Shown here in pieces: positions 1 through 64,000 of a stretch of 64,000 bases of DNA. This stretch comes from Polaromonas sp. (lineage in GTDB: Bacteria > Pseudomonadota > Gammaproteobacteria > Burkholderiales > Burkholderiaceae_C): NCBI RefSeq assembly GCF_030680935.1, contig NZ_JAUXUP010000022.1, positions 1-64,000 of the forward strand, given 5' to 3'. The stretch's first letter is position 1. Every line of letters starts with the position of its first letter. The position numbers and the translations under genes were made by a program. A model generated the notes under the pieces. The model had not been told where the DNA came from, ran no database searches, and saw nothing but the letters and a program-made list of their open reading frames with translations.

Positions 1-78
1 GCCGACGGTTGCTACGATGTGTTCTTCTGTCACCACCGCTTCATGCGGCTCGACTTGAATACCCTGACGCAAGCCTGA
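1..78 (+). CDS. IS481-like transposase, C-terminal end only (partial)
   Basis: The window opens inside a reading frame that ends with TGA at 76-78, so only the last 25 residues are visible. They include YDVFFCHHRFMRLDLN, which resembles the closing beta strands (Y-x-V-x-F-x3-x-[IL]-D-L) of IS481-type rve-core transposases. The catalytic DDE region lies outside the window. The family call is by motif memory only. The direct repeats right after the stop codon fit the end of an insertion sequence. Confidence 0.5.
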   Translation, partial: ADGCYDVFFCHHRFMRLDLNTLTQA

Positions 79-135
79 TGAGATTCCAAGGTGTTTCCTA
101 TGTCTCCGCACACCTGTTTCCCATGTCTCCGGTCT
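79..135. mobile_element. Probable right end of the insertion sequence
   Basis: Directly after the transposase stop lies a 17-base direct repeat, TGTTTCC(T/C)ATGTCTCCG, at 92-108 and 115-131 with one mismatch and a 23-base period. Repeated motifs just inside an end are typical transposase binding sites. The exact terminus and any target duplication cannot be set because the left end is outside the window. Confidence 0.4.
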
Positions 136-653
136 ATACACTTCGCCAAAAGAAAGTAAGCAAAGAAAAGGCGACCCGATGGTCTGGGACCTTCCGCTTC
201 GCTGCAGGCAACCTGCGGTGCTCGGTCAAAGCGGGGTCTCGCTCGAACTCGCCTTCGGCTCAGACAATCGCGAGCCCTGATCCGCTTTGACCTCCGCTCC
301 TCGGCCCAGCCCGACGGGTGGGGGGATGAATGCGGGAACGGATGCGAATTCGGGGAGAAGATGACGCGCTTTGCGCGTCATCTTCGGACCACGGGACCGT
401 CATGTTTGCACGCGGGAGCAGCACACGCGGCCAAATGAGGCTCCCTTCTCTCGCCCAGCGGGGCGAGGGAAGGGCGGGGGGTTGGGAGTGGGGAGTCGCT
501 CCTACTGTCGCAAGCAGACCGGGGACGCAGCGTGACGCCGGATTGAATCCCAAACCGAAACAAAACGAAACACAGCGCAACCGCCGTGAAACCCACGCCA
601 CCCTCAAGCCGCGCACCATACAAAGCCTCAACCACTCCTCACAAGGTACCCCC
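136..653. other. Long intergenic stretch with stable inverted repeats, no gene seen
   Basis: No convincing gene lies between the insertion-sequence end and the lipoprotein gene; frames here have no recognisable domain. At 224-234 and 282-292 an 11-base perfect inverted repeat (GGTCAAAGCGG / CCGCTTTGACC) encloses 47 bases, with a smaller hairpin at 203-215. The purine-rich block around 146-177 (AAAGAAAGTAAGCAAAG) resembles filler found between many Comamonadaceae genes. The last 100 bases must hold the promoter of the gene at 654, but I see no clear -35/-10 pair. Confidence 0.5.
357..385. repeat. Perfect 13-bp hairpin with a TTT loop
   Basis: GAAGATGACGCGC at 357-369 is followed by TTT and its exact reverse complement at 373-385. 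There is no T-run on either side, so it is not a standard terminator. It lies about 270 bases upstream of the lipoprotein gene. Confidence 0.7.
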
Positions 654-1109
654 ATGAAACGTTTTATCAAAAGAACCCTGCTCGGCCTGTTTGGCGGGGC
701 GCTGATTATTGGCAGCCTGGGCGCCTGTTCGCACCGCGGCCATGGCGGCTGGAGCGAGGCTTCGCCCGAGTCGCGTGCGCGGCTGGTCGAAAAAGTCGGC
801 TCGCGGCTGGACCTGGACGCCGCGCAAAAGCAGAAGCTCGATGTGCTCGCTGGCAAGCTGCAGGCCCAGCGCACTGCGCTGCGCGGCGCAACCGACCCGC
901 GTGCGGCGATGCAGGGCCTGTTTGCTGGCAGCAAGCTGGACCAGGCGGGCGCCAAAAAGCTGATCGACGAAAAAACCGCAGCCATACAGACTGGCAGCCC
1001 GGAGGTGATTGCCGCCGCCGCCGACTTCTTTGACAACCTGCGCCCCGAGCAGCAGCAGAAAGTCCGCGAGTTCATGGAGCGTGGCCGTCGCTGGGGCCAG
1101 CGTGGCTAA
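654..1109 (+). CDS. Spy/CpxP-like periplasmic lipoprotein
   Basis: 151 residues. The N-terminus is a lipoprotein signal: KRFIKR, a hydrophobic stretch, then the lipobox LGAC with Cys25. The mature part is helical and charged and carries two LTxxQ-type segments, LDAAQKQKL and LRPEQQQKV, the hallmark of the Spy/CpxP/heavy-metal-sensor fold. The frame is open upstream to 330, but only the ATG at 654 gives a signal peptide, with AAGG 8 bases upstream. It precedes a CpxRA-like two-component pair; Spy and CpxP are classic targets or modulators of such systems, so a role in envelope stress or metal response is inferred. Confidence 0.8.
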   Translation: MKRFIKRTLLGLFGGALIIGSLGACSHRGHGGWSEASPESRARLVEKVGSRLDLDAAQKQKLDVLAGKLQAQRTALRGATDPRAAMQGLFAGSKLDQAGAKKLIDEKTAAIQTGSPEVIAAAADFFDNLRPEQQQKVREFMERGRRWGQRG

Positions 1110-1581
1110 AGCGGCTGGCTTTGGACTGCTGGGCGCCCGTCTGGTGCGCCTGGACGCGGGCCGCCGGCCGCAGCGGGCGGCACAGGTGACGGCCCTGCCC
1201 GGCAGCGCTGCCGGTGGGGTGCGCACGCTGCTGCGGTTGGAAGGTCTGGCGGCGCTGACGCTGGCACTGGCGGCCTATGCGCAGTTTGGTGCGGGCTGGG
1301 GCTGGTTTGCGCTGCTGTTTCTTTTGCCTGACCTGTCTTTTGCAGCCTATCTGGCCGGCCCGCGCTGGGGGGCCGCCGCCTACAACGCTGCGCATTCTTA
1401 CCTGGGCGCGCTGGCGCTGCTGGCCGCTGGCGTGCTGGTGGCCATGCCTGGTTTGCTCGCCGTCGGCCTGGTCTGGTGTGCCCACATTGGTTTTGACCGC
1501 ACGCTTGGTTACGGGCTCAAGTACAGCGAGGGCTTTGGCCTCACACACCTGGGTTGCATTGGCCAAAGCGACCCCTGGTGA
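1081..1581 (+). CDS. DUF4260-like small integral membrane protein
   Basis: The C-terminal 120 residues (from about 1219) match the DUF4260 pattern: an opening LLRLEG, three or four hydrophobic helices, and a late G-Y-G-L-K-Y-[ST] segment (YGLKYSEGFGLTHLG). Function of the family is unknown. The start is uncertain: GTG codons at 1081, 1102 and 1219 are all in frame. The first two overlap the end of the lipoprotein gene, suggesting translational coupling, while 1219 gives the usual family length. An ATG at 1009 would overlap too deeply. Confidence 0.65.
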   Translation: MAVAGASVAKAAGFGLLGARLVRLDAGRRPQRAAQVTALPGSAAGGVRTLLRLEGLAALTLALAAYAQFGAGWGWFALLFLLPDLSFAAYLAGPRWGAAAYNAAHSYLGALALLAAGVLVAMPGLLAVGLVWCAHIGFDRTLGYGLKYSEGFGLTHLGCIGQSDPW

Positions 1582-1626
1582 ACAAATACTTGACGCTGTG
1601 GCGCCCCAGCTTCTTATGATCTGCTC

Positions 1627-2316
1627 ATGCCCCGTATTTTGCTGATTGACGACGATGAACATCTGGCCGCTCCGCTGGCTGCCTACTTTGCTCGCTTCGG
1701 TTTTCAGCTCGACAGCGCCACCCGGCCCACGCAAGGCCTGGCCATGCTGCGCAGCAGGCCTTATGACGCCGCCATTCTGGATGTGATGCTGCCCGAGATG
1801 GACGGTTTTGCGCTGTGCCGTGAGATCCGCAAGGGCAGCGACGTGCCGGTGATCATGCTGACCGCGCGCGGCGATGTGATGGACCGCGTGGTGGGCCTGG
1901 AGCTGGGCGCCGACGACTATTTGCCCAAGCCGTTTGAGCCGCGTGAGCTGGTGGCGCGGCTGCAAACCATACTGCGGCGCCAGCGCGCCACGCCGGCTGC
2001 AACACGCGGGCAGCGCCGGGTGTTTCATGAGCTGGTCATTGACGTGGAAACCCGCGAGGTCTTGCGCCAGGGCCAGCCGGTGGAGTTGACCGGCACCGAG
2101 TTTGAACTGCTGGCGCTGCTGGCGGCCGAGCCGGGCAAGGTCTTCAGCCGCGACGACATCCTGAACCGCTTGCGCGGGCACGAGGCAGAGCTGTACACCC
2201 GCGCCGTGGATATTGTGGTGAGCCGCTTGCGCAAAAAGCTGGAGCCACTCGACTGCATCAAGACACTGCGCAACGCCGGTTACACGCTGGCGGTTGGCAA
2301 GGCAGCGGCGCCGTGA
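1627..2316 (+). CDS. OmpR/CpxR-family response regulator
   Basis: 229 residues. An N-terminal receiver domain (1-120) has the acidic pocket DDD at residues 8-10, phospho-acceptor Asp52 in ILDVMLPEMDG, the Thr in MLTARG and the Lys in LPKPF. A C-terminal winged helix (about 130-225) contains LTGTEFELLALL and RAVDIVVSRLRKKL, the recognition region of the OmpR class. Its stop overlaps the kinase start by 4 bases, so the two are one operon. The CpxR-like subgroup is inferred from sequence flavour and the neighbouring Spy-like lipoprotein. Confidence 0.92.
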   Translation: MPRILLIDDDEHLAAPLAAYFARFGFQLDSATRPTQGLAMLRSRPYDAAILDVMLPEMDGFALCREIRKGSDVPVIMLTARGDVMDRVVGLELGADDYLPKPFEPRELVARLQTILRRQRATPAATRGQRRVFHELVIDVETREVLRQGQPVELTGTEFELLALLAAEPGKVFSRDDILNRLRGHEAELYTRAVDIVVSRLRKKLEPLDCIKTLRNAGYTLAVGKAAAP

Positions 2317-3617
2317 AGGCTGATCACGCTTCCCGCCCCAGGGGCTGGGCGCACCGCTGGCGCCATTCTCTGCGGCTGCGCCTGATCGGCGTTTTTGTGC
2401 TGCTGGCACTGGTGATGGCTGCTGTTTTTCTGGGTGGCATGCAGCGCGCTTTTTCATCGGGCTGGCGCGAAGCCGGCCGCCCCCTGATCACCGACTATAT
2501 GGACCGCGTGGTGGCCGAACTGGGCACCCCCCCAGACATCAATCGCGCCCAGGCGCTGGAAGCGCGTTTGCCCATTGCCATCCGTATCGAAGGGCCTGTG
2601 GTCAATTGGCAATCCCGGCCAGAGTCGGGTGACGGGCCGGACTGGCGCGGACGGGTTGGGCGCGGCAACGACTGGCGCAGCCGCATGACCGCTGATGGCC
2701 ACCGGGTGACTTTTGGCTGGGGCAGCGTGAACTGGCGAGAGGGGCCGCACGGCATCGGCTGGTTCACGCTGGCCCTGTTGCTGGGACTGATTGCCGCTGC
2801 CTATGCCTATGTGCGGCGCCTGCTGCGGCCGCTCGATGACATCCGCGCCGGTGCCGAGCGTTTTGGCCGTGGCGCCTTTGATACGCCGATTCCGCTGCGT
2901 CGGCGCGATGAACTGGGTGAGCTGGCGCAGCGCATCAACACCATGGCGCATGACATCGAGGGCATGCTCGATGCCAAACGCGCTCTGCTGCTGGCGCTCA
3001 GCCATGAGTTGCGCTCACCCCTGACGCGGGCCCGGCTCAATGCCGAACTGCTGCCCGACGCACCGGAGGGCGGCGGCGAGCGGGCGGCCCTGCTGCGTGA
3101 CCTCGGTGAAATGCGCGACCTGATCAGCGACCTGCTGGAGAGCGAACGCCTGGCCAGCCCGCACGCCGCCGTGCAGCGTGAAAGTGTGGATCTGGCGGCG
3201 CTGGTGCGCGAGGTGGTGGCCGAGATGCCGGCCGCCCATGCTGTCACCGTGGACCTGGCACCCGGCCTGGGCCCACTGGCGCTGGACCGCACCCGCATGC
3301 GCCTGTTGCTGCGCAACCTGCTGGACAACGCCCTGCGTTACAGCGCCGATGCGGCGCAGCCGCCGCGTGTGACCCTGCAGGCCGAAGGGGCTGCCCTGCG
3401 GCTGCAGGTGCGCGACTTCGGGCCGGGTGTGGACGCTGCGCAACTGGAGCGGCTGACCGAACCCTTTTACCGAACCGACAGCGCCCGCCAACGCACCACG
3501 GGCGGCGTGGGCCTGGGCCTGTACTTGTGCCAGCTGGTGGCGCAGGCGCATGGCAGCCGGCTGGAGGTGCGTAATGCGACACCGGGGCTGGTGATTGACG
3601 TGCTATTAAAAACATAG
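2313..3617 (+). CDS. Sensor histidine kinase (CpxA-like partner)
   Basis: 434 residues, starting at GTG 2313 inside the regulator's stop (GTGA overlap). Order of parts: first membrane helix about 25-45, periplasmic sensor about 46-145, second helix about 150-170, HAMP about 170-225, HisKA with LSHELRSPLTRARL (His231), and HATPase with N-box LLRNLLDNALRY, DFGPGVD and GVGLGLYL. All catalytic motifs are intact. The last codons and the TAG stop fall within a copy of the interspersed repeat at 3602-3656, so the C-terminal tail was set by that sequence. The stimulus is unknown. Confidence 0.92.
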   Translation: MKADHASRPRGWAHRWRHSLRLRLIGVFVLLALVMAAVFLGGMQRAFSSGWREAGRPLITDYMDRVVAELGTPPDINRAQALEARLPIAIRIEGPVVNWQSRPESGDGPDWRGRVGRGNDWRSRMTADGHRVTFGWGSVNWREGPHGIGWFTLALLLGLIAAAYAYVRRLLRPLDDIRAGAERFGRGAFDTPIPLRRRDELGELAQRINTMAHDIEGMLDAKRALLLALSHELRSPLTRARLNAELLPDAPEGGGERAALLRDLGEMRDLISDLLESERLASPHAAVQRESVDLAALVREVVAEMPAAHAVTVDLAPGLGPLALDRTRMRLLLRNLLDNALRYSADAAQPPRVTLQAEGAALRLQVRDFGPGVDAAQLERLTEPFYRTDSARQRTTGGVGLGLYLCQLVAQAHGSRLEVRNATPGLVIDVLLKT

Positions 3618-3656
3618 CTGCTTGCGCATATGGATTAGCGGTTGGAGGCTTGTTTG
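3602..3656 (+). repeat. Interspersed GCTAT repeat, copy 1
   Basis: GCTAT, seven bases, ATAGC, then TGCTTGCGCA and a diverged TTGGAGGC tail. It overlaps the last five codons and stop of the sensor kinase gene and runs into the 3' end of the convergent EamA gene. Confidence 0.75.
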
Positions 3657-4519
3657 GCTCTACTTCCCAGGCCTGCAGCCCCGACAATCAGCAGCGCGGC
3701 CAGTGCAATGCTCCAGCTCAGGTCGCGCCCGCTGACCAGCATCAACAGCAAGGTCGAGCCCAGCGGCGTGAGGTAACTCAAGATGCCGATCTGGCGCGCG
3801 TCGCCGAGCTTGAGCGCCTTGTCCCAGAGAAAAAACGCCGCACCCAGCGGGCCCAGACCGGTTGCGACGAGTAGCAGCCAGTCGCGCGTGTTCAGGGCCG
3901 CCGACGGCTCCAGTACCCAGTGGCATACCAGCGATAAGGCGCCCGAGACCGCGCCAAACAGGCCAACCGCGGCGGTTGGAAAACTGCGCCCCGTCAACTC
4001 GGCCCGTTTCGTCTGCAGCGAATAGTTGGCCCAGATCAGCGCCGACACCAGCGCCAGCAGGTAGCCCCAGCCGCTGCTGGCAGCCAGGCCCGGACCCGCC
4101 GCGTCACCAGCCTGGCGCCCGCCCAGAATGGCCAGCGCTGCGCCGACAAAACCAGTCACTGCGGCGGCGACATGAAGGCCGCGCAGCCGGATGCCGGGCA
4201 AATACAGCGGCGCCAGCACCACAATGAACAAGGGCCACAGGTAGTTGACCAGGTTCACCTCCACCGCCGGTGCCAGGCGCAGCGCCATGAACAGCAGAAA
4301 GTGAAACCCGAACAGGGTGAACACCCCCATCGCCAGGGTGCGGCGCGCAATCTTCCATTGCGCGGGGTGCTTCAGTACGGCAGGCCAGGACAAGGCGCTG
4401 CCCACCAGCAGCGCCACGCCGGTCAGCAGAAACGGCGGCACGTGCTGGAGCAGGACACCCAGAGACGAGAGACAGGCCCACAAAACAATGGCACCCAGGG
4501 CGTAAAGGTTGGCTGGCAT
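3635..4519 (-). CDS. EamA/DMT-family permease (YddG-like exporter)
   Basis: About 294 residues with ten hydrophobic segments in two EamA halves: one opens at MPANLYALGAIVLWACLSSL, the other near SGWGYLLALVSALIWANYSL. DMT carriers of this kind export amino acids or other small metabolites; YddG is the closest name I would suggest, without certainty on substrate. ATG 4519 gives the usual N-terminus; ATG 4531 and GTG 4546 are in-frame alternatives. It is convergent with the kinase gene and lies 82 bases downstream of the AraC gene on the same strand. Confidence 0.8.
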   Translation of the reverse strand: MPANLYALGAIVLWACLSSLGVLLQHVPPFLLTGVALLVGSALSWPAVLKHPAQWKIARRTLAMGVFTLFGFHFLLFMALRLAPAVEVNLVNYLWPLFIVVLAPLYLPGIRLRGLHVAAAVTGFVGAALAILGGRQAGDAAGPGLAASSGWGYLLALVSALIWANYSLQTKRAELTGRSFPTAAVGLFGAVSGALSLVCHWVLEPSAALNTRDWLLLVATGLGPLGAAFFLWDKALKLGDARQIGILSYLTPLGSTLLLMLVSGRDLSWSIALAALLIVGAAGLGSRAKQASNR

Positions 4520-4601
4520 GGCCGCAAGCATAGTCTGCGGCGGCACGGGGCATCGTCGCGCAAGCAGGGTGGGCCGTCGCGCAACAACGGCTGGTGTGAG
4601 T

Positions 4602-5291
4602 TCAGTGCGGCCGGAAGCGGCGCAGGGCGGCTGTCAGTGCCGACGGCGACTGGTAGCCGCAACGCAGCGCGGTTTCTGCCACGCTGAAGCCTTCCCCACG
4701 CAGTTGCAGCGCGCGTGCCAGCCGCTGGCCGCGCAGCCACTGCATCACGCTGAGCCCGGTTTCAGCCCGGCATCGCTCTGCAAACCGGCTGGGGCTCAAA
4801 AACACCTGCCGCGCGATCTGCGCCACGCTCAGCGCTTCGTGCATGTGCTGCGTGGTCCAGTCGGCCAGCCGCGCCCAGTTGATGGCGCGCGCAGGGCGCT
4901 GGGGCAGCGGGCCGTAGGCGCGCCAGGCCTCGAGCAGCAGGGCCGGGCCATGCTGCTGCGCCAGGCCGCCGGCTTGCTGCAAGGCATGCTCCAGATACAG
5001 GGCCAGGGCCAGCGTTTGACGGGGCTGGGCCGGTTGTACGGCGCAGCGCGCCCAGCCCGGCTGCGCGGTGTCCAGCACCAGACAGCGGCTGCCGCTGCGG
5101 GCTTCAAAGTCGTGGCGTTCTCCGGGGGCAATCACGCAGCCATCACCTGCGGCGATACGCTGTCCACGGCCCTGCACTTCCAGCTCAAGTACGCCGTCCA
5201 GCCCCAGCAGCACCTGAAAGTGCGCGTGCGCATGGCTGCCGTGTGACGCGCCGTAGTGGCGCAGCGACAGCAAGCCCTGCGGCGTGTTCAT
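4602..5291 (-). CDS. AraC-family transcriptional regulator with cupin sensor domain
   Basis: 229 residues from ATG 5291. The N-terminal half (about 10-110) is a cupin-like AraC ligand domain (HYGASHGSHAHAHFQVLLGLDG, written in parts: GSHAHAHFQVLL then APGERHDF). The C-terminal 100 residues hold two helix-turn-helix motifs, including SVAQIARQVFLSPSRFAERC and FSVAETALRCGYQSPSAL. The start lies one base after the lipA stop, so it is almost certainly cotranscribed with lipBA, an unusual place for a regulator. A role in controlling the downstream EamA exporter is possible but not shown. Confidence 0.85.
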   Translation of the reverse strand: MNTPQGLLSLRHYGASHGSHAHAHFQVLLGLDGVLELEVQGRGQRIAAGDGCVIAPGERHDFEARSGSRCLVLDTAQPGWARCAVQPAQPRQTLALALYLEHALQQAGGLAQQHGPALLLEAWRAYGPLPQRPARAINWARLADWTTQHMHEALSVAQIARQVFLSPSRFAERCRAETGLSVMQWLRGQRLARALQLRGEGFSVAETALRCGYQSPSALTAALRRFRPH

Positions 5292-5292
5292 G

Positions 5293-6312
5293 TCAGAGGG
5301 TGGTGGTGGCCGCTGCGGCGTCGGCCTTGTCGGCCACACCGGCCGCATGCGCCTGCTCGTCGGCGTGGTAACTGCTGCGCACCATGGCGCCGACGGCAGC
5401 GTGGGTGAAGCCCATCTTGTAGGCCTCGGCTTCAAACATCTTGAAGGTGTCGGGGTGAACGTAGCGGCGCACCGGCAGGTGGCTGGTCGAAGGCGCGAGG
5501 TACTGGCCTATGGTCAGCATGTCGATGTGGTGCGCGCGCATGTCGCGCATAACTTGCAAAATTTCCTCGTCGGTCTCACCCAGTCCGACCATGATGCCGC
5601 TTTTGGTCGGCACCTTGGGGTGCAGGGCCTTGAATTTTTTCAGCAGGTTCAGGCTGAACTGGTAGTCGCTGCCGGGGCGCGCCTCTTTGTACAGGCGCGC
5701 CGTGGTTTCCAGGTTGTGGTTCATCACGTCGGGCGGCGCGGCCTTCAGAATCTCGAGCGCGCGGTCATCGCGGCCGCGGAAGTCGGGCACCAGGATTTCA
5801 ATCGTGGTCTGCGGCGACAGCTCACGAATTTTCTGGATACATTCCACAAAATGACCACTGCCGCCGTCGCGCAGGTCGTCGCGGTCCACGCTGGTGATCA
5901 CCACGTACTTGAGCTTGAGCGCGGCAATGGTTTTGGCCAGGTTCAAGGGTTCGTCCACATCCAGCGGATCGGGCCGGCCGTGGCCCACGTCGCAAAACGG
6001 GCAGCGACGTGTGCACTTGTCGCCCATGATCATGAAAGTCGCCGTGCCCTTGCCAAAACACTCGCCGATGTTGGGGCAGGAGGCTTCTTCACACACCGTG
6101 TTGAGCTTGTTCTCGCGCAGGATCTGCTTGATCTCGTAAAAACGTGTGCTCGGGCTGCCGGCCTTGACGCGAATCCACTCGGGTTTTTTCAGAATTTCGC
6201 CTGCGACAACCTTGACCGGTATGCGCGACAGCTTGGCCGCCGCCTTTTGTTTGGCCAGCGGGTTGTAGTCTGCCTGGCTCTGGATGTCGCGGACAACTTC
6301 TGGGGTGCTCAT
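5293..6312 (-). CDS. lipA: Lipoyl synthase
   Basis: 339 residues. This radical-SAM enzyme inserts two sulfurs into protein-bound octanoyl groups to make lipoyl cofactors. Both iron-sulfur sites are visible: the auxiliary cluster motif C-x4-C-x5-C (Cys74, 79, 85, in [12 protein letters not shown]) and the radical-SAM C-x3-C-x2-C (Cys100, 104, 107, in CTRRCPFC). The conserved RSSYHA near the C-terminus, source of the serine ligand to the auxiliary cluster, is present. It follows lipB by 24 bases, giving the usual lipB-lipA order. Confidence 0.97.
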
Positions 6313-6336
6313 GTATGTTTTACCTTGGGGGGTGGC

Positions 6337-7041
6337 TCAGGGTGCCAGATAAGTCACAAGCTTTTGGCTCAGGACATCTGCCGCCTCTTGCCAGCTTGCC
6401 GATACCCCGATTGTAGAAAGGTCTGTGGTGCTCAGCCCGGCGTAGCCGCAGGGGTTGATGCGTGAGAAGGGTTCCAGGTCCATGGCGACGTTGAGCGCCA
6501 CACCGTGGTAGCTGTACTGGCGGCTGACCTTGATACCGAGTGCAGCGATTTTTCCCAGGCCGCGAAACGGGTCGGCCGGGTTCAGGGGGCCGGTCAGTGC
6601 AGCGTGTGCGCCGGGGTCGTCCAGGCGTACATAAATGCCCGGCGAGCCAGCCACGCGGTGCCCTGTCACACCGAAGTGCGCCAGCGTCCGGATCACGGCC
6701 TCCTCCATCCGGTAGACATATTCCTTGACGTAATATCCGGCGCGTTGGAGGTCCAGCAGCGGGTAAGCCACGACCTGCCCCGGCCCGTGGTAAGTCACCT
6801 GGCCACCCCGGTCGGTGGCCACCACAGGGATGTCGCCGGGGCTCAACACATGTTCGCTTTTGCCCGCCAGACCCTGGGTATAAACCGGCGAATGCTCACA
6901 AATCCATAGCTGGTCGCGCCCGTCAGATAAGGGCTGGACGCCAATTTGGCTTGTAGTTTCACGGCTGCGGGCGGCGGTGAAGGCCTGCATGGCCTGCCAG
7001 GTGGGCAGGTAGTCGACCTGGCCCAGGGTGCGAATATCCAT
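6337..7041 (-). CDS. lipB: Octanoyl-ACP:protein N-octanoyltransferase
   Basis: 234 residues from ATG 7041. It moves octanoate from acyl carrier protein to lipoyl domains, the step before LipA. Signature motifs are present: [28 protein letters not shown] with the catalytic Lys, YHGVALNV and NPCGY with the nucleophile Cys. The frame is open 26 codons further upstream, but that extension overlaps the ybeD gene and lacks family similarity. It sits between ybeD and lipA, as in many proteobacteria. Confidence 0.96.
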
Positions 7042-7063
7042 GTGCATCAAGCGCGAGTGCCTG

Positions 7064-7354
7064 CTACAGCACCACCTTGACCATCGGGTGTGTGGACAGC
7101 GTGCGGTACAACTCGTCAAGCTGCTCTCGGGAGGTCGCCGTCACGGTGATGGTGATGCCCAGGTATTTGCCGCCCTTGCTCTCGCGCAGCTCGATGGTGG
7201 AGGCGTCAAACGCCGGGTCAAACTGGTGTGCAATGAGGGTGATGGCATGCACCAGCCCATCGACCTTCTGGCCCATCACCTTGATGGGGAACTGCGACGG
7301 GTACTCGATCAGCGACTCCTGGCGCGGTACCTCCGGGGGCGTGGGGGTGCTCAT
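7064..7354 (-). CDS. ybeD: YbeD/DUF493 family protein
   Basis: 96 residues, close to the usual 87-95. The family is a small ACT-like alpha/beta fold; the conserved core FPIKVMG, the strand [10 protein letters not shown] and the closing THPMVKVVL are all seen. The molecular function is not settled, though the gene is very often next to lipB. Its start overlaps the end of the upstream transaminase gene by four bases (ATGA), which indicates translational coupling. Confidence 0.9.
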
Positions 7355-8250
7355 GCCTGCTCTGCCTGTTTGGCGCGCTGGTAGGCTGCGTGCAGCCTGG
7401 CATACACCGGGCCGGGCTTGCCACTGCCAATCGGCTGGTCGTCCAGCCGGGTGATGGCCAGCACTTCTTTGGTGGCCGACGACAGCAGCAACTCGTCGGC
7501 GCTGAACACTTCCTCGCGGCTGATGCGGCGCAATTCAAAACCAATGCCGGCGTCGCGGCAAATGCTTTCGATCAACCCGTAGCGAATGCCTTCCAGCACC
7601 AGATTGTCTTTGGGCGGGCCCAGCACCTGGCCGTCACGCACGACCCACACGTTGCAGGCCGCCGCCTCGCTGAGGTAACCGTCCCGGAACATCACGGTTT
7701 CCACCGCGTCGGCGTCGGCACTGATCTGGCGCGCCAACACCGCCCCCAGCAGGCTGGTGCTTTTGATATGCGCCTTGCTCCAGCGGAAGTCGTCGGCGCT
7801 GACGCAGGCTACACCCTGCGCGCGCTGCTCGGGCGTGGGCGGTTTCATGGTGTTGGTCATGACAAAAACGGTGGGTGCCAAATCAGGCGGCATGACATGG
7901 TCGCGCAGGGCGACGCCGCGCGTGATCTGGATGTAGACCAGCTGGTCGATTTTTTCGTGCGAGCTGTGTTGCGACAGCGCGTAGCCGTCCACCAGTTTCA
8001 GCACCAGTTCATGCCACTTCGCGTGCGACAGCGGGTTGGGGATGCGGAGCTCGGCCAGGCTGCGGTCCAGGCGCGCCATGTGCTGGGCAAAACGGAAGGG
8101 CTTGCCGCCATAAACCGGCACGACTTCGTAAACACCGTCGCCGAAGATGAAACCGCGGTCCATCACGCTGATTTTTGCGTCCTTCAGCGCGGTGATTTCA
8201 CCGTTGAGGTAGCAGGGCGTGTCGGGCAGCGTTGGCGTGGAAGGGGTCAT
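7351..8250 (-). CDS. dat: Class IV aminotransferase, D-amino acid transaminase type
   Basis: 299 residues from ATG 8250; the longer frame to 8514 overlaps the DUF2062 gene and is not convincing. It is a PLP fold-type IV enzyme with SVMDRGFIFGDGVYEVVPVY at the N-terminus, the probable Schiff-base Lys in HIKSTSLL, and the Glu strand region RDGYLSEAAACNVWVV. The D-alanine transaminase subgroup is favoured over branched-chain enzymes by the FGDGVYEV pattern and by its common place before ybeD-lipBA in betaproteobacteria. D-amino acids for cell-wall synthesis are the expected products. Confidence 0.85.
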   Translation of the reverse strand: MTPSTPTLPDTPCYLNGEITALKDAKISVMDRGFIFGDGVYEVVPVYGGKPFRFAQHMARLDRSLAELRIPNPLSHAKWHELVLKLVDGYALSQHSSHEKIDQLVYIQITRGVALRDHVMPPDLAPTVFVMTNTMKPPTPEQRAQGVACVSADDFRWSKAHIKSTSLLGAVLARQISADADAVETVMFRDGYLSEAAACNVWVVRDGQVLGPPKDNLVLEGIRYGLIESICRDAGIGFELRRISREEVFSADELLLSSATKEVLAITRLDDQPIGSGKPGPVYARLHAAYQRAKQAEQA

Positions 8251-8290
8251 CGTGAGTGTCTGGGGTTGGGCGGTTATTGTCGCGCAATCC

Positions 8291-8854
8291 TCAGCGCTTG
8301 CCCTGCCGCGTGCGCCGCTTGAACCAGACGCGCCAGCGCCAGACCAACTTGACCAGAAGGTAGCCGCTGAGCGAACCTGCGACTGAAAAAATGGCCATGC
8401 CAAGCACGGCGGGCCAGCCGAAGTGTGCCAGCCAGGCCATGGCGTCAAAACCTGGCGCGGCCGCGGTTGCCTGAAACGCGGCGTCGCCTGCGGCCGCTTC
8501 GTAGACCGACACACCCAGGATCAGGCTCCCCAGCTTGTAAGCAAGCCAGAGCCAGAAGCCGATGGTGAACGGGTTGGTGACCAGGGTCATGCCTGCAGCC
8601 ACAGGAATGTTGCCGCGCCACCAGACGCTGTGCGCGACTGCCACCAGAATCTGCGCGACTGGCAGGGCAAAGGCCCAGAACAGGCCGATGGCCACACCCC
8701 GCGCCACCGCTTCATGCTGCATGCGCCACAGCCCTGGCTCCTGCAGTCGATGCGCAACCGGCTTGAGCCAGGGGTGAGCCGCCAGAGTTTGCGGGCTGAT
8801 GCCCTGTGTGAAACGATCGCTCCAGTGGGCCTTGACAGGCTTGCGCGGGCTCAC
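8291..8854 (-). CDS. DUF2062 membrane protein
   Basis: 187 residues. The DUF2062 pattern is clear: an amphipathic N-terminal part, VARGVAIGLFWAFALPVAQI, a second segment AGMTLVTNPFTIGFWLW with the conserved T-N-P, and a C-terminal helix followed by a basic tail (WRWRVWFKRRTRQGKR). About four membrane segments are expected. Function is not known. It is 40 bases upstream of the transaminase gene on the same strand and probably heads that operon. Confidence 0.85.
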   Translation of the reverse strand: MSPRKPVKAHWSDRFTQGISPQTLAAHPWLKPVAHRLQEPGLWRMQHEAVARGVAIGLFWAFALPVAQILVAVAHSVWWRGNIPVAAGMTLVTNPFTIGFWLWLAYKLGSLILGVSVYEAAAGDAAFQATAAAPGFDAMAWLAHFGWPAVLGMAIFSVAGSLSGYLLVKLVWRWRVWFKRRTRQGKR

Positions 8855-8986
8855 GGCTGTGCCCGTCTGGCTGGCAGCGACCGCGCTTCGCCAATTTTCA
8901 TCATGAAAAAATCCTCAACACACAGAAGCAGCAGCGAAACACGGGCGACAAAACAGGTCACAGCGAGTGGTCTCCTCAAGCAGTGT

Positions 8987-9433
8987 TCAACCGATAAAAA
9001 CCACGGCGGCAATCGCCGCTGCGCCCAGCGCCAGGTTGATGCCGGCCAGCGTGGCAATCTGTCCGACGCGGCGCCCACCTTCTGGCCAGTCTGACGCTGC
9101 CACTGCCTGCCTCAGACGCCGGTACGGGCCAAAATAAAGATGGCCGAACAACGCAAACATCAGCAGGCCCATACCCAGCATCAGGTGCCAGCCCGTGGGT
9201 GCGTTTTTCATGCCGACAGCCAGCAGCATCGCCATGCCGGTGGCCAGCAGCAAACCGATGCTCACCCACACCAGCCTGAAAAATTTCGTGAGTACCGCTG
9301 CAATCAGCGGCAAACGCTGGGGCGGTGCAAGCTGGGCCTGTGCCGCGGGCCGCAGCGCAAACAGCATGAAGCTGATGCCGCCCAGCCAGACGATGGCGGC
9401 GGCGAGGTGCAAAAATTTCATCAGGGCGGGCAT
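8987..9433 (-). CDS. CopD-like four-helix membrane protein
   Basis: 148 residues with four hydrophobic helices. The opening LMKFLHLAAAIVWLGGISFM and the His at the end of the third helix (FALFGHLYFGPYRRL) fit the CopD/DUF2269-type family, whose members bind haem or copper. The role here is unknown. It is transcribed divergently from the atp operon across a 250-base gap; the 132 bases after it, before the DUF2062 gene, hold no gene that I can see. Confidence 0.75.
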   Translation of the reverse strand: MPALMKFLHLAAAIVWLGGISFMLFALRPAAQAQLAPPQRLPLIAAVLTKFFRLVWVSIGLLLATGMAMLLAVGMKNAPTGWHLMLGMGLLMFALFGHLYFGPYRRLRQAVAASDWPEGGRRVGQIATLAGINLALGAAAIAAVVFIG

Positions 9434-9599
9434 GGGAGACCTTTAAAAAATCGGCGTTACCGGGACTGGGTGCGCAGAGAGGGCTTCAAGAGAGCGCCCC
9501 AAGCTTGCGCGAGCGGCAGGAGGTGAATTGTCGCCTCCAAAGTCCGGTCCTTTTGCCCTGTGGTCATTGGCCATCACCGCAGCGCCCGGCAGGGGCATT

Positions 9600-9628
9600 T
9601 TGGGCACGGGCGGGTTTCTACGTATAAT
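9600..9628 (+). promoter_or_regulatory. Sigma-70 promoter of the atp operon
   Basis: A perfect TATAAT lies at 9623-9628, preceded by TTGGGC at 9600-9605 with the ideal 17-base spacer. It is 56 bases upstream of the atpI start. It is the best-looking vegetative promoter in the window and faces the ATP synthase genes. Confidence 0.7.
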
Positions 9629-9683
9629 CAAGGGCTTTGCTAAACACCAGCCTGTAACCTGCTTGTACTTTGTGACTTCCAAA

Positions 9684-10169
9684 ATGACACATTCAGCAGT
9701 TTCTACAAAAGCTCCAGCTTGGACGGTGGTGGCAGAAGACAGTGATTTCAAGCCGCTGACGCGTGATGAGGCTCAAAAACTTCGTCTGGCGCACCCCTCT
9801 ACCTCCCCGTGGGCGGTGTTGGCGGGTCAGTTGCTGGTGGGTGTGCTGGTGGCGTGTGCTGCCTGGCTGCTGACCGGAAGGCAAAGCGCCGGATGGTCTG
9901 CGCTGTATGGCGCGCTGGCGGTGGTGATTCCCGGCGCTTTGTTTGCGCGGGGTTTGATGAGCCAGTTCTCGTCCATCAACGCAATGACTGCCGGATTTGG
10001 TTTTTTTGTATGGGAGGCAATCAAGATTGCCTCCAGCGTCGGGATGCTGTTTGCGGCCCCGCGCTTGGTCCCTGATCTGGACTGGTTGGCAATGCTGATC
10101 GGCCTGATCGTGACCTTGAAGGTGTATTGGGTGGCGCTGTTAATGCGCCCTGAACGAAAAATAGCTTAA
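9684..10169 (+). CDS. atpI: ATP synthase subunit I
   Basis: 161 residues from ATG 9684. A soluble N-terminus of about 45 residues is followed by four hydrophobic helices (AVLAGQLLVGVLVACAAWLL onwards), the AtpI layout. AtpI assists assembly of the c-ring and is not part of the final enzyme. The frame is open back to 9528, but that would run through the promoter. It is the first gene of the operon, 10 bases before atpB. Confidence 0.88.
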   Translation: MTHSAVSTKAPAWTVVAEDSDFKPLTRDEAQKLRLAHPSTSPWAVLAGQLLVGVLVACAAWLLTGRQSAGWSALYGALAVVIPGALFARGLMSQFSSINAMTAGFGFFVWEAIKIASSVGMLFAAPRLVPDLDWLAMLIGLIVTLKVYWVALLMRPERKIA

Positions 10170-10179
10170 AGAGTCAATC

Positions 10180-11064
10180 ATGTCCGCAGAAGCAAACGCT
10201 CCGACAGCCAGTGAATATATTGTTCACCACCTGACGCACTGGCAAAACAAGCCGCAGACGGAAATCGTCGATTTCTCTGTCTTCAACATTGACTCCCTGT
10301 TTTTTTCCATCCTGCTGGGTGTGGTCGGCTGCTTCTTCCTGTGGAAGGCTGCTCGTGGTGTGACGTCCGGCGTGCCCGGGCGTTTTCAGGCCGCTGTCGA
10401 AATCCTGCTTGAAATGGTGGACGGCCAGGCCAAGGCGATTGTGCACAACGCCAACAGCCGCAAACTGGTGACGCCGCTGGCGCTGGTGGTGTTTGTCTGG
10501 ATTTTCCTGATGAATGCAATGGACCTGCTGCCGCTGGATCTGCTGCCCGAATTGTGGGCTCTGGCCTATGGTGCCGCCGGCTACGATCCGAGCCACGCCT
10601 ACCTGCGCGTGGTCCCCACGGCCGATCTGTCTGTGACCATGGGTCTGTCGGTTTCCGTCTTGTTCATCTGCCTCTTCTACAACATCAAGATCAAGGGTGT
10701 GGGCGGCTGGGCGCATGAGCTGATTTCTGCGCCGTTTGGCACCAGCAAGAACCCGATTTTTGCGGTGATTCTGGGCATCATCAACATTGCCGAGCAGTTG
10801 ATCTCCTTTGTGGCCAAAACGGTGTCGCATGGCATGCGGCTGTTTGGCAATATGTATGCCGGTGAGCTGGTGTTCATGCTGATTGCCCTGCTGGGCGGCT
10901 CTTGGGCCTTTTCAACGGCGCCAGGAGACCTGATGCTGCTGTTGTTGCATGTCGTGGCAGGCTGGGCGTGGGCAGTGTTCCACATCATCATCATTTTGCT
11001 GCAGGCTTTTGTGTTCATGATGTTGACCCTGGTCTACATCGGGCAGGCGCACGACGCGCATTGA
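10180..11064 (+). CDS. atpB: ATP synthase Fo subunit a
   Basis: 294 residues, with about six membrane helices. The key arginine that faces the c-ring is in SHGMRLFGNMYAGELVF, and the terminal helix ends FVFMMLTLVYIGQAHDAH, both typical of proteobacterial subunit a. Together with the c-ring it forms the proton path. The order a-c-b-delta-alpha-gamma-beta-epsilon that follows is the standard proteobacterial arrangement. Confidence 0.97.
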   Translation: MSAEANAPTASEYIVHHLTHWQNKPQTEIVDFSVFNIDSLFFSILLGVVGCFFLWKAARGVTSGVPGRFQAAVEILLEMVDGQAKAIVHNANSRKLVTPLALVVFVWIFLMNAMDLLPLDLLPELWALAYGAAGYDPSHAYLRVVPTADLSVTMGLSVSVLFICLFYNIKIKGVGGWAHELISAPFGTSKNPIFAVILGIINIAEQLISFVAKTVSHGMRLFGNMYAGELVFMLIALLGGSWAFSTAPGDLMLLLLHVVAGWAWAVFHIIIILLQAFVFMMLTLVYIGQAHDAH

Positions 11065-11107
11065 TTTTCGTTTTCGTTTTGGTGTTTTTTCGTTAATTTA
11101 GGAGTGA

Positions 11108-11374
<267 letters not shown>

Positions 11375-11410
11375 GTCCTGCCTGCAACACCTCGTTGAGG
11401 GAGATTTACT

Positions 11411-11881
11411 GTGAACATTAATGGAACACTGGTGGCGCAAGCCATCGTCTTTGCATTGCTGGTGCTGTTCACGATGAAATTCGTGTGGCCCCCGATCGCG
11501 AAAGCGCTGGACGAGCGGGCCCAAAAGATCGCTGAAGGCCTCGCTTCTGCCGAGAAGGCCAAGTCCGAACTCTCCGTTGCCAACAAGCGCGTGGAAGAAG
11601 AACTTGCCAAATCGCGCAATGAGTCGGCGCTGCGTCTGGCTGAGGCCGAGCGTCGCGCGCAGGCACTGATCGAAGAGGCAAAAGGCAAGGCAACGGAAGA
11701 GGGCAAGAAAATCATTGCCGCTGCCCAGGCCGAAGCCGAGCAGCAAACCGTCAAGGCCAGGGAGACGCTGCGCGAGCAGGTTGCCGCTCTGGCCGTCAAG
11801 GGTGCCGAGCAGATTCTGCGCAAGGAAGTCAATGCCGGTGTGCATGCTGACTTGCTGGGCCGCCTGAAGACAGAGCTGTAA
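11411..11881 (+). CDS. atpF: ATP synthase Fo subunit b
   Basis: 156 residues starting with GTG, preceded by GAGGGAG. One membrane helix (about 5-25, [21 protein letters not shown]) is followed by a long charged coiled coil, the peripheral stalk that holds delta and the alpha3beta3 head. Length is usual for the family. It lies 36 bases after atpE and 12 bases before atpH. Confidence 0.96.
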
Positions 11882-11893
11882 GAAGGGGTCAAC

Positions 11894-12424
11894 ATGGCAG
11901 AACTAGCCACCATCGCCCGTCCTTACGCTGAAGCGCTGTTCAAGGCGTCCGGGTCCGACCTGGGCGCTGCGGCGACCTGGCTGGATGAGCTGGCAGCGAT
12001 TGCTGCCAATGCGCAACTGTTGCAATTTGCAGGCAACCCCCGAGTCACGGCAGAACAGACGTTTGACGTGGTTTCCGGTGTGGCCAGGACCAAGTTGCCA
12101 GAGGCCGCAAAGAATTTCCTGCGTACGGTGATTGAAAACGGACGTCTCGGCGTCCTGACCGAAATTGCCAGCCAGTTCCGGGCCTTGAAGAATGCGCAGA
12201 GTGGATCGTCGGATGCCACCGTGTACAGCGCGTTTGCGCTGGAAGGGGCGGCGCTGACCGATCTGGCGGCAACGCTGGAAAAGCGTTTTGGCCGCAAGCT
12301 CAACCTCAAGGTCGAGCTGGAACCCGAACTGATAGGCGGCGTACGTGTCGTGGTGGGTGACGAGGTGCTGGACACCTCGGTCAAAGCCCGTTTAGAGCAA
12401 ATGAAAGTGGCGTTGATTTCGTGA
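11894..12424 (+). CDS. atpH: ATP synthase F1 subunit delta
   Basis: 176 residues. It links the peripheral stalk to the top of the F1 head. The N-terminal six-helix domain begins [13 protein letters not shown], the family's opening motif, and the C-terminal part contains [24 protein letters not shown], which I recognise in two pieces, ELIGGVRV and [18 protein letters not shown] ribosome site lies just before the ATG. Confidence 0.95.
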
Positions 12425-12484
12425 GCTTGCGCTCAAGCGCAGCTTCCCGGAATTAGCCAACAACCTAGAAAGAAGGAAAGAGTC

Positions 12485-14038
12485 ATGCAACTCAATCCCG
12501 CAGAAATTTCTGAACTGATCAAGAGCCGTATCGAGGGCTTGAGCGCCAGCAGCGATGTCCGTAACCAGGGCACGGTGGTGTCCGTGTCCGACGGTATCGT
12601 GCGTATCCACGGCCTGTCCGATGTGATGCAGGGCGAGATGCTGGAATTTCCGCCCACCGCTGATGGCACGCCCACTTATGGCCTGGCCCTGAACCTGGAG
12701 CGCGACTCGGTCGGCTCGGTGATTCTGGGTGAGTACGAACACATCGCTGAAGGCGACACCGTCAAGTGCACGGGCCGCATTCTGGAAGTGCCGGTAGGCC
12801 CCGAGCTGCTTGGCCGCGTGGTCAATGCGCTGGGCCAGCCGATTGATGGCAAAGGCCCGGTCAATGCCAAGATGACCGACGTCATTGAAAAAGTCGCACC
12901 TGGTGTGATCGCCCGTAAATCGGTGGATCAGCCGCTGCAAACCGGCTTGAAGTCCATCGACTCCATGGTGCCGATCGGCCGTGGCCAGCGCGAGCTGATC
13001 ATTGGTGACCGCCAGACCGGTAAAACGGCTGTGGCGATTGACGCCATCATCAACCAGAAGGGCACGGGCGTTTTCTGCGTTTATGTGGCTATTGGTCAAA
13101 AGGCTTCGTCGATCAAAAACGTGGTGCGTTCGCTTGAGCAAGCCGGTGCGATGGACTACACCATTGTGGTGGCTGCATCGGCATCTGAATCCGCTGCCAT
13201 GCAGTATGTCAGCGCTTACTCTGGCTGCACCATGGGCGAGTATTTCCGCGACCGCGGTCAGGACGCGCTGATTGTGTATGACGACCTGTCCAAGCAGGCC
13301 GTGGCTTACCGCCAGGTTTCCTTGCTGCTGCGCCGTCCGCCAGGCCGCGAAGCCTATCCCGGCGACGTGTTTTATCTGCACAGCCGCCTGCTGGAGCGCG
13401 CCGCCCGCGTGAACGAAAAATACGTTGAAGACTTCACCAAGGGCGAAGTCAAAGGCAAAACCGGTTCACTGACGGCCCTGCCGATTATTGAAACGCAAGC
13501 CGGCGACGTGTCCGCTTTCGTGCCTACCAACGTGATCTCGATCACCGACGGCCAGATTTTCCTGGAGACCAGCCTGTTCAACGCCGGTATCCGCCCTGCG
13601 ATCAACGCCGGTATCTCGGTGTCGCGTGTTGGTGGTGCAGCCCAGACCAAGCTGATCAAGAACCTGTCCGGTGGTATCCGTACCGACCTGGCCCAGTACC
13701 GTGAGCTGGCTGCGTTTGCGCAGTTTGCTTCCGACCTGGACGAGGCCACCCGCAAGCAGCTGGACCGTGGTGCCCGCGTGACCGAACTGCTCAAGCAGTC
13801 GCAGTACTCGCCGCTGTCCATCTCCAACATGGCCGCCACACTGTTCGCAGTGAACAAGGGTTTCATGGACGACGTGGAAGTCAAGAAGGTGCTGGCGTTC
13901 GAATCCGGACTGCACAGCTACCTGAAGGACAAAAACGCCGCGCTGATGGCCAAGCTGGAAACCAACAAGGCCATGGACAAGGACGCCGAGGCTGAACTGA
14001 ACACCGCTGTCGCTGCGTTCAAGAAGTCGTTTGCCTGA
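12485..14038 (+). CDS. atpA: ATP synthase F1 subunit alpha
   Basis: 517 residues, the expected length. The P-loop GDRQTGKT lies near residue 174 and the alpha signature [17 protein letters not shown] near residue 365. These non-catalytic nucleotide sites alternate with the beta subunits in the F1 head. The gene is preceded by AAGAAGGAAAGAG, a strong ribosome site, and follows atpH by 60 bases. Confidence 0.98.
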
Positions 14039-14091
14039 TCCATACCTGAAGACATCAAAGCCCAGCGCTTAGAAACCATTTAGGAAAAAAT

Positions 14092-14958
14092 ATGGCGGCA
14101 GGAAAAGAGATACGCGGCAAGATCAAATCGGTGGAAAACACCAAAAAGATCACCAAAGCCATGGAAATGGTGGCGGCCTCCAAAATGCGCAAGGCGCAGG
14201 AACGGATGCGTGCCGCCCGTCCTTACAGCGACAAGATCCGCAACATCGCGGCCAATCTGGCTCAGGCCAACCCCGAGTACACCCACGCGTTCATGGCGTC
14301 CAACGACACCAAAACGACGGGGTTCATCGTGGTGACGACCGACAAGGGCCTGTGCGGCGGGTTGAATACCAATGTGCTGCGCGCCGTGACGCTCAAGCTC
14401 AAGGAGCTGCAGGCGGCGGGCGAAGATTCGCAGGCGGTGGCCATCGGCAACAAGGGCCTGGGTTTTCTCAACCGGGTTGGCGCCAAGGTGATCTCGCATG
14501 TGACGCAGCTGGGTGACAAGCCGCATCTGGACAAGCTCATCGGCCCGGTCAAGGTGCTGCTCGACGCTTACAGCGAAGGCAAGATCAAGGCGGTGTACCT
14601 GTGTTACACCAAGTTCATCAACACCATGCGCCAAGAGCCGGTGGTTGAGCAGTTGCTGCCGCTCACGGCCGAAAACATGCAGGCCGACAAGGACCAGCAT
14701 GGCTGGGACTACATCTACGAGCCCGATGCACAGACCGTCATTGACGATCTGCTGGTTCGTTATGTCGAAGCGCTGGTGTATCAGGCTGTGGCCGAAAACA
14801 TGGCGTCCGAGCAGTCGGCCCGCATGGTGGCCATGAAGGCCGCCACCGACAACGCCGGCAGCGTGATTGGCGAGCTCAAGCTGGTTTACAACAAAACGCG
14901 TCAGGCAGCGATCACGAAAGAACTTTCGGAAATCGTCGCTGGTGCTGCAGCGGTTTAA
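14092..14958 (+). CDS. atpG: ATP synthase F1 subunit gamma
   Basis: 288 residues. It is the rotating central shaft. Family ends are clear: [20 protein letters not shown] with [11 protein letters not shown] at the N-terminus, and ATDNAG plus [18 protein letters not shown] at the C-terminus. Length and order are normal. It lies 53 bases downstream of atpA. Confidence 0.97.
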
Positions 14959-14983
14959 GCCGCCACTCCGATTTAAAGATTAA

Positions 14984-16408
<1,425 letters not shown>

Positions 16409-16411
16409 GTC

Positions 16412-16837
16412 ATGGACACCACACACACCATCCGCGTCGATGTTGTCAGTGCCGAAGAGTCCATCTTTTCGGGCGAGGCCAGGTTTGTCGCCTTGCCGGG
16501 CGAGGCGGGCGAGTTGGGTATTTACCCACGCCACACACCGCTCATCACCCGTATCAAGCCGGGCGCGGTGCGGATTGAAATGGCTGACGGCACGGAGGAG
16601 TTTGTCTTCGTCGCCGGCGGCCTGCTTGAAGTGCAGCCGAATTGCGTGACCGTTCTCAGCGACACCGCCATCCGCGGCAAAGACCTGGACGAAGCCAAGG
16701 CCGGCGTGGCCAGGGCAGCGGCTGAAGAGGCGTTGAAAAACGCAAAGAGCGAAATCGACATCGCTCGTATCCAGTCCGAGATAGCGGTGATGGCCGCCGA
16801 GATTAGCGCCGCCCGCAAATTCCTTCGCAAGAAGTAA
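16412..16837 (+). CDS. atpC: ATP synthase F1 subunit epsilon
   Basis: 141 residues. The N-terminal beta sandwich starts [17 protein letters not shown] and includes the conserved [19 protein letters not shown] (19 residues); the C-terminal two-helix arm (about 95-141) can inhibit ATP hydrolysis. It is the last gene of the operon and is followed by a strong terminator. Confidence 0.96.
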
Positions 16838-16861
16838 GAACCGCCGCAGCTTGTTCTGACC

Positions 16862-16890
16862 AAGCCCCTGCCGCAAGCCAGGGGCTTTTT
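16862..16890 (+). terminator. Rho-independent terminator of the atp operon
   Basis: A 9-bp perfect stem AAGCCCCTG / CAGGGGCTT with an 8-base loop ends in a T-run (TTTTT at 16886-16890). It starts 25 bases after the atpC stop. Confidence 0.85.
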
Positions 16891-17149
16891 CATGCACCAG
16901 ACACCCACCGGGCTACGGACCGGTGGGCCGCACGCCTGGCCCGGCACAGGATCTGGCTGTGTGGCGTTTAGCGCAATTGTGACGTTTCGGCGCAGCCGGC
17001 CTTTGCACCCCTAAAATCTGCCGAAAGCCCTTGTTCTGCAAGCGCTGGCAGCTATCAAATCAATAGCGTTTGTAACATCTGCTCACGACAGCGGGGGCTG
17101 ATGGGCGCTATCTTGAATGTGGTTCAAACGACAAAGAGGCGGACAGATC
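16891..17149. other. Intergenic stretch after the atp operon
   Basis: Apart from the repeat copy at 17020-17067, I see no gene or clear promoter here. It separates the atp terminator from a short plus-strand frame at 17150. Confidence 0.5.
17020..17067 (-). repeat. Interspersed GCTAT repeat, copy 2
   Basis: Read on the minus strand: GCTATTGATTTGATAGC, then TGCCAGCGCTTGCAG and an AAGGGCTTTCGGC tail. The GCTAT/ATAGC palindrome is intact and the TGCTTGCGCA block is diverged. It is intergenic. Confidence 0.65.
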
Positions 17150-17293
17150 ATGGACAGCATTCTGGACAGCGTGACCTGGGCAGACGAGGCCCAGCCTGCG
17201 GGCAAGCCCAGACCTGCGGTCCGGGTCTGGCTCAAGCGGGGGCTTTTGTTGCTCTGTACCGTGGCGGCCCTCGGGGTACTGCTCGCTCAATAG
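17150..17293 (+). CDS. Possible 47-residue single-span membrane peptide
   Basis: ATG 17150 to TAG 17293, preceded by AGGCGG seven bases upstream. The product starts MDSILDSVTWADEAQP, then has a basic stretch (RVWLKR) and a hydrophobic segment GLLLLCTVAALGVLLAQ reaching the C-terminus. That layout, a soluble N-terminus, positive residues and a tail anchor, is what a real small membrane protein would show. No homologue is recognised and the frame is short, so it may be chance. Confidence 0.35.
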   Translation: MDSILDSVTWADEAQPAGKPRPAVRVWLKRGLLLLCTVAALGVLLAQ

Positions 17294-17311
17294 CCGCCTG
17301 GCGCCTGGCCG

Positions 17312-17854
17312 CTACTGAAGCAGCGGCGTGTCCGGCAATTCGTTGCCTGCGCCCTGAACACCGCTGGCGCCGGCCTGAAGCTCAAAATGCTGCATCAACA
17401 CCGCCGAACATTCTTCCAGGGCCTGCGTCAGCCCGTCTTCATAACGCTGCTCTTTGAAGGCACCGGCCATGTTCGCGACCATCGTCTGCCACTCGTCTGC
17501 AGTGACATGCCGGGCCACACCACGGTCGGCCACAATTTCGATCGCATGTTCTGCCAGCAGCAGGTAAATCAGGATGCCGTTGTTGTGCTCGGTGTCCCAC
17601 ACCCTCAATTTGCCAAACATCGCCACCGCCCGCTCGCGGGTGATTGCGGCCAGGCTGTGGCTGCTGTCCAGCCGCCACAGGTAGCTCGCGGGCAGTGAAG
17701 ACTCGACACATATGCGGATCTCGCCGCTGTGACGCCGCTCGCTGGCGGCGACGCGCCGTGCCAGACGCTCCAGCATGTCCGGCGGAATCGCTCGAGCCGT
17801 GTCGGATGCGTCCAGCCACAGGTGCTTGAGCAGAAGTTTGAGCTTGGTGATCAT
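17312..17854 (-). CDS. TPM-domain protein, soluble short form
   Basis: 180 residues from ATG 17854. A TPM/Psb32-like alpha/beta domain covers about 30-140: RRVAASERRHSGEIRICVES, then RAVAMFGKLRVWDTEHNNG, then IEIVADRGVA. There is no signal peptide; a charged N-terminal helix KLKLLLKHLW comes first. Five bases separate it from the larger TPM gene upstream, so they form an operon with lemA. The function is unknown; TPM domains are often paired with LemA. Confidence 0.8.
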   Translation of the reverse strand: MITKLKLLLKHLWLDASDTARAIPPDMLERLARRVAASERRHSGEIRICVESSLPASYLWRLDSSHSLAAITRERAVAMFGKLRVWDTEHNNGILIYLLLAEHAIEIVADRGVARHVTADEWQTMVANMAGAFKEQRYEDGLTQALEECSAVLMQHFELQAGASGVQGAGNELPDTPLLQ

Positions 17855-17859
17855 GGTCC

Positions 17860-18786
17860 CTACCAGCTTCCCGACGCGCCACCGCCGCCGAAGTTGCCGC
17901 CACCGCCGCTGCTGAAGCCGCCGCCACCGCCACCGCCACCAAACCCACCACCGCCGCCAAAACCGCCTCCGCCCCAGCCCGATGAACCGCGGCCGCGGCC
18001 CACACCGGCCAGGCTGCCCAAGCTGGACACCAGCGCAAACAGCATCCCGGCCAACGCCGCTATGCCGCCTATCCACAAGCTGCTGGTGAACAGCCAGGCC
18101 AGCGCACCAACTGCGCCACCCGTTGCCACCGATCCCAACTTGCGGCCCAGCACGCTGGCCAGCACGCGCCCGCCTAGGGGTACGGCAAAAAACAGAAACA
18201 CTGCCATGTCGGTCCAGTTGAGGCCCTTGTCGGCAGGACGGCTGCCACCGGGCTGGTCCGGGGTCGACAGGTTTTCGCCCGTGATGCGCGCCATGATCTG
18301 GTCGGTGGCGGCATTGAGGCCGCCGGCAAAGTCGTTTTGCCGAAAGCGCGGCGTGATGGCGTTGTCGATGATCTGGCGCGCGGCCAGATCGGGGATGGCC
18401 CCTTCCAGCGTTTTGGTGGTTTCAATACGCACTTTGCGGTCGTTCTTGGCCACCACCAGCAGCAAGCCGTCGCCCACATCCTTGCGCCCGATCTTCCAGC
18501 TGTCGCCAACGCGCTGGGCGTAGGCGGCAATGTCTTCAGGCGCAGTGCTGGGCACCATCAGCACCACCACCTGGGCACCCCGCGACTGCTCGAAGGCGGC
18601 GAGTTTGGCCTCCAGCGCCTGCTTTTGTGCAGCATCCAGCGTGCCGGTACTGTCCATCACGCGGGCCGTGAGCGCAGGCACGGGCTGCACATCCTGCGCA
18701 CCCAGCACACCGATGCCCGCAAACAAGCACAGGGCCAGCGCGAGCTGCGGCCAATGGAAGTAACGAAAGTTGCGCATGCCCGACAA
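17860..18786 (-). CDS. YgcG-like TPM-domain membrane protein with Gly-rich tail
   Basis: 308 residues. The N-terminal signal (LALALCLFAGIGVLGAQ) is followed by a periplasmic TPM domain (about 40-165: VMDSTGTLDAAQKQALEAKL, GDGLLLVVAKNDRKVRIET), hydrophobic segments around 195-260, and a C-terminal tail that is almost pure glycine, phenylalanine and serine ending GGGGASGSW. This is the YgcG family layout, membrane-anchored and probably secreted through the inner membrane. It lies 9 bases downstream of lemA. Confidence 0.88.
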   Translation of the reverse strand: MSGMRNFRYFHWPQLALALCLFAGIGVLGAQDVQPVPALTARVMDSTGTLDAAQKQALEAKLAAFEQSRGAQVVVLMVPSTAPEDIAAYAQRVGDSWKIGRKDVGDGLLLVVAKNDRKVRIETTKTLEGAIPDLAARQIIDNAITPRFRQNDFAGGLNAATDQIMARITGENLSTPDQPGGSRPADKGLNWTDMAVFLFFAVPLGGRVLASVLGRKLGSVATGGAVGALAWLFTSSLWIGGIAALAGMLFALVSSLGSLAGVGRGRGSSGWGGGGFGGGGGFGGGGGGGGFSSGGGGNFGGGGASGSW

Positions 18787-18795
18787 AGTGCTGGC

Positions 18796-19395
18796 TTACT
18801 TCTTGTTGAAGTCCACTGTGGGCGGGGCCGATATCTGCGCCTCGTTCTGCACACTGAAAGTCGGTTTGACCGCGTAACCAAACACCATGGCCGTCAGGTT
18901 GTTCGGAAAGCTGCGCGCGAGCACGTTGTACGCCTGCACCGCCTGGATGTAGCGGTTGCGCGCGACCGTGATGCGGTTCTCCGTGCCTTCCAGCTGCACG
19001 CGCAAATCCTGGAAGCCCTGGTTGGCCTTGAGATTGGGGTAGTTTTCGGTGACCACCAGCAGACGCGACAGCGCCGAGCTCAGTTCGCCCTGCGCCGCCT
19101 GAAATTTCGCGAATGCTTCCGGGTTGTTCAGGGTCTCGGGCGTCACCTGCATGGAGGTGGCTTTGGCCCGTGCTTCCACCACCTTGGTCAGCGTGTCCTG
19201 CTCAAAAGCGGCTTCTCCCTTGACGGTGGCCACAATATTGGGCACCAGGTCGGCGCGGCGCTGGTACTGGTTCAGCACTTCGGACCAGGCCGACTTGGTC
19301 TGCTCATCCAGGCGCTGAAAGTCGTTGTAGCCGCAGCCGGGCAGCAGCAGCGCCATGGCGCCCAGAAGTACCCAATTGAAAAAGCGTGAGTTCAT
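18796..19395 (-). CDS. lemA: LemA-family lipoprotein
   Basis: 199 residues. A lipoprotein signal ends at LLPGC (Cys21). The LemA core then reads YNDFQRLDEQTKSAWSEVLN, QYQRRADLVPNIVATVKG, and ARNRYIQAVQAYNVLARSFP, a four-helix bundle. The TPM pair lies downstream in the same operon, the usual partnership. The biochemical role of LemA is not settled. Upstream is a 44-base divergent gap to the gene at 19440. Confidence 0.92.
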   Translation of the reverse strand: MNSRFFNWVLLGAMALLLPGCGYNDFQRLDEQTKSAWSEVLNQYQRRADLVPNIVATVKGEAAFEQDTLTKVVEARAKATSMQVTPETLNNPEAFAKFQAAQGELSSALSRLLVVTENYPNLKANQGFQDLRVQLEGTENRITVARNRYIQAVQAYNVLARSFPNNLTAMVFGYAVKPTFSVQNEAQISAPPTVDFNKK

Positions 19396-19439
19396 GGCAA
19401 ACCTCCAAAAATGCGATTTGCAACACTACCATAGACACC

Positions 19440-20246
19440 ATGTCCATAGCGTCAGAAAACCGCTCTACCCGTGGCACTCCGCTGCATATGCTGCAGGCAG
19501 CGCTTGGTCCGGCTCGCGGCACCCCCCATGTCAAGCCCGGGCTGATTGTTGCCGGCGCCACTGGCGCGCTGGGCAGCGAGGTGTTGCGCCGCCTTGCGGG
19601 CAGCGGCTGCATTGCGCACACCCAGGTGCTGGCGCGTGAACCGATGAGCACCGGTCTGGCGCAGGTGGTGATTGCGCCGGTTTCGGGCGACGACATTGCC
19701 AGCTGGTCCGCCAGCACCCTGGCAGCGCAGACCGGGGTCGTGATGTTTGAGCCGCCCCGGCTGCACCACGATCGTGAGCGCGCCTTGTGGACGCCGGTGC
19801 CGGCACAGTTGGTGGCGCTGGCCGCGTGGCTGCAGCGCTGCGGCGTGACAACGCTGGTGCTGGTATTGCCCCATGCGCAGGGCAGCCTGCCGCAGGCCCT
19901 GAGGCTTGGGCTGGCCAGCCTGGCCGAGCAAGAGCTTGCCGCGCTGGGTTTTGAACGCCTGCTGTTGCTGCGCTCTGCGCAAAAACCGCCCCGGCCTGTC
20001 GGTGCCAGGCCGCTGGCAAGAATTGCCACATGGATGTTGTCGGTGTGCAGCTACATGATCCCAACTGCCGCGCTGCCAGTGCGGCCAGCGCGCGTCGCCG
20101 AATTTTTGGACGCCGCCTTGCGTGTGTTGCCGCCGGGTACCCATGTGGTGGGCACCGAACTGCTCTGGCAAGGCGGCAAGCCCCAGGACATGCAGGCCGT
20201 CGTGCAAGCATGGCTTAATACAAGGCTCAACGTGCAGGAAAACTGA
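19440..20246 (+). CDS. Predicted NAD(P)-binding (Rossmann-like) protein
   Basis: 268 residues from ATG 19440; a further in-frame ATG at 19386 lies over the lemA start. After a variable N-terminus comes a dinucleotide-binding motif, GLIVAGATGALGSEVLRRL, as in NmrA/SDR-like proteins, but no YxxxK catalytic pair is evident. LVLVLPHAQGSLPQALRLGL and FERLLLLRSAQKP look like later strands of the same fold. The function is unknown. It is followed at 22 bases by an NTF2-like gene. Confidence 0.7.
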   Translation: MSIASENRSTRGTPLHMLQAALGPARGTPHVKPGLIVAGATGALGSEVLRRLAGSGCIAHTQVLAREPMSTGLAQVVIAPVSGDDIASWSASTLAAQTGVVMFEPPRLHHDRERALWTPVPAQLVALAAWLQRCGVTTLVLVLPHAQGSLPQALRLGLASLAEQELAALGFERLLLLRSAQKPPRPVGARPLARIATWMLSVCSYMIPTAALPVRPARVAEFLDAALRVLPPGTHVVGTELLWQGGKPQDMQAVVQAWLNTRLNVQEN

Positions 20247-20268
20247 ACGCAGCCCTTCCCACCGAACC

Positions 20269-20715
20269 ATGCGAAAACCCAAAGTCCCCCCGGCCAGCAG
20301 CGGCAACGCCGATGACATCGAAGCCGCTTTTTACGAAGCCCTGCAAAGCGGCGACATCGACAAACTCATGGCCTGCTGGGCCGATGAGGATGATATTGTC
20401 TGCGTGCACCCCGGCGGTCCGCGCTGGCTGGGCGCGGGTGCGATACGCGCTGCCTTTGAAGCCATGTTTGCCAACGGCAGCATTCGCGCCCACGCAGAGA
20501 AGGTGCGCAAGGTCGAGTCCATGGGCGCCAGCTTGCACAGCGTGCTGGAGCGCATCGAGGTCATGACCGAAGAAGGCCCGCGCCATGCCTATGTGATTGC
20601 CAGCAATGTTTATCACAAGACCGCGCAAGGTTGGCGCCTGGTGGCGCACCATGCCAGCCCGGGGACGCCGCGCGAGATGCAGGAAATCTCGGACAGTCCC
20701 CAAGTGTTGCATTGA
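20269..20715 (+). CDS. SnoaL/NTF2-like family protein
   Basis: 148 residues from ATG 20269. The NTF2-like cone fold is indicated by an N-terminal helix DIEAAFYEALQSGDIDKLMA, then CWADEDDIVCVHPGGPRWLG, and a terminal beta sheet including HAYVIASNVYHKTAQGWRLV and HHASP. This DUF4440/SnoaL_3 pattern is common for small uncharacterised proteins; ligand and reaction are unknown. It is 10 bases upstream of the hydrolase gene, probably one operon. Confidence 0.78.
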   Translation: MRKPKVPPASSGNADDIEAAFYEALQSGDIDKLMACWADEDDIVCVHPGGPRWLGAGAIRAAFEAMFANGSIRAHAEKVRKVESMGASLHSVLERIEVMTEEGPRHAYVIASNVYHKTAQGWRLVAHHASPGTPREMQEISDSPQVLH

Positions 20716-20725
20716 GCTCCGGACC

Positions 20726-21727
20726 ATGATGACTTACGATGCGCCGTGGTGGTTGCCTGGTGGCAACCTGCAGACGATTTATGCCGCACTGCGCTCCAGG
20801 CGCTACCTCGGCGAGGCGCCAAGCTTTCGCCGCGAGCGCTGGGTAACGCCCGACGACGATTTTGTCGATGTTGACTTTGCCCGGCATGCCAGCGGTGCCT
20901 CAGCCCCCCTGCTGGTTATTTTTCACGGCCTCGAAGGTTCATCGGCCAGCCACTATGCCGAGGCCTTTGCCGATGTGGCCCGCACACGCGGCTGGGCCTG
21001 CGCCGTGCCGCATTTTCGCGGCTGCTCGGGTGAGCTGAACCGCGCGCCACGTGCCTACCATTCGGGTGATTTTGAAGAGATCGACTGGATTTTGCGGCGT
21101 TTGCAGAGCCAGCACGCAGGCCCGCTGTTTGCGGTGGGTATTTCGCTGGGGGGCAACGCGCTGATGCGTTGGGCCGGCGAGCTTGGCAGCCAGGCCGACA
21201 GGGTGGTGGCGGCGGTGGCGTCGGTCTGCTCACCGCTTGATCTGGCGGCCAGTGGCCACGCCATAGGCCGGGGCTTTAACCGGCTGGTGTACACCCGCAT
21301 GTTTCTGAACTCCATGGTGCCCAAGGCCATGAAGAAGCTGGAGCAGCACCCCGGGCTGTTCAGTGCTGAAGCCCTGCTCGCCGCGCGCGATCTGTATGCC
21401 TTCGACAACGTGGTCACGGCCCCGCTGCACGGTTTTAAAAACACCGAGGATTACTGGGAGCGTGCTTCTGCCAAACCGCACATGAGGCGCATTGCGGTGG
21501 CGGCACTGGCTGTCAACGCGTTGAACGATCCTTTCATTCCGGCCGCCAGCCTGCCGCAGGCGGGCGATGTGAGTGCGGCCGTCACGCTATGGCAACCACG
21601 CCAAGGTGGCCACGTCGGTTTTCCTGCAGCGCCGTTTCCTGGCCATGTGCGCGCCATGCCCGAGGCGGTCTGCGGCTTCTTTGCTGCTGCTCGGCCACCA
21701 TCGGGGCAAAATAGCGGCCATGGATGA
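20726..21727 (+). CDS. YheT-family alpha/beta hydrolase
   Basis: 333 residues starting MMTYDAPWWLPGGNLQTIYA, the typical YheT opening (W-x-P-x-G-H/N-x-Q-T). Strands and motifs follow: VIFHGLEGSSASHYA (oxyanion region), HFRGCSGELNRAPRAYHSGD, and the nucleophile elbow GISLGGNALMRW with Ser in G-x-S-x-G. The acid lies in NALNDPFIP and the His in GGHVGF. Esterase activity is expected; the natural substrate is unknown. The end overlaps the next gene by eight bases. Confidence 0.9.
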   Translation: MMTYDAPWWLPGGNLQTIYAALRSRRYLGEAPSFRRERWVTPDDDFVDVDFARHASGASAPLLVIFHGLEGSSASHYAEAFADVARTRGWACAVPHFRGCSGELNRAPRAYHSGDFEEIDWILRRLQSQHAGPLFAVGISLGGNALMRWAGELGSQADRVVAAVASVCSPLDLAASGHAIGRGFNRLVYTRMFLNSMVPKAMKKLEQHPGLFSAEALLAARDLYAFDNVVTAPLHGFKNTEDYWERASAKPHMRRIAVAALAVNALNDPFIPAASLPQAGDVSAAVTLWQPRQGGHVGFPAAPFPGHVRAMPEAVCGFFAAARPPSGQNSGHG

Positions 21728-22271
21728 CATCGTTCGCCAGGCCATTGCCAAGTGGCCCAATGTTCCCCACTGTTATGGCTGGCTCGGCCTGGACGCGCGC
21801 GGTAACTGGTACATGCGTGACGACCAGGCCCAGGCGGCGGGCGCCTTTGCAGGCGGCACGGCGGCCAGCAAAGGCTCGCTCCTGAAACACGACAAGCTGA
21901 TTGACTTCATCGCCCGCAACTACGAAAGCGACCCTGCCGGGCTCTGGTTTTTCCAGAACGGCCCACAACGTGTTTATGTGGAGCTGGAGGCCACGCCGCT
22001 GGTGTGGCGTGTAGACGCCGCGCCGGGTTTTGCGGTCACAGCACACACCGGCCAGTCGGCCCGGGTGCAGCGCTGCGTGCTGGATGAGCATGGGCGCCTC
22101 TATCTGGACACCGACATCGGTTTTGGCCTGGTGCATACACAGGACATGATCCAGGCCTCCGAGGCGATTGAGCAGGGGCTGTGGGTACCGGTTGAAGTCG
22201 CTACCCGCGACTTGCCGAAGCGCTTTTCGTACGTGCGCAGCCCGGCGGCGAGCCTGGTCGGGCCGGTTTGA
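21720..22271 (+). CDS. DUF2946-type conserved protein
   Basis: 183 residues from ATG 21720, overlapping the hydrolase gene by 8 bases. It begins MDDIVRQAIAKWPNVPHCYG, followed by WLGLDARGNWYMRDD and GLWFFQNGPQRVYVELE, a pattern I know only from uncharacterised betaproteobacterial proteins (often labelled DUF2946). The sequence looks like a compact beta-rich soluble protein without signal peptide. Function unknown. A repeat copy begins two bases after the stop, and a terminator follows. Confidence 0.75.
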   Translation: MDDIVRQAIAKWPNVPHCYGWLGLDARGNWYMRDDQAQAAGAFAGGTAASKGSLLKHDKLIDFIARNYESDPAGLWFFQNGPQRVYVELEATPLVWRVDAAPGFAVTAHTGQSARVQRCVLDEHGRLYLDTDIGFGLVHTQDMIQASEAIEQGLWVPVEVATRDLPKRFSYVRSPAASLVGPV

Positions 22272-22272
22272 T

Positions 22273-22328
22273 GCTATTGATTCAATAGCTGCTTACGCTC
22301 ATTGAATAAGGGCTACAGCCTGTTTCGG
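22273..22328 (+). repeat. Interspersed GCTAT repeat, copy 3
   Basis: GCTATTGATTCAATAGC, then TGCTTACGCT and AAGGGCTACAGCC. It starts two bases after a stop codon and lies just before a terminator, so it is part of the 3' untranslated region of the upstream operon. Confidence 0.75.
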
Positions 22329-22332
22329 CATT

Positions 22333-22359
22333 AAAAAAGCCGGTCCAGGACCGGCTTTT
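22333..22359. terminator. Bidirectional terminator
   Basis: AAAAGCCGGTCC and GGACCGGCTTTT are exact complements separated by one A, giving a stem with A-runs on one side and T-runs on the other. It separates the plus-strand DUF2946 gene from the convergent cytochrome gene. Confidence 0.85.
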
Positions 22360-22380
22360 GAGACGGGGGTCAGTGCCGGC

Positions 22381-23244
22381 TTATTTGGCGGCATTCACCA
22401 TGAATTCCACCGCAGCGCGGATGTCCGCATCGGAAGCGGCAGAGCCGCCCTTGGGTGGCATCGCGCCCTTGCCCTTGATGACGCTGGCAGTCATCATGTC
22501 CAGCCCGGTTTTGATGCGCGGTGCCCATGCGGCCTTGTCGCCGAACTTCGGCGAACCAGCGACAGACGCGGCATGGCAGGCAACGCAGACTTGTTTGTAC
22601 AGAGCCTCGCCAGCACCTGCACCCGCTTTGACCGGGGCGGCCGGAGCAGCAGCGGCAGCAACCACGGCTGGTGCGGCGGGCATGGCGGCTGCGGCGACGA
22701 CCGGTGCAGCTGGCGCCTCAGCGGTAACGGGGGCCGCTGCTTTCTGCGGCTCTGCAAACTTGGCACCGGCTGCTTTGGTCATGTACACCACCGCCTTGCC
22801 AATTTCGACATCGTCAAAATCGCCGCCGCCCTGGGCACCCATCGCGCCCTTGCCTTTGAGTGATGCATCCCACAGAGCGGCAAACCCGGTCTTGATGCGC
22901 GGCGCCCAGGCGGCGACATCGCCAAACTTGGGTGCACCGGCTGCACCGGCGGCGTGGCAGGCCACACATTGCGCTTTGTAGACTTCTTCGCCAGACTTCA
23001 GCGGGCGATTGGCATCGCGGATTTCAACCATGCCGATTTTCTGAATGCGCTGGGCCACGGCTTTTTCAACTTCCCCTGCACCTGCGGCTGGCTTGTTGCC
23101 CGAGGTCACGTAGTAAACCAGGGCAATGATGGCAAAAATCGGGACCACGAAAGAAAAGAAGACTGCGGCAAGCAGTTGCTTGGGTGTTTTGATGGGGCCA
23201 GAGTGGTCTTCTTCGTGGGCCGTCGTGTGATCGTTTGCGCTCAT
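22381..23244 (-). CDS. Membrane-anchored di-haem cytochrome c (c5 type)
   Basis: 287 residues. An N-terminal hydrophilic stretch precedes one membrane helix (about 24-46, LLAAVFFSFVVPIFAIIALV). Two class I cytochrome domains follow, each with CVACHA and a W-A-P-R-I-K-T-G distal part ending in M-x-P-K/G-x-G type Met ligand regions (GAMGAQGG, GAMPPKGG). They are joined by an Ala/Pro-rich linker of about 60 residues. The domains are clearly duplicates. It likely shuttles electrons to terminal oxidases. Confidence 0.9.
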   Translation of the reverse strand: MSANDHTTAHEEDHSGPIKTPKQLLAAVFFSFVVPIFAIIALVYYVTSGNKPAAGAGEVEKAVAQRIQKIGMVEIRDANRPLKSGEEVYKAQCVACHAAGAAGAPKFGDVAAWAPRIKTGFAALWDASLKGKGAMGAQGGGDFDDVEIGKAVVYMTKAAGAKFAEPQKAAAPVTAEAPAAPVVAAAAMPAAPAVVAAAAAPAAPVKAGAGAGEALYKQVCVACHAASVAGSPKFGDKAAWAPRIKTGLDMMTASVIKGKGAMPPKGGSAASDADIRAAVEFMVNAAK

Positions 23245-23446
23245 GGCTTCCTCAAAAAACTGAAAATCGGTGACTAAAGCAACTCATATTCGACAACCTT
23301 CGATTATAGCTGTGGCCCCTGTAAACCCCGGTCAAGGCCCGCCCGGCTGATAGAATCGTTGCAGCTCCACAGGGCGGCGGCTTTAAAAGCTGGTTTCTGT
23401 CGGGGTTTGTCTGCTGCAAAGTCCAGGCAGAAGTTTTTTCAGCGTT

Positions 23447-23522
23447 GCGGCTGTAGCTCAGTGGATAGAGTATTGGCCTCCGAAGCCAAGGGTCGTGGGT
23501 TCGATCCCCGCCAGCCGCACCA
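23447..23522 (+). tRNA. tRNA-Arg (anticodon CCG)
   Basis: Seventy-six bases folding as a cloverleaf. The acceptor arm pairs GCGGCTG with CAGCCGC, the anticodon stem TTGGC/GCCAA encloses CTCCGAA with CCG at 23480-23482, the T loop is GGTTCGATCCC-like, and the CCA end is encoded (23520-23522). It stands alone between the cytochrome gene and the DUF938 gene. Confidence 0.96.
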
Positions 23523-23572
23523 CCAGCCAATTGCGCACCCCGGACGATGGCGGAACCTCCCGCCTCGTTTTT

Positions 23573-24178
23573 TTAGCCACGGTCAGCCGGGCCACGCCGC
23601 CAGGTGATGCACCGGTTGTTGGCCGGCATGGCGCGGTCTTCCAGCAGGCGCAAGCCCGCCTCGTTGGCCAGGGCGTCTACCGCTTCAAAGTCCCTCAGTC
23701 CGCTGGACGGGTTGCCGGCGCGTAAAGAGGCGTCAAACGCCGCATTGCTGTCGCTCGTGAAGCGGCCCGCGTAGTTGAATGGGCCATACACCGTGAGAAG
23801 GCCAGCGGGTGGCATGCGCCGACCGAGCTCAGCAAACAGGCGCTGCACTTGCGGCCAGCCCATGATGTGCAGGGTGTTGGCGCTGAAGACCGTGTCAAAT
23901 ACGAGCTCTGGCCAGTCCTGGCGCAGATCAAGTAGCTTGGGTTCGGGCGTGTTCGCAAGTCCTGCCTCTTGCAGCCAGAGTCTGATGCCTGGCAGATTGC
24001 TGGCGACGTCCGAGCTTTGCCAGCGCAACCAGGGCATGGCGCGCGCGAAATAAACCGCGTGTTGCCCGGTGCCGCTGCCGATTTCCAGTACCGCGTGCCG
24101 GTCGGCAAAAAGCGCCTGCAATACAGCCAGAATGGGCTCGCGATTGCGATCGGTGGCGGGGGCTTGGGGTTTGTCCAT
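23573..24178 (-). CDS. DUF938 SAM-dependent methyltransferase-like protein
   Basis: 201 residues, family length. It begins with PATDRNREPILAVL and carries a glycine-rich SAM-binding loop VLEIGSGTGQHAVYFA, the acidic SSD after beta-2, and the DUF938 hallmark FSANTLHIMGW. LLTVYGPFNYAGRFTSDSNA is the family's conserved segment before the C-terminus. The substrate is not known. It is divergent from the lipoprotein gene at 24286; the 107-base gap should hold both promoters. Confidence 0.88.
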   Translation of the reverse strand: MDKPQAPATDRNREPILAVLQALFADRHAVLEIGSGTGQHAVYFARAMPWLRWQSSDVASNLPGIRLWLQEAGLANTPEPKLLDLRQDWPELVFDTVFSANTLHIMGWPQVQRLFAELGRRMPPAGLLTVYGPFNYAGRFTSDSNAAFDASLRAGNPSSGLRDFEAVDALANEAGLRLLEDRAMPANNRCITWRRGPADRG

Positions 24179-24285
24179 AAGCGCCCGATTGTCGCTGGCG
24201 GGGAACCGTTTTGGTGTCTATGCGTCAGACCTTTTGCTTCAGCGGTGTATAACAAAACAGCAAACATCGACTTCAAGGATCTGCC

Positions 24286-24780
24286 ATGTACCTTCCCATA
24301 ATCCGCCTCTTTTTTTTGCTCACCAGCCTGCTCTGGTTGACTGGCTGCGCGCTGCAGCCCTTTGGCGGCGTCACGCCCGGCATGCCGCGCGAAGACGTGC
24401 TTGCGCGTATGGGCCAGCCCGGTGCGGCGGTGGCCATCCCTCAGGGCACGCGTCTGCAATATTCCGGCCAGCCCACCGGACAATTTGCCGTCATGGTTGA
24501 TCTGGATGCAACAGGGCGGGTGCTCAGCGTGCGACAGGTCCTCAACGCCAGGGATTTCGCGCGCATAGAGCCGGGCAAATGGACCCGCGCCGATGTATTG
24601 CGCGAATTCGGGCCGCCCGCCATGGTGGATCGTGTCGCTTCCTGGCAGGGCGACATCCTGACCTACCGCTGGTATGACCTGCAGGATCTGTTTTACTGGG
24701 TTTACCTCGACGGCAACCAGGTGGTGCAGAGGGCGCATCCCGGCATGGAGTTTCGCAATGACAGGGACCCGCGTAACTAA
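24286..24780 (+). CDS. BamE/SmpA-like small lipoprotein
   Basis: 164 residues with a lipobox LLWLTGC (Cys21). The mature protein has two GMPREDVLARMGQP-like segments: VTPGMPREDVLARMGQPGAA near 30-50 and WTRADVLREFGPPAM near 105, each followed by beta strands (FAVMVDLDATGRVL, DLFYWVYLDGNQVV). This duplicated SmpA/OmlA-like pattern suggests outer-membrane anchoring. It is not the main BamE by context, so I leave the function open. Confidence 0.75.
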   Translation: MYLPIIRLFFLLTSLLWLTGCALQPFGGVTPGMPREDVLARMGQPGAAVAIPQGTRLQYSGQPTGQFAVMVDLDATGRVLSVRQVLNARDFARIEPGKWTRADVLREFGPPAMVDRVASWQGDILTYRWYDLQDLFYWVYLDGNQVVQRAHPGMEFRNDRDPRN

Positions 24781-24783
24781 AAT

Positions 24784-25716
24784 TCAGGGCGATTCGGACT
24801 CAGACTTTTTCAGCTGCAAAGCAGCGTCGTACAACTCGTTGCGCGGCGCGCCGGTGATGTCGGTGGCCAGTTTGACGGCGGTTTTCAGCGGCAGCTCCGC
24901 CAGCAGCAACTGCAATACCCGATGCCCATCGTCCTTGGCTTGCGCCTCTTCACCCGGATGCAGCACCAGCGCAAATTCACCGCGTGTGCGCTGACCGCCG
25001 GCGGCCAGCCAGGCTGCCAGATCCTGCGCGGCCACGGTAGCGATTTCTTCAAATTGTTTGGTCAACTCACGGCCGATGGTGACCTGGCGCTGCCCCAGCG
25101 GCACCATGGCGCGCGCCAGCGCTTCTATGCGGTGTGGTGCTTCCAGAATGACGACGGCACGCGGGTCCGCTTGCAGCGCCTGCACGGCCTGATCCCGTTC
25201 AAGGGCCTTGGACGGCAGAAATCCGGCAAAGACAAATCCCGGGCCGCCACTGACACCGGCCACACTCAGTGCGGCCGTCACGCTGCTGGCGCCGGGCAGG
25301 GGAAGGATGGTCAGGCCGGCGCTGCGCACGGCTGCCACCAGGCGTGCGCCGGGGTCGCTGACGGCCGGGGTGCCGGCGTCGCTGACATAGGCCACACGTT
25401 CACCGCGTTGCAGACGCTCTATCACCAGCCCTGCGGCTTCTGCCTCGTTGTGCTCGTGCACCGCCAGCAGGGGTTTGTCGATGCCGTACTGGCGCAGCAT
25501 GGTCTGGGTGTGGCGCGTATCTTCACAGGCAATGGCATGGACCAGCTGCAAAACATGCAATGCGCGCAGGCTGATGTCCGACAGATTGCCAATCGGCGTG
25601 GCCACCACATACAGCGCCGCTTCGGGATAATGCTGCATGCCGGCTGCGGCGCGCGCGGCGGGCAGTGCCAGGTCGAAGGAAGCGTTCAATGTGGTTTTCC
25701 AGAAAACAGGTTGCAA
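24784..25716 (-). CDS. rsmI: 16S rRNA (cytidine1402-2'-O)-methyltransferase
   Basis: 310 residues. RsmI uses SAM to methylate the ribose of C1402 in the decoding centre. Tetrapyrrole-methylase-fold motifs are present: LYVVATPIGNLSDISLRAL, CEDTRHTQTMLRQYGI, SDAGTPAVSDPG, and LPGASSVTAAL. The start at 25716 gives the family length, and overlaps the divergent yraN start (25689) by 28 bases; an ATG at 25638 would remove the overlap but drop about 26 residues. Head-to-head rsmI-yraN is a common arrangement. Confidence 0.94.
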   Translation of the reverse strand: MQPVFWKTTLNASFDLALPAARAAAGMQHYPEAALYVVATPIGNLSDISLRALHVLQLVHAIACEDTRHTQTMLRQYGIDKPLLAVHEHNEAEAAGLVIERLQRGERVAYVSDAGTPAVSDPGARLVAAVRSAGLTILPLPGASSVTAALSVAGVSGGPGFVFAGFLPSKALERDQAVQALQADPRAVVILEAPHRIEALARAMVPLGQRQVTIGRELTKQFEEIATVAAQDLAAWLAAGGQRTRGEFALVLHPGEEAQAKDDGHRVLQLLLAELPLKTAVKLATDITGAPRNELYDAALQLKKSESESP

Positions 25717-26144
25717 AAGAAACCCCCACCGGCAGCGATGTCGGCGTGGGGGCGCAGCCCGGCCAGATTACCACCAAGCGGCTGGGCGACGCGGCGGAAT
25801 CCCTGGCGCTGGCCCATCTGGCGCGCGCCGGCATGAAACTGGTACAGGCCAATTATCGGACGCCAGGCCGGGGCGGCGGTGAGGTGGACCTGGTCATGCG
25901 CGACAGGGACGGCACCCTGGTTTTTGTCGAAGTGCGGCACCGCAAGAGCAGCTCGCATGGGGGTGCGGCGGCCAGTGTCAGCCTGGTCAAGCAAAGACGC
26001 ATCATCTTTGCCGCCCGGCATTTTTTGATGCGCTTTGCCAGCCTGCCGCCCTGCCGTTTTGATGTTGTCACCGTCCAGGGCGCGCTGGAGTCGCCAGAGA
26101 CCGTGGCGGTGGATTGGCTGCGCGGCGCTTTTGATGCGGGTTAG
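25689..26144 (+). CDS. yraN: YraN/UPF0102 nuclease-fold protein
   Basis: 151 residues from ATG 25689. The family core is present: TKRLGDAAESLALAHLARAG, NYRTPGRGGGEVDLVMRD and LVFVEVRHRKS. The acidic pair in E-V-D-L and the E-V-R-x-R strand match the PD-(D/E)xK-like fold of UPF0102. No confirmed activity is known to me. It stands upstream of the DiaA/GmhA and DolP genes, the usual proteobacterial order. Confidence 0.9.
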   Translation: MWFSRKQVAKETPTGSDVGVGAQPGQITTKRLGDAAESLALAHLARAGMKLVQANYRTPGRGGGEVDLVMRDRDGTLVFVEVRHRKSSSHGGAAASVSLVKQRRIIFAARHFLMRFASLPPCRFDVVTVQGALESPETVAVDWLRGAFDAG

Positions 26145-26266
26145 GACAGTCCCTGAGTGGCTTGTGTAAGGCCACTTGATCCCCATTTTGTAACCATGCA
26201 TTGCGCCTGGGCGTCCGAAACGGCCCAGGGCACTAATTTGAAAAACCGACCCGGTATCATCGCCCC

Positions 26267-26863
26267 ATGCTTGAACAACGCATTGAACAGCACTTCATTG
26301 ACAGCGCCGACCTCAAATATCAGGCGGCCCAAACCCTTTCCAAACCGATTGCGGCTGCGGTGCAGGCGATTTTGGCCAGCGTTACCAGCGGCGGCAAGGT
26401 GCTGGCCTGCGGCAACGGTGGGTCGGCAGCTGACGCCCAGCATTTCGCCGCCGAGTTTGTCGGGCGTTTTGAGCGCGAGCGGCCCGAGCTCGGTGCGATT
26501 GCGCTGACCACGGACAGCTCCATCCTCACTGCAATTGCCAACGATTACGATTTCAGTGTGATTTTTTCCAAGCAGGTGCGCGCGCTTGGCGGTGCTGGTG
26601 ACGTGCTGCTGGCGCTGAGCACCAGCGGCAACTCGGCCAATGTGCTGGCGGCGATTGAAGCCGCGCACGAGCGCGAGATGACCGTGGTGGCCCTGACCGG
26701 CAAAGGCGGCGGAAAAATGACATCAGCGCTGCGCGAGACCGATGTGCATATCTGCGTGCCGCACGACCGCACCGCGCGTATTCAGGAAGTTCATCTGCTG
26801 GCCCTTCACTGCATCTGTGATGGCGTGGATGCCCAATTACTTGGCGACCAGGAGAATTCTTAA
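26267..26863 (+). CDS. SIS-domain isomerase: DiaA or GmhA type
   Basis: 198 residues. The single SIS domain has [20 protein letters not shown] near 46-66, [11 protein letters not shown]-type middle strand (here [17 protein letters not shown]), and [16 protein letters not shown]. GmhA makes heptose precursors for LPS; its close paralogue DiaA binds DnaA. Location between yraN and a BON-domain gene favours the DiaA assignment, but sequence alone does not separate them for me. The stop is directly followed by the next start. Confidence 0.88.
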
Positions 26864-27544
26864 ATGACATCGACAGCAAAGCCAGGACCAGCATCTGTTT
26901 TCAAACGTCTGATGCTGGCGGTTTGCGCCGCAGCCGTGGTCGGCACCAGCTTGACGGCGTGTTTCCCTCTGCTGGCGGGCGGCGCGTTGGCGGGCGGTGC
27001 GCTGGTCGCCATTGACCGCCGCACCTCGGGCGCCCAGCTGGAAGACGAAGGCATTGAACTGCGGGCCATGAGCCGGCTGCGCGATGCCATCGGCAGCCGC
27101 GCACGGGTCAGCGTCACCAGTTACAACCGCCAGGTGCTGCTCACCGGCGAGGTGCTCAATGAGCAGGATAAAAAACTGGTGGAGCAGGTGGTCACGCGGG
27201 TGGAAAACGTCACCGGCGTGGTCAATGCGCTGGACATCATCAACAGCCCGACGCTGGTGCAGCGCTCGTCCGACGTGCTGGTCACCGGCCAGGTCAAGGC
27301 ACTGCTGATTGACTCACGCGACATTTACGCCAATGCCTTCAAGGTGGTCACCGAACGGGGTACGGTGTACCTGATGGGGCGTGTGACCCAGCGCGAGGCC
27401 GACCGCGCCACCGAGATTGTGCGTGGCGCCCGCGGTGTGCAAAAAGTGGTGCGTATTCTTGAAATCATCAGCGAGGACGAACTGCGCAGCCTGATGCCAG
27501 GGGCAGCCAAGCCCGCAACGCCAGCCCGGGCCCCGGGCGGCTGA
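26864..27544 (+). CDS. DolP/YraP-like BON-domain lipoprotein
   Basis: 226 residues; the ATG follows the previous TAA with no gap. The signal region ends GTSLTACFPLL, with a plausible lipobox Cys at about residue 33. Two BON domains follow: RDAIGSRARVSVTSYNRQVL to NALDI near 65-125, and VLVTGQVKALLIDS to VVRIL near 145-205. DolP keeps the outer-membrane anionic-lipid region intact. The C-terminal tail is Ala/Pro rich. A strong terminator follows. Confidence 0.9.
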   Translation: MTSTAKPGPASVFKRLMLAVCAAAVVGTSLTACFPLLAGGALAGGALVAIDRRTSGAQLEDEGIELRAMSRLRDAIGSRARVSVTSYNRQVLLTGEVLNEQDKKLVEQVVTRVENVTGVVNALDIINSPTLVQRSSDVLVTGQVKALLIDSRDIYANAFKVVTERGTVYLMGRVTQREADRATEIVRGARGVQKVVRILEIISEDELRSLMPGAAKPATPARAPGG

Positions 27545-27558
27545 TTCCTCCGCGTCGC

Positions 27559-27588
27559 AAAAAAGCCGGTGCATGCACCGGCTTTTTT
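27559..27588. terminator. Perfect palindromic terminator
   Basis: AAAAAAGCCGGTGCA is followed immediately by its exact reverse complement ending TTTTTT. It sits 15 bases after the BON-domain gene and can also serve the convergent dehydrogenase gene that ends at 27658. Confidence 0.9.
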
Positions 27589-27657
27589 GTGGACCACACC
27601 TGCTGCGAACCCCCGGCCGGGGGCAGAGAGCACGCGTAGCGAGCGACCGTGGGGGCT

Positions 27658-28572
27658 TTATTTCAGTCGTTTGATCAGGCTGGAGGTGTCCCAGCGCTGT
27701 CCGCCCATCGCCTGCACGTCGGCGTAAAACTGGTCTACCAAGGCCGTAACCGGCAAACGTGCGCCATTGGTTTTGGCTTCGTCCAGCACCAGGCCCAAGT
27801 CTTTGCGCATCCAGTCCACCGCAAAACCAAAGTCAAACTTGTCGGCCACCATGGTCTTGCCCCGGTTGTCGAGCTGCCAGCTCTGCGCTGCACCCTTGCC
27901 GATCACGTCCAGCACCTGGTTGACATCCAGTCCGGCCTTTTGCCCAAAGGCGATGGCTTCGCTCAGGCCCTGTACCAGCCCCGCGATACAAATCTGGTTG
28001 ACCATTTTGGTGAGTTGGCCGGCGCCGCTGGCGCCCATCAGTGTGAAGGCTTTGGAAAACGCCATGCCGGCCGGCTTGACGGCCTCAAACGCCGCCGCAT
28101 CGCCGCCGCACATGACGGTCAGCAGGCCGTTTTGCGCGCCGGCCTGGCCGCCAGAGACCGGGGCGTCGACAAACTGCAGCTTCAGCGCCTGGGCGGCCGC
28201 ATACAGCTCGCGGGCCACGTTGGCCGACGCGGTGGTGTGATCAACAAAGATGGCGCCCGGCTGCATGCCGGCAAAAGCACCGTCTTTTCCGAGGGTGACC
28301 CCGCGCAAATCATCGTCGTTGCCGACGCAGCAAAACACGATGTCGGCGCCCTGCGCTGCCTCACGCGGCGTTGCGGCATGTTTTGGGCTGCTGGTCCCTG
28401 CGTATTCAGTACACCATGCTATTGATTTGGCAGCGGTGCGGTTGTACACCGTGACCTGGTGGCCGGCCAGCGCCAGGTGGCCCGCCATGGGGTAGCCCAT
28501 CACGCCCAGGCCGAGAAAGGCGACTTTGCGGGAGGGGGCTGCTTCGTAGGTTTTGGGGTTGGTGCTGTTCAT
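27658..28572 (-). CDS. Beta-hydroxyacid dehydrogenase (GarR/GlxR-like)
   Basis: 304 residues. The N-terminal Rossmann domain has VAFLGLGVMGYPMAGHLALA and the dinucleotide pocket VTVYNRT, an NADP-type ending. The substrate loop VDAPVSGGQAGAQNGLLTVM and the catalytic Lys in GQLTKMVNQICIAG fit tartronate-semialdehyde or 3-hydroxyisobutyrate dehydrogenases. The C-terminal DKFDFGFAVDWMRKDLGL is the family's helical domain. A short repeat-like sequence is read in frame at 28418-28434 (the residues around AAKSIAW). Exact substrate is open. Confidence 0.88.
   Translation of the reverse strand: MNSTNPKTYEAAPSRKVAFLGLGVMGYPMAGHLALAGHQVTVYNRTAAKSIAWCTEYAGTSSPKHAATPREAAQGADIVFCCVGNDDDLRGVTLGKDGAFAGMQPGAIFVDHTTASANVARELYAAAQALKLQFVDAPVSGGQAGAQNGLLTVMCGGDAAAFEAVKPAGMAFSKAFTLMGASGAGQLTKMVNQICIAGLVQGLSEAIAFGQKAGLDVNQVLDVIGKGAAQSWQLDNRGKTMVADKFDFGFAVDWMRKDLGLVLDEAKTNGARLPVTALVDQFYADVQAMGGQRWDTSSLIKRLK
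28418..28434 (+). repeat. Partial GCTAT repeat inside a dehydrogenase gene, copy 4
   Basis: GCTATTGATTTGGCAGC lies antisense to the dehydrogenase codons for AAKSIA. Only the palindromic head is present, so chance similarity is possible. Confidence 0.4.
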
Positions 28573-29045
28573 GATGTGGGCGCTGTTGGAAGGGCGATGA
28601 GGCGTAGCAAGCGGGCTTCAGGCGAGGCGCCCAGCACACAGCCAAGGGAAGGGTACGTAAGGATAGCGAGCACCGCGCATCGACGCATCAAGCCCGCGCA
28701 GTAGCCAGGGATGCGCTGCCTGACTCGCGCCGTGCGCGGCGAGGCTTTTGCGGGATGAGCCGAGAGGCGCAAAACCCAAGGCAAGGCTTTGCGCCTTGCC
28801 TGGTTTTGTAACGAAGCGGATCGCCCGCAAAACCACGCCCCTTCGGGTTCGGACCCGAGCAAACGCGGTCGCGTTTGCGGGCCATGTTGGCCATTCCGGC
28901 ACGCACAGCCGACCGGCTGTGCTGGCGGGCGCTTTCCTCACCAAACCCCTTGCGTGTGCCTCCGGGCACACGACGCGGCGTGTTGGCGAGCAAATCATCC
29001 CGTTGTGGACCCGAACGCGCATGGCGGAAGTCAGGCAGCGCATCC
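28573..29045. other. 473-bp intergenic stretch, mostly a hairpin-dense element
   Basis: No gene with a recognisable product lies here, although long spurious frames exist on both strands. Most of the region (28707-29047) is bounded by an inverted repeat and filled with hairpins, described separately. The left part, 28573-28706, has a short inverted repeat GCGGGCTT/AAGCCCGC at 28611 and 28690. Confidence 0.6.
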
Positions 29046-29047
29046 CT
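28707..29047. repeat. Inverted-repeat-bounded, hairpin-rich element
   Basis: An 18-base perfect inverted repeat, AGGGATGCGCTGCCTGAC at 28707-28724 and its complement at 29030-29047, continues inward with 11 of 14 bases matching. Inside are at least five hairpins: GGCAAGG/CCTTGCC (28780-28800), TCGGGT/ACCCGA (28843-28858), AAACGC/GCGTTT (28861-28876), GCACAGCC/GGCTGTGC (28903-28922) and GTGTGCC/GGCACAC (28954-28971). The right end supplies the first base pair of the pilU stop. It may be a non-autonomous mobile element or a structured RNA. Confidence 0.6.
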
Positions 29048-30182
29048 AGATGATGGCCATGTTTTCTGTACCGGCCGCCAGGTCCTGTGTCTTGGCGCGC
29101 TGTGAATTGAGCTTGATCTGCAGGCGCAGGTCATTGACCGAATCGGCATTGCGCAGCGCATCTTCGTAGGTGATGGTGTTGGACTCGAACGCATCAAACA
29201 GGGCCTGGTCAAAAGTCTGCATGCCCAGGTTGCGGCTTTTCTTCATGATCTCCTTGATCTCGGCGACCTCGCCCTTGAAGATCAGGTCAGAGATCAGCGG
29301 TGTGTTCAGCATGATTTCAACCGCCGCAACGCGGCCCTTGCTGTTCTGCTTGGGCACCAGGCGCTGCGAGATCATGGCCTTCATGTTGAGCGACAAATCC
29401 ATCAGCAGCTGAGCGCGGCGCTCTTCCGGGAAGAAGTTGATGATGCGGTCCAGCGCCTGGTTGGCGCTGTTGGCGTGCAGGGTGCACAGGCACAGGTGGC
29501 CCGTCTCGGCAAACGCCACGGCATGCTCCATGGTTTCGCGGTCGCGCACCTCGCCCATCAAAATCACGTCGGGTGCCTGGCGCAGGGTGTTTTTCAGCGC
29601 CGCTTCCCAGCTGTCAGTGTCCAGCCCGACTTCGCGCTGCGTTACCACGCAATTTTTGTGCGGGTGCACAAACTCCACCGGGTCTTCAATCGTGATGATG
29701 TGGCCGTAGGAGTTTTCGTTGCGCCAATCGACCATGGCAGCCAGCGTGGTCGACTTGCCCGAGCCGGTAGCGCCCACCAGAATGCACAGGCCACGCTTGG
29801 ACATCACCACTTCCTTGAGCACCTGCGGCACACCCAGGCCGTCAATCGTCGGCAGCACCGCCGGGATCACCCGCATCACCATGCCGACCTTGCCCTGCTG
29901 GATGAAGGCGTTGACGCGGAAGCGACCGACACTGGGCGGCGATATCGCGAAGTTGCACTCTTTCGTGCGCTCAAACTCGGCGGCCTGCTTGTCGTTCATG
30001 ATGGCGCGGGCCAGCGCCAGCGTGTGGCTGGCATTGAGTGGCTGCGGCGACACCTTGGTGACCTTGCCGTCGACTTTCATGGCCGGCGGAAAATCCGCAG
30101 TGATGAACAAATCGCTGCCGTTGCGGCTGACCATCAGTTTGAGAAGGTCGTTGATGAATTTACTGGCCTGGTCGCGTTCCAT
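29046..30182 (-). CDS. pilU: Type IV pilus retraction ATPase PilU
   Basis: 378 residues. PilT-class secretion ATPase with LVGATGSGKSTTLAAM (Walker A), the Asp box ITIEDPVEFVH, GEVRDRETMEHAVAFAETGH (Walker B and second His box). It lacks the AIRNLIRE motif of PilT and has SDLIFKGEVAEI instead, which marks PilU. PilU works with PilT to pull pili back against high load. It follows pilT by 12 bases. The stop codon overlaps the end of the inverted-repeat element. Confidence 0.95.
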   Translation of the reverse strand: MERDQASKFINDLLKLMVSRNGSDLFITADFPPAMKVDGKVTKVSPQPLNASHTLALARAIMNDKQAAEFERTKECNFAISPPSVGRFRVNAFIQQGKVGMVMRVIPAVLPTIDGLGVPQVLKEVVMSKRGLCILVGATGSGKSTTLAAMVDWRNENSYGHIITIEDPVEFVHPHKNCVVTQREVGLDTDSWEAALKNTLRQAPDVILMGEVRDRETMEHAVAFAETGHLCLCTLHANSANQALDRIINFFPEERRAQLLMDLSLNMKAMISQRLVPKQNSKGRVAAVEIMLNTPLISDLIFKGEVAEIKEIMKKSRNLGMQTFDQALFDAFESNTITYEDALRNADSVNDLRLQIKLNSQRAKTQDLAAGTENMAII

Positions 30183-30194
30183 GACTTGTCCTGG

Positions 30195-31238
30195 TTAGCC
30201 GGGGAAGTTTTCCGGAATTTTCGCTTTGCCGCGCGCTTCAGCGGCGGAAATGACGTTGCGCTTGACCAGATCGGTCAGGTTCTGGTCCAGGGTCTGCATG
30301 CCCACGCTGTTGCCGGTCTGGATCGACGAATACATCTGCGCGACCTTGGCTTCCCGGATCAAATTACGGATGGCGCTGGTGCCCAGCATGATTTCGTGGG
30401 CAGCCACACGGCCCTGGCCGTCTTTGGTTTTGCACAGGGTTTGCGAGATCACGGCCTGCAGCGACTCGGACAACATGGCGCGGATCATTTCCTTTTCTTC
30501 GGACGGAAACACGTCAATGATCCGGTCAATCGTTTTGGCCGCGCTGGAGGTGTGCAGCGTGCCAAACACCAGGTGGCCGGTTTCAGCGGCCGTCATGGCC
30601 AGGCGAATGGTTTCCAGGTCGCGCATCTCGCCGACCAGAATGGCGTCCGGGTCTTCGCGCAGTGCGGACTTCAATGCCGCGCTGAAGCTCAGCGTGTGCG
30701 GGCCGACCTCACGCTGGTTGATCAGGCATTTTTTCGATTCGTGCACAAACTCGATCGGGTCTTCCACCGTCAGGATGTGACCGTACTCGGTTTCGTTGAG
30801 GAAGTTGACCATGGCTGCCAGGGTGGTCGATTTGCCCGAGCCGGTGGGACCGGTGACCAGCACCATGCCGCGCGGCTTCATCGCCAGATCGCCAAAAATC
30901 TTCGGCGCGTTGAGCTGCTCCAGCGTCAGGATCTTCGAGGGGATGGTCCGGAAGACGGCGCCAGCGCCCCGGTTCTGGTTGAAGGCATTGACGCGAAAAC
31001 GCGCCAAGCCGTCAATCTCGAACGAGAAGTCAATCTCCAGAAACTCCTCGTAGTTTTTGCGCTGCGTGTCGTTCATGATGTCGTACACCATGCCATGCAC
31101 CTGCTTGTGGTCCAGCGGATCGACGTTGATGCGTCGTACATCCCCGTGCACCCGGATCATGGGCGGCAGCCCCGCCGAGAGGTGCAGATCCGACGCCTTG
31201 TTCTTGACGCTGAAAGCCAGCAGCTGGGTAATGTCCAT
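30195..31238 (-). CDS. pilT: Type IV pilus retraction ATPase PilT
   Basis: 347 residues. The N-terminal PAS-like part includes SDLHLSAGLPPMIRVHGDVR. Walker A is VTGPTGSGKSTTLA, then the Asp box TVEDPIEFVHESKK, Walker B VGEMRDLETIRLAMTAAETG, and the PilT-specific AIRNLIREAKVAQM near residue 275. This hexameric motor depolymerises type IV pili for twitching motility. No pilin or assembly genes are in the window. It is divergent from yggS across 33 bases. Confidence 0.97.
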   Translation of the reverse strand: MDITQLLAFSVKNKASDLHLSAGLPPMIRVHGDVRRINVDPLDHKQVHGMVYDIMNDTQRKNYEEFLEIDFSFEIDGLARFRVNAFNQNRGAGAVFRTIPSKILTLEQLNAPKIFGDLAMKPRGMVLVTGPTGSGKSTTLAAMVNFLNETEYGHILTVEDPIEFVHESKKCLINQREVGPHTLSFSAALKSALREDPDAILVGEMRDLETIRLAMTAAETGHLVFGTLHTSSAAKTIDRIIDVFPSEEKEMIRAMLSESLQAVISQTLCKTKDGQGRVAAHEIMLGTSAIRNLIREAKVAQMYSSIQTGNSVGMQTLDQNLTDLVKRNVISAAEARGKAKIPENFPG

Positions 31239-31271
31239 CCCGGGAGTTCCTCATAAGTTTACAGTTCGATT

Positions 31272-32042
31272 ATGACCATGATTGTTGACAATCTCCAAGC
31301 TGTGCATGCGCGCATCGCTGCGGCTTGCGCAGCCTGCGGGCGCGACCCAGGCGATGTTCGCTTGTTGGCCGTTTCAAAAACCTTCGGGCCCGACGCGGTC
31401 ATCGAGGCGCTCTCAGGCGGGCAGTCCGCATTTGGAGAGAACTACATTCAGGAGGGGGTGGAGAAGATTCTCTCGGTTCTCAGATGGGAAGCCGATGGCC
31501 TTCGGCTGTCGTCTTCTGGCCATTCCTCCGCGTTCCGCTCCCCACCTTCGGCGGGGCCCCTCTCCATCCCTCCAGAATGGCACTGCATCGGTCCCATCCA
31601 GAGCAACAAGACGCGGCTGGTGGCTGAGCACTTCGACTGGGTCCAGTCGGTGGACCGCCTGAAAATTGCGCAGCGCCTGAGCGAGCAGCGGCCAGAACAT
31701 CTGCCCCCGCTGCAGGTGTGCCTGCAGGTCAATATCGACGGCGGCGCCAACAAGGCGGGCGTGAGCCCGGATGATGCGTTGGCGCTGGCCGCAGAAGTGG
31801 CGCGGCTGCCCCGGCTGCAGTTGCGCGGCATCATGTCTATCCCCGAGCCTGCTATTGATTTTGTAGCTGCTTGCGCAATTCACAAAAGGGCTGCAGGCCT
31901 TTTTGGTGAGATCAATGCGGCTGGGGTGTTGCCCCGGGCGATGGACACCTTGTCCATGGGCATGACGGCCGACCTGGAGGCCGCCATCCATGCTGGCAGC
32001 ACCATGGTGCGTGTGGGGACCGCTATTTTCGGAGGCCGGTGA
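31272..32042 (+). CDS. yggS: YggS/PROSC family PLP homeostasis protein, with insertion
   Basis: 256 residues against the usual 225-240. It binds PLP without known catalysis. Motifs: LLAVSKTF with the PLP Lys, FGENYIQEGVEKI, WHCIGPIQSNKTRLV, MSIPEP, LSMGMTADLEAAI and VRVGTAIFG. Between VEKI and EWHCIG there are about 30 extra residues (codons about 31470-31575) rich in Ser and Pro, absent from the family as I know it. Around 31851-31914 a GCTAT repeat is read in frame as AIDFVAACAIHKRAAG without changing length. The next gene overlaps its 3' end. Confidence 0.9.
   Translation: MTMIVDNLQAVHARIAAACAACGRDPGDVRLLAVSKTFGPDAVIEALSGGQSAFGENYIQEGVEKILSVLRWEADGLRLSSSGHSSAFRSPPSAGPLSIPPEWHCIGPIQSNKTRLVAEHFDWVQSVDRLKIAQRLSEQRPEHLPPLQVCLQVNIDGGANKAGVSPDDALALAAEVARLPRLQLRGIMSIPEPAIDFVAACAIHKRAAGLFGEINAAGVLPRAMDTLSMGMTADLEAAIHAGSTMVRVGTAIFGGR
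31470..31575. repeat. In-frame insertion block inside yggS
   Basis: About 105 bases that interrupt the conserved YggS core. It contains two small hairpins, GCCGA/TCGGC at 31490-31505 and CCCCACC/GGCGGGG near 31539-31556, and no stop codon in the yggS frame. The exact borders are inferred from where family similarity resumes. Confidence 0.5.
31851..31914 (+). repeat. Interspersed GCTAT repeat inside yggS, copy 5
   Basis: GCTATTGATTTTGTAGC, then TGCTTGCGCA, a spacer, and AAGGGCTGCAGGCC. It is one of the best-preserved copies and is read in frame through yggS. Confidence 0.8.
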
Positions 32043-32595
32043 TCGGCTTGACCGTCCCGCAGTCGCTAGCAATCCACTTGCCGCCGCCATCCATGGTCAT
32101 GGTTTCCGGCTTGCCCTGTACGTTGCTTTTCATGACCATCTTCATGCTGTAGGCCTCGGGGCTGACGTAGGTCACCGTGCCTTCTCCGCTGGACGGCGGT
32201 TGGGTGCAGACAAAAGACATCTTCATGGTGTTGCCGGAACGCGGCGAGGTGCTGGTCTTGCAGTCGCCTTGTTGCGCGGGCAGCTCATTGCGGTCAATCA
32301 TGTCCTGGGTCATGCAGATTTTGGCCACGATGTTGCCAGGCCCACCCGCGCCTAGAGCAACCCCCTGCTTGGCCATCATGTCCTGCATCATCTTGCGTTG
32401 CTCGGGCGGCATGGCGGCCATCTGTTTTTGCATCTCGGCCATGCCTTTTTCAAGCTGGCCTGAGCCGGATTGCATCTTGTTGTTGATCTCCCACAAACCG
32501 GGCTTGAGGTTTTGGGCCATGGCAAGCGGGCTTGCCAGCAAGAGCAACGCCAGCACGCTGGCAGCGAGCTGCGGTGGGGTACGCCGTAGGTTCAT
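32023..32595 (-). CDS. DUF3617 periplasmic protein
   Basis: 190 residues from ATG 32595, with GGAG eight bases upstream. A signal peptide (LAASVLALLLLASPLAMAQ) is followed by the DUF3617 opening LKPGLWEINNKMQSG, a Met/Gln-rich helix (MAEMQKQMAAMPPEQRKMMQ), Cys pairs in KICMTQ, GDCKT and SFVCTQ, and WIASDCG near the end. Function unknown. It is convergent with yggS and the two coding regions overlap by 20 bases. Confidence 0.85.
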   Translation of the reverse strand: MNLRRTPPQLAASVLALLLLASPLAMAQNLKPGLWEINNKMQSGSGQLEKGMAEMQKQMAAMPPEQRKMMQDMMAKQGVALGAGGPGNIVAKICMTQDMIDRNELPAQQGDCKTSTSPRSGNTMKMSFVCTQPPSSGEGTVTYVSPEAYSMKMVMKSNVQGKPETMTMDGGGKWIASDCGTVKPITGLRK

Positions 32596-32616
32596 GAATC
32601 TGTTCTCCAAAAAATC

Positions 32617-33759
32617 CTATCGCACGAAGCGCCCGCCTCGCCCAATGATGGTGAGGTCGGTGAAGCGCGAGCCTTCGTGGCTTTTGGGCCCATAGTTGAC
32701 CAGGAAGCCGCCCAGGTTGACCTCGCGCATGGACTCCAGCCCGGTCACCAGGCTCTCTCGCGTCAGTGTTTTTCCGGCCCGGCGCACGCCCTCTACAAAC
32801 ACCTTGGCCGCCAGAAAACCTTCCATGCTGGAAAAGTCAAAATCCTTGTTGCCGCCTTCCGTCATGCGCTGCTGGTACTCGCGCACGATGGCCGATGACG
32901 CTGTGTAAGGGAAGGGCACCACCTGCGAAATCGTCACGCCTGCGCCGGCGTCGCCGAGCTCGGCCGACAGCGCCGTGGAGCCGACAAAACTGACATTGAA
33001 AAATTGTCCGCCATAACCCTTGGAACGAGCCAGCTTGATCAGCGCTGCGCAGGATTTGTAGGCGCTGATCTGCACCACGGCTTCCGGCGCCGCCGTCTGC
33101 AGGGTTGCCCAGGCGGCGGCCACATCAATCGAGTTGCGTTCCACGGTGACGGCAGCGGCGGCGGTGAGATTGCGCTTGGCCAGGGCCCGCGTGACCCCCT
33201 CCAGCCCGGCTTTGCCATAAGAGTCGTTCTGGTAGAACACCGCAATTTTCTTGATACCCAGCGTGCTCAGGTGTTGCACGATGCGTTCGGTTTCGTCAAA
33301 GTAACTGGCGCGTACATGAAACAGGTTGCGGTTAAACGGCTCGCGCAGGGCCTGTGCGCCGGTGAAGGGCCCAATCAGCGGAATCCCTGCTGCATTGATG
33401 GCGGGCACCGCCGCCAGCGTGGTGGGCGTGCCGACCGAGCCTACCAATGCAAACACCTTGTCTTCCTCAATCAGCGCCTTGACAGCAGCGGCGGCTTTCT
33501 CCGGCTCATAACCGTCGTCGCGTGAAACCAATTTGATGCTGCGCCCATTGATGCCGCCGGCCGCATTCACCGCATTGAAGTGCGCCAGCATGCCTAGCTG
33601 CATGCGTTTGCCAAGTTCTGCCGCCGGCCCGGTCTGGGCAGCAAATTGCCCCACCAGAATTTCGCGGTCGGTGACGCCGGTCTCTGCTGCCGCCGGAGCG
33701 GTCGCCATGAACAGGGCGGCAAACAGGGCGCAGGAGGCCCAGAGGGAGTGCTTGTTCAT
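32617..33759 (-). CDS. ABC-type branched-chain amino acid binding protein
   Basis: 380 residues from ATG 33759. A signal peptide (SLWASCALFAALFMATAPAA) precedes a LivJ/HmgC-like type 1 periplasmic binding fold: EILVGQFAAQTGPAAELGKR, KLVSRDDGYEPEKAAAAVKA, and LVGSVGTPTTLAAVP. It binds an amino acid or related ligand. No permease or ATPase genes are near, so it is an orphan component. The 193 bases upstream should hold its promoter; I see no clear consensus there. Confidence 0.88.
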   Translation of the reverse strand: MNKHSLWASCALFAALFMATAPAAAETGVTDREILVGQFAAQTGPAAELGKRMQLGMLAHFNAVNAAGGINGRSIKLVSRDDGYEPEKAAAAVKALIEEDKVFALVGSVGTPTTLAAVPAINAAGIPLIGPFTGAQALREPFNRNLFHVRASYFDETERIVQHLSTLGIKKIAVFYQNDSYGKAGLEGVTRALAKRNLTAAAAVTVERNSIDVAAAWATLQTAAPEAVVQISAYKSCAALIKLARSKGYGGQFFNVSFVGSTALSAELGDAGAGVTISQVVPFPYTASSAIVREYQQRMTEGGNKDFDFSSMEGFLAAKVFVEGVRRAGKTLTRESLVTGLESMREVNLGGFLVNYGPKSHEGSRFTDLTIIGRGGRFVR

Positions 33760-33952
33760 CAGGGGTTCTTTCGGTAAGGGAGCTGGGCTTGGCCAAAGGC
33801 TGCCTTGCCGAATGGATGCAAAACAGAACATGACCCGACCTGAAGGTAGTCCAAGTCCCGGGGGCTGGCAATGTGGTTGCCCCCCACGGTGTGCACTATT
33901 GACCAAAGCAGGCCAAAAAGGCTGCGCTGCGGAGATCTCTTTGTTGCTGTGC

Positions 33953-34432
33953 TTACACACCCAGCGCGAGCCGGGTAGTACTTTTCACCTCTTCCATCAC
34001 CGCGTAGGTGCGGGTCTCGCGCACGCCCGGCAATTGCCACAACACGGTGCCGGCAAAGTGGCGGTAGGCCGGCATGTCGGCCATGCGGGTCTTGAGCAAG
34101 TAGTCAAAGCCGCCGGCCACCATGTGGCATTCCATGATTTCAGGGTAGACCTGCACCGCCGCCTTGAAGGCATCAAACACGTTGGGCGTGGTGCGGTCCA
34201 GCAGCACCTCTACAAACACCATCATGCCGGCACCCAGCTGCAGCGGGTTCAGCCGCGCTTCGTAGCCCAGGATGAAACCATCGCGGCTCAGGCGCTGCAC
34301 CCGGGCCAGAACGGCCGTGGCAGACAGGGCCACGCTTTCAGCCAGCTTCAGGTTGGAGATGCGGCCATCGTGCTGCAGAAGATTCAGAATCTTCAAATCA
34401 ATGCGGTCAATGTTGGTCAGGGTTTGGGTCAT
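33953..34432 (-). CDS. Lrp/AsnC-family regulator, probable regulator of putA
   Basis: 159 residues. An N-terminal helix-turn-helix (DRIDLKILNLLQHDGRISNL, SVALSATAVLARVQRL) is followed by the RAM ligand domain (about 75-150: MMVFVEVLLDR, HMVAGGFDYLLKTR). It is divergent from putA with 100 bases between them, the arrangement seen for PutR-type proline-responsive regulators. The link to proline is inferred from position only. Confidence 0.9.
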   Translation of the reverse strand: MTQTLTNIDRIDLKILNLLQHDGRISNLKLAESVALSATAVLARVQRLSRDGFILGYEARLNPLQLGAGMMVFVEVLLDRTTPNVFDAFKAAVQVYPEIMECHMVAGGFDYLLKTRMADMPAYRHFAGTVLWQLPGVRETRTYAVMEEVKSTTRLALGV

Positions 34433-34532
34433 ATCTGGTGAAATATTCTGAAAAATCAGCCAAATTTAGCGTGAAATTCGTTTTGAATCAAGCCAACATC
34501 ACAGCATTCACCATCTGCGGAGTTTTTCAAAA
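34433..34532. promoter_or_regulatory. Divergent lrp-type regulator / putA control region
   Basis: The region is unusually AT-rich for this genome, with A/T tracts around GAAATATTCTGAAAAATC and AAATTTAGCGTGAAATTCG. Lrp-type proteins bind such tracts. Exact operators and -10/-35 boxes are not clear to me. Confidence 0.5.
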
Positions 34533-37532
34533 ATGAGCTATCAACCCAGGCTGCCTTTTCCCTACCTGCCCGAGACCGCTGTTGTGTCTGACGGTCTGGC
34601 TGCGCTGGCTGGCGGGCTTGACTGGGCCGCTGCCGTTTTGCCAGCCCACCCCTGGGTGCAGGCGGTGCGTGACAAGCCGCCACCGTTCTGGGCCATGGAA
34701 AGCCTGCTCAAGGAGTACCCCATTTCCAGCGCTGAGGGCCTGGCCCTGATGCGCCTGGCCGAGGCCCTGCTGCGTGTACCCGACGCCGAGACGGCGATTG
34801 CCCTGACCGCCGACCAGCTGGGTCGCGCCGACTTTGATGCAGCCGGCGACGGCGTGATGGCGCGCCTGTCGGCGTCGGCGATTGGGCTGTCCAAAAAGTT
34901 TCTGCCAGAGGACGGCCAGAACAAGCTCATGAGCAAACTCGGCGCGCGCACGGTGGTGGCCGCCACCTTGCGTGCCGTGCAGCTGCTGGGCCGGCAGTTT
35001 GTGCTGGGGCAGAACATAGTCGAGGCGATGAAGGAGGCCAATGGCAGCAGAAAGACCCTGCCTGGCCTGCGCTTCAGCTACGACATGCTGGGTGAAGGCG
35101 CACGCACCGACGCCGACGCGCAGGCCTACCTGGCCAGCTATACAAACGCTATTAAATCGATAGCTTCTCACGCAGATGTGGCGTTGGCTTGTGAGCAAAA
35201 TGATGGTATATCCATCAAGCTCAGCGCACTGCATCCGCGTTACGAAGATGCCCAGCACACACGTGTGATGGCCGAGCTGGTGCCGCGCGTCTGGGGGCTG
35301 TGCGAGCTGGCGGCGCGCGCCAACATCAACCTCACCATTGACGCCGAAGAGGTGGACCGGCTGGAGCTGTCGCTGGAGGTGTTTGAAGCGCTGGCCGCCC
35401 GGGTGGCAGAACACTACCCGCAGTGGCAGGGCTTCGGCCTGGCCTTGCAGGCTTACCAGACCCGCTCGCTGGCGCTGGTGCAGGCGGTGATTGCGCTGGC
35501 GCGCAAATACCAGCTGCGCTTCATGTGCCGCCTGGTCAAGGGCGCCTACTGGGATTCAGAGATCAAGCGGGCGCAAGAGCTGGGTTTGCCGCATTACCCG
35601 GTGTTCACCCACAAGCACCACACCGATGTGTCTTACCTCGCCTGTGCACAGGCCCTGCTGGCTGCACCTGATGCGATTTACCCGCAGTTTGCGGGGCATA
35701 ACGCAGGAACCATCGCCGCGATCATTCAGATGGCCGCGCGCGATAGTGTCCCTTTCGAGTTGCAGCGGCTGCACGGCATGGGCGAAGGTATCTTCCGCGA
35801 GATACTGAAAAATCCGCAGATCAGCTGCCGTGTGTACGCGCCGGTAGGCGCGCACCGCGACCTGCTGGCCTACCTGGTGCGCCGCCTGCTGGAGAACGGC
35901 GCCAACTCCTCCTTTGTGCACCAGCTCGCCGACGAGTCGGTCGGTATGGATGTGTTGCTGACGTCGCCGCTGCGCCTGGCGCCGCAGCCTTCATTGCCGC
36001 TGCCGCCCGAGCTGTATGGCCAGACGCGCGCCAACAGCGAAGGGCTGGATCTGACGGTGCAAACCATGCGCGCTCCGCTGCTGGCCGCACTGGCCAGCAC
36101 ACAAGTGCCGGTGGTACCGGAGTTTGATGCCAAATTGGCCTCTGGCCCTTTATCCATAAGCGCAAGCAGCTATCAAAAGTGGAGCAAGTCAGAGGTGGCT
36201 GAACGCGCCGCCATCTTGCGCCGCGCGGCGGATACGCTGCAGCAGCAGATGCCGCGCTTTTGCGCACTGCTGGTCAAAGAGGCTTTCAAGACCTGGGGCG
36301 ATGCGGTCAGCGAGGTACGCGAGGCGATTGACTTTTTGCGCTACTACGCCAACGAGGCCGAGCGCATCATGCAGCCCATCGCGATGCCCGGCCAAAGCCA
36401 GGGCGTGACACACGGCGTCACGGGCGAAACCAACACCCTGCGCCTGACCGCGCGCGGCCCCTGGGTCTGCATCAGCCCGTGGAATTTTCCGCTGGCCATT
36501 TTTGTCGGCCAGGTCGCCGCGGCGCTGGCCACCGGCAACACCGTGTTGGCCAAACCGGCCGAGCAGACGCCCGGCGTGGCCTGGGAAGCGGTCAAGCTTT
36601 TGCATGCTGCAGGTGTGCCCGAAGGCGCGCTGCAACTGCTGCACGGCCCCGGCGAAACCGTGGGTGCCGCGCTGGTGGCGGCGCCGGGTGTGGCCGGGGT
36701 GGTGTTCACCGGCTCCACCCAGGTCGCCAAAATCATCAATCGCGCCCTGGCCGCCAAAGACGGCCCCATCACCCCGCTGATCGCCGAGACCGGCGGCATC
36801 AATGCCATGCTGGTGGACAGCAGTGCATTGCCCGAGCAAGTGGTCGATGCCGTGGTGCAAAGCGCTTTTCGTTCTGCCGGCCAGCGCTGCTCGGCCCTGC
36901 GTCTGCTGTGCCTGCATGAGGGCATTGCCGACAAGGTGATTGAAATGATTCAGGGCGCGGTGCAGGAGCTGAAAGTGGGCGACCCGGCTGAGCTGGCCAC
37001 CGACGTCGGCCCGGTGATAGACCGCGAGGCCTTTGACAACATCCAGCGCCACCTGCAGCGTTTGGGTTCAAGCTCAAAAGTGCTTCCAGCCATTGTTCCG
37101 CCTGCGCAAGCAGCTCCTGATTCAATAGCAAATCTGATCTACCCTGCGGCCTTTGAGGTCGCCACCCTGGCCGAAGTCAAAGACGAAATTTTCGGCCCGG
37201 TGCTGCAAATCGTGCGCTGGCGCGGCGACCCGGCAGCCGTGATCGCCCAGATCAATGCCCTCGGCTACGGCCTCACATTGGGCATCCAGACCCGCATCGA
37301 CTCACGCGCCCAGGCCCTGGCTACGGCCGCGCATGTGGGCAACATCTACATCAACCGCAACATGATTGGTGCGGTGGTGGGGGTGCAGCCATTCGGCGGC
37401 GAGGGCTTGAGCGGCACCGGCCCCAAAGCCGGTGGGCCGCACTACCTGTACCGCTTTTGCGCGGAGCAGACCGTGACCGTCAACACCACGGCGGCGGGCG
37501 GCAATGCGACTTTGCTGGCCGGCGGGCATTGA
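34533..37532 (+). CDS. putA: Bifunctional proline dehydrogenase / P5C dehydrogenase (minimal PutA)
   Basis: 999 residues. It oxidises proline to glutamate in two steps. The PRODH barrel (about 140-450) has GISIKLSALHPRYE, NLTIDAEEVDRLELS and GAYWDSEIKRAQE, the proline-binding segment. The aldehyde dehydrogenase part (about 500-990) has SPWNFPLAIF, FTGSTQVA, ETGGINAM and catalytic Cys786 in SAGQRCSA. There is no ribbon-helix-helix DNA-binding domain and no C-terminal extension, so it is the short non-regulatory form, consistent with a separate Lrp-type regulator. Three repeat copies lie in frame, at 35148, 36131 and 37073. Confidence 0.95.
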   Translation: MSYQPRLPFPYLPETAVVSDGLAALAGGLDWAAAVLPAHPWVQAVRDKPPPFWAMESLLKEYPISSAEGLALMRLAEALLRVPDAETAIALTADQLGRADFDAAGDGVMARLSASAIGLSKKFLPEDGQNKLMSKLGARTVVAATLRAVQLLGRQFVLGQNIVEAMKEANGSRKTLPGLRFSYDMLGEGARTDADAQAYLASYTNAIKSIASHADVALACEQNDGISIKLSALHPRYEDAQHTRVMAELVPRVWGLCELAARANINLTIDAEEVDRLELSLEVFEALAARVAEHYPQWQGFGLALQAYQTRSLALVQAVIALARKYQLRFMCRLVKGAYWDSEIKRAQELGLPHYPVFTHKHHTDVSYLACAQALLAAPDAIYPQFAGHNAGTIAAIIQMAARDSVPFELQRLHGMGEGIFREILKNPQISCRVYAPVGAHRDLLAYLVRRLLENGANSSFVHQLADESVGMDVLLTSPLRLAPQPSLPLPPELYGQTRANSEGLDLTVQTMRAPLLAALASTQVPVVPEFDAKLASGPLSISASSYQKWSKSEVAERAAILRRAADTLQQQMPRFCALLVKEAFKTWGDAVSEVREAIDFLRYYANEAERIMQPIAMPGQSQGVTHGVTGETNTLRLTARGPWVCISPWNFPLAIFVGQVAAALATGNTVLAKPAEQTPGVAWEAVKLLHAAGVPEGALQLLHGPGETVGAALVAAPGVAGVVFTGSTQVAKIINRALAAKDGPITPLIAETGGINAMLVDSSALPEQVVDAVVQSAFRSAGQRCSALRLLCLHEGIADKVIEMIQGAVQELKVGDPAELATDVGPVIDREAFDNIQRHLQRLGSSSKVLPAIVPPAQAAPDSIANLIYPAAFEVATLAEVKDEIFGPVLQIVRWRGDPAAVIAQINALGYGLTLGIQTRIDSRAQALATAAHVGNIYINRNMIGAVVGVQPFGGEGLSGTGPKAGGPHYLYRFCAEQTVTVNTTAAGGNATLLAGGH
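35148..35194 (+). repeat. Degenerate GCTAT repeat in putA, copy 6
   Basis: GCTATTAAATCGATAGC followed by a diverged tail (TTCTCACGCA, then GCGTTGGCTT). It encodes AIKSIASHADVALA in the proline dehydrogenase half. The tail match is weak, so this copy is the least certain of the three in putA. Confidence 0.5.
36131..36179 (-). repeat. Interspersed GCTAT repeat in putA, copy 7
   Basis: On the minus strand: TTGATAGC, TGCTTGCGCT, spacer, AAAGGGCCAGAGGCCAATTT. In putA it encodes GPLSISASSYQK at the junction between the two enzyme domains. Confidence 0.75.
37073..37129 (-). repeat. Interspersed GCTAT repeat in putA, copy 8
   Basis: On the minus strand: GCTATTGAATCAGGAGC, TGCTTGCGCA, spacer, ATGGCTGGAAGC. 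In putA it encodes LPAIVPPAQAAPDSIA within a variable loop of the P5C dehydrogenase domain. Confidence 0.75.
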
Positions 37533-37544
37533 TGCGCTCTTGCC

Positions 37545-38555
37545 TCAGCCCCCGGCCTTCAGGCTGAACGCTGGCCGCCGGTCACCCACTAGCAAGCCGC
37601 GCGCATTGATGATGGGCCGGGCGCGCCAGGGCTCCAGCTCGGCGCGCTGGTCATCGTCCAGCCAGCCCAGCTGGTCCAGCGCCTCGACTGTGGCGGCGTA
37701 CAGCGCCTGTTTGTTGCCGTCCATGACCTTCAGCGCCAGCGCTTCGCCCCGGCTTTTGCTGCCGACCACTTGCACACCGTCGGCGCCTATTTTTGTGACC
37801 CAGTCGCCGCGCCCGGCACGCATGAAGGCCAGGTCGTTGCGGCCGGTACCGGACACCAGCTCGGGGTGCGCGGTCATGGCTTCGCCCAGCACCGCAAAGC
37901 TTGCGCCAAACTCGCTGTCGCGCGCGCCACTGGCCAGGCGCGCGTAGCCCAGGGCCAGCTTGGCCAGCGGCATGGCGTAGTTGGGGGCCGAGCAACCGTC
38001 TATGCCTGCCACCATGTCTTGCGCGTCCATGCCGACTGCGCGCGCCACGTCGCGGCGTATCGCCTGTTGCAGGGGGTGGTCTGGCGCAATGTAGTCGTCC
38101 AGGCTCAGCCTGTGTTGCACGCAATAGGCCAGAAAACCGGCATGTTTGCCACTGCAGTTGTTGTGCCGCTCGTCAAACACCAGATCCGGCGGCGGTGGCT
38201 GGTCCAGCAGCGTGAACAGCCCCGGCACGTGGCAGCCGCAGCGCAGCGCCTTGTAGGTCAGTCCGGCTTTGTCCAGCATGCCTTGCGCCGCCGCCGCATG
38301 CATGTCCTCACCGTTGTGGCTGGCGCACAGCAGCGCCACCTGGCCGGTACTGAAGCCAAACTGCGCCGGGCCGCCCGCCTCGACAAAAGGCAGGGCCTGC
38401 AGCGCCTTCAGGGTAGAGCGGGTGAACGTCATCCAGTGCGGGTCACCCGCGCTGGCCACCAGGCGGCCCTGGGTGTTGACAACAGCGATGGAGCCCACAT
38501 GCTGGCACTCCAGCGTGCCGGCGCGGGTCAGTTCTACAAGCGGTGTGTGTGGCAT
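37545..38555 (-). CDS. L-asparaginase II-type protein (PF06089-like)
   Basis: 336 residues from ATG 38555. It opens MPHTPLVELTRAGTLECQHV and contains GDPHWMTFTRSTLKALQALP, CASHNGEDMHAAAA, NNCSGKHAGFLAYC and AGIDGCSAPNYAMPLAKLA, the conserved blocks of the thermolabile, rhizobial-type asparaginase family. It converts asparagine to aspartate and ammonia. The frame extends 29 codons upstream but those lack similarity. It is convergent with putA, 12 bases apart. Confidence 0.9.
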   Translation of the reverse strand: MPHTPLVELTRAGTLECQHVGSIAVVNTQGRLVASAGDPHWMTFTRSTLKALQALPFVEAGGPAQFGFSTGQVALLCASHNGEDMHAAAAQGMLDKAGLTYKALRCGCHVPGLFTLLDQPPPPDLVFDERHNNCSGKHAGFLAYCVQHRLSLDDYIAPDHPLQQAIRRDVARAVGMDAQDMVAGIDGCSAPNYAMPLAKLALGYARLASGARDSEFGASFAVLGEAMTAHPELVSGTGRNDLAFMRAGRGDWVTKIGADGVQVVGSKSRGEALALKVMDGNKQALYAATVEALDQLGWLDDDQRAELEPWRARPIINARGLLVGDRRPAFSLKAGG

Positions 38556-38671
38556 GCAGGCATTGTGGCCCAGCGGCCCCGAGTGATTGACGGCGGCGGG
38601 ATTTTCCATCGCCCGGTTGACCCTGCTTATTTCATGCGGCATGATGGCATGAATATTCTGAAGGAGCTGCC

Positions 38672-38920
38672 ATGCTGAAAGAAGTAGGTACCTACCGCGT
38701 GGGCGACGGCTGGCTTACGCCCGAGCGGCTGGCAGCGCGCAAGGCGGCGCTGGAGCGCAGTCCGGAAGAGACAGAACGCATGGCCCGCCAGTGGGAGTCT
38801 GAAAATCAGGGCGCCATCGACAGCATGAACAAGCACTATGAAGCGATCGGTAGCATGGGCTGGCGCATTTATGAGTGGCGCAAAAAGCAGGCCGCGGCCA
38901 ACATTAACCAAAGTCATTAA
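38672..38920 (+). CDS. CcdA-like antitoxin, first of two
   Basis: 82 residues starting MLKEVGTYRVGDGWLTPERL, preceded by GGAG seven bases upstream. The C-terminal half, WESENQGAIDSMNKHYEAIG followed by WRIYEWRKKQ, resembles the CcdA toxin-neutralising tail (W-x-x-E-N-x-x-A-I-x-x-x-N). The N-terminus does not look like the usual CcdA ribbon-helix-helix. It shares its first six residues with the next gene and lies 9 bases before it. It could be a duplicated antitoxin or a partner with a separate target. Confidence 0.55.
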   Translation: MLKEVGTYRVGDGWLTPERLAARKAALERSPEETERMARQWESENQGAIDSMNKHYEAIGSMGWRIYEWRKKQAAANINQSH

Positions 38921-38929
38921 GGACACACG

Positions 38930-39265
38930 ATGCTTAAAGAAGTGGGTGCCAGCGGCCAGATATCGCTGGGTAAGAAGTTTGCGGGGCAACTGTATGACGC
39001 TGTCTTTCACCAGGACGGTCGGGTTGAACTGCTGCCGGTCAAGGTTGTGCCTGCTGATCCACAGGTGCGGGAAGACACGGCTGCTTATGAGGTCAAGTCG
39101 CCTGTCCGTGCCCAGCCAGCTCCGGTCGCCGGTGCAGAAAATCAGAAGTGGGTAGCCGACCACGCTGCCGAGATTGCGGAGTACAACGCCTGGGCCAGTA
39201 CGCGTGAGCCTTATGCCCAGCGTGTACGACGCTGGCGGCAATCGCAAGCGGGCCAGCCCACCTGA
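38930..39265 (+). CDS. CcdA-like antitoxin, second copy, AbrB-like N-terminus
   Basis: 111 residues starting MLKEVGASGQISLGKKFAGQ. Residues 1-40 look like a swapped-hairpin AbrB/MazE-type DNA-binding fold (GQISLGKKFAG, then VELLPVKVV). A Pro/Ala linker leads to WVADHAAEIAEYNAWASTRE, a CcdA-type tail that would wrap the toxin. A DNA-binding front joined to a CcdA tail is not the textbook CcdA. It is followed after 57 bases by the CcdB gene, so it is the likely cognate antitoxin. Confidence 0.6.
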   Translation: MLKEVGASGQISLGKKFAGQLYDAVFHQDGRVELLPVKVVPADPQVREDTAAYEVKSPVRAQPAPVAGAENQKWVADHAAEIAEYNAWASTREPYAQRVRRWRQSQAGQPT

Positions 39266-39322
39266 TCACAGACCTGACCTGTCGGTGACTGCGCTTCGCT
39301 TCAAACCTGTCCGTTCACATTC

Positions 39323-39637
39323 ATGGCCCGCTTCGACATCTATCCCAACCCTATTACTGAAGACCGTCCCGAGTTCCCTTTTGTGCTCCAGATACAAAGC
39401 GATCTGCTTTATCAGTTCACAGAACGGGTATGCGTGCCCTTGGCTCGCCCACAGGCGGTGCCCGGGTTGACGGAACGCTTTAACCCAACCATTGAGGTGG
39501 CCGGTGAAACCTTGCGCCTGCATCCCTTGGGCATCAGCGTTTTTTATGTCAATGAATTGCGTGACATCATCGCGTCTGCCCAGGCGCGCGGACTTGATAT
39601 TGAAACCGCGTTAGACATGCTGTTGCGGGGCTATTAA
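39323..39637 (+). CDS. ccdB: CcdB-family gyrase-poison toxin
   Basis: 104 residues; CcdB is usually 101-105. Family blocks are visible: MARFDIYPNP at the start, FPFVLQIQSDLL, RVCVPLARPQAV, and the later FNPTIEVAGETLRLHPLGIS. The last residues (LLRGY) differ from the E. coli W-G-I ending that contacts GyrA, so activity against gyrase is not certain. It ends 6 bases before the restriction enzyme gene. Confidence 0.82.
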   Translation: MARFDIYPNPITEDRPEFPFVLQIQSDLLYQFTERVCVPLARPQAVPGLTERFNPTIEVAGETLRLHPLGISVFYVNELRDIIASAQARGLDIETALDMLLRGY

Positions 39638-39643
39638 AAAACC

Positions 39644-42600
39644 ATGACCCCCCAAACCTTCATCACCAAATGGGGCCCCGGCGGGCCGGCCTTTCACCTC
39701 AACGAAGAGCAGGGTGCGCAAAGCCACTTCATTGATCTGTGTGACCTGCTGGGCGTGCCCAGGCCCGGCACCGAAGCGGGTTACCTGTTTGAAGAAAAAA
39801 ACACCGTCGTAGGCGGGCGCACTGGTTATGCCGATGTCTTCAAGCGCGGCGCGTTTGCATGGGAGAACAAGGCCCCCGGCAAAAACCTGAACGACGCACT
39901 GACGCAACTGCTGCGCTACAGCAGCGCGCTCAGCAACCCACCCATTCTGGTGGTGTGTGACCGCCTGACCATCCGTATTCAAACCCAGTTCACCGGCCAC
40001 CCAACCGAAACCTTCAACATCGCGCTGGCCGAGCTTGACCAGCCCGAAAAACTGGTTCTGCTGCGCCGAATCTGGACCGACCCCGAGAGTTTCAGGCCCA
40101 AGAAAACCAGCCGCGACATTACCGAAGCCGCCGCTAAAAGTTTTGCCACGCTGGCCGACGGCCTGCGCAAGCGCGGCCCCGCCAAAGACACGCAGCCGCA
40201 GCAAGCCCAGCAGCATGCCGACGAAGTGGCGCACTTCCTCACCCAGTGCCTGTTCTGCTTTTTTGCCGAAGACGTGGGCCTGCTGCCCGGACGCATGTTT
40301 GAGGGCCTGGTCAACAACCGCAAACTCACCAGCGACAAACTCACCACCGGCTTGCACAACCTCTTCACCGTCATGCGCGAAGGCGGCCTGTACGGCAACG
40401 ACGACATTCCGTGGTTCAACGGCGGCCTGTTCAGAAAAATCAAGGTGCCCGCGCTTACCGTGCTCGACATGACCGAGCTGCGCAACGCAGCCGCGCTGAA
40501 CTGGAGCGCGATTGATGTGTCCATCTTTGGCACCCTGTTTGAGCGCGGGCTGGACCCGGCCAAACGCAGCCAGCTGGGCGCTCACTACACCGATCCGGCC
40601 ACCATCATGCGTATTGTGGAGCCCGTGTTGCAGCGGCCTTTGCTACAGATTTGGGAGCAAACTGCGCTGGTCATCAAAGGGCTGCTGGCCAAAAGCAGAA
40701 AGAAGGGCGACGCCAGTTACAAAGCCGCGCTGACACACTTTGTGGGCTGGCTGGACCAGCTTGAAAACTACCGCGTGCTCGACCCCGCCTGCGGCAGCGG
40801 CAACTTTTTGTTTCTGGGCCTGAAGGCACTGAAAGACATTGAGCACAAAAGCCACCTCGAAGCCGCCACCCTGGGCCTGGACCGAGAGGCCGATCTGGTC
40901 ACCGGCCCGCACAACATGCTGGGTATTGAGCTGAACGAATACGCCGCCGAGCTGGCGCGCGTGACCGTGTGGATAGGCGAGCTGCAATGGCGGTTGCAAC
41001 ACGGCTACGAGTTCAAGACCAATCCGGTGCTGGACCCGCTGGACCATATTGAGTGCCGCGATGCGCTCTTGAGCTTTGATGCTGAGGGCAAGGCTCACGA
41101 AGCCGATTGGCCGAAGGCGAGTGTGGTGATTGGCAACCCGCCGTTTTTGGGCGGCAGCAAGAAGCGGCGTGAGTTGGGCGATGCTTACTTTGAGGCTTTG
41201 GACACTGTTTTCTCCGGGCGCATTCCCGCAGGAGCAGATCTGGTGTGCTACTGGTTTGACAAGTCTCTCAAGCAAATAAGTGAAGCAGGCTTGGGTGCGG
41301 CGGGTCTGGTGGCCACCAATTCCATTCGCGGGGGCTCAAATCGCAAAGTTCTCGGGGCGATCGCGGGATCATCACGAATCTTTGAGGCATGGAGCGACGA
41401 GGGCTGGGTTAACGACGGTGCGGCGGTGAGGGTGTCTCTCATATGTTTTGGACATTCATCCTCTGCAAAACTGGATGGCAGCACGGTCGCCGGAATCCAT
41501 GCTGATTTGACACCGCAATCACAGAACACTGACAGCATAGACCTGACCTTGGCTCGAACCTTGCCGGAAAATGCAGGTTTCGTGTTCGAGGGTTTGCGTA
41601 AAGACGGAGACCTCGATATTGGTGGGCAAATCGCGCGTCGCTGGATGGCGGTGCCCAATCCTCATGGCCGCTCAAACGCAGAAATTTTGCGGCCTTTGAT
41701 CAACGGAATTGACATTACACGCAGACGGCGCGACGGGTGGGTGATTGACTTCGGGGCTTCCATGTCCGTTGAAGATGCAGCTTTGTACGAGCAGCCTTTT
41801 GCTCACGTATTGCAATACGTGAAGCCAGTACGTGAAAAAAATAATGACCACATTCGCCGAACCTTTTGGTGGCGCTTTGGCCGTAACGGTGAACAGTTCC
41901 GAGCCGCAATTGCGAAGGTGCCGCGCTATATCAACACGCCGCGCGTTGCGAAGCATCGGCTATTCGTTTGGCAACCAGCCGCCAATCTGCCTGACACAGC
42001 GACTGTGGCCATCACAATCCCTGATGATGTAGCGTTTGGCATCCTGCACAGCCGCTTCCACGAACTCTGGTCGCTGCGCATGGGCACTTGGCTGGGCGTC
42101 GGTAACGACCCGCGCTACACCCCCACCACCTGCTTCGAAACCTTCCCCTTCCCCCAAGGCCTGACCCCTGCCGACACGGCGCATCAGCAAACCGAAGCGA
42201 TAACAGGCGGTGCGCTGATTCCCGCCGGGCTTTCAGAATCAAATCGGCCTCTAGCCCATACGGAACGTGCGCAAGCAGCTATAAATTTAGTAGCAACTCG
42301 CGCAGCAGCAGAAGCCATCGCCCGCGCCGCCAAACGCCTGACCGACCTGCGCGAGGTCTGGCTGAACCCGCCCGAGTGGACGCAGCGTGTGCCCGAGGTG
42401 ATTCCGCTGGGCATGACGGCCAGCCCCTATCCGGACCGCATCCTGCCCAAAGACGGGCACGAGAAAGACCTGGCCGAGCGCACGCTGACCAAGCTCTACA
42501 ACCAGCGCCCGGTCTGGCTGGACGCGGCGCACAAAGAACTCGACACCGCAGTGGCCGCCGCCTACGGCTGGGCGGACTACACGCCCGAGATGCCAGATGA

Positions 42601-42655
42601 GGAAATCCTCAAGCGGCTGCTGGCGCTGAATCTGGAGCGCTCCAGAGCCGCTTGA
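39644..42655 (+). CDS. MmeI-like single-chain restriction-modification enzyme (type IIL/IIG)
   Basis: 1003 residues. An N-terminal nuclease domain carries Asp64 and Glu74-x-Lys76 (in GYADVFKRG and FAWENKAPG), fitting the PD-(D/E)xK core of MmeI relatives. A helical spacer follows, then a gamma-type N6-adenine methyltransferase with motif I DPACGSGNF (from residue 380) and motif IV NPPF (498-501). The C-terminal half should hold the target recognition region. One protein thus cuts and methylates, and no separate specificity gene is needed. The stretch 41260-42010 is less GC-biased than its flanks. A repeat copy is read in frame at 42236-42294. Confidence 0.87.
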   Translation: MTPQTFITKWGPGGPAFHLNEEQGAQSHFIDLCDLLGVPRPGTEAGYLFEEKNTVVGGRTGYADVFKRGAFAWENKAPGKNLNDALTQLLRYSSALSNPPILVVCDRLTIRIQTQFTGHPTETFNIALAELDQPEKLVLLRRIWTDPESFRPKKTSRDITEAAAKSFATLADGLRKRGPAKDTQPQQAQQHADEVAHFLTQCLFCFFAEDVGLLPGRMFEGLVNNRKLTSDKLTTGLHNLFTVMREGGLYGNDDIPWFNGGLFRKIKVPALTVLDMTELRNAAALNWSAIDVSIFGTLFERGLDPAKRSQLGAHYTDPATIMRIVEPVLQRPLLQIWEQTALVIKGLLAKSRKKGDASYKAALTHFVGWLDQLENYRVLDPACGSGNFLFLGLKALKDIEHKSHLEAATLGLDREADLVTGPHNMLGIELNEYAAELARVTVWIGELQWRLQHGYEFKTNPVLDPLDHIECRDALLSFDAEGKAHEADWPKASVVIGNPPFLGGSKKRRELGDAYFEALDTVFSGRIPAGADLVCYWFDKSLKQISEAGLGAAGLVATNSIRGGSNRKVLGAIAGSSRIFEAWSDEGWVNDGAAVRVSLICFGHSSSAKLDGSTVAGIHADLTPQSQNTDSIDLTLARTLPENAGFVFEGLRKDGDLDIGGQIARRWMAVPNPHGRSNAEILRPLINGIDITRRRRDGWVIDFGASMSVEDAALYEQPFAHVLQYVKPVREKNNDHIRRTFWWRFGRNGEQFRAAIAKVPRYINTPRVAKHRLFVWQPAANLPDTATVAITIPDDVAFGILHSRFHELWSLRMGTWLGVGNDPRYTPTTCFETFPFPQGLTPADTAHQQTEAITGGALIPAGLSESNRPLAHTERAQAAINLVATRAAAEAIARAAKRLTDLREVWLNPPEWTQRVPEVIPLGMTASPYPDRILPKDGHEKDLAERTLTKLYNQRPVWLDAAHKELDTAVAAAYGWADYTPEMPDEEILKRLLALNLERSRAA
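42236..42294 (-). repeat. Interspersed GCTAT repeat inside the restriction enzyme gene, copy 9
   Basis: On the minus strand: GCTACTAAATTTATAGC, TGCTTGCGCA, spacer, ATGGGCTAGAGGCCGATTTG. It encodes NRPLAHTERAQAAINLVA in the C-terminal region. The tail is nearly identical to that of copy 10 about 1.1 kb away. Confidence 0.8.
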
Positions 42656-42681
42656 AATCGGTTGCGTATCAGCTGACAACC

Positions 42682-42699
42682 TGTAAACCATGGGTTACA
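42682..42699. promoter_or_regulatory. Palindrome upstream of the HigB-type toxin gene, candidate operator
   Basis: TGTAAACCATGGGTTACA is an 18-base palindrome with one mismatched pair, ending 6 bases before the toxin start. Antitoxins of this class usually repress their own operon by binding such a site. Function is inferred from position. Confidence 0.5.
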
Positions 42700-42705
42700 A
42701 TCGCC

Positions 42706-43002
42706 ATGCTTGAAATCATCAAAACAGAAATCTTCGAGCGCTGGCTGCTTGGGCTGAAAGACCGGACGGCGCGTATTCGTGTTTTGGTGCGGATCGACAG
42801 GTTGGCCAGCGGAAATCCGGGTGATTTCAAGCCTGTGCGGGAAGGTATTGCAGAGCTGCGTATTGATCACGGCCCCGGATACAGGGTTTATTTCACGCGG
42901 CGTGGACCGCTGGTCATCGTGCTTCTGGTCGGCGGTGACAAACGCTCACAGGACGCCGACATTGAAGCTGCCATTGCAATGGCAAAAGACTGGAAGGATT
43001 GA
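42706..43002 (+). CDS. RelE/HigB-like addiction toxin (HI1419 type)
   Basis: 98 residues from ATG 42706. It matches the 'addiction module killer' group: IIKTEIFERWLLGLKDRTAR, IDRLASGNPGDFKPVREGI, ELRIDHGPGYRVYFTRRG and VLLVGGDKRSQDADI. These are RelE-fold mRNA interferases. The gene starts 51 bases after the restriction enzyme gene and is immediately followed by its antitoxin, the toxin-first order typical of HigBA. Confidence 0.88.
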   Translation: MLEIIKTEIFERWLLGLKDRTARIRVLVRIDRLASGNPGDFKPVREGIAELRIDHGPGYRVYFTRRGPLVIVLLVGGDKRSQDADIEAAIAMAKDWKD

Positions 43003-43005
43003 GTG

Positions 43006-43317
43006 ATGGCTGAAAAACTGCTTGCTGAAAAGTTCTCGCGTTGGGACAGCGCCGATTACCTCAAGACGGAAGAAGACATTGAGCTCTATTTTGAACTTTG
43101 CCTTCAGGAAGACCCCGGTGACGGCAGCCTGATTCGCAGGGCGCTTGGCTCCATCGCCCGCGCGCGCGGCATGAGCCAGCTGGCCCGCGACACCGGCCTG
43201 GCGCGTGAGGGGCTGTACAAGGCCCTGTCGCCCGAGGGCAATCCGGAGTTTGCAACGGTGATGAAAGTCATCAAGGCGCTGGGGCTCAAGCTGGGCGTGC
43301 CGTCAACGCAGAGTTGA
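43006..43317 (+). CDS. HTH antitoxin of the addiction module (HI1420 type)
   Basis: 103 residues from ATG 43006, three bases after the toxin stop; an in-frame GTG at 43003 is an alternative. The C-terminal half is a helix-turn-helix (IARARGMSQLARDTGLAREG, LYKALSPEGNPEFATVMKVI) of the 'putative addiction module antidote' family. The N-terminal part (DSADYLKTEEDIELYFEL) is the family's conserved segment. It would neutralise the toxin and repress the operon. Confidence 0.88.
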   Translation: MAEKLLAEKFSRWDSADYLKTEEDIELYFELCLQEDPGDGSLIRRALGSIARARGMSQLARDTGLAREGLYKALSPEGNPEFATVMKVIKALGLKLGVPSTQS

Positions 43318-43322
43318 CGCCC

Positions 43323-43340
43323 GCGCCGCAGTTGCGGCGC
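43323..43340. repeat. GC-rich hairpin after the toxin-antitoxin genes
   Basis: GCGCCGCA and TGCGGCGC pair perfectly around a two-base loop, six bases after the antitoxin stop. There is no T-run, so it is at best a weak terminator. Confidence 0.5.
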
Positions 43341-43358
43341 CGTGCAGCCGAAATGTTT

Positions 43359-43416
43359 GATCAAATCGGCCTCCAGCCCATGCGCAGCTTGCGCAAGCAG
43401 CTGCTAAATGAATAGC
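43359..43416 (-). repeat. Interspersed GCTAT repeat, copy 10
   Basis: On the minus strand: GCTATTCATTTAGCAGC, TGCTTGCGCA, spacer, ATGGGCTGGAGGCCGATTTG. It lies in the gap between the antitoxin and the GGDEF-EAL gene and shares its tail with copy 9. Confidence 0.8.
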
Positions 43417-43442
43417 AAGTATTCGCCGATCCCCGTGCCTTC

Positions 43443-45917
43443 TCAGGTCGACTTCTGCGGCAAGCCCTGTATGAAAACCTCCAGCTCATCAATCGGCAGC
43501 GGTTTGCAAAACAGGTAGCCCTGGTAGCAGTGGCAGCCGTGGCGTGCCAGAAAGTCGCGTTGTGCTTCGGTCTCCACGCCTTCGGCCATCACACCCAGGC
43601 CCAGGCTTTGCGCCAGGCCAATGATGGTGCGTGCAATGGCCGCGTCGTTGGGGTCGGTCAGCACGTCCTTGACAAAGCTGCGGTCGATTTTGAGCTGATC
43701 CAGCGGCAGGTGTTTCAAGTACGACAGGGCTGAATAACCGATGCCAAAGTCGTCGATCGACAAGGTCACGCCGGCCTCTTTCAGTATGCCCATCTTCGCT
43801 ATCGTCACATCCATGTGGTCTGCCAACAGGCTTTCGGTCAGCTCCAGCTTGAGCCGCTCTGCGCGAATACCGGCCTGCTTGATACACCCCATGACCAGCT
43901 CCACAAACTCGGGTTGGCGAAACTGGCGCACGCTGACATTGATGGCAATCGAGAGCTTTTCGGTCTCGGAGCGTTTTGCCCACTCCGCCAGCTGGGTGCA
44001 GGCGGTTTCCATCACCCACTGGCCCAGCGGCAGAATCAGCCCGCTTTCTTCGGCCTGCGCGATGAATAGGTCGGGAAACACCAGCCCGCGCTTCGGGTGC
44101 CGCCAGCGCACCAGGGCTTCCGCGCCGACCATATGCCCTTGGCGCCCGACTTGTGGCTGGTAGTGCAGCACAAACTCATGGTGGCGCAGGCCTTGCCGCA
44201 GCTCGCTGGTGAGGGCTGCATTGGCCGTCGCTATGGCCTGCATGCCGGGGTCAAAAAAGCAGATCGCGTTGCGCCCATCGGCCTTGGCCTGGTACATCGC
44301 CAAGTCGGCTTGCTTGAGCAGCTCGCCCACGCTTTGCTGGTGCTGGCTGATGAGGGTAATGCCAATGCTGCAAGTTCCGTCGTAGTCGATGCCGGCCAGG
44401 TCGTAGGGTTCGCACAAGGTGCTCAGAATTTTCTGCGCCACGAGTTTGGCTTTGGCACCAGCCACCTGCGGGTCGTCGCCCAGGTTTTCCAGCAACACCA
44501 CAAACTCGTCGCCGCCGAGCCGCGCCACCGTGTCGCGCAGCCGCACGCAGGCGTTCAGCCGGCTGGCCACTTTTTGCAGCAGCAAATCGCCTGTGGCATG
44601 GCCGCGTGTGTCGTTGAGTACCTTGAAATTGTCCAGGTCAATAAACATCAGCGCCCCCGTCCTGTCGGGGCTTCCCGTGTGCGACAGTGCCAGGCGCAGG
44701 CTGTTCATCAGCATCTGGCGATTGGGCAGCTGGGTCAGCGCGTCGTAGAAGGCGAGGTGTTCAATTTCATCTTCTGCGGCCTTGCGCTCGGTGATGTCGC
44801 GCGCCACCGCGACCCAGTGCGTGAGACCCCGGCTGAAATAGTCCACCGGCACAATTTCCAGCTCCAGCCAGAACTGCTCGCCGTTTTTTTTGTAGTTGAT
44901 CAGTTCGGCGCGCACTGGCTGCGTATTGCTCAGCGCCTGGCGGATGCGGTCCAGTTCGGCGCGCTGTGTGCGCTGGCCCTGCAGCAGGCGTGGCGTCTGG
45001 CCCAGCACCTCGGCGCGGCTGTAGCCGGTTTGCCGCTCGAATGCATCATTGACAAACACAATCCGCGGGCCGGGCGCATCGATCGGGCCGGCTTCGGTGA
45101 TCAGCACAATGTCGTTCAGGCGTGAAATGCTGGTTTGCAGCAGCAGCAGTTCCTCTTGCGATTGGCGTCTGTCGCTGACGTCGCGCAGGTACAGCGCCAG
45201 CCCCTCATCAAACGGGTGGGCGCGCAGCTCCAGCCAGCGCCCCGGCGCGGCATAAAAAGCCTCACATTCCATGTATTGCGCGCTGCCCAGGGCGGTCATC
45301 AGGTCCTGACGCAAGCGCCCGGCCTCACTACCCTCCAGCACTTCCCATAGCGTTTGCCCCAGCAGCGCAGTGCTCGGGCGACGCAGCAAACGTTCCGCCT
45401 CCGGGTTGACATAGGTCAGGCGGGCCTCGCGGTCCAGCGTGGCAAAGGCGTCGGTCATGCTGGCCAGCGTGGTGGCCAGCCGCATGGTCAGGCTCAGGGT
45501 TTCCTGCTGGGCGCGTTTTTCGGTGCTCAGGTTTTTGATGACGCCTGACATCTGCACCAGCGCGCCCGCGGCATCACGCACCGCCTCGCCCAGCGCGCGA
45601 ACCCATAGGCGCTGGCCTTGTGCGGTGATGGCCTGGGCCTCTTCATCAAACGCCGTGCCGTGGGTGCAGGCCTGCAGCACGATGGCCATGCGGTCGCGCG
45701 ACTCGGGGGCAAAAAAATCAAGGGGCTGCCGCCATGGCGGCGTTGCCTCGCTGCCGCCTTGCAGCAGGTCGGCCAGGGGCTGGGTCCAGCTCAGTTGGTG
45801 CGCGGGCAGGCTGAACGACCAGGTGCCCGCACCAGCTGCGCGTTGCAGCAGGGTCAGCAGGCTGGCCGGAATGGTGGCCGCGTCAGACGCAGGCGTGGTA
45901 AGTGCGACAGGGGGCAT
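43443..45917 (-). CDS. PAS-GGDEF-EAL cyclic-di-GMP turnover protein
   Basis: 824 residues, no membrane segments evident. Three PAS-like domains come first (about 20-130, 150-265, 275-380; the last has YSRAEVLGQTPRLLQGQRTQ). The diguanylate cyclase domain holds LGGDEFVVLL (GGDEF at about 468-472). The phosphodiesterase domain has EAL at about 600-602 and the other catalytic blocks: INVSVRQF, ELTESLL, IDDFGIGYS, LKIDRSFV, MAEGVET and YQGYLF. Both domains look intact, so it may make or break c-di-GMP. It is 4.6 kb from an MshEN-containing glycan locus. Confidence 0.93.
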   Translation of the reverse strand: MPPVALTTPASDAATIPASLLTLLQRAAGAGTWSFSLPAHQLSWTQPLADLLQGGSEATPPWRQPLDFFAPESRDRMAIVLQACTHGTAFDEEAQAITAQGQRLWVRALGEAVRDAAGALVQMSGVIKNLSTEKRAQQETLSLTMRLATTLASMTDAFATLDREARLTYVNPEAERLLRRPSTALLGQTLWEVLEGSEAGRLRQDLMTALGSAQYMECEAFYAAPGRWLELRAHPFDEGLALYLRDVSDRRQSQEELLLLQTSISRLNDIVLITEAGPIDAPGPRIVFVNDAFERQTGYSRAEVLGQTPRLLQGQRTQRAELDRIRQALSNTQPVRAELINYKKNGEQFWLELEIVPVDYFSRGLTHWVAVARDITERKAAEDEIEHLAFYDALTQLPNRQMLMNSLRLALSHTGSPDRTGALMFIDLDNFKVLNDTRGHATGDLLLQKVASRLNACVRLRDTVARLGGDEFVVLLENLGDDPQVAGAKAKLVAQKILSTLCEPYDLAGIDYDGTCSIGITLISQHQQSVGELLKQADLAMYQAKADGRNAICFFDPGMQAIATANAALTSELRQGLRHHEFVLHYQPQVGRQGHMVGAEALVRWRHPKRGLVFPDLFIAQAEESGLILPLGQWVMETACTQLAEWAKRSETEKLSIAINVSVRQFRQPEFVELVMGCIKQAGIRAERLKLELTESLLADHMDVTIAKMGILKEAGVTLSIDDFGIGYSALSYLKHLPLDQLKIDRSFVKDVLTDPNDAAIARTIIGLAQSLGLGVMAEGVETEAQRDFLARHGCHCYQGYLFCKPLPIDELEVFIQGLPQKST

Positions 45918-45967
45918 CGAACGAAAGTAACACGCGTATCACACGCATGCGCTTCCGTTGCAGCGCG

Positions 45968-46294
45968 TCAGGGTGTCAGACGCTGGCTGCGCTCGTACTT
46001 CAGGGCCACATGCAGTTGATCCAGCGCACCCACACAATCGAGCACCACGGCCTGGATCAGGCTGGCGGTCAGGGCGGCAGAACAGGCGGGCACATCTGGC
46101 GGGTGGTGCAGGTCGTCACCGACGGCGTGGCACAGCCTGGCTGACACCGCGTCAAACAGGACGTCCCAGTCTACCGGGTCAATGGCCAGGCGGTGATCGC
46201 CTCCTTCTACCGGCAAGTTTGGCGCGCTACTTACAAGCAGCAGGTTCGAAGCGGAATCCTGACCGTTGGGTTTGGCTTGCATGGCTGAAGACAT
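45968..46294 (-). CDS. Hypothetical protein
   Basis: 108 residues from ATG 46294 (46282 is an alternative). The first 40 residues look disordered; the rest (VDWDVLFDAVSARLCHAVGD, then SLIQAVVLDCVGALDQLHVA) looks helical. I recognise no family. It lies between the GGDEF-EAL gene and the first Crp-like gene on the same strand. The 188-base gap upstream contains an inverted repeat, AACACCT/AGGTGTT, at 46418-46444. Confidence 0.45.
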   Translation of the reverse strand: MSSAMQAKPNGQDSASNLLLVSSAPNLPVEGGDHRLAIDPVDWDVLFDAVSARLCHAVGDDLHHPPDVPACSAALTASLIQAVVLDCVGALDQLHVALKYERSQRLTP

Positions 46295-46482
46295 GGTAGC
46301 GTGTGGTGTGATGCCTCCGTTGTAAGCCGAGCGGTGATGATCGTCGGTGCGATAGCGCACATAGAAACCGTTTCTGAGGCCTCTGGCGTGGCCCGTGTTG
46401 CCCACTACGGGGTGCTAAACACCTGTTACAGACAAGGAGGTGTTGGTACGCTGCAACAACCTGCATGCTTTGGGGTGTTGCC

Positions 46483-47175
46483 TCAGCCCAGCAACTGCGC
46501 ATAGGTGTGCCGGTCGGCGGCATAACAGCCGCAGGCCGCTGCCTCCAGACCAGCCCGGTCCAGCACCTTGAGCTCGCCGCGGTGGTACTCGATCAGGCCT
46601 TCCTTTTGCATGGCACTGGCGGCAGCGGTGACACCCACGCGGCGCATGCCCAGCATATAGGCCAAAAACTCATGCGTCACATGAAAGCTGTCTGAATGGG
46701 CGCGGTCCTGGCTCATGAGTAGCCAACGCGCCAGGCGCTGCCCGATCAGGTGAAAACGCAGGCAACCGGCAGAACCGGCTGCCTGAGCCATCAGCACGTA
46801 TAAATAGTGTTTGATGCCGCGTTGCAGCGCCGGGCTTTGCGCCAGCTCGCGTTTGAAGGCAGCGGCACTCATGCGCCAGGCCGAGCCCTGGCCCTGCACC
46901 AGCGCGCGCCAAGGCGCATCCAGCACCCCCAGGGTCAACTGTGCGCCCAGCATGCCTTCGCGCCCGACCATGCCGACTTCCACACCGGGGCTGCCCTCGA
47001 CCAGGGTCACCAGCGAAATAAATCCATCAGTAGGGAAGTAAACATGGGCGGTGGGTTTGTCAGGTTCGCACAAGACGTCTGACAGTACCAATTGCACCGG
47101 CTTGCAGGCGGCCAGCAAGCGTTTGCGGTCGCTGCGGGGGAGGAGTTCTATCAGGTGGTTTTCGACTGAGGCCAT
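46483..47175 (-). CDS. Crp/Fnr-family regulator, first of two adjacent
   Basis: 230 residues. A cyclic-nucleotide-type beta-roll (about 15-125: VYFPTDGFISLVTLVEG, GVEVGMVGREGMLGAQL) is followed by a dimerisation helix and a C-terminal winged helix (THEFLAYMLGMRRVGVTAAA). The usual cAMP-contact Arg-Ser motif is not evident, so the ligand is unknown. The tail has ACGCYAADRHTYAQLLG, with a C-x-C-Y group shared with its neighbour. Confidence 0.85.
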   Translation of the reverse strand: MASVENHLIELLPRSDRKRLLAACKPVQLVLSDVLCEPDKPTAHVYFPTDGFISLVTLVEGSPGVEVGMVGREGMLGAQLTLGVLDAPWRALVQGQGSAWRMSAAAFKRELAQSPALQRGIKHYLYVLMAQAAGSAGCLRFHLIGQRLARWLLMSQDRAHSDSFHVTHEFLAYMLGMRRVGVTAAASAMQKEGLIEYHRGELKVLDRAGLEAAACGCYAADRHTYAQLLG

Positions 47176-47340
47176 GTTGGCTCTCCGGTGGGTAGCGCAC
47201 CCCTGTGCGGGGACAAGATCAAGCCGCGCTACGGTCGAAACCAGTTCAAATCGGTGCCCCAGTATGCGCTAACCCACGCTACCCCACTGTTTGCCCACGC
47301 ACATGGGCCCCATAAGCCGCCGCCTTGGCTGTCTGGCTTG

Positions 47341-48060
47341 TTAGATTGTTGTCAGCGCGGGCAGCAGCCTGTCGTACTCTTTTTTGACCACGCCGTAACA
47401 CTCGCAGGAGCGCTTTTCCAGGCCCGGGCGGTCCAGTACGGTGATGCGCCCGCGCGAGTAACGAATCAGGCCGGCGGCCTGCACCTGCAGCGCTGCTTCG
47501 GTCACGCCTTCACGGCGCACGCCCAGCATGTTGGAGATCAACTCCTGCGTCATCACCAGCTCGTTGCCGTCTAGCCGGTCCAGGCTCAAGAGCAGCCAGC
47601 GGCAGAGCTGCTGGTCCAGCGAATGGTGCCGGTTGCAGACGGCGGTTTGCGACATTTGCGTGATCAGCGCCTGGGTGTAACGCAGCAGCAGGTGTAACAC
47701 TGGCCCGCCCCGGTTGAACTCTTCCTTCAGGGCCTGGGCTGGCAGCCTGAAACCCTTGCCAGCGCTTTGCACCACGGCCCGGCTGGGGGTGGATTCACCG
47801 CCCATGAACAGCGAGATGCCGACCAAGCCCTCATTGCCCACCACGGCAATTTCGGCCGACGAGCCGTTTTCAAGCACATACAACATCGAAATAATCGCGG
47901 TCGTCGGAAAATACACATGGCTAAGCGTGGCGCCCGATTCATACAACACCTGGCCCAGGGGCATGTCGACCCATTCCAGCTGGGGCAACCAGCGCTGCCA
48001 CTCGGCATCTGGCAGGGCAGCCAGCAAAGTGTTTTTTTTCGGGTCGGGGGAAACAGCCAT
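47341..48060 (-). CDS. Crp/Fnr-family regulator, second of two adjacent
   Basis: 239 residues from ATG 48060; the longer frame to 48144 has no support. Sensor part: HVYFPTTAIISMLYVLENG, AEIAVVGNEGLVGISLFMGG. Winged helix: TQELISNMLGVRREGVTEAA. The tail SCECYGVVKKEYDRLLP repeats the C-x-C-Y ending of the neighbour. The two proteins are related but clearly diverged, suggesting old duplication. Together they stand just upstream of, and divergent from, the glycan locus. Confidence 0.87.
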   Translation of the reverse strand: MAVSPDPKKNTLLAALPDAEWQRWLPQLEWVDMPLGQVLYESGATLSHVYFPTTAIISMLYVLENGSSAEIAVVGNEGLVGISLFMGGESTPSRAVVQSAGKGFRLPAQALKEEFNRGGPVLHLLLRYTQALITQMSQTAVCNRHHSLDQQLCRWLLLSLDRLDGNELVMTQELISNMLGVRREGVTEAALQVQAAGLIRYSRGRITVLDRPGLEKRSCECYGVVKKEYDRLLPALTTI

Positions 48061-48488
48061 CAACAAAAGCTCCGAAGCAGTACTGGCTTCGAGCGGTGCC
48101 TCTGGCAGAGGTCTCGGGCCAGCCGGACATAGTAGGCTTTTCAAGCCGCTTTGTATGTACGCTAGCGCACAAACTGATCAGCGGTTCGCCAAAGTGTTCC
48201 GGGATGGCTGAATCGGCCTCGTCCGGCGCCGCGTTGATGCCTGCGAATGGCATGGGCTGGCCTTCAAATGGTTTGTGTGCAATTGACAGACGCCCTCGGC
48301 CTTCGGTCAGTGCGTCCCGCCGCAATATTTCGCTGCGTCATGCTTTGATTTAAGGGCCAGTCACTCCGCAGGGGGCTATGTCCTACATGTTGTAACGGGG
48401 TTTCCGTAGAACACCTAAGCGCCGGACTACCTATATTGCATAAGAACTTAAGTTTTAAAGATTACTCGACAGCAGCCCTGAATCACAA
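48061..48488. other. 428-bp region upstream of the glycan locus
   Basis: I see no convincing gene; frames on both strands have no recognisable domain. The right half turns AT-rich towards the first gene of the glycan locus, with TATATT at 48432-48437 and a palindromic AACTTAAGTT near 48445. These could be promoter or operator parts, but no good -35 box matches. The two Crp-like genes next door are natural candidates to act here. Confidence 0.45.
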
Positions 48489-48782
48489 ATGATTAATGCG
48501 TTCGACCAACTTAAAGAGTTTTCCGACATTGGCGCCCTGAAGCCGGCGCTGCATTCCCTGCTCTCGCGTTTTGGTTCGGTAGAACGTCTGGACATCCTGG
48601 TTTCCAGCCAGGCAGGCAAACGTCAGGCGCTGTGCTTTCTGCGCATGGGCTCGGCAGAACAGGAGCACCAGATCACGCGCGAGTTGGGGGTGGGTCGTTT
48701 CGCCGGCGACCTGGTCATGATTGTTGACTTGAAAACGCCAGGGACCGAGCGCGATAACGCGCCTACCCTGCAGGCAGCATGA
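48489..48782 (+). CDS. Unknown 97-residue protein heading the glycan locus
   Basis: 97 residues, MINAFDQLKEFSDIGALKPA and so on. Short helices (ALKPALHSLLSRFG) alternate with strands (VERLDILVSSQAG, RQALCFLRMG, GDLVMIVDLKT). It overlaps the start of wecB by four bases (ATGA), so it is translationally coupled. No family is recognised. It could be a small regulator of the epimerase or of polymer synthesis. Confidence 0.65.
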   Translation: MINAFDQLKEFSDIGALKPALHSLLSRFGSVERLDILVSSQAGKRQALCFLRMGSAEQEHQITRELGVGRFAGDLVMIVDLKTPGTERDNAPTLQAA

Positions 48783-49924
48783 GCGGCTTGCAAACACACG
48801 GCGTGGGCGTACAAGAGATCCTGCTGGTTTCGGGCACGCGTCCGGAAATCATCAAGCTGGCGCCGGTGTATCACGCGCTGCGAGGCGCCCCATGGGCGCG
48901 GGTGTCGTGGCTGCATACCGGCCAGCATGCAGACATGGCCGACCAGATCCTGGCCTGCTTTGACGTGGTGCCCGATATTTCGCTGTCTCGGGGCGGCGAC
49001 AGCCTGCTGGACTTCAGCACCGGCTGCCGGCAACAGCTTGACGCCGTGATGCAGCAGCGCGACTGGTCGCTGGTGATGGTGCAGGGCGACACCGAAAGCG
49101 CCTTTCAGGGCGCGCTGGCCGGGTTTTACCACCGGGTTCCAGTGGCTCACGTCGAAGCTGGTTTGCGTACCTACAACCTTGCCCGGCCTTTCCCCGAGGA
49201 AGGCCTGCGCCAGATGATCAGCCGGTTGGCACGTTTTCACTTTGCGCCCACGCAGCGCGCCCTGGTAGCGCTGCAAAACGAAGGCATCGCGGATGAGTTG
49301 ATCACGCTCACCGGCAACACGGTGATTGATGCCCAACAGTGGGCCTGCGTGCACCGCGGCGTGCAACGGCAGGTGGCGGGCCGGGGCCATTTGCTGGTGA
49401 CGGTACACCGGCGTGAAAACTGGGGCCACGATGTGCAGGAGATCTGCCATGCGATTGCCGACATCGCACGCCAGCAGCCTGACCTGAATGTGCTGTTTCC
49501 CGTGCACCTCAATCCGGCCATTCAGGGGCCTGTCAACGACATCCTTGGAGGGATTGCCAACGTCACGCTGACTTCTCCACTGGACTACACCGGCATGCAG
49601 CAGGCGCTCGCCGACGCGTGGCTGGTGCTGACCGATTCTGGAGGCCTGCAGGAAGAGGCGCCGACCTTTGGTGTGCCGGTACTGGTACTGCGCGACGAAA
49701 CGGAACGGCCCGAGGCCATCGAGGCCGGCTGTGCCCTGCTGATAGGCGTGTCACGTGCTGCGATTGTGGGTGAAGTGGCGCGCTTGTCGGGCGATAAACA
49801 GGCCTACCTCCGCATGTCGCAGGCCGTGAATCCTTTCGGCGACGGCACCGCTTCGAGCAAGATTGTGGCCATGTTGGCCAGCGCGCTGGCCAACGAACCT
49901 GCGACCGTCCCCGAATTCGCGTGA
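48779..49924 (+). CDS. wecB: UDP-N-acetylglucosamine 2-epimerase (WecB/NfrC-like)
   Basis: 381 residues. This enzyme converts UDP-GlcNAc to UDP-ManNAc. Conserved blocks: LLVSGTRPEIIKLAPVYHAL, VMVQGDTESAFQGAL, VPVAHVEAGLRTYN, FPEEGLRQMISRLA, VTVHRRENWG, TDSGGLQEEAPTFG and ETERPEA. All active-site motifs look intact. In E. coli the same activity (wecB, alias nfrC) is required for the N4 receptor glycan made by NfrA and NfrB. Here the gene is located with the other components. Confidence 0.93.
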   Translation: MSGLQTHGVGVQEILLVSGTRPEIIKLAPVYHALRGAPWARVSWLHTGQHADMADQILACFDVVPDISLSRGGDSLLDFSTGCRQQLDAVMQQRDWSLVMVQGDTESAFQGALAGFYHRVPVAHVEAGLRTYNLARPFPEEGLRQMISRLARFHFAPTQRALVALQNEGIADELITLTGNTVIDAQQWACVHRGVQRQVAGRGHLLVTVHRRENWGHDVQEICHAIADIARQQPDLNVLFPVHLNPAIQGPVNDILGGIANVTLTSPLDYTGMQQALADAWLVLTDSGGLQEEAPTFGVPVLVLRDETERPEAIEAGCALLIGVSRAAIVGEVARLSGDKQAYLRMSQAVNPFGDGTASSKIVAMLASALANEPATVPEFA

Positions 49925-50108
49925 GTTGCGTGTGGACCGGCCTTTTCAGTTTTTACAAAAATCGTCCTTCCACGGACGACTTCACTGCTGACGATCGCGC
50001 GTGATGGCTGCCGATTTGCCTGCTTCGGCGCCTTCGCCGCAAGCACCTGACCGGGGCGATTCCCGGCATTTCCCAGCACTGCCCAGCCTTGTCGAGAAAA
50101 AAAGTTTT

Positions 50109-52367
50109 ATGAAGACCCTGTCCAAACTCTCCGACCACTTGCCGCAACTTGTATGCCGCTCCAGCCTGATCGTTGCGGTTTGTCTGCCTTTGCTGGCCCA
50201 GGGGCAACCTGTTTCTACTGGGGCGCCCGGCGCAGCGGCCAGCGCGTCTGAAGTTTTCAGGCGTCTCACGGCCGACCGTTGGGTCTCCCGCGAGATCACG
50301 TTTGCGGAACTAGGGTTCACAGGGCCTCTGGTGCTGGGCGCGCCGGAGACAGTGCGCGAGCTGTACCTGCCGGTCCCGGCCAATGTGCCCTTGAGCGGGG
50401 CCGAGATCAAGCTCAATGCCAGCTACTTGCGCGCGGAGGGTGGTCGAACCAGCCTGGTGCTGTCGCTGGACAGCTACCCGGTGTCATCGCGGCTGATGGC
50501 GCAGGACAAGGGCGACGCCAGCATTCTTCTGGGCGTGGACGGATCCCCCAGAACCAGCGGATTTGTCAGGATGGGACTGAGCTGGAACACGGCCATGGGC
50601 GCGGAGCGGCTCTGCACCGACGGCCGCGTTGTCGGCAATGTGCTGCGCATCGAGCCGGACTCGCGTTTTACCTACCGCTATGACGCCAGCTCTGTGCGTG
50701 ACCTGGCGACCGCATGGGGGTCCTTGCCCTCTTCGCCCGTGATCCTGGTTTCTTCGAACAATCTCAGCGCGGGGTCTTATGACTCAGCCTGGCGCATGGG
50801 CGTGGCACTGGAGCGGGCCGGCAAACGCGCCCGGATACAGGCGCTGGCCAGCGTGGGCGAGACGATTGATCTGGACGGCCTGGCGGTGCCGGCGGCGCTG
50901 CGCGGCATCCCGGCTTTTGCGGCGCTGGCCCAGGGCGGAAAATACAAAATCAAGGATGCCGCCGAGATCGGGGCCCTGCTTTCTCTGGGCGCAGCCAGCC
51001 CGCTGCGGGCCGACATCATCATTGCCGACAAGGCGCTGACTGCAGGCATGAATACGTCCCTGGACGCCCTCCAGAACCAGCTGCAGGCGGCAGCGCCGGC
51101 GGCCGTCGCTGATTTTGCCGCGTGGCGCGCACGCGCGCTGGAGCCGGCAGCCCTGCCTGCCGCACCAGGGGAAATCCGCCTGTCCCCGGCCTTCGGCAAT
51201 CCGGCCATTGTTGTCGCCAGCGATGCGGGCGCGCAGGCGGCCGGCTTGTTCAGTACCTATTGGAGCCGCCTGGCGGTTGGCTCATCGATGGTGGTGCAAA
51301 CCGCTGCCGATCCGACGGGCGACGCGTCGGCGGTATCGCTGAAATACCTGGGCGGCAGACCGGGCAGTTTTGATGTTCTGTCGCACGCCGACTGGAACGC
51401 CAGTTTCGATATAGGCGCAGTCGCGGCCGATGGACGCCTGCCCTCCAGCCTGATACTCGATGTGTCTGCAGCGCCAAGTGCGGCGCGCACGCCGCCGGTG
51501 GTCTCCGTGTTCATGAACGACATCCTTCTGGGCGCCCGGCAGATGGACGCCAACGGGAAGCTTGAGCGCGTCACGGCACGCATCCCTGCCTACGCCCTGG
51601 CCGCGCGCAATACCCTGCGCGTCAGCTTTGTGCGCCAGCTGGCCAGCGACCGCTGCCGAGAATCGCCGGAACCCTACCCCGTGTCGGTGTTGCCCAGCAG
51701 CCGCATGCTGCTGGAAAAGACCGATATCTCCAATGACTTCACTGGCATGGTGGCACGGTATGCCACGGGTGCGCATGTGATGGTGCCCGCCGCCTATCTT
51801 GCAGATGCAGCCGCTTCGCTGCCGCGGCTGATCCGCATGGCCGTCACAGCCGGCGTTTCGCCCATGAAGGCCAGTTTCACGGCGGTCACGGGCGACACCA
51901 TCCCGCCGCCCGGCGGCCCCTTTCTGGCGATGGAATTGCCCTTCAGGGATGCAGAGTCGAAGGTCACGCTCGAAGCCGGACGGCTGGTGATGAATGGCCA
52001 CAGCAAAGAGGCCGTCCTCGATATCAAGGGGGTGAACAACGTGGCGATTGTCGAGGTGGTCAAGGTCAAGGGCAATATAGGGTTGGTTTACCGCACGGTG
52101 GGCGAGCAGGCCCCCGCCCTGGACAAAGCCATTGTGCTGGCTGGCGGTGACGTTGCGGTGATAGGTGCCGGCGGCCTGCTGCTCGAGATCAACTCGGCCG
52201 ACCCGGGCGGCCGCAAGGCGGTGGGTGCCGAAGCGGGCATCTGGCTTCTGGCCCGGGGCTATTGGTGGATGCTGCCGGTACTCGGTGTCGTCTTCATGAT
52301 CGGGTTGCTGGTGTTCGCTAGCCGGGTGCGCCGGCGCAAGGCCGCGGAACAGGCTGCCAGGGTGTAG
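50109..52367 (+). CDS. BcsB-like periplasmic polysaccharide synthase partner
   Basis: 752 residues from ATG 50109. A signal peptide (SSLIVAVCLPLLAQG) leads to a large periplasmic region with BcsB-like modules: a jelly-roll carbohydrate-binding pair (VRELYLPVPANVPLSGAEIK, then PPVVSVFMNDILLGARQMDA) and flavodoxin-like parts between. The single C-terminal membrane helix is WMLPVLGVVFMIGLLVFASR, followed by a basic tail. In cellulose synthesis BcsB guides the polymer through the periplasm beside BcsA. Here it sits directly before an NfrB-like synthase, so a similar job is likely. Confidence 0.8.
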   Translation: MKTLSKLSDHLPQLVCRSSLIVAVCLPLLAQGQPVSTGAPGAAASASEVFRRLTADRWVSREITFAELGFTGPLVLGAPETVRELYLPVPANVPLSGAEIKLNASYLRAEGGRTSLVLSLDSYPVSSRLMAQDKGDASILLGVDGSPRTSGFVRMGLSWNTAMGAERLCTDGRVVGNVLRIEPDSRFTYRYDASSVRDLATAWGSLPSSPVILVSSNNLSAGSYDSAWRMGVALERAGKRARIQALASVGETIDLDGLAVPAALRGIPAFAALAQGGKYKIKDAAEIGALLSLGAASPLRADIIIADKALTAGMNTSLDALQNQLQAAAPAAVADFAAWRARALEPAALPAAPGEIRLSPAFGNPAIVVASDAGAQAAGLFSTYWSRLAVGSSMVVQTAADPTGDASAVSLKYLGGRPGSFDVLSHADWNASFDIGAVAADGRLPSSLILDVSAAPSAARTPPVVSVFMNDILLGARQMDANGKLERVTARIPAYALAARNTLRVSFVRQLASDRCRESPEPYPVSVLPSSRMLLEKTDISNDFTGMVARYATGAHVMVPAAYLADAAASLPRLIRMAVTAGVSPMKASFTAVTGDTIPPPGGPFLAMELPFRDAESKVTLEAGRLVMNGHSKEAVLDIKGVNNVAIVEVVKVKGNIGLVYRTVGEQAPALDKAIVLAGGDVAVIGAGGLLLEINSADPGGRKAVGAEAGIWLLARGYWWMLPVLGVVFMIGLLVFASRVRRRKAAEQAARV

Positions 52368-52390
52368 GCTGACCTGCAAGGAACGCCAAC

Positions 52391-54526
52391 ATGGTTTGGA
52401 CCCTCTTTACTGCCAACTACTACGCGGCCCTGGAAATGCTTGCCGCCGGGGTGGCCGTGCTGATTTTCATATCTTCGGTTGACGACCTGTTTATTGATCT
52501 CTGGTATTGGATCAGGCGCGGTTTTCGCTCCCTCACGGTCAAAAGACAGTATTCCGCGATGACGGCGGCCCACCTGCGCGAAAAAAGCGAGCAACCGCTG
52601 GCCATCATGGTCCCCGCGTGGCTCGAATATGACGTGATCGCATCGATGATCGAAAACATGGTGGAGGTGCTGGAGTATCAGCACTACGTTGTTTTTGTTG
52701 GCACCTATATCAACGATGCGAAAACCATCGAGGAAGTCGAGCGCATGCAAAAGCGCTACAAGCAATTGCACCGTGTGGAAGTCCCGCATGCCGGGCCCAC
52801 CTGCAAGGCAGACTGCCTGAACTGGGTGGTCGATGCGATTTTTGCCTATGAAAAAGAGCACGGTATGGCGTTCGCCGGGGTGGTGCTGCACGACAGCGAA
52901 GACGTGCTTCACCCGCTGGAACTGAAGTTTTTCAACTACCTTCTGCCCCGCAAGGACATGATCCAGTTGCCGGTCGCCTCACTGGAACGCGAGTGGTACG
53001 AACTGGTGGCAGGCACCTACATGGACGAGTTTGCCGAGAGCCATGCCAAGGACATGGTGGTCCGCGAGAGTGTTGCCGGCGTGGTGCCGTCTGCGGGGGT
53101 TGGCACCTGCTTTTCAAGGCGGGCGCTCCAGGCGCTGGTTGGGTCGACGCGCAACAAACCCTTCAATACCGACAGCCTCACCGAAGATTACGACGTCGGA
53201 AACCGCCTTGCGCAATTGGGCATGCAGGCCATTTTTGGCGTGTTCCCGGTCCGCTATCGTGTGACACGAACCGCGTGGTTTGGCAGACAGGCCACGCGCG
53301 AGGTGATGGTCCGCATGCCGCTCGCGGTGCGCGAGTTTTTTCCGGATACGTTTGAGCAGGCCTACCGCCAGAAGGCCCGGTGGGTTCTGGGAATCGGCCT
53401 GCAAAGTTGGGAGCAGATTGCCTGGAAAGGCTCGATCGCGGCGCGGTATCTTTTGCTGCGGGACCGCAAAAGCACCGTCACGGCGCTGGTCAATGTGCTG
53501 GGCTACGTGCTGGTGGTGCAATTCATGGTGTTCCACATCGGCCTCTGGACGGGGTGGTGGAATGTGTTTTATCCCTCGCTGTTTGCCGAAAACAGCTGGT
53601 GGCGTGTGCTGATCTATCTGAACGCCGTGTCGCTCGTCATCCGGTGCGGGCACCGGGTCTACTTCACCACCATTCTTTACGGCTGGGAGCACGGCCTGAT
53701 GTCGCTGCCGCGCATGGTGGTCAGCAACTTCGTCAACTTCATGGCCGTGGCGCGCGCCTGGCGCCTGTACTTGTCTTACCTGTTCCGGGGCAAGGCGCTG
53801 GCATGGGACAAGACCATGCATGACTTTCCGACCGGCGGGCAGTTGCCGCGTCGCCGTCAGCGACTGGGAGAACTCCTGCAATCCTGGCAGGCTGTGGATG
53901 AAACCATCCTGTCCAGGGCGCTCAAGGAGCAGGCCACGACCGAGATGCCTTTGGGGCAAATACTGATTTCCCATGGCTGGCTTGATGAGGATACGCTGGC
54001 CGAAGCCATTGCCTACCAGGCCGGCCTGACACGCACGCGGCTGACCGAAGAGATGGTCATGAGCCATGCGGGCGCAGTGCCCAAGGATTTCGGCACGCGC
54101 TTTCGCGCCGTGTATGTCGGCCGCGACGCCCACGAAAAACCCATTCTGGCAGTTGCAACGCCATTGCAGGAGGCAGCCCTGACTGAGCTTGCTGAAATCT
54201 TCGGCGTGGAGCCGCAGCAGCGTGTGGTCCGCGAAGGCGAACTGGCGATCGCCTTGCGCCTGCTGCGTGGCGTCGAGGGCGACTTTTACAGGCTGGAGGG
54301 CGGCGTTGCGGGCGTGCCTTTGCTGGGCGATATGCTGGTGGAGCAGGGTTTGCTCAAGCGCAACCTCTTTGAAGGCGCCATGCAAACCTATCGCCCTGAA
54401 CGCCATGGCCGCGTCGGCGATTACCTGGTGGACCAGGGAATTATTGTGCGCGAGGTGATCGAGCGCGTCGTCCAGCAGCAGCGACTGATGCACGCAGAAC
54501 TTTCACGCGTGAAACTACCGGAATAA
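52391..54526 (+). CDS. nfrB: NfrB-like processive glycosyltransferase with MshEN repeats
   Basis: 711 residues. N-terminal membrane helix 10-30; GT2-type catalytic domain about 70-340 with VVLHDSEDVLHPLEL (acidic metal site), DSLTEDYDVGNRL (TED) and RQKARWVLG (QxxRW), the signature of processive synthases; then membrane helices about 370-470. The cytoplasmic C-terminus starts RRQRLGELLQSWQAVDE near 490 and contains MPLGQILISHGWLDEDTLAE, matching the MshEN c-di-GMP-binding motif; a second, weaker pair begins LLGDMLVEQGLLKRNLF near 642. This suggests that c-di-GMP switches the synthase on. Confidence 0.9.
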   Translation: MVWTLFTANYYAALEMLAAGVAVLIFISSVDDLFIDLWYWIRRGFRSLTVKRQYSAMTAAHLREKSEQPLAIMVPAWLEYDVIASMIENMVEVLEYQHYVVFVGTYINDAKTIEEVERMQKRYKQLHRVEVPHAGPTCKADCLNWVVDAIFAYEKEHGMAFAGVVLHDSEDVLHPLELKFFNYLLPRKDMIQLPVASLEREWYELVAGTYMDEFAESHAKDMVVRESVAGVVPSAGVGTCFSRRALQALVGSTRNKPFNTDSLTEDYDVGNRLAQLGMQAIFGVFPVRYRVTRTAWFGRQATREVMVRMPLAVREFFPDTFEQAYRQKARWVLGIGLQSWEQIAWKGSIAARYLLLRDRKSTVTALVNVLGYVLVVQFMVFHIGLWTGWWNVFYPSLFAENSWWRVLIYLNAVSLVIRCGHRVYFTTILYGWEHGLMSLPRMVVSNFVNFMAVARAWRLYLSYLFRGKALAWDKTMHDFPTGGQLPRRRQRLGELLQSWQAVDETILSRALKEQATTEMPLGQILISHGWLDEDTLAEAIAYQAGLTRTRLTEEMVMSHAGAVPKDFGTRFRAVYVGRDAHEKPILAVATPLQEAALTELAEIFGVEPQQRVVREGELAIALRLLRGVEGDFYRLEGGVAGVPLLGDMLVEQGLLKRNLFEGAMQTYRPERHGRVGDYLVDQGIIVREVIERVVQQQRLMHAELSRVKLPE

Positions 54527-54527
54527 C

Positions 54528-56540
54528 ATGAAGACCACCTTGACGAAAACAGGCACTGCGGTGCTGGGCCTGCTTGCCCTGGCCTCGCTTGCCAGCGCCG
54601 CTCACGCGCAGCAAACGTTGCCCCTGCCCCTGACCGGGCCGGCCTGGGTGCTGGCCGACGACGCGTACAAGGCCTTCGCGCGTGGCGACTATGCAGAGGC
54701 GCTGGAGAAGGCCACCGAGGCGCTGCGCCAGCGTCCCGATGTGGTGCGCTTGCGGGATCTGATCAGCCAGGCCAAAGCGGCACAGAAGCGGGCGGCCGTG
54801 CAGGCAAGCCGGCCTGTGCCTGCAATCCGTCCGGCCCGGCGTCCTGCCAGCGAGCCGCAGTCGCTGACTGCGTCTGCACCCGCACCGCTACCGGCACCGG
54901 CCCCAGACCCTGCCTATGTGGCTGCCGACGCCGGCTACAAGGCTTATGGCCGCGCTGACTACACGGCAGCCGTCACAGCAGCACAGGATGCCGTGCGCCT
55001 AGCGCCCCAGAACCGGGACTACCGGCTGCTGCTGGTCAACGCGCTGCTGGCGGCCGGGCGGCTGGCGGACGCGGACGAGGCGCTCACCGGAGCGATCACC
55101 GCCACGGGTGATGATGGCCGGCTGCTGGCGCAGCAGACCGCCCTGCGCCAACGGATGGTAGAAGCCCAGAGCTGGGCATTAGGCGCTGCGGCCTACAAGG
55201 ACTTCGAGCGAGGCGATTTTTCTGGCGCCGCCGACAAGGCGCGGCAGGCGCTGCAATTGACACCCGACAACCGTGACTACCAGGCCTTGCTGGTGAGATC
55301 CCTCTACCGTGCGGGGCAGTATGCCGAAGCCGAACAACGGGCGGGGGTTGCCATTGCCGGCGCCCCGGCTGCGCCCCTGTATGTGCAGCGGGGCCTGATT
55401 CGCCAGCGCATGGGACAGGAAGCTCTGGCGCGCCAGGACTTCGAGGCCGCCTTGCAGCGGGGCGGCTTGCCGATTGCCACCGAGATCGGCCTGCTGCTTG
55501 ATTTGGGCCGCAAGGCTGAAGCGAAGCAGCGTCTGGATGAAAGCCGGGCGGATGGATCGCTGGCCGGTCTTGCCGAGGCAGACCGCGGTTATCTGGCCGT
55601 CCGTGTGGGCGAGGACGAGCAGGCGCTGGCCGCGTTCAACCGCGCTGACGCCTCCGGCAAGCTCGCCAATACCGCCTGGCGCGACGCCGCGTTTGCTGCG
55701 GTGCGCACAGGCCAGGACGCGCAAGCCATCGGCTATTTCAAGCGCAGCATTGACGATGCGGGCGCGCAAAAACTGCCCCTGACGCCGCAGCAGCTGTTTG
55801 AAACCCGCCGCGCAGTGGCGGAGGTTTCCCGCGAGGCCGGGGTGATCGCTTCATTGAGCTATCGCGGTGCGGTGTCGGGTCAGGGCCTGACTCCGGGTAC
55901 GGCCACCGATAGCCTGCAAGCCGGCACCGAGGCTTACTGGCGGCCCTGGGGCTTCAGCAACGGACGGTATACCGAGCTGTTTGCGCGTGGGTTTGAAACG
56001 CTTTACAGCAAGGGCGGAGGGGCGACGGGCAGCAAGACACTGCAGACGGCGCTGGGTATCCGCCACAAGCCCCTGACCGACGTCAATCTTGTTGCCTCCA
56101 TCAGCCGGGTGTTTGCGCCCTCGAGCGGGCGTGACGACTGGCTGGCCCAACTGGGCTATTCGGGTGGCCGCGGCGGTGACTTGCGCGTGGATGCGCCTTC
56201 GTGGTGGACCAGCCGGGTCTCCGCTGAACTGGGACACTATCTTTCTTCGGGCCAAAGCTACGGTTTGGCGCAAGCCGACCTCGGCAAAAGCTTCCGGGTG
56301 GGCCAGTCAGGCAGGTGGGTTGCGTTCCCCCACGTCGCGTTGGCCGCCGACTACAACTCTGGCGCGATTGCCCGCAGTTCAGTGGGTGTGGGCCCCGGCA
56401 TCAGCGCGCGTTACTGGTTTCGTGAGGATGTGTATAACGCGCCGCGGTCCTATGTGGATGTTTCGCTGCAATACCGCTGGCGCGTGGGCGGTGCGGCGCG
56501 TGCCGGCGGCGTGTTCCTCATCACCACCCTGTCTTACTGA
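54528..56540 (+). CDS. nfrA: NfrA-like TPR and outer-membrane barrel protein
   Basis: 670 residues, starting two bases after nfrB. Signal peptide 1-27 ends AAHAQQ. The periplasmic part (about 35-430) has TPR-like repeats: YKAFARGDYAEALEKATEAL, YKAYGRADYTAAVTAAQDAV and YKDFERGDFSGAADKARQAL. The C-terminal 220 residues are beta-rich and end in LITTLSY with a terminal aromatic, as for an outer-membrane barrel (NfrA C-terminal domain). In E. coli NfrA exports the glycan and is the phage N4 receptor. The Pro/Ala-rich stretch near 95-125 is a linker. Confidence 0.85.
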   Translation: MKTTLTKTGTAVLGLLALASLASAAHAQQTLPLPLTGPAWVLADDAYKAFARGDYAEALEKATEALRQRPDVVRLRDLISQAKAAQKRAAVQASRPVPAIRPARRPASEPQSLTASAPAPLPAPAPDPAYVAADAGYKAYGRADYTAAVTAAQDAVRLAPQNRDYRLLLVNALLAAGRLADADEALTGAITATGDDGRLLAQQTALRQRMVEAQSWALGAAAYKDFERGDFSGAADKARQALQLTPDNRDYQALLVRSLYRAGQYAEAEQRAGVAIAGAPAAPLYVQRGLIRQRMGQEALARQDFEAALQRGGLPIATEIGLLLDLGRKAEAKQRLDESRADGSLAGLAEADRGYLAVRVGEDEQALAAFNRADASGKLANTAWRDAAFAAVRTGQDAQAIGYFKRSIDDAGAQKLPLTPQQLFETRRAVAEVSREAGVIASLSYRGAVSGQGLTPGTATDSLQAGTEAYWRPWGFSNGRYTELFARGFETLYSKGGGATGSKTLQTALGIRHKPLTDVNLVASISRVFAPSSGRDDWLAQLGYSGGRGGDLRVDAPSWWTSRVSAELGHYLSSGQSYGLAQADLGKSFRVGQSGRWVAFPHVALAADYNSGAIARSSVGVGPGISARYWFREDVYNAPRSYVDVSLQYRWRVGGAARAGGVFLITTLSY

Positions 56541-57448
56541 TGCCGATGCAGTGCATCGTCTCCAGGAGCACTTGCAAGTCCGGGCTGATCCGTTGGCCTG
56601 GGCTGGCTTGCGTGCTGGCGTTGGCGCTGATACTCGGCGCCTGCGCGCGCCCACCGCCGGTGATTCCTGCGCTGGCCGGCGTCGTCTGGCAGCCGGACAA
56701 CACGACGCTGGATCCACGCGGCAACTGGCACCGCATGGGCGCCACCGAGTTGCTGGTGCAATGGACGGCTGTTGACGGCATGGCATTTGTCGACAACCCG
56801 GTGTTGCCCGTGGTGCCCAAGCTGCCGGCCTGGCCGCGGATTGCAGGTGAGGCCTGGGCGCAGGATGTGATCCTGGGTCTGGCCGGCCGCTTTGACGAAA
56901 AGGCCGCACGCGCCGACATTGGCAAACTCGCCGAGGCTTCGGTGGTGCTGGCCGGACTGCCAACACCGCTGAAGGTCACGGGCTGGTATTTTCCTGTGGA
57001 GATTGATCCGACATGGGTGGAGGCCCCCAGCCTCGCGCCGCTGTTGGCCAGCTTGCCCCGGCCGCTGTGGATCAGCGTCTACGACAGCGCCAATGTCGGT
57101 CCCGACGCGCTGGTGCAGGGGCTGGCGAAGTGGTTGCCGCCTGATGTTGGGGTGTTTTTTCAGGACGGCGTCGGTGTACATGCACGCGAAGCGCGAATTG
57201 CAAAACATTACGCCGACGCACTGTCGGCCAAGCTCGGGCGGGAGCGGGTGCGCATCATTGCCGAGGCTTTTCGCCCGCAAACGGGTGGTGGGTTTCGCAG
57301 CGCGACGATTGGCGAACTCGCGCCCCAACTCGCACTCTACGCTGGCTACCGCATCTATTTGTTTGACGGTCCACACTACGTGCCGGACTCGCTGACTGCC
57401 GAGATCGCCGCTGCCCAGGTGCCTGCGCAGGGGGCTGCTCGACCATAG
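56540..57448 (+). CDS. YbcH/DUF3142-like lipoprotein of the glycan locus
   Basis: 302 residues, start overlapping the nfrA stop by one base. A signal region ends LALALILGACARPP with a probable lipobox Cys. The rest resembles a TIM-barrel glycosidase-like fold (PLWISVYDSANVGPDALVQG, VGVFFQDGVGVHAREARIA, RVRIIAEAFRPQTGGGF, and YRIYLFDGPHY). E. coli ybcH stands beside nfrA and its protein falls in DUF3142 as I recall; the assignment here is by context and length. It may trim or modify the polymer. Confidence 0.65.
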   Translation: MPMQCIVSRSTCKSGLIRWPGLACVLALALILGACARPPPVIPALAGVVWQPDNTTLDPRGNWHRMGATELLVQWTAVDGMAFVDNPVLPVVPKLPAWPRIAGEAWAQDVILGLAGRFDEKAARADIGKLAEASVVLAGLPTPLKVTGWYFPVEIDPTWVEAPSLAPLLASLPRPLWISVYDSANVGPDALVQGLAKWLPPDVGVFFQDGVGVHAREARIAKHYADALSAKLGRERVRIIAEAFRPQTGGGFRSATIGELAPQLALYAGYRIYLFDGPHYVPDSLTAEIAAAQVPAQGAARP

Positions 57449-57487
57449 TTTGCGGGGGCGGCAACCCGTACCCCGAGCTTTCAGCTT

Positions 57488-57928
57488 CTAGTACCGGACG
57501 CTACAGACTTCCAGCGCGTTGAGCCCATGGTCGGTGATGACGTAGCCGACCTCGTCATCCCCGTCCAGAAAACCGTGCCTCGCCAGCGAAGCGACGGTTT
57601 TTATCCCGTGTGCCCGGGTTTTGTGGGGCTGGGGTAACTTGCGTTCAGACGGCGCCAGGCCAAGAATGCGAAAACCGTAGCGCGCGTCTTCCAGGCATTC
57701 ATACTGTTTGTAGGTCAGAATTTTGATGGGCAGTGTGCCGCTGACGTGGCCGCTCCATTGGAACTCCGGCGGCACGTAGCTGACCCGGTAGGTGCTGTCC
57801 TCCTCGGCGCTGCTGTCCAAAACAGTTGCGGGGGCCGCCATGGACCTGGCCTTGCGCCGGGTGAGCAGGTAAGCACCGAACCCCGCCAGTACCGTCAACA
57901 GCACTATGAGAGCGATCACCAACTCCAC
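57488..57928 (-). CDS. Hypothetical single-span membrane protein with winged-helix-like tail
   Basis: 146 residues. An N-terminal membrane helix (LVIALIVLLTVLAGFGAYLL) is followed by basic residues RRKAR, then a soluble domain. The C-terminal 60 residues (KTVASLARHGFLDGDDEVGY, VITDHGLNALEVC) look like a small winged helix. No family is recognised. It is convergent with the glycan locus, with 39 bases between. Confidence 0.6.
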   Translation of the reverse strand: MELVIALIVLLTVLAGFGAYLLTRRKARSMAAPATVLDSSAEEDSTYRVSYVPPEFQWSGHVSGTLPIKILTYKQYECLEDARYGFRILGLAPSERKLPQPHKTRAHGIKTVASLARHGFLDGDDEVGYVITDHGLNALEVCSVRY

Positions 57929-58004
57929 GCCATCCCCTTTTTAGCCATACCCTGATTATCGGCAGAAATTCGGGGTATGACCCCGGGCCGGAAATGCCCG
58001 ATTT

Positions 58005-58316
58005 TTATCCCTGCCCGCTCTGGAGCTCAAACTGGGCGTCCCCCATGTAACGATCGGCGCCCAAGGCCGCCTGCATGGCAGCCAGCTCGGCTGCCTCCCA
58101 CTGGTCGGCCAGCACTTGTTCCGCCGGGCTGAGATCCCACGGGCGCGCCCGCTCGCCGTGGATGTGCAGCAGCCGCTGGTAAGCGTCGTGCACCGGCATC
58201 ACCAGGCTGGCGTCGCCCAGGCAGGCCTCCAGCGCGCTGCGAAAGCGCTGCACCGCAGCGGCGCGCTCGGCGTCGGAGACGTCCTCGCTGTGAAAAATTC
58301 TGACGGTGTAGGGCAT
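58005..58316 (-). CDS. Hypothetical small soluble protein
   Basis: 103 residues, MPYTVRIFHSEDVSDAERAA at the start, then mostly helical (VQRFRSALEACLGDASLVMP, then ADQWEAAELAAMQAALGADR). No signal, no membrane segment, and no family that I recognise. It is the only gene between the membrane protein at 57488 and the divergent bactofilin gene. Confidence 0.6.
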   Translation of the reverse strand: MPYTVRIFHSEDVSDAERAAAVQRFRSALEACLGDASLVMPVHDAYQRLLHIHGERARPWDLSPAEQVLADQWEAAELAAMQAALGADRYMGDAQFELQSGQG

Positions 58317-58490
58317 GCGCCGAGTTTAGAAGAACACACGACGACTCTAAAAAAAGGCAGTACCCATGCAGATCGCCACGGTTCCTTTGCGGCTGCCGCA
58401 CACCTGGTCATTTCGTTACTCATCTTGCATTCGCGGTGGAGACTTTTGAAAACTCTCTCCGTACCATCGGTTCTTTTTAAGGAAATCCAG

Positions 58491-59033
58491 ATGGCACTGC
58501 AATCCCCGTTTTTCGGCAAGCGTGACAACGAGCCCGCCAATTTGCGGCATGGCAGCCCGAATCCCAATCCCTATGCCAATGGTGCTGCGCCAGCCAGTGC
58601 GGCGGCCGTGCAAGCCGCTGCGGCGCCAGCCGCAACTGCGTCGGCCAGCAGCGGCGCGCGCGAGGGCGGCAGCAAGTTGACGGTTGGCCCCAACATCAAA
58701 CTCAAAGGAGTGGAGATCACCGATTGCGACACGCTGGTGGTGGAGGGGCTGGTGGAGGCCACCATGGATTCGCGTGTCATGCAAATTTCCGAGCGCGGCG
58801 CTTTCAAGGGCTCGGCGGAAATTGACATTGCAGAGATTCATGGCGAGTTTGATGGCAACCTCACGGTGCGTCAGAAACTGGTGATTTATGCGACCGGCAA
58901 AGTCACCGGAAAAATCCGCTACGGCAAACTGGTGATTGAAGAAGGCGGCCAGCTTGCCGGTGAAATACTGTTTGGTGCAGTTGGTAGTTCCAAGGCCGCC
59001 CTGGTTGGCAAACCGGGCCTGCAGGTCGCCTGA
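58491..59033 (+). CDS. Bactofilin (DUF583 polymer-forming protein)
   Basis: 180 residues with an Ala/Pro-rich N-terminal tail (about 1-65) and a bactofilin beta-helix (about 70-165): LTVGPNIKLKGVEITDCDTL, VVEGLVEATMDSRVMQIS, EIHGEFDGNLTVRQKLVI and ATGKVTGKIRYGKLVIEEGG, with the short repeated turns of the fold. Bactofilins polymerise without nucleotides and scaffold envelope enzymes. The ATG is preceded by AAGGAAATC. The neighbouring glycan locus may be a client, which is speculation. Confidence 0.92.
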   Translation: MALQSPFFGKRDNEPANLRHGSPNPNPYANGAAPASAAAVQAAAAPAATASASSGAREGGSKLTVGPNIKLKGVEITDCDTLVVEGLVEATMDSRVMQISERGAFKGSAEIDIAEIHGEFDGNLTVRQKLVIYATGKVTGKIRYGKLVIEEGGQLAGEILFGAVGSSKAALVGKPGLQVA

Positions 59034-59115
59034 TTTTTTTGGCGCGGTGACGGCCGCGCCGACGCTGTCACCGAGTTGACGCGGGCCCTGTGCTGCGGGA
59101 ACGCACAATGCGGCT

Positions 59116-60939
59116 ATGCCCGTCGTCATCTCACCCCTTCAGGCCCAGATAGTTCACTGGCAGGTTCAGTCCGGCGCGCTGGTGGCGCCCGGTGACGTGC
59201 TGCTGGTGCTGGAGGCGATGAAGATGGAGCATGAGGTCCGCGCCCCAAGCGCAGGCCGCGTGGCGGAGGTTTTTTTTGTTGCGGGTGAGCAGGTCGAAGC
59301 TGGCGCGCAACTGGCGGTGATTGAGACGGGCGTTGAGAGGGCGGCGTCGCCGCTCGCGCCACCGTCAGGCCGCGCTTCCGGTGTGCTGCCAGGCCTGCGC
59401 CAGGACTTGCAGCGTGTGCAGCAGAGACACGCAAAAACCGCCGACGCGAGCCGGGCGGCTGCGATACAAAAGCGCCATGCCCTGGGCTTTCGCAGCGCGC
59501 GTGAAAACATCGCCGACCTGTGTGATGAAGGCTCCTTCATCGAATATGGTGCTCTGGCAGTTGCGGCGCAGCGCAGCCGCCGCAGTGAAGAGGACCTGAT
59601 AACCAACACACCGGCCGATGGCATGGTGACCGGCATAGCCAGCGTCAACAGCGCCTTGTTTGGTGCGCAGGCCAGCCGCGCTGTGGTGATGGCCTATGAC
59701 GCCACCGTGCTGGCCGGCACGCAAGGCATGCGCAACCACCAGAAGACAGACCGGTTGCTGGGCATTGCCTTGCAGCAGAAACTGCCGGTGCTGCTGTTTG
59801 CAGAAGGTGGCGGCGGACGGCCCGGCGACACAGACATGCCCATAGTGGCGGGCCTGCACGTGGGCACCTTCGCCAGCTTTGCCCGTCTCAATGGCCAGGT
59901 GCCGGTGATTGGCATCGCAGCAGGCCGCTGTTTTGCCGGCAACGCGGCCTTGCTGGGGTGTTGCGACCTGATCATTGCAACAACCGGCAGCAACATCGGC
60001 ATGGGTGGTCCGGCCATGGTCGAGGGTGGCGGTCTCGGGGTGTTCAAGCCAGAGCAGATCGGCCCCAGCACCAGCCAGCACAGCAACGGCGTGATTGATG
60101 TGCTGGTGCAGGATGAGGCCGAAGCGGTTGCCGTGGCACGCCGCTACCTGGCTTTTTTCCAGGGTGTGCTAGTCCAATGGCTGGCCCCGGACGGCAACAC
60201 CTTGCGCGATGTGGTGCCTGAAAACCGCCTGCGTGTGTATGACACGCTGGCTGTGATGGGCGGCATCGCCGACAGCGGCAGCGTGCTGGCGCTGCGTACC
60301 GGCTTTGGAAAAGGCATTCACACTGCGCTGGCCCGCATCGAGGGTCGTGCCGTCGGCATCATGGCGAACAACCCGCAGCACCTGGGAGGCGCGATTGACG
60401 CCGATGCGGCAGACAAGGCCGCACGGTTCATGCAGCTGTGCAATGCCCACGGCCTGCCCATGGTCAGCCTGGTGGACACACCCGGCTTCATGGTCGGCCC
60501 GGAGATCGAGACCCAGGCGCAGGTACGCCATGTGAGCCGCATGTTCATCGCCGCAGCGCACTTGCGTGTGCCTTTTTTCAGCGTGGTGCTGCGCAAGGGT
60601 TATGGCCTGGGCGCCATGGCCATGGCGGCCGGCGGCTTTCATGCGCCGATCTTTACGGTGGCCTGGCCGACCGGAGAGTTTGGGGCCATGGGGCTGGAAG
60701 GCGCGGTCAGGCTGGGTTATCGCAAGGAGCTGGAGGCGCAGCCGGAAGGGCCACAACGCGAGGCCCTTTACGACACCCTGGTCGCCCAGCAATACGACAA
60801 GGGCAGCGCCCTCAACATGGCGACGACGCTGGAAATTGACGCTGTGATTGACCCGGCCGACACACGTGCCTGGCTGGTGCGTGGCCTGCAGTCTGCCCGG
60901 ACAAGCCCCGGCGGCGGGCACGCGATCGACGCCTGGTAG
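59116..60939 (+). CDS. Fused biotinyl-carboxyltransferase subunit of an acyl-CoA carboxylase
   Basis: 607 residues. Residues 1-75 are a biotinyl domain with LEAMKMEHEVRAPSAGRV (biotin-accepting Lys36). After a linker, about 90-600 is a carboxyltransferase of the acyl-CoA carboxylase beta/PccB type: NTPADGMVTGIASVN, GIAAGRCFAGNAAL, IGMGGPAMVEGGGLGVFK, FSVVLRKGYGLGAMAM and WPTGEFGAMGLEGAV. It moves CO2 from biotin to an acyl-CoA. Biotinyl domains are normally joined to the biotin carboxylase, and no carboxylase gene is in the window, so the partner must be elsewhere. Confidence 0.88.
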   Translation: MPVVISPLQAQIVHWQVQSGALVAPGDVLLVLEAMKMEHEVRAPSAGRVAEVFFVAGEQVEAGAQLAVIETGVERAASPLAPPSGRASGVLPGLRQDLQRVQQRHAKTADASRAAAIQKRHALGFRSARENIADLCDEGSFIEYGALAVAAQRSRRSEEDLITNTPADGMVTGIASVNSALFGAQASRAVVMAYDATVLAGTQGMRNHQKTDRLLGIALQQKLPVLLFAEGGGGRPGDTDMPIVAGLHVGTFASFARLNGQVPVIGIAAGRCFAGNAALLGCCDLIIATTGSNIGMGGPAMVEGGGLGVFKPEQIGPSTSQHSNGVIDVLVQDEAEAVAVARRYLAFFQGVLVQWLAPDGNTLRDVVPENRLRVYDTLAVMGGIADSGSVLALRTGFGKGIHTALARIEGRAVGIMANNPQHLGGAIDADAADKAARFMQLCNAHGLPMVSLVDTPGFMVGPEIETQAQVRHVSRMFIAAAHLRVPFFSVVLRKGYGLGAMAMAAGGFHAPIFTVAWPTGEFGAMGLEGAVRLGYRKELEAQPEGPQREALYDTLVAQQYDKGSALNMATTLEIDAVIDPADTRAWLVRGLQSARTSPGGGHAIDAW

Positions 60940-60950
60940 TTACTGCGTCA

Positions 60951-61679
60951 TTATCCGAACAGGCGAAACAGCAAAGGCAGCAGCAGCGCTGCCAGCACCA
61001 CCTGCAGGCCCAGCGCCAGCCCCGCGTAGGCCCCGGCATCGGCATTGACATGCAGGGCGCGGGCCGCGCCTATCCCGTGCGAAGCTGTGCCCAGCGCAAA
61101 GCCGCGCGCGGACCATCCGGCTGCGTCGGTCGGAATCCGCAAGGCATCAAACAGGTATTTGCCGCCCAGCGCCCCCACCAGACCTGTGAGGACAGCAAAT
61201 ACGGCGGCCAGTGCCGGGATGCCGCCGATTTTTTCGGCGATCCCCATGGCCACCGGCGCCGTGACCGATTTGGGTGCCAGCGACAGCACGACCTCGGCCG
61301 GGAGATCAACCGCCCAACCCACCACCAACGCCGAGCCGCTGGCCGCCACACCGCCGGCCAGCGCGGCCAGCAATAAACGCCCCCAGCGCTGGCGCAACTC
61401 GGCCCGGCGTTGCCACAGCGGCCATGCCAGCGCGACCACCGCAGGCCCCAGCAGGAAGTGAATGAATTGCGCACCTGCAAAGTAGGTGGGGTAGGAGACA
61501 TCCGTGGCCAGCAGCCCTGCCGCCAACACCAGCACCGACCAAAGCACCGGGTTGGCCCAGGGTGCCTGCTGCAGGCGGGTGTAGGCCGCATGGGCCAGGA
61601 CATACACCACCAGTGTGGCCGTCAGGCCGAACAGTGGCGTGGCAGAAAGATAGACCCAGAGTTCAACGAACTTCGGCAT
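60951..61679 (-). CDS. lrgB: LrgB/CidB-family membrane protein
   Basis: 242 residues, with about eight membrane segments. The LrgB blocks are LLLPLLFRLF at the end and AVDLPAEVVLSLAPKSVTAP, VAMGIAEKIGGIPALAAVFA, and ASHGIGAARAL (His in T-S-H-G-x-G). LrgAB pairs are antiholin-like or pyruvate/dicarboxylate transport systems. The start overlaps lrgA by 17 bases. Confidence 0.92.
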   Translation of the reverse strand: MPKFVELWVYLSATPLFGLTATLVVYVLAHAAYTRLQQAPWANPVLWSVLVLAAGLLATDVSYPTYFAGAQFIHFLLGPAVVALAWPLWQRRAELRQRWGRLLLAALAGGVAASGSALVVGWAVDLPAEVVLSLAPKSVTAPVAMGIAEKIGGIPALAAVFAVLTGLVGALGGKYLFDALRIPTDAAGWSARGFALGTASHGIGAARALHVNADAGAYAGLALGLQVVLAALLLPLLFRLFG

Positions 61680-62016
61680 CTTTTCGCCACAAAAAATTCA
61701 GCACCAAAGCGGTGACGGCAAGGCCGATCACGGTGGACAGCACAATCACCAGCAGCATGCGGCCTCCGTACTGGCTGACCAGCGACAGGTGTGTCATGAC
61801 ACCCACACCCACCGGCACAAACAGCAGCGACAGGTGCGACAGCAAAAAGTCTGCGCAGACCGAAACCGGTTCGCGCACCACCGGCCAGCGCAGCGCGAGA
61901 AGCAGCAACACCATGCCGATAACGGGGCCGGGGAAGGGCAGGGACAAGCCGCGCGACAGCAGCTCGCCGATGGATTGCAAGAGCAGCAACCAGGCGAGGC
62001 CGCGCAAGCCCTGCAT
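61663..62016 (-). CDS. lrgA: LrgA/CidA-family membrane protein
   Basis: 117 residues from ATG 62016, four membrane segments. MQGLRGLAWLLLLQSIGELL, the P-G-P-V-I-G-M block (LPFPGPVIGMVLLLLAL), and LFVPVGVGVMTHLSLV are typical. It overlaps lrgB, so both are made together; it starts two bases after the end of the upstream FAD oxidase gene, hinting that all three form one operon. Lactate or glycolate metabolism next to LrgAB fits a carboxylate-export role better than lysis. Confidence 0.9.
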   Translation of the reverse strand: MQGLRGLAWLLLLQSIGELLSRGLSLPFPGPVIGMVLLLLALRWPVVREPVSVCADFLLSHLSLLFVPVGVGVMTHLSLVSQYGGRMLLVIVLSTVIGLAVTALVLNFLWRKDAEVR

Positions 62017-62018
62017 GG

Positions 62019-63521
62019 TCAAAACCGGGGGAGGTCTGGGTGGGCGATCTTGCCGCCACGTACCAGCATTTTTCCGTACTCGGCGCAGCGCTGCAGCGTC
62101 GGGATCACCTTGCCGGGATTGAGCAGGCCCAGCGGGTCGAAGGCGCGCTTGACGCCAAACATCTGCTCGTTCTCTGCGCTTGAGAACTGCACACACATGG
62201 AGTTGAGTTTTTCCACACCGACACCGTGCTCGCCAGTAACGGTGCCGCCCATGGCAACGCTGGTCTCCAGGATGTCGGCGCCAAAAAGTTCGCAGCGGCG
62301 CAACTGGTCGGCATCGTTGGCGTCAAACAGAATCAGCGGGTGCAGGTTGCCGTCACCGGCGTGAAATACGTTGGCACAGCGCAGGTCGTATTTCTTTTCC
62401 ATCTCCTGAATGGCCAGCAAAATATCGGCCAGGCGTTTGCGCGGAATCGTCGAGTCCATACACATGTAGTCGGGGCTGATGCGGCCCGAGGCCGGGAAGG
62501 CATTTTTGCGGCCACTCCAGAAGCGCAGGCGCTCGGCTTCGTTCTGGCTCACGGCAATCGCGGTGGCGCCGTGGCTGCGCAGCACGGCGCTCATGCGGCC
62601 AATTTCTTCCTCGACTTCTTCCGGCGTGCCATCACTTTCACAAAGCAAAATCGCCTCGGCGCTCAGGTCGTAACCGGCATGCACAAAGTCCTCGACCGCA
62701 GCGGTCATGGGTTTGTCCATCATCTCGAGACCGGCCGGAATGATGCCGGCGGCAATCACCGCTGCCACCGCATCACCGGCTTTGCGCAGGTCGTCGAAGC
62801 TGGCCATGATGCAACGCGCCAGCACCGGCTTGGGCACCAGCTTGACGGTGACCTCCAGCGTGACAGCCAGCATGCCTTCGCTGCCGATGATCACCGACAG
62901 CAGGTCGTAACCAGCGTTGTCCAGCGCGTCGCTGCCAAACTCGACCCACTCGCCTTCCACCGTCAGGCCTTTGACCTTGAGCACGTTGTGCAGCGTCAGG
63001 CCGTATTTGAGGCAATGCACACCGCCCGAGTTTTCGGCGACGTTGCCGCCTATCGTGCAGGCGATCTGGCTGGAGGGGTCGGGTGCGTAATACAGGCCCA
63101 GCGGGGCGGCGGCCTCGCTGATGGCCAGGTTGCGCACACCGCCCTGGACCACCGCCGTGCGGCTGGCCGCGTCCATCTTCAGGATCTTGTTGAACCTGGC
63201 CAGCGACAGCGTCACGCCCAGCTTGTGCGGCATGGCGCCGCCCGACAGGCCAGTGCCGGCGCCGCGTGCCACCACCGGCACCTGCAATGCGTGGCAGGCC
63301 TTCAGAACGGCTTGCACCTGCCCGTAGGTTTCGGGCAGGGCCACGACCAGTGGCCGCTGGCGGTAGGCGGTCAGGCCGTCGCATTCATACGGCGTGGTGT
63401 CTTCGCTGTTCCAGAGCAGCGCGTCGGCGGGCAGCACCGCTTGCAAGGCCTTGACCACTTCGGCCTGGCGCGCCGCACGTTCAAGCTGTTCCTGCTGCTG
63501 GGGTTCCAAAGGTGCGTTCAT
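62019..63521 (-). CDS. FAD-linked oxidase, GlcD / D-lactate dehydrogenase type
   Basis: 500 residues from ATG 63521. The FAD-binding (PCMH) domain, about 40-230, has VVARGAGTGLSGGAMP and GLYYAPDPSSQIACTIGGNV with AENSGGVHCLKYGLT. The C-terminal cap ends with FHAGDGNLHPLILFD, TGEHGVGVEKL and FDPLGLLNPGKV, the hallmarks of glycolate or D-lactate oxidases. GlcE and GlcF genes are not nearby downstream, so D-lactate dehydrogenase is a fair alternative. The 49 codons open upstream lack similarity. Confidence 0.9.
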   Translation of the reverse strand: MNAPLEPQQQEQLERAARQAEVVKALQAVLPADALLWNSEDTTPYECDGLTAYRQRPLVVALPETYGQVQAVLKACHALQVPVVARGAGTGLSGGAMPHKLGVTLSLARFNKILKMDAASRTAVVQGGVRNLAISEAAAPLGLYYAPDPSSQIACTIGGNVAENSGGVHCLKYGLTLHNVLKVKGLTVEGEWVEFGSDALDNAGYDLLSVIIGSEGMLAVTLEVTVKLVPKPVLARCIMASFDDLRKAGDAVAAVIAAGIIPAGLEMMDKPMTAAVEDFVHAGYDLSAEAILLCESDGTPEEVEEEIGRMSAVLRSHGATAIAVSQNEAERLRFWSGRKNAFPASGRISPDYMCMDSTIPRKRLADILLAIQEMEKKYDLRCANVFHAGDGNLHPLILFDANDADQLRRCELFGADILETSVAMGGTVTGEHGVGVEKLNSMCVQFSSAENEQMFGVKRAFDPLGLLNPGKVIPTLQRCAEYGKMLVRGGKIAHPDLPRF

Positions 63522-63617
63522 GGGCGGGCTCGCGAATGGCTGGTTGTCAGGACACTTTAATGCAAAGCCTGCGCCCATGGCGTGAAGAAAATGAAGTCTT
63601 GCCGTGAAAAACAGCCT

Positions 63618-63670
63618 GCTATCAAACCAGGAGCTGCTTGCACAGGCGTCACAAGGGCTGCAGGCCAAAA
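63618..63670 (+). repeat. Interspersed GCTAT repeat, copy 11
   Basis: GCTATCAAACCAGGAGC, TGCTTGCACA, spacer, AAGGGCTGCAGGCC. It lies between the oxidase start and the stop codon of the LysR-type gene. The GCTAT/ATAGC palindrome is decayed and the tail is well kept. Confidence 0.7.
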
Positions 63671-63696
63671 ACGCTTGAAGTCCGCGCGAAGAAGGC

Positions 63697-64000
63697 TCAG
63701 GTGACCGATTTCTTCAGCCAGTCGGCAAATGCCGCGCATTCCCAGCGGTCCATCATGCCGGTGCGCCAGCACAGGTAGTGGGCGTGCGGACTCGGCACGT
63801 TGCGCGGGTACAGGCGTACCAGTGAGCCGTTGTCCAGCCAGGGTGCACCGAGCTTGAGCCGCACCAGGGCTACCCCCATGCCGGCGGCAGCTGCGTCACA
63901 CATCAGGCCGATGTCGTTGAACTGTGAGCCTTCCAGCGGTTCTGGCCAGTCCAGACTGTGGGCGGCAAACCAGGTGCGCCAGGGCTCCAGCGGCGAGCGC
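63697..64000 (-). CDS. LysR-type regulator, C-terminal part (cut by window end)
   Basis: The last 100 residues of a protein entering from the right edge: SPLEPWRTWFAAHSLDWPEP, FNDIGLMCDAAAAGMGVALV, WLDNGSLVRLYPRNVPSPHA, and WECAAFADWLKKSV. This is the effector-domain end of a GcvA/AmpR-like LysR protein. The helix-turn-helix start is outside the window. Target genes are unknown; the FAD oxidase next door is on the same strand. Confidence 0.85.
   Translation of the reverse strand, partial: RSPLEPWRTWFAAHSLDWPEPLEGSQFNDIGLMCDAAAAGMGVALVRLKLGAPWLDNGSLVRLYPRNVPSPHAHYLCWRTGMMDRWECAAFADWLKKSVT

Follow-up and report, generated by a model that had tools for sequence, protein, structure and literature searches.

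The closest described system is the NfrBA-YbcH/N4 glycan receptor (NGR) system of E. coli, for which in vivo roles of NfrB, MshEN and WecB have been described (PMC8669469, PMC8669472) and a dependence on WecB was shown or proposed in the same accounts. Genes for WecB adjoining nfrB were reported by Junkermeier & Hengge 2021, and Sellner et al. 2021 described nfrA-nfrB-wecB together with a BcsB homologue in Achromobacter (PMC8669472). The Polaromonas locus analyzed here has the MshEN-bearing synthase type, the exporter family and a YbcH relative in common with NGR. It differs by an in-operon wecB, an added BcsB-fold partner and an NfrB of the PRK15489 clade. The Achromobacter xylosoxidans cluster also has wecB and a BcsB homologue; it differs in its O-acetyltransferase homologues, and the section of PMC8669472 that describes it names no P97-like gene or regulatory slot. 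The exopolysaccharide (EPS) loci of Variovorax, as far as they are described in the relevant parts of PMC3283707, are unrelated to our operon. The six-gene machine is a BcsB-equipped NfrB-type EPS set of a kind already known. What is new is its apparently chimeric make-up, the conserved, weakly RRM-like P97 and the occurrence of three EPS operons behind P97. We estimate at roughly 70% the probability that the locus is an NGR-type EPS operon which includes a BcsB-like partner and occupies, as a chimera, an exchangeable EPS slot.

The window is the whole stretch of 64,000 nucleotides of Polaromonas sp. contig NZ_JAUXUP010000022.1 (positions 1 to 64,000). All six plus-strand open reading frames of the initial annotation were present, head to tail and at the coordinates it gave. 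Its spacings were also recovered: P97 and wecB overlap by 4 bases, nfrA-like and ybcH-like by 1, and gaps of 23 and 1 bases separate the BcsB-like gene from nfrB-like and nfrB-like from nfrA-like. The 184 bases given between wecB and the BcsB-like gene hold if the latter starts at ATG 50109; its longest open reading frame begins at GTG 50001, which as start would shorten the gap to 76. No Rfam RNA, riboswitches included, reached its gathering score in 43000-58500.

Features of the P97-EPS locus and its neighbours in the window, with the matches on which the assignments are based.
Feature	Position	Strand	Matches and remarks
PAS-GGDEF-EAL protein, 824 aa	43443..45917	-	Pfam EAL 243 bits, GGDEF 160 bits
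Crp/Fnr-type regulator 1	46483..47175	-	HTH_Crp_2 60 bits; position kept in several relatives
Crp/Fnr-type regulator 2	47341..48060	-	region about 39% identical to regulator 1; position kept in several relatives
P97, small RRM-like protein, 97 aa; first gene of the slot	48489..48782	+	
wecB, UDP-GlcNAc 2-epimerase (predicted UDP-ManNAc supply)	48779..49924	+	TIGR00236 equivalog 396 bits (cut-off 210)
BcsB-like periplasmic protein	50109..52367	+	PF03170 family matches and fold
NfrB-type GT2 synthase, 711 aa, C-terminal MshEN-type motifs	52391..54526	+	NF012033/PRK15489 equivalog 1048 bits (cut-off 537; residues 1-701); NF053729 c-di-GMP motif 74 bits (cut-off 38)
NfrA-like TPR/outer-membrane barrel exporter	54528..56540	+	NfrA_C (PF13283) 149 bits (cut-off 25); TPR repeats (TPR_19 40.6 bits, cut-off 25)
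YbcH-like lipoprotein, DUF4434-related	56540..57448	+	Both below cut-off: PF14488 (DUF4434) 26 bits (30); NF007404 (YbcH equivalog) 39.5 bits (344)
Bactofilin	58491..59033	+	PF04519 64 bits; borders the slot on the right in several relatives lacking an EPS operon

The synthase is 37% identical to E. coli NfrB (733-column alignment). It carries the GT2 motifs DSED (DxD-type) from residue 168, TED from 264 and QKARW (QxxRW) from 327, and MshEN-type motifs starting at residues 491, 520 and 674. The description of this protein as an NfrB-like synthase with MshEN motifs was borne out by two profiles above cut-off (NF012033 and NF053729); the NfrB equivalog NF008411 scored 616 bits, below its cut-off of 1170, and PF05157 (MshEN) was borderline, with 19.2 bits in the protein scan and 23.2 bits in the genome search (cut-off 23.1). 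A synthase devoid of MshEN and NfrB similarity in profile searches, named beforehand as the outcome that would speak against the assignment, was not found. The motifs suggest that the synthase of the window is under c-di-GMP control.

The BcsB-like protein has a signal peptide, recognized by eye, and a C-terminal membrane helix. Alone, it matched PF03170 with 17.6-17.7 bits, below the gathering score of 21; 33 of 35 members of its family matched at E<=0.01, the best at 4.5e-12. In a fold search with the AlphaFold2 model (pLDDT 79), every one of the 22 best PDB matches was to a chain of BcsB or of a cellulose synthase complex, with E from 4e-22 to 1e-13 and TM, by target length, of 0.37-0.60; the BcsB fold extends across nearly the full length. 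A sequence-only profile search of the PDB found no solved BcsB and gave one chance match, at E 0.86. Family-profile matches and fold search together uphold the BcsB-fold partner proposed initially. The locus has a BcsB fold and a GT2 synthase partner in common with cellulose synthase BcsA-BcsB. However, identity to BcsB was 11-13% in structural alignments, no BcsA, PilZ, BcsC or BcsZ match was obtained among the six proteins, the c-di-GMP motif is MshEN, and the neighbour is an NfrB-type synthase, not a partner BcsA in a cellulose operon. We also considered a stray cellulose gene. This was unsupported: no PF03170 match at E<=0.001 was found elsewhere in the genome, a search that also misses the present protein and so excludes an ordinary BcsB only, being insensitive for divergent members. 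Grouping of the protein with a complete cellulose operon elsewhere in the genome, which would have counted against it as a partner, was not found.

The YbcH-like protein is 26% identical to E. coli YbcH over 219 columns and shows a lipobox, LGAC, by eye. Residues E154, D156, Q208-D209-G210 and E242 are invariant in 23 homologues, E. coli YbcH included. These acidic residues and the DUF4434 match make a TIM-barrel glycoside hydrolase possible; comparison with solved structures gave no useful match. Separately, a phage link may be envisaged for the operon.

A gene-order search found the same order again in Burkholderiales, Pseudomonas and Microvirga, and the arrangement is therefore not due to chance. 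Among usable named NfrB loci (the best 80 of 292, and hence biased to close relatives of the NfrB of the window), a BcsB-like gene lay directly upstream of nfrB in 71/75 and WecB upstream in 69/75; downstream, NfrA was found in 72/72 and YbcH in 70/72. The common order was wecB-BcsBL-nfrB-nfrA-ybcH. On this point the initial interpretation needs amending: the combination is widespread in beta- and gammaproteobacteria and has been published for Achromobacter (PMC8669472).

Phylogenies suggested a mixed origin of the operon. The BcsB-bearing NfrBs lie in one group, in which Collimonas and Ramlibacter have lost the partner (three label changes), and the NfrB of the window groups with the nfr clade. 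The WecB of the window nests, with support 99, among the WecBs of GT2-YaiO operons of the same genus. It lies outside a second group, also with support 99, into which all other BcsB-type nfr WecBs sampled fall, that of L149 excepted. The operon thus looks chimeric from these trees, WecB going with the GT2-YaiO operon of the genus and NfrB with the nfr clade. The group of the window WecB also includes those of four E. coli-type nfr loci from other families (L110, L111, L113, L114); therefore its deeper origin may still be an nfr locus. One Polaromonas MAG carries both operons in tandem, as P97-wecB-GT2-YaiO-P97 relic-BcsBL-nfr. In the 184-base gap between wecB and the BcsB-like gene, no GT2-YaiO scar or lost-operon remnant was found. 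The gene combination is real, but it seems not to be a single ancestral unit: wecB, and by its position P97, belong with a different synthase operon found in the genus.

The codon-based gene caller misses some starts and genes, and the slot counts were therefore redone by tblastn with fixed P97 coordinates. This gave 55 P97 places: 42 (including the window, G661 and G782), to which G491 added two and other genera 11; a partial 37-residue P97 match on contig 162 of G801 was left out. One of three EPS operons (nfr, GT2-YaiO or pel) followed P97 at 25/55 places, in several genera, and none of them at 30/55, seven of which have less than 3 kb of DNA. Eight of the relatives whose slot is empty have a bactofilin match that starts 105-242 bases behind P97. 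Three of the slots have divergent wecB genes. Outside the slot, GT2-YaiO was present in two of 16 genomes without a P97 match; pel lies away from it in G808, and in G801 on another contig. Upstream, an orthologue of the divergent PAS-GGDEF-EAL gene was found at 37/45 P97 places having at least 4.5 kb of upstream DNA; in the window its RLGGDEF, EALVR and DDFG motifs are intact. We read the presence of three kinds of operon behind P97 as a sign of a slot where EPS operons are exchanged while the regulatory module stays resident. The places without any of them, and the GT2-YaiO and pel operons found outside the slot, weigh against this reading.

Another history would be an ordinary inherited Achromobacter-type nfr operon, in which a local relative has taken the place of wecB and P97 happens to lie alongside without any connection to it. 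The usual wecB-BcsBL-nfrB-nfrA-ybcH order of the genes fits this, as does the frequent occurrence of P97 without any tested EPS operon. Moreover, a P97-profile search of 95 NfrB loci found it in L023 only, absent from the other 94, and outside the family P97 adjoins a transaldolase gene in two loci. Against it stand the P97/wecB overlap in the window, the three different EPS operons that P97 precedes in several genera, and the genus sample of 61 genomes, where all 3 that bear NfrB have nfr behind a P97 (a disrupted second copy of P97 in G821; a divergent NfrB, 49%, in G787). We regard this history as rather unlikely, and favor the chimera in an exchangeable slot. A role of P97 as an nfr-specific gene was rejected because P97 precedes other operons and also occurs alone. 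In the class sample it was found in 2/274 genomes, both from the family of the window, and in the order sample in 13/399 at E<=0.01, five genomes (window included) being below 1e-10.

The first gene had been listed as an unknown 97-aa gene. It is indeed there; it proved to be conserved, weakly RRM-like and a marker of the slot of several EPS operons. Its median dN/dS was 0.23 over the 123 pairs that were not saturated, out of 153 pairs from 18 sequences; one of these sequences, L227, has a stop codon. Judged from sequence comparison, P97 is a conserved gene under purifying selection with a weak resemblance to RRMs. RRM domains predominated among the Foldseek matches listed, of which the best had E 7e-3 (TM about 0.44) and none reached E<=0.001, and the best match of its profile in the PDB was an RRM, 1iqt (E 0.012). 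No Pfam family matched at E<=0.1, hence no curated RRM match; NF058537 ('RNA-binding regulator') gave 17.7 bits for a cut-off of 100, a match that, at a guess, may be of the RbpB kind. The RNP1 of RRMs usually bears aromatic residues. The RNP1-like strand of P97, QALCFLR, aligned without them, and a helix takes the place of RRM strand 1 in the model. Both features, together with the presence among the structural matches of UHM domains, which bind proteins, would fit an RRM-shaped protein-protein adaptor that does not bind RNA, for example connecting the GGDEF-EAL protein to the synthase. We give such a role slightly less than even odds. RbpB of Bacteroides, an RNA-binding regulator of the RRM-1 type that acts on polysaccharide utilisation, resembles P97 in its link to polysaccharide genes and in the RRM type, to which P97 is weakly similar; P97 differs by lacking the aromatic RNP1 residues and strand 1, and by sitting with EPS synthesis and not use (PMC11697453).

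The WecB of the operon is the only PF02350 match in the whole genome, which supports the own sugar supply proposed for the locus. We infer that the polymer contains ManNAc. Alternatively, WecB could feed another glycan and NfrB could use UDP-GlcNAc or a mixture, like other GT2 synthases. No in vitro demonstration of the NfrB substrate was found in the text portions of PMC8669469 and PMC8669472 considered here. In addition, the pel slot of G824 has an adjoining wecB, and neither an NfrB nor a GT2-YaiO gene was detected in that slot; wecB can therefore accompany operons other than those of NfrB and GT2. This alternative is quite improbable in our estimation: the single epimerase gene lies inside the nfr operon, dissimilar WecB lineages are attached to GT2-YaiO and nfr operons, and E. 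coli genetics (PMC8669469) also speaks against it.

Altogether, under the chimeric NGR-type reading, WecB would convert UDP-GlcNAc to UDP-ManNAc, its family function. By homology with E. coli NfrB, c-di-GMP acting on the C-terminal MshEN motifs would activate the synthase, which would then polymerise a glycan containing ManNAc across the inner membrane. Held in the membrane by a single C-terminal helix, the BcsB-fold protein would take and guide the chain in the periplasm as its fold and fixed neighbourhood suggest, in the manner of BcsB with cellulose; NfrA would export the glycan, and YbcH would probably trim or edit it. The P97-wecB head would go with the resident wecB-GT2-YaiO operon of the genus, and the BcsBL-nfrB-nfrA-ybcH core with a different lineage. 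P97 and the PAS-GGDEF-EAL protein would form a resident regulatory module that stays constant while the operon behind it changes.

Given its BcsB-fold partner, this branch of synthases may extrude its polymer in much the way that cellulose is extruded. The in-operon wecB, apparently re-acquired, lends comparative support to the proposed use of UDP-ManNAc by NfrB-type synthases. More tentatively, and with considerable doubt, P97 and the PAS-GGDEF-EAL protein may be a portable control module over nfr, wecB-GT2-YaiO or pel, with P97 an RRM-type post-transcriptional EPS regulator in Proteobacteria and the site a coat exchange slot. If so, surface polymers, which in E. coli are phage receptors, could be exchanged without rebuilding their regulation.

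Profile searches of the window confirmed WecB, a GT2 synthase of the NfrB type that carries c-di-GMP motifs, and an NfrA-type exporter, and the six plus-strand genes proposed by the initial annotation were recovered with the same overlaps and gaps. Relationships to YbcH/DUF4434 and to BcsB were also matched by profiles, but with scores below the cut-offs. With 1048 bits the synthase clears the cut-off of the PRK15489 model (537), but its 616 bits fall short of that of the NfrB model (1170), so that, judged from its sequence, it is NfrB-type but belongs to a sister clade. Motif inspection located all of the DxD-type, TED and QxxRW catalytic sites, as well as MshEN-type motifs starting at residues 491, 520 and 674. 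Aligned with E. coli NfrB over 733 columns, it shows 37% identity. Three NfrB relatives (fetched loci L107, L108 and L109) are only 565-573 aa long, their match stopping past the first MshEN motif pair, around window residue 545; BcsB-like and WecB are kept there.

The window BcsB-like protein alone scored 17.6 bits against PF03170, under the Pfam cut-off of 21, and 33 of 35 aligned relatives matched this profile at E<=0.01 (best 4.5e-12). An AlphaFold2 model from a 35-row alignment (pLDDT 79, pTM 0.75) was compared with the PDB, and each of the top 22 matches was a chain of BcsB or of a cellulose-synthase complex, with E-values from 4e-22 to 1e-13. The protein has a C-terminal helix (718-751) and, judged by eye, a putative signal peptide. 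No BcsB-profile match was found elsewhere in the window's genome, in a search that also misses the window protein itself. In YbcH, residues E154, D156, Q208, D209, G210 and E242 are invariant in an alignment of 23 homologues, including that of E. coli. Together with the sub-threshold match to DUF4434, a family of the TIM-barrel glycosidase clan, this suggests that the YbcH-like protein is a predicted glycosidase of that fold, with a role presumably comparable to BcsZ or PgaB.

The frequency of the gene order was assayed in named NfrB loci (the best 80 of 292), 75 of which have at least 4.5 kb of upstream DNA. The BcsB-like gene lies immediately 5' of nfrB in 71 of these 75, and WecB is found upstream in 69. 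The exceptions for BcsB are L026 from Ramlibacter, the two Collimonas loci L054 and L073, and L034, where a match lies farther away within a split ORF. Among the 72 of the best 80 with 6 kb downstream, NfrA follows in all and YbcH in 70. In the order-wide sample, NfrB was detected at E<=1e-60 in 16 of 399 genomes; in the 15 other than the window's, BcsB-like is present in six (L104-L109), absent from seven, and the remaining two loci (L103, L116) are cut off at a contig end. In the NfrB tree, BcsB-bearing synthases fall within a single 36-row group with three label changes, which also includes four BcsB-less rows (Collimonas, Ramlibacter) and one undetermined row; its base has a support of 100 but is a meeting point of long branches. 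From these counts and the tree, the nfr core with BcsB-like is therefore a widespread variant. The initial reading of this core is reasonable, and largely in print already: PMC8669472 reports a BcsB homologue with nfrA-nfrB-wecB in Achromobacter xylosoxidans, and PMC8669469 the nfrB-wecB linkage in general.

Coordinates of features in the window and in fetched loci (L); G denotes sampled genomes and C their contigs
Source	Position	Strand	Feature
Window	43443-45917	-	PAS-GGDEF-EAL gene
Window	48489-57448	+	six-gene operon: P97, wecB, BcsB-like, NfrB-type synthase, NfrA-like, YbcH-like
Window	48489-48782	+	gene of P97 (97 aa)
Window	59116-60939		fused biotin/lipoyl-binding and carboxyltransferase protein, at slot border
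L023	1550-6922		EPS-like operon: GT2, bactofilin-like, 317-aa exported protein, YaiO barrel, membrane protein (also in L152, L157, L176)
L209	10154-11326		divergent wecB between GGDEF-EAL gene and P97
L217	8346-9452		divergent wecB between GGDEF-EAL gene and P97
L222	3559-4668		divergent wecB between GGDEF-EAL gene and P97
L230 (G787:C96)	405-2873		divergent NfrB

P97 homologues are under purifying selection (median dN/dS 0.23 over the 123 unsaturated of 153 pairs from 18 sequences, one with a stop codon), and 12 positions are invariant in a ten-sequence alignment. The predicted model (pLDDT 77.5) reads helix-helix-strand-strand-helix-strand-strand. Most of the Foldseek matches listed for it were RRM domains, the best reaching E 7e-3 and none 0.001, and the best profile match in the PDB was an hnRNP D RRM (E 0.012). 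These weak fold and profile matches suggest that P97 may be RRM-like. The first strand is missing from the model and RNP1 has no aromatics, so that the protein may or may not bind RNA.

Of the genomes sampled, P97 is present in 39 of 61 for the genus, 15 of 399 for the family and 2 of 274 for the class, these two coming from the same family; among 95 NfrB loci its profile matched L023 alone. At 25 of the 55 places examined (one partial match left out), a same-strand exopolysaccharide (EPS) operon stands behind P97: GT2-YaiO in 17, nfr in four (one behind a disrupted P97 copy of G821) and pel in four. The identity of pel was checked by Pfam in L135 and L156 (PelB barrel, PelD, DUF3492 for PelF, PelG). 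None of the three was seen at the other 30 places, seven of which have less than 3 kb of DNA. Upstream DNA of 4.5 kb or more is available at 45 places, and at 37 of these P97 is accompanied by a divergently oriented PAS-GGDEF-EAL orthologue. Among the eight without a hit, G821b is the second P97 copy of one locus, G787 and G822 show a GGDEF-EAL gene in gene calls, and G661, G729, G424, G582 and G634 are without it. Within the genus, NfrB occurs in 3 of 61 genomes, each time behind P97, and the GT2-YaiO operon lies behind P97 in 14 of 16 genomes, the other two having no P97 match. PelG, present in 4 of 43 genomes, is behind P97 in two, elsewhere in one (G808) and on a separate contig in one (G801). 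That P97 adjoins orthologous GGDEF-EAL genes and, across several genera, EPS operons of three different kinds would seem hard to put down to chance, with the caveat that these places are kin by descent.

One of the three genus NfrB genomes, G787, carries a synthase only 49% identical to the window's, starting less than ~180 bases past P97. This leaves no space for BcsB-like or wecB, and the nfr genes apparently represent a separate arrival in the same slot. A homologue of the protein at the window's slot border immediately adjoins P97 in L133 and L175. Three loci with P97 relatives come from outside the family: in L134 the neighbourhood includes an AbiEi-type antitoxin gene, and in L136 and L137 a transaldolase gene adjoins P97. 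No EPS operon was recognised at these three loci.

PF02350 matches a single protein of the window's genome, the window WecB. In tblastn comparisons, its identity is 81-87% to the WecBs of nine same-genus loci, where they lie between P97 and a GT2-YaiO operon (GT2-bactofilin-like-317aa-YaiO-membrane protein), and 76-78% to those of three further same-genus GT2-YaiO loci. In the remaining two genus GT2-YaiO slots (G795, G808), a divergent WecB (~45%) lies between P97 and the GGDEF-EAL gene instead. Identity to the WecBs of 73 other BcsB-like-bearing loci is 39-46%, a range that leaves out L149 (77%) and L023, which has both operons. In a 44-sequence WecB tree, the window's is nested among GT2-operon WecBs (support 99), and 19 sampled WecBs of BcsB-type nfr loci fall into the opposite group (support 99); the window's wider group also includes the WecBs of L149 and of L110, L111, L113 and L114, four nfr loci of the E. 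coli type. In the synthase tree, the window synthase groups with those of L149, L023, L103 and other nfr loci.

A divergent wecB (~40%) was also met in the pel slot of G824, flanked by P97 and the GGDEF-EAL gene. Such a gene thus occupies three slots, two of GT2-YaiO and one of pel (loci L209, L217 and L222; 40-45% against the window's), and a 63-residue wecB match lies near the first P97 of G830. The WecBs that accompany the EPS-like operon of L023, L152, L157 and L176 are not all alike. A literature search that combined YaiO, exopolysaccharide and glycosyltransferase listed one paper, whose subject is the folding of outer-membrane proteins.

L023, from a Polaromonas MAG and on a contig that agrees in length and coordinates with G821:C99, is a tandem: P97-wecB-GT2-...-YaiO-...-disrupted P97-BcsB-like-nfrB-nfrA-ybcH. 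The window arrangement could derive from such a tandem via loss of the middle part; since no scar of this loss was seen in the window, the step is one that we infer. Open-licence literature searched by title and abstract start (NfrB/NfrA/WecB/BcsB, NfrB since 2022, YaiO, RRM with GGDEF and exopolysaccharide, Polaromonas c-di-GMP) yielded no account of the slot. The EPS slot led by an RRM-like gene is new content, as is the apparent chimeric origin of the window operon.
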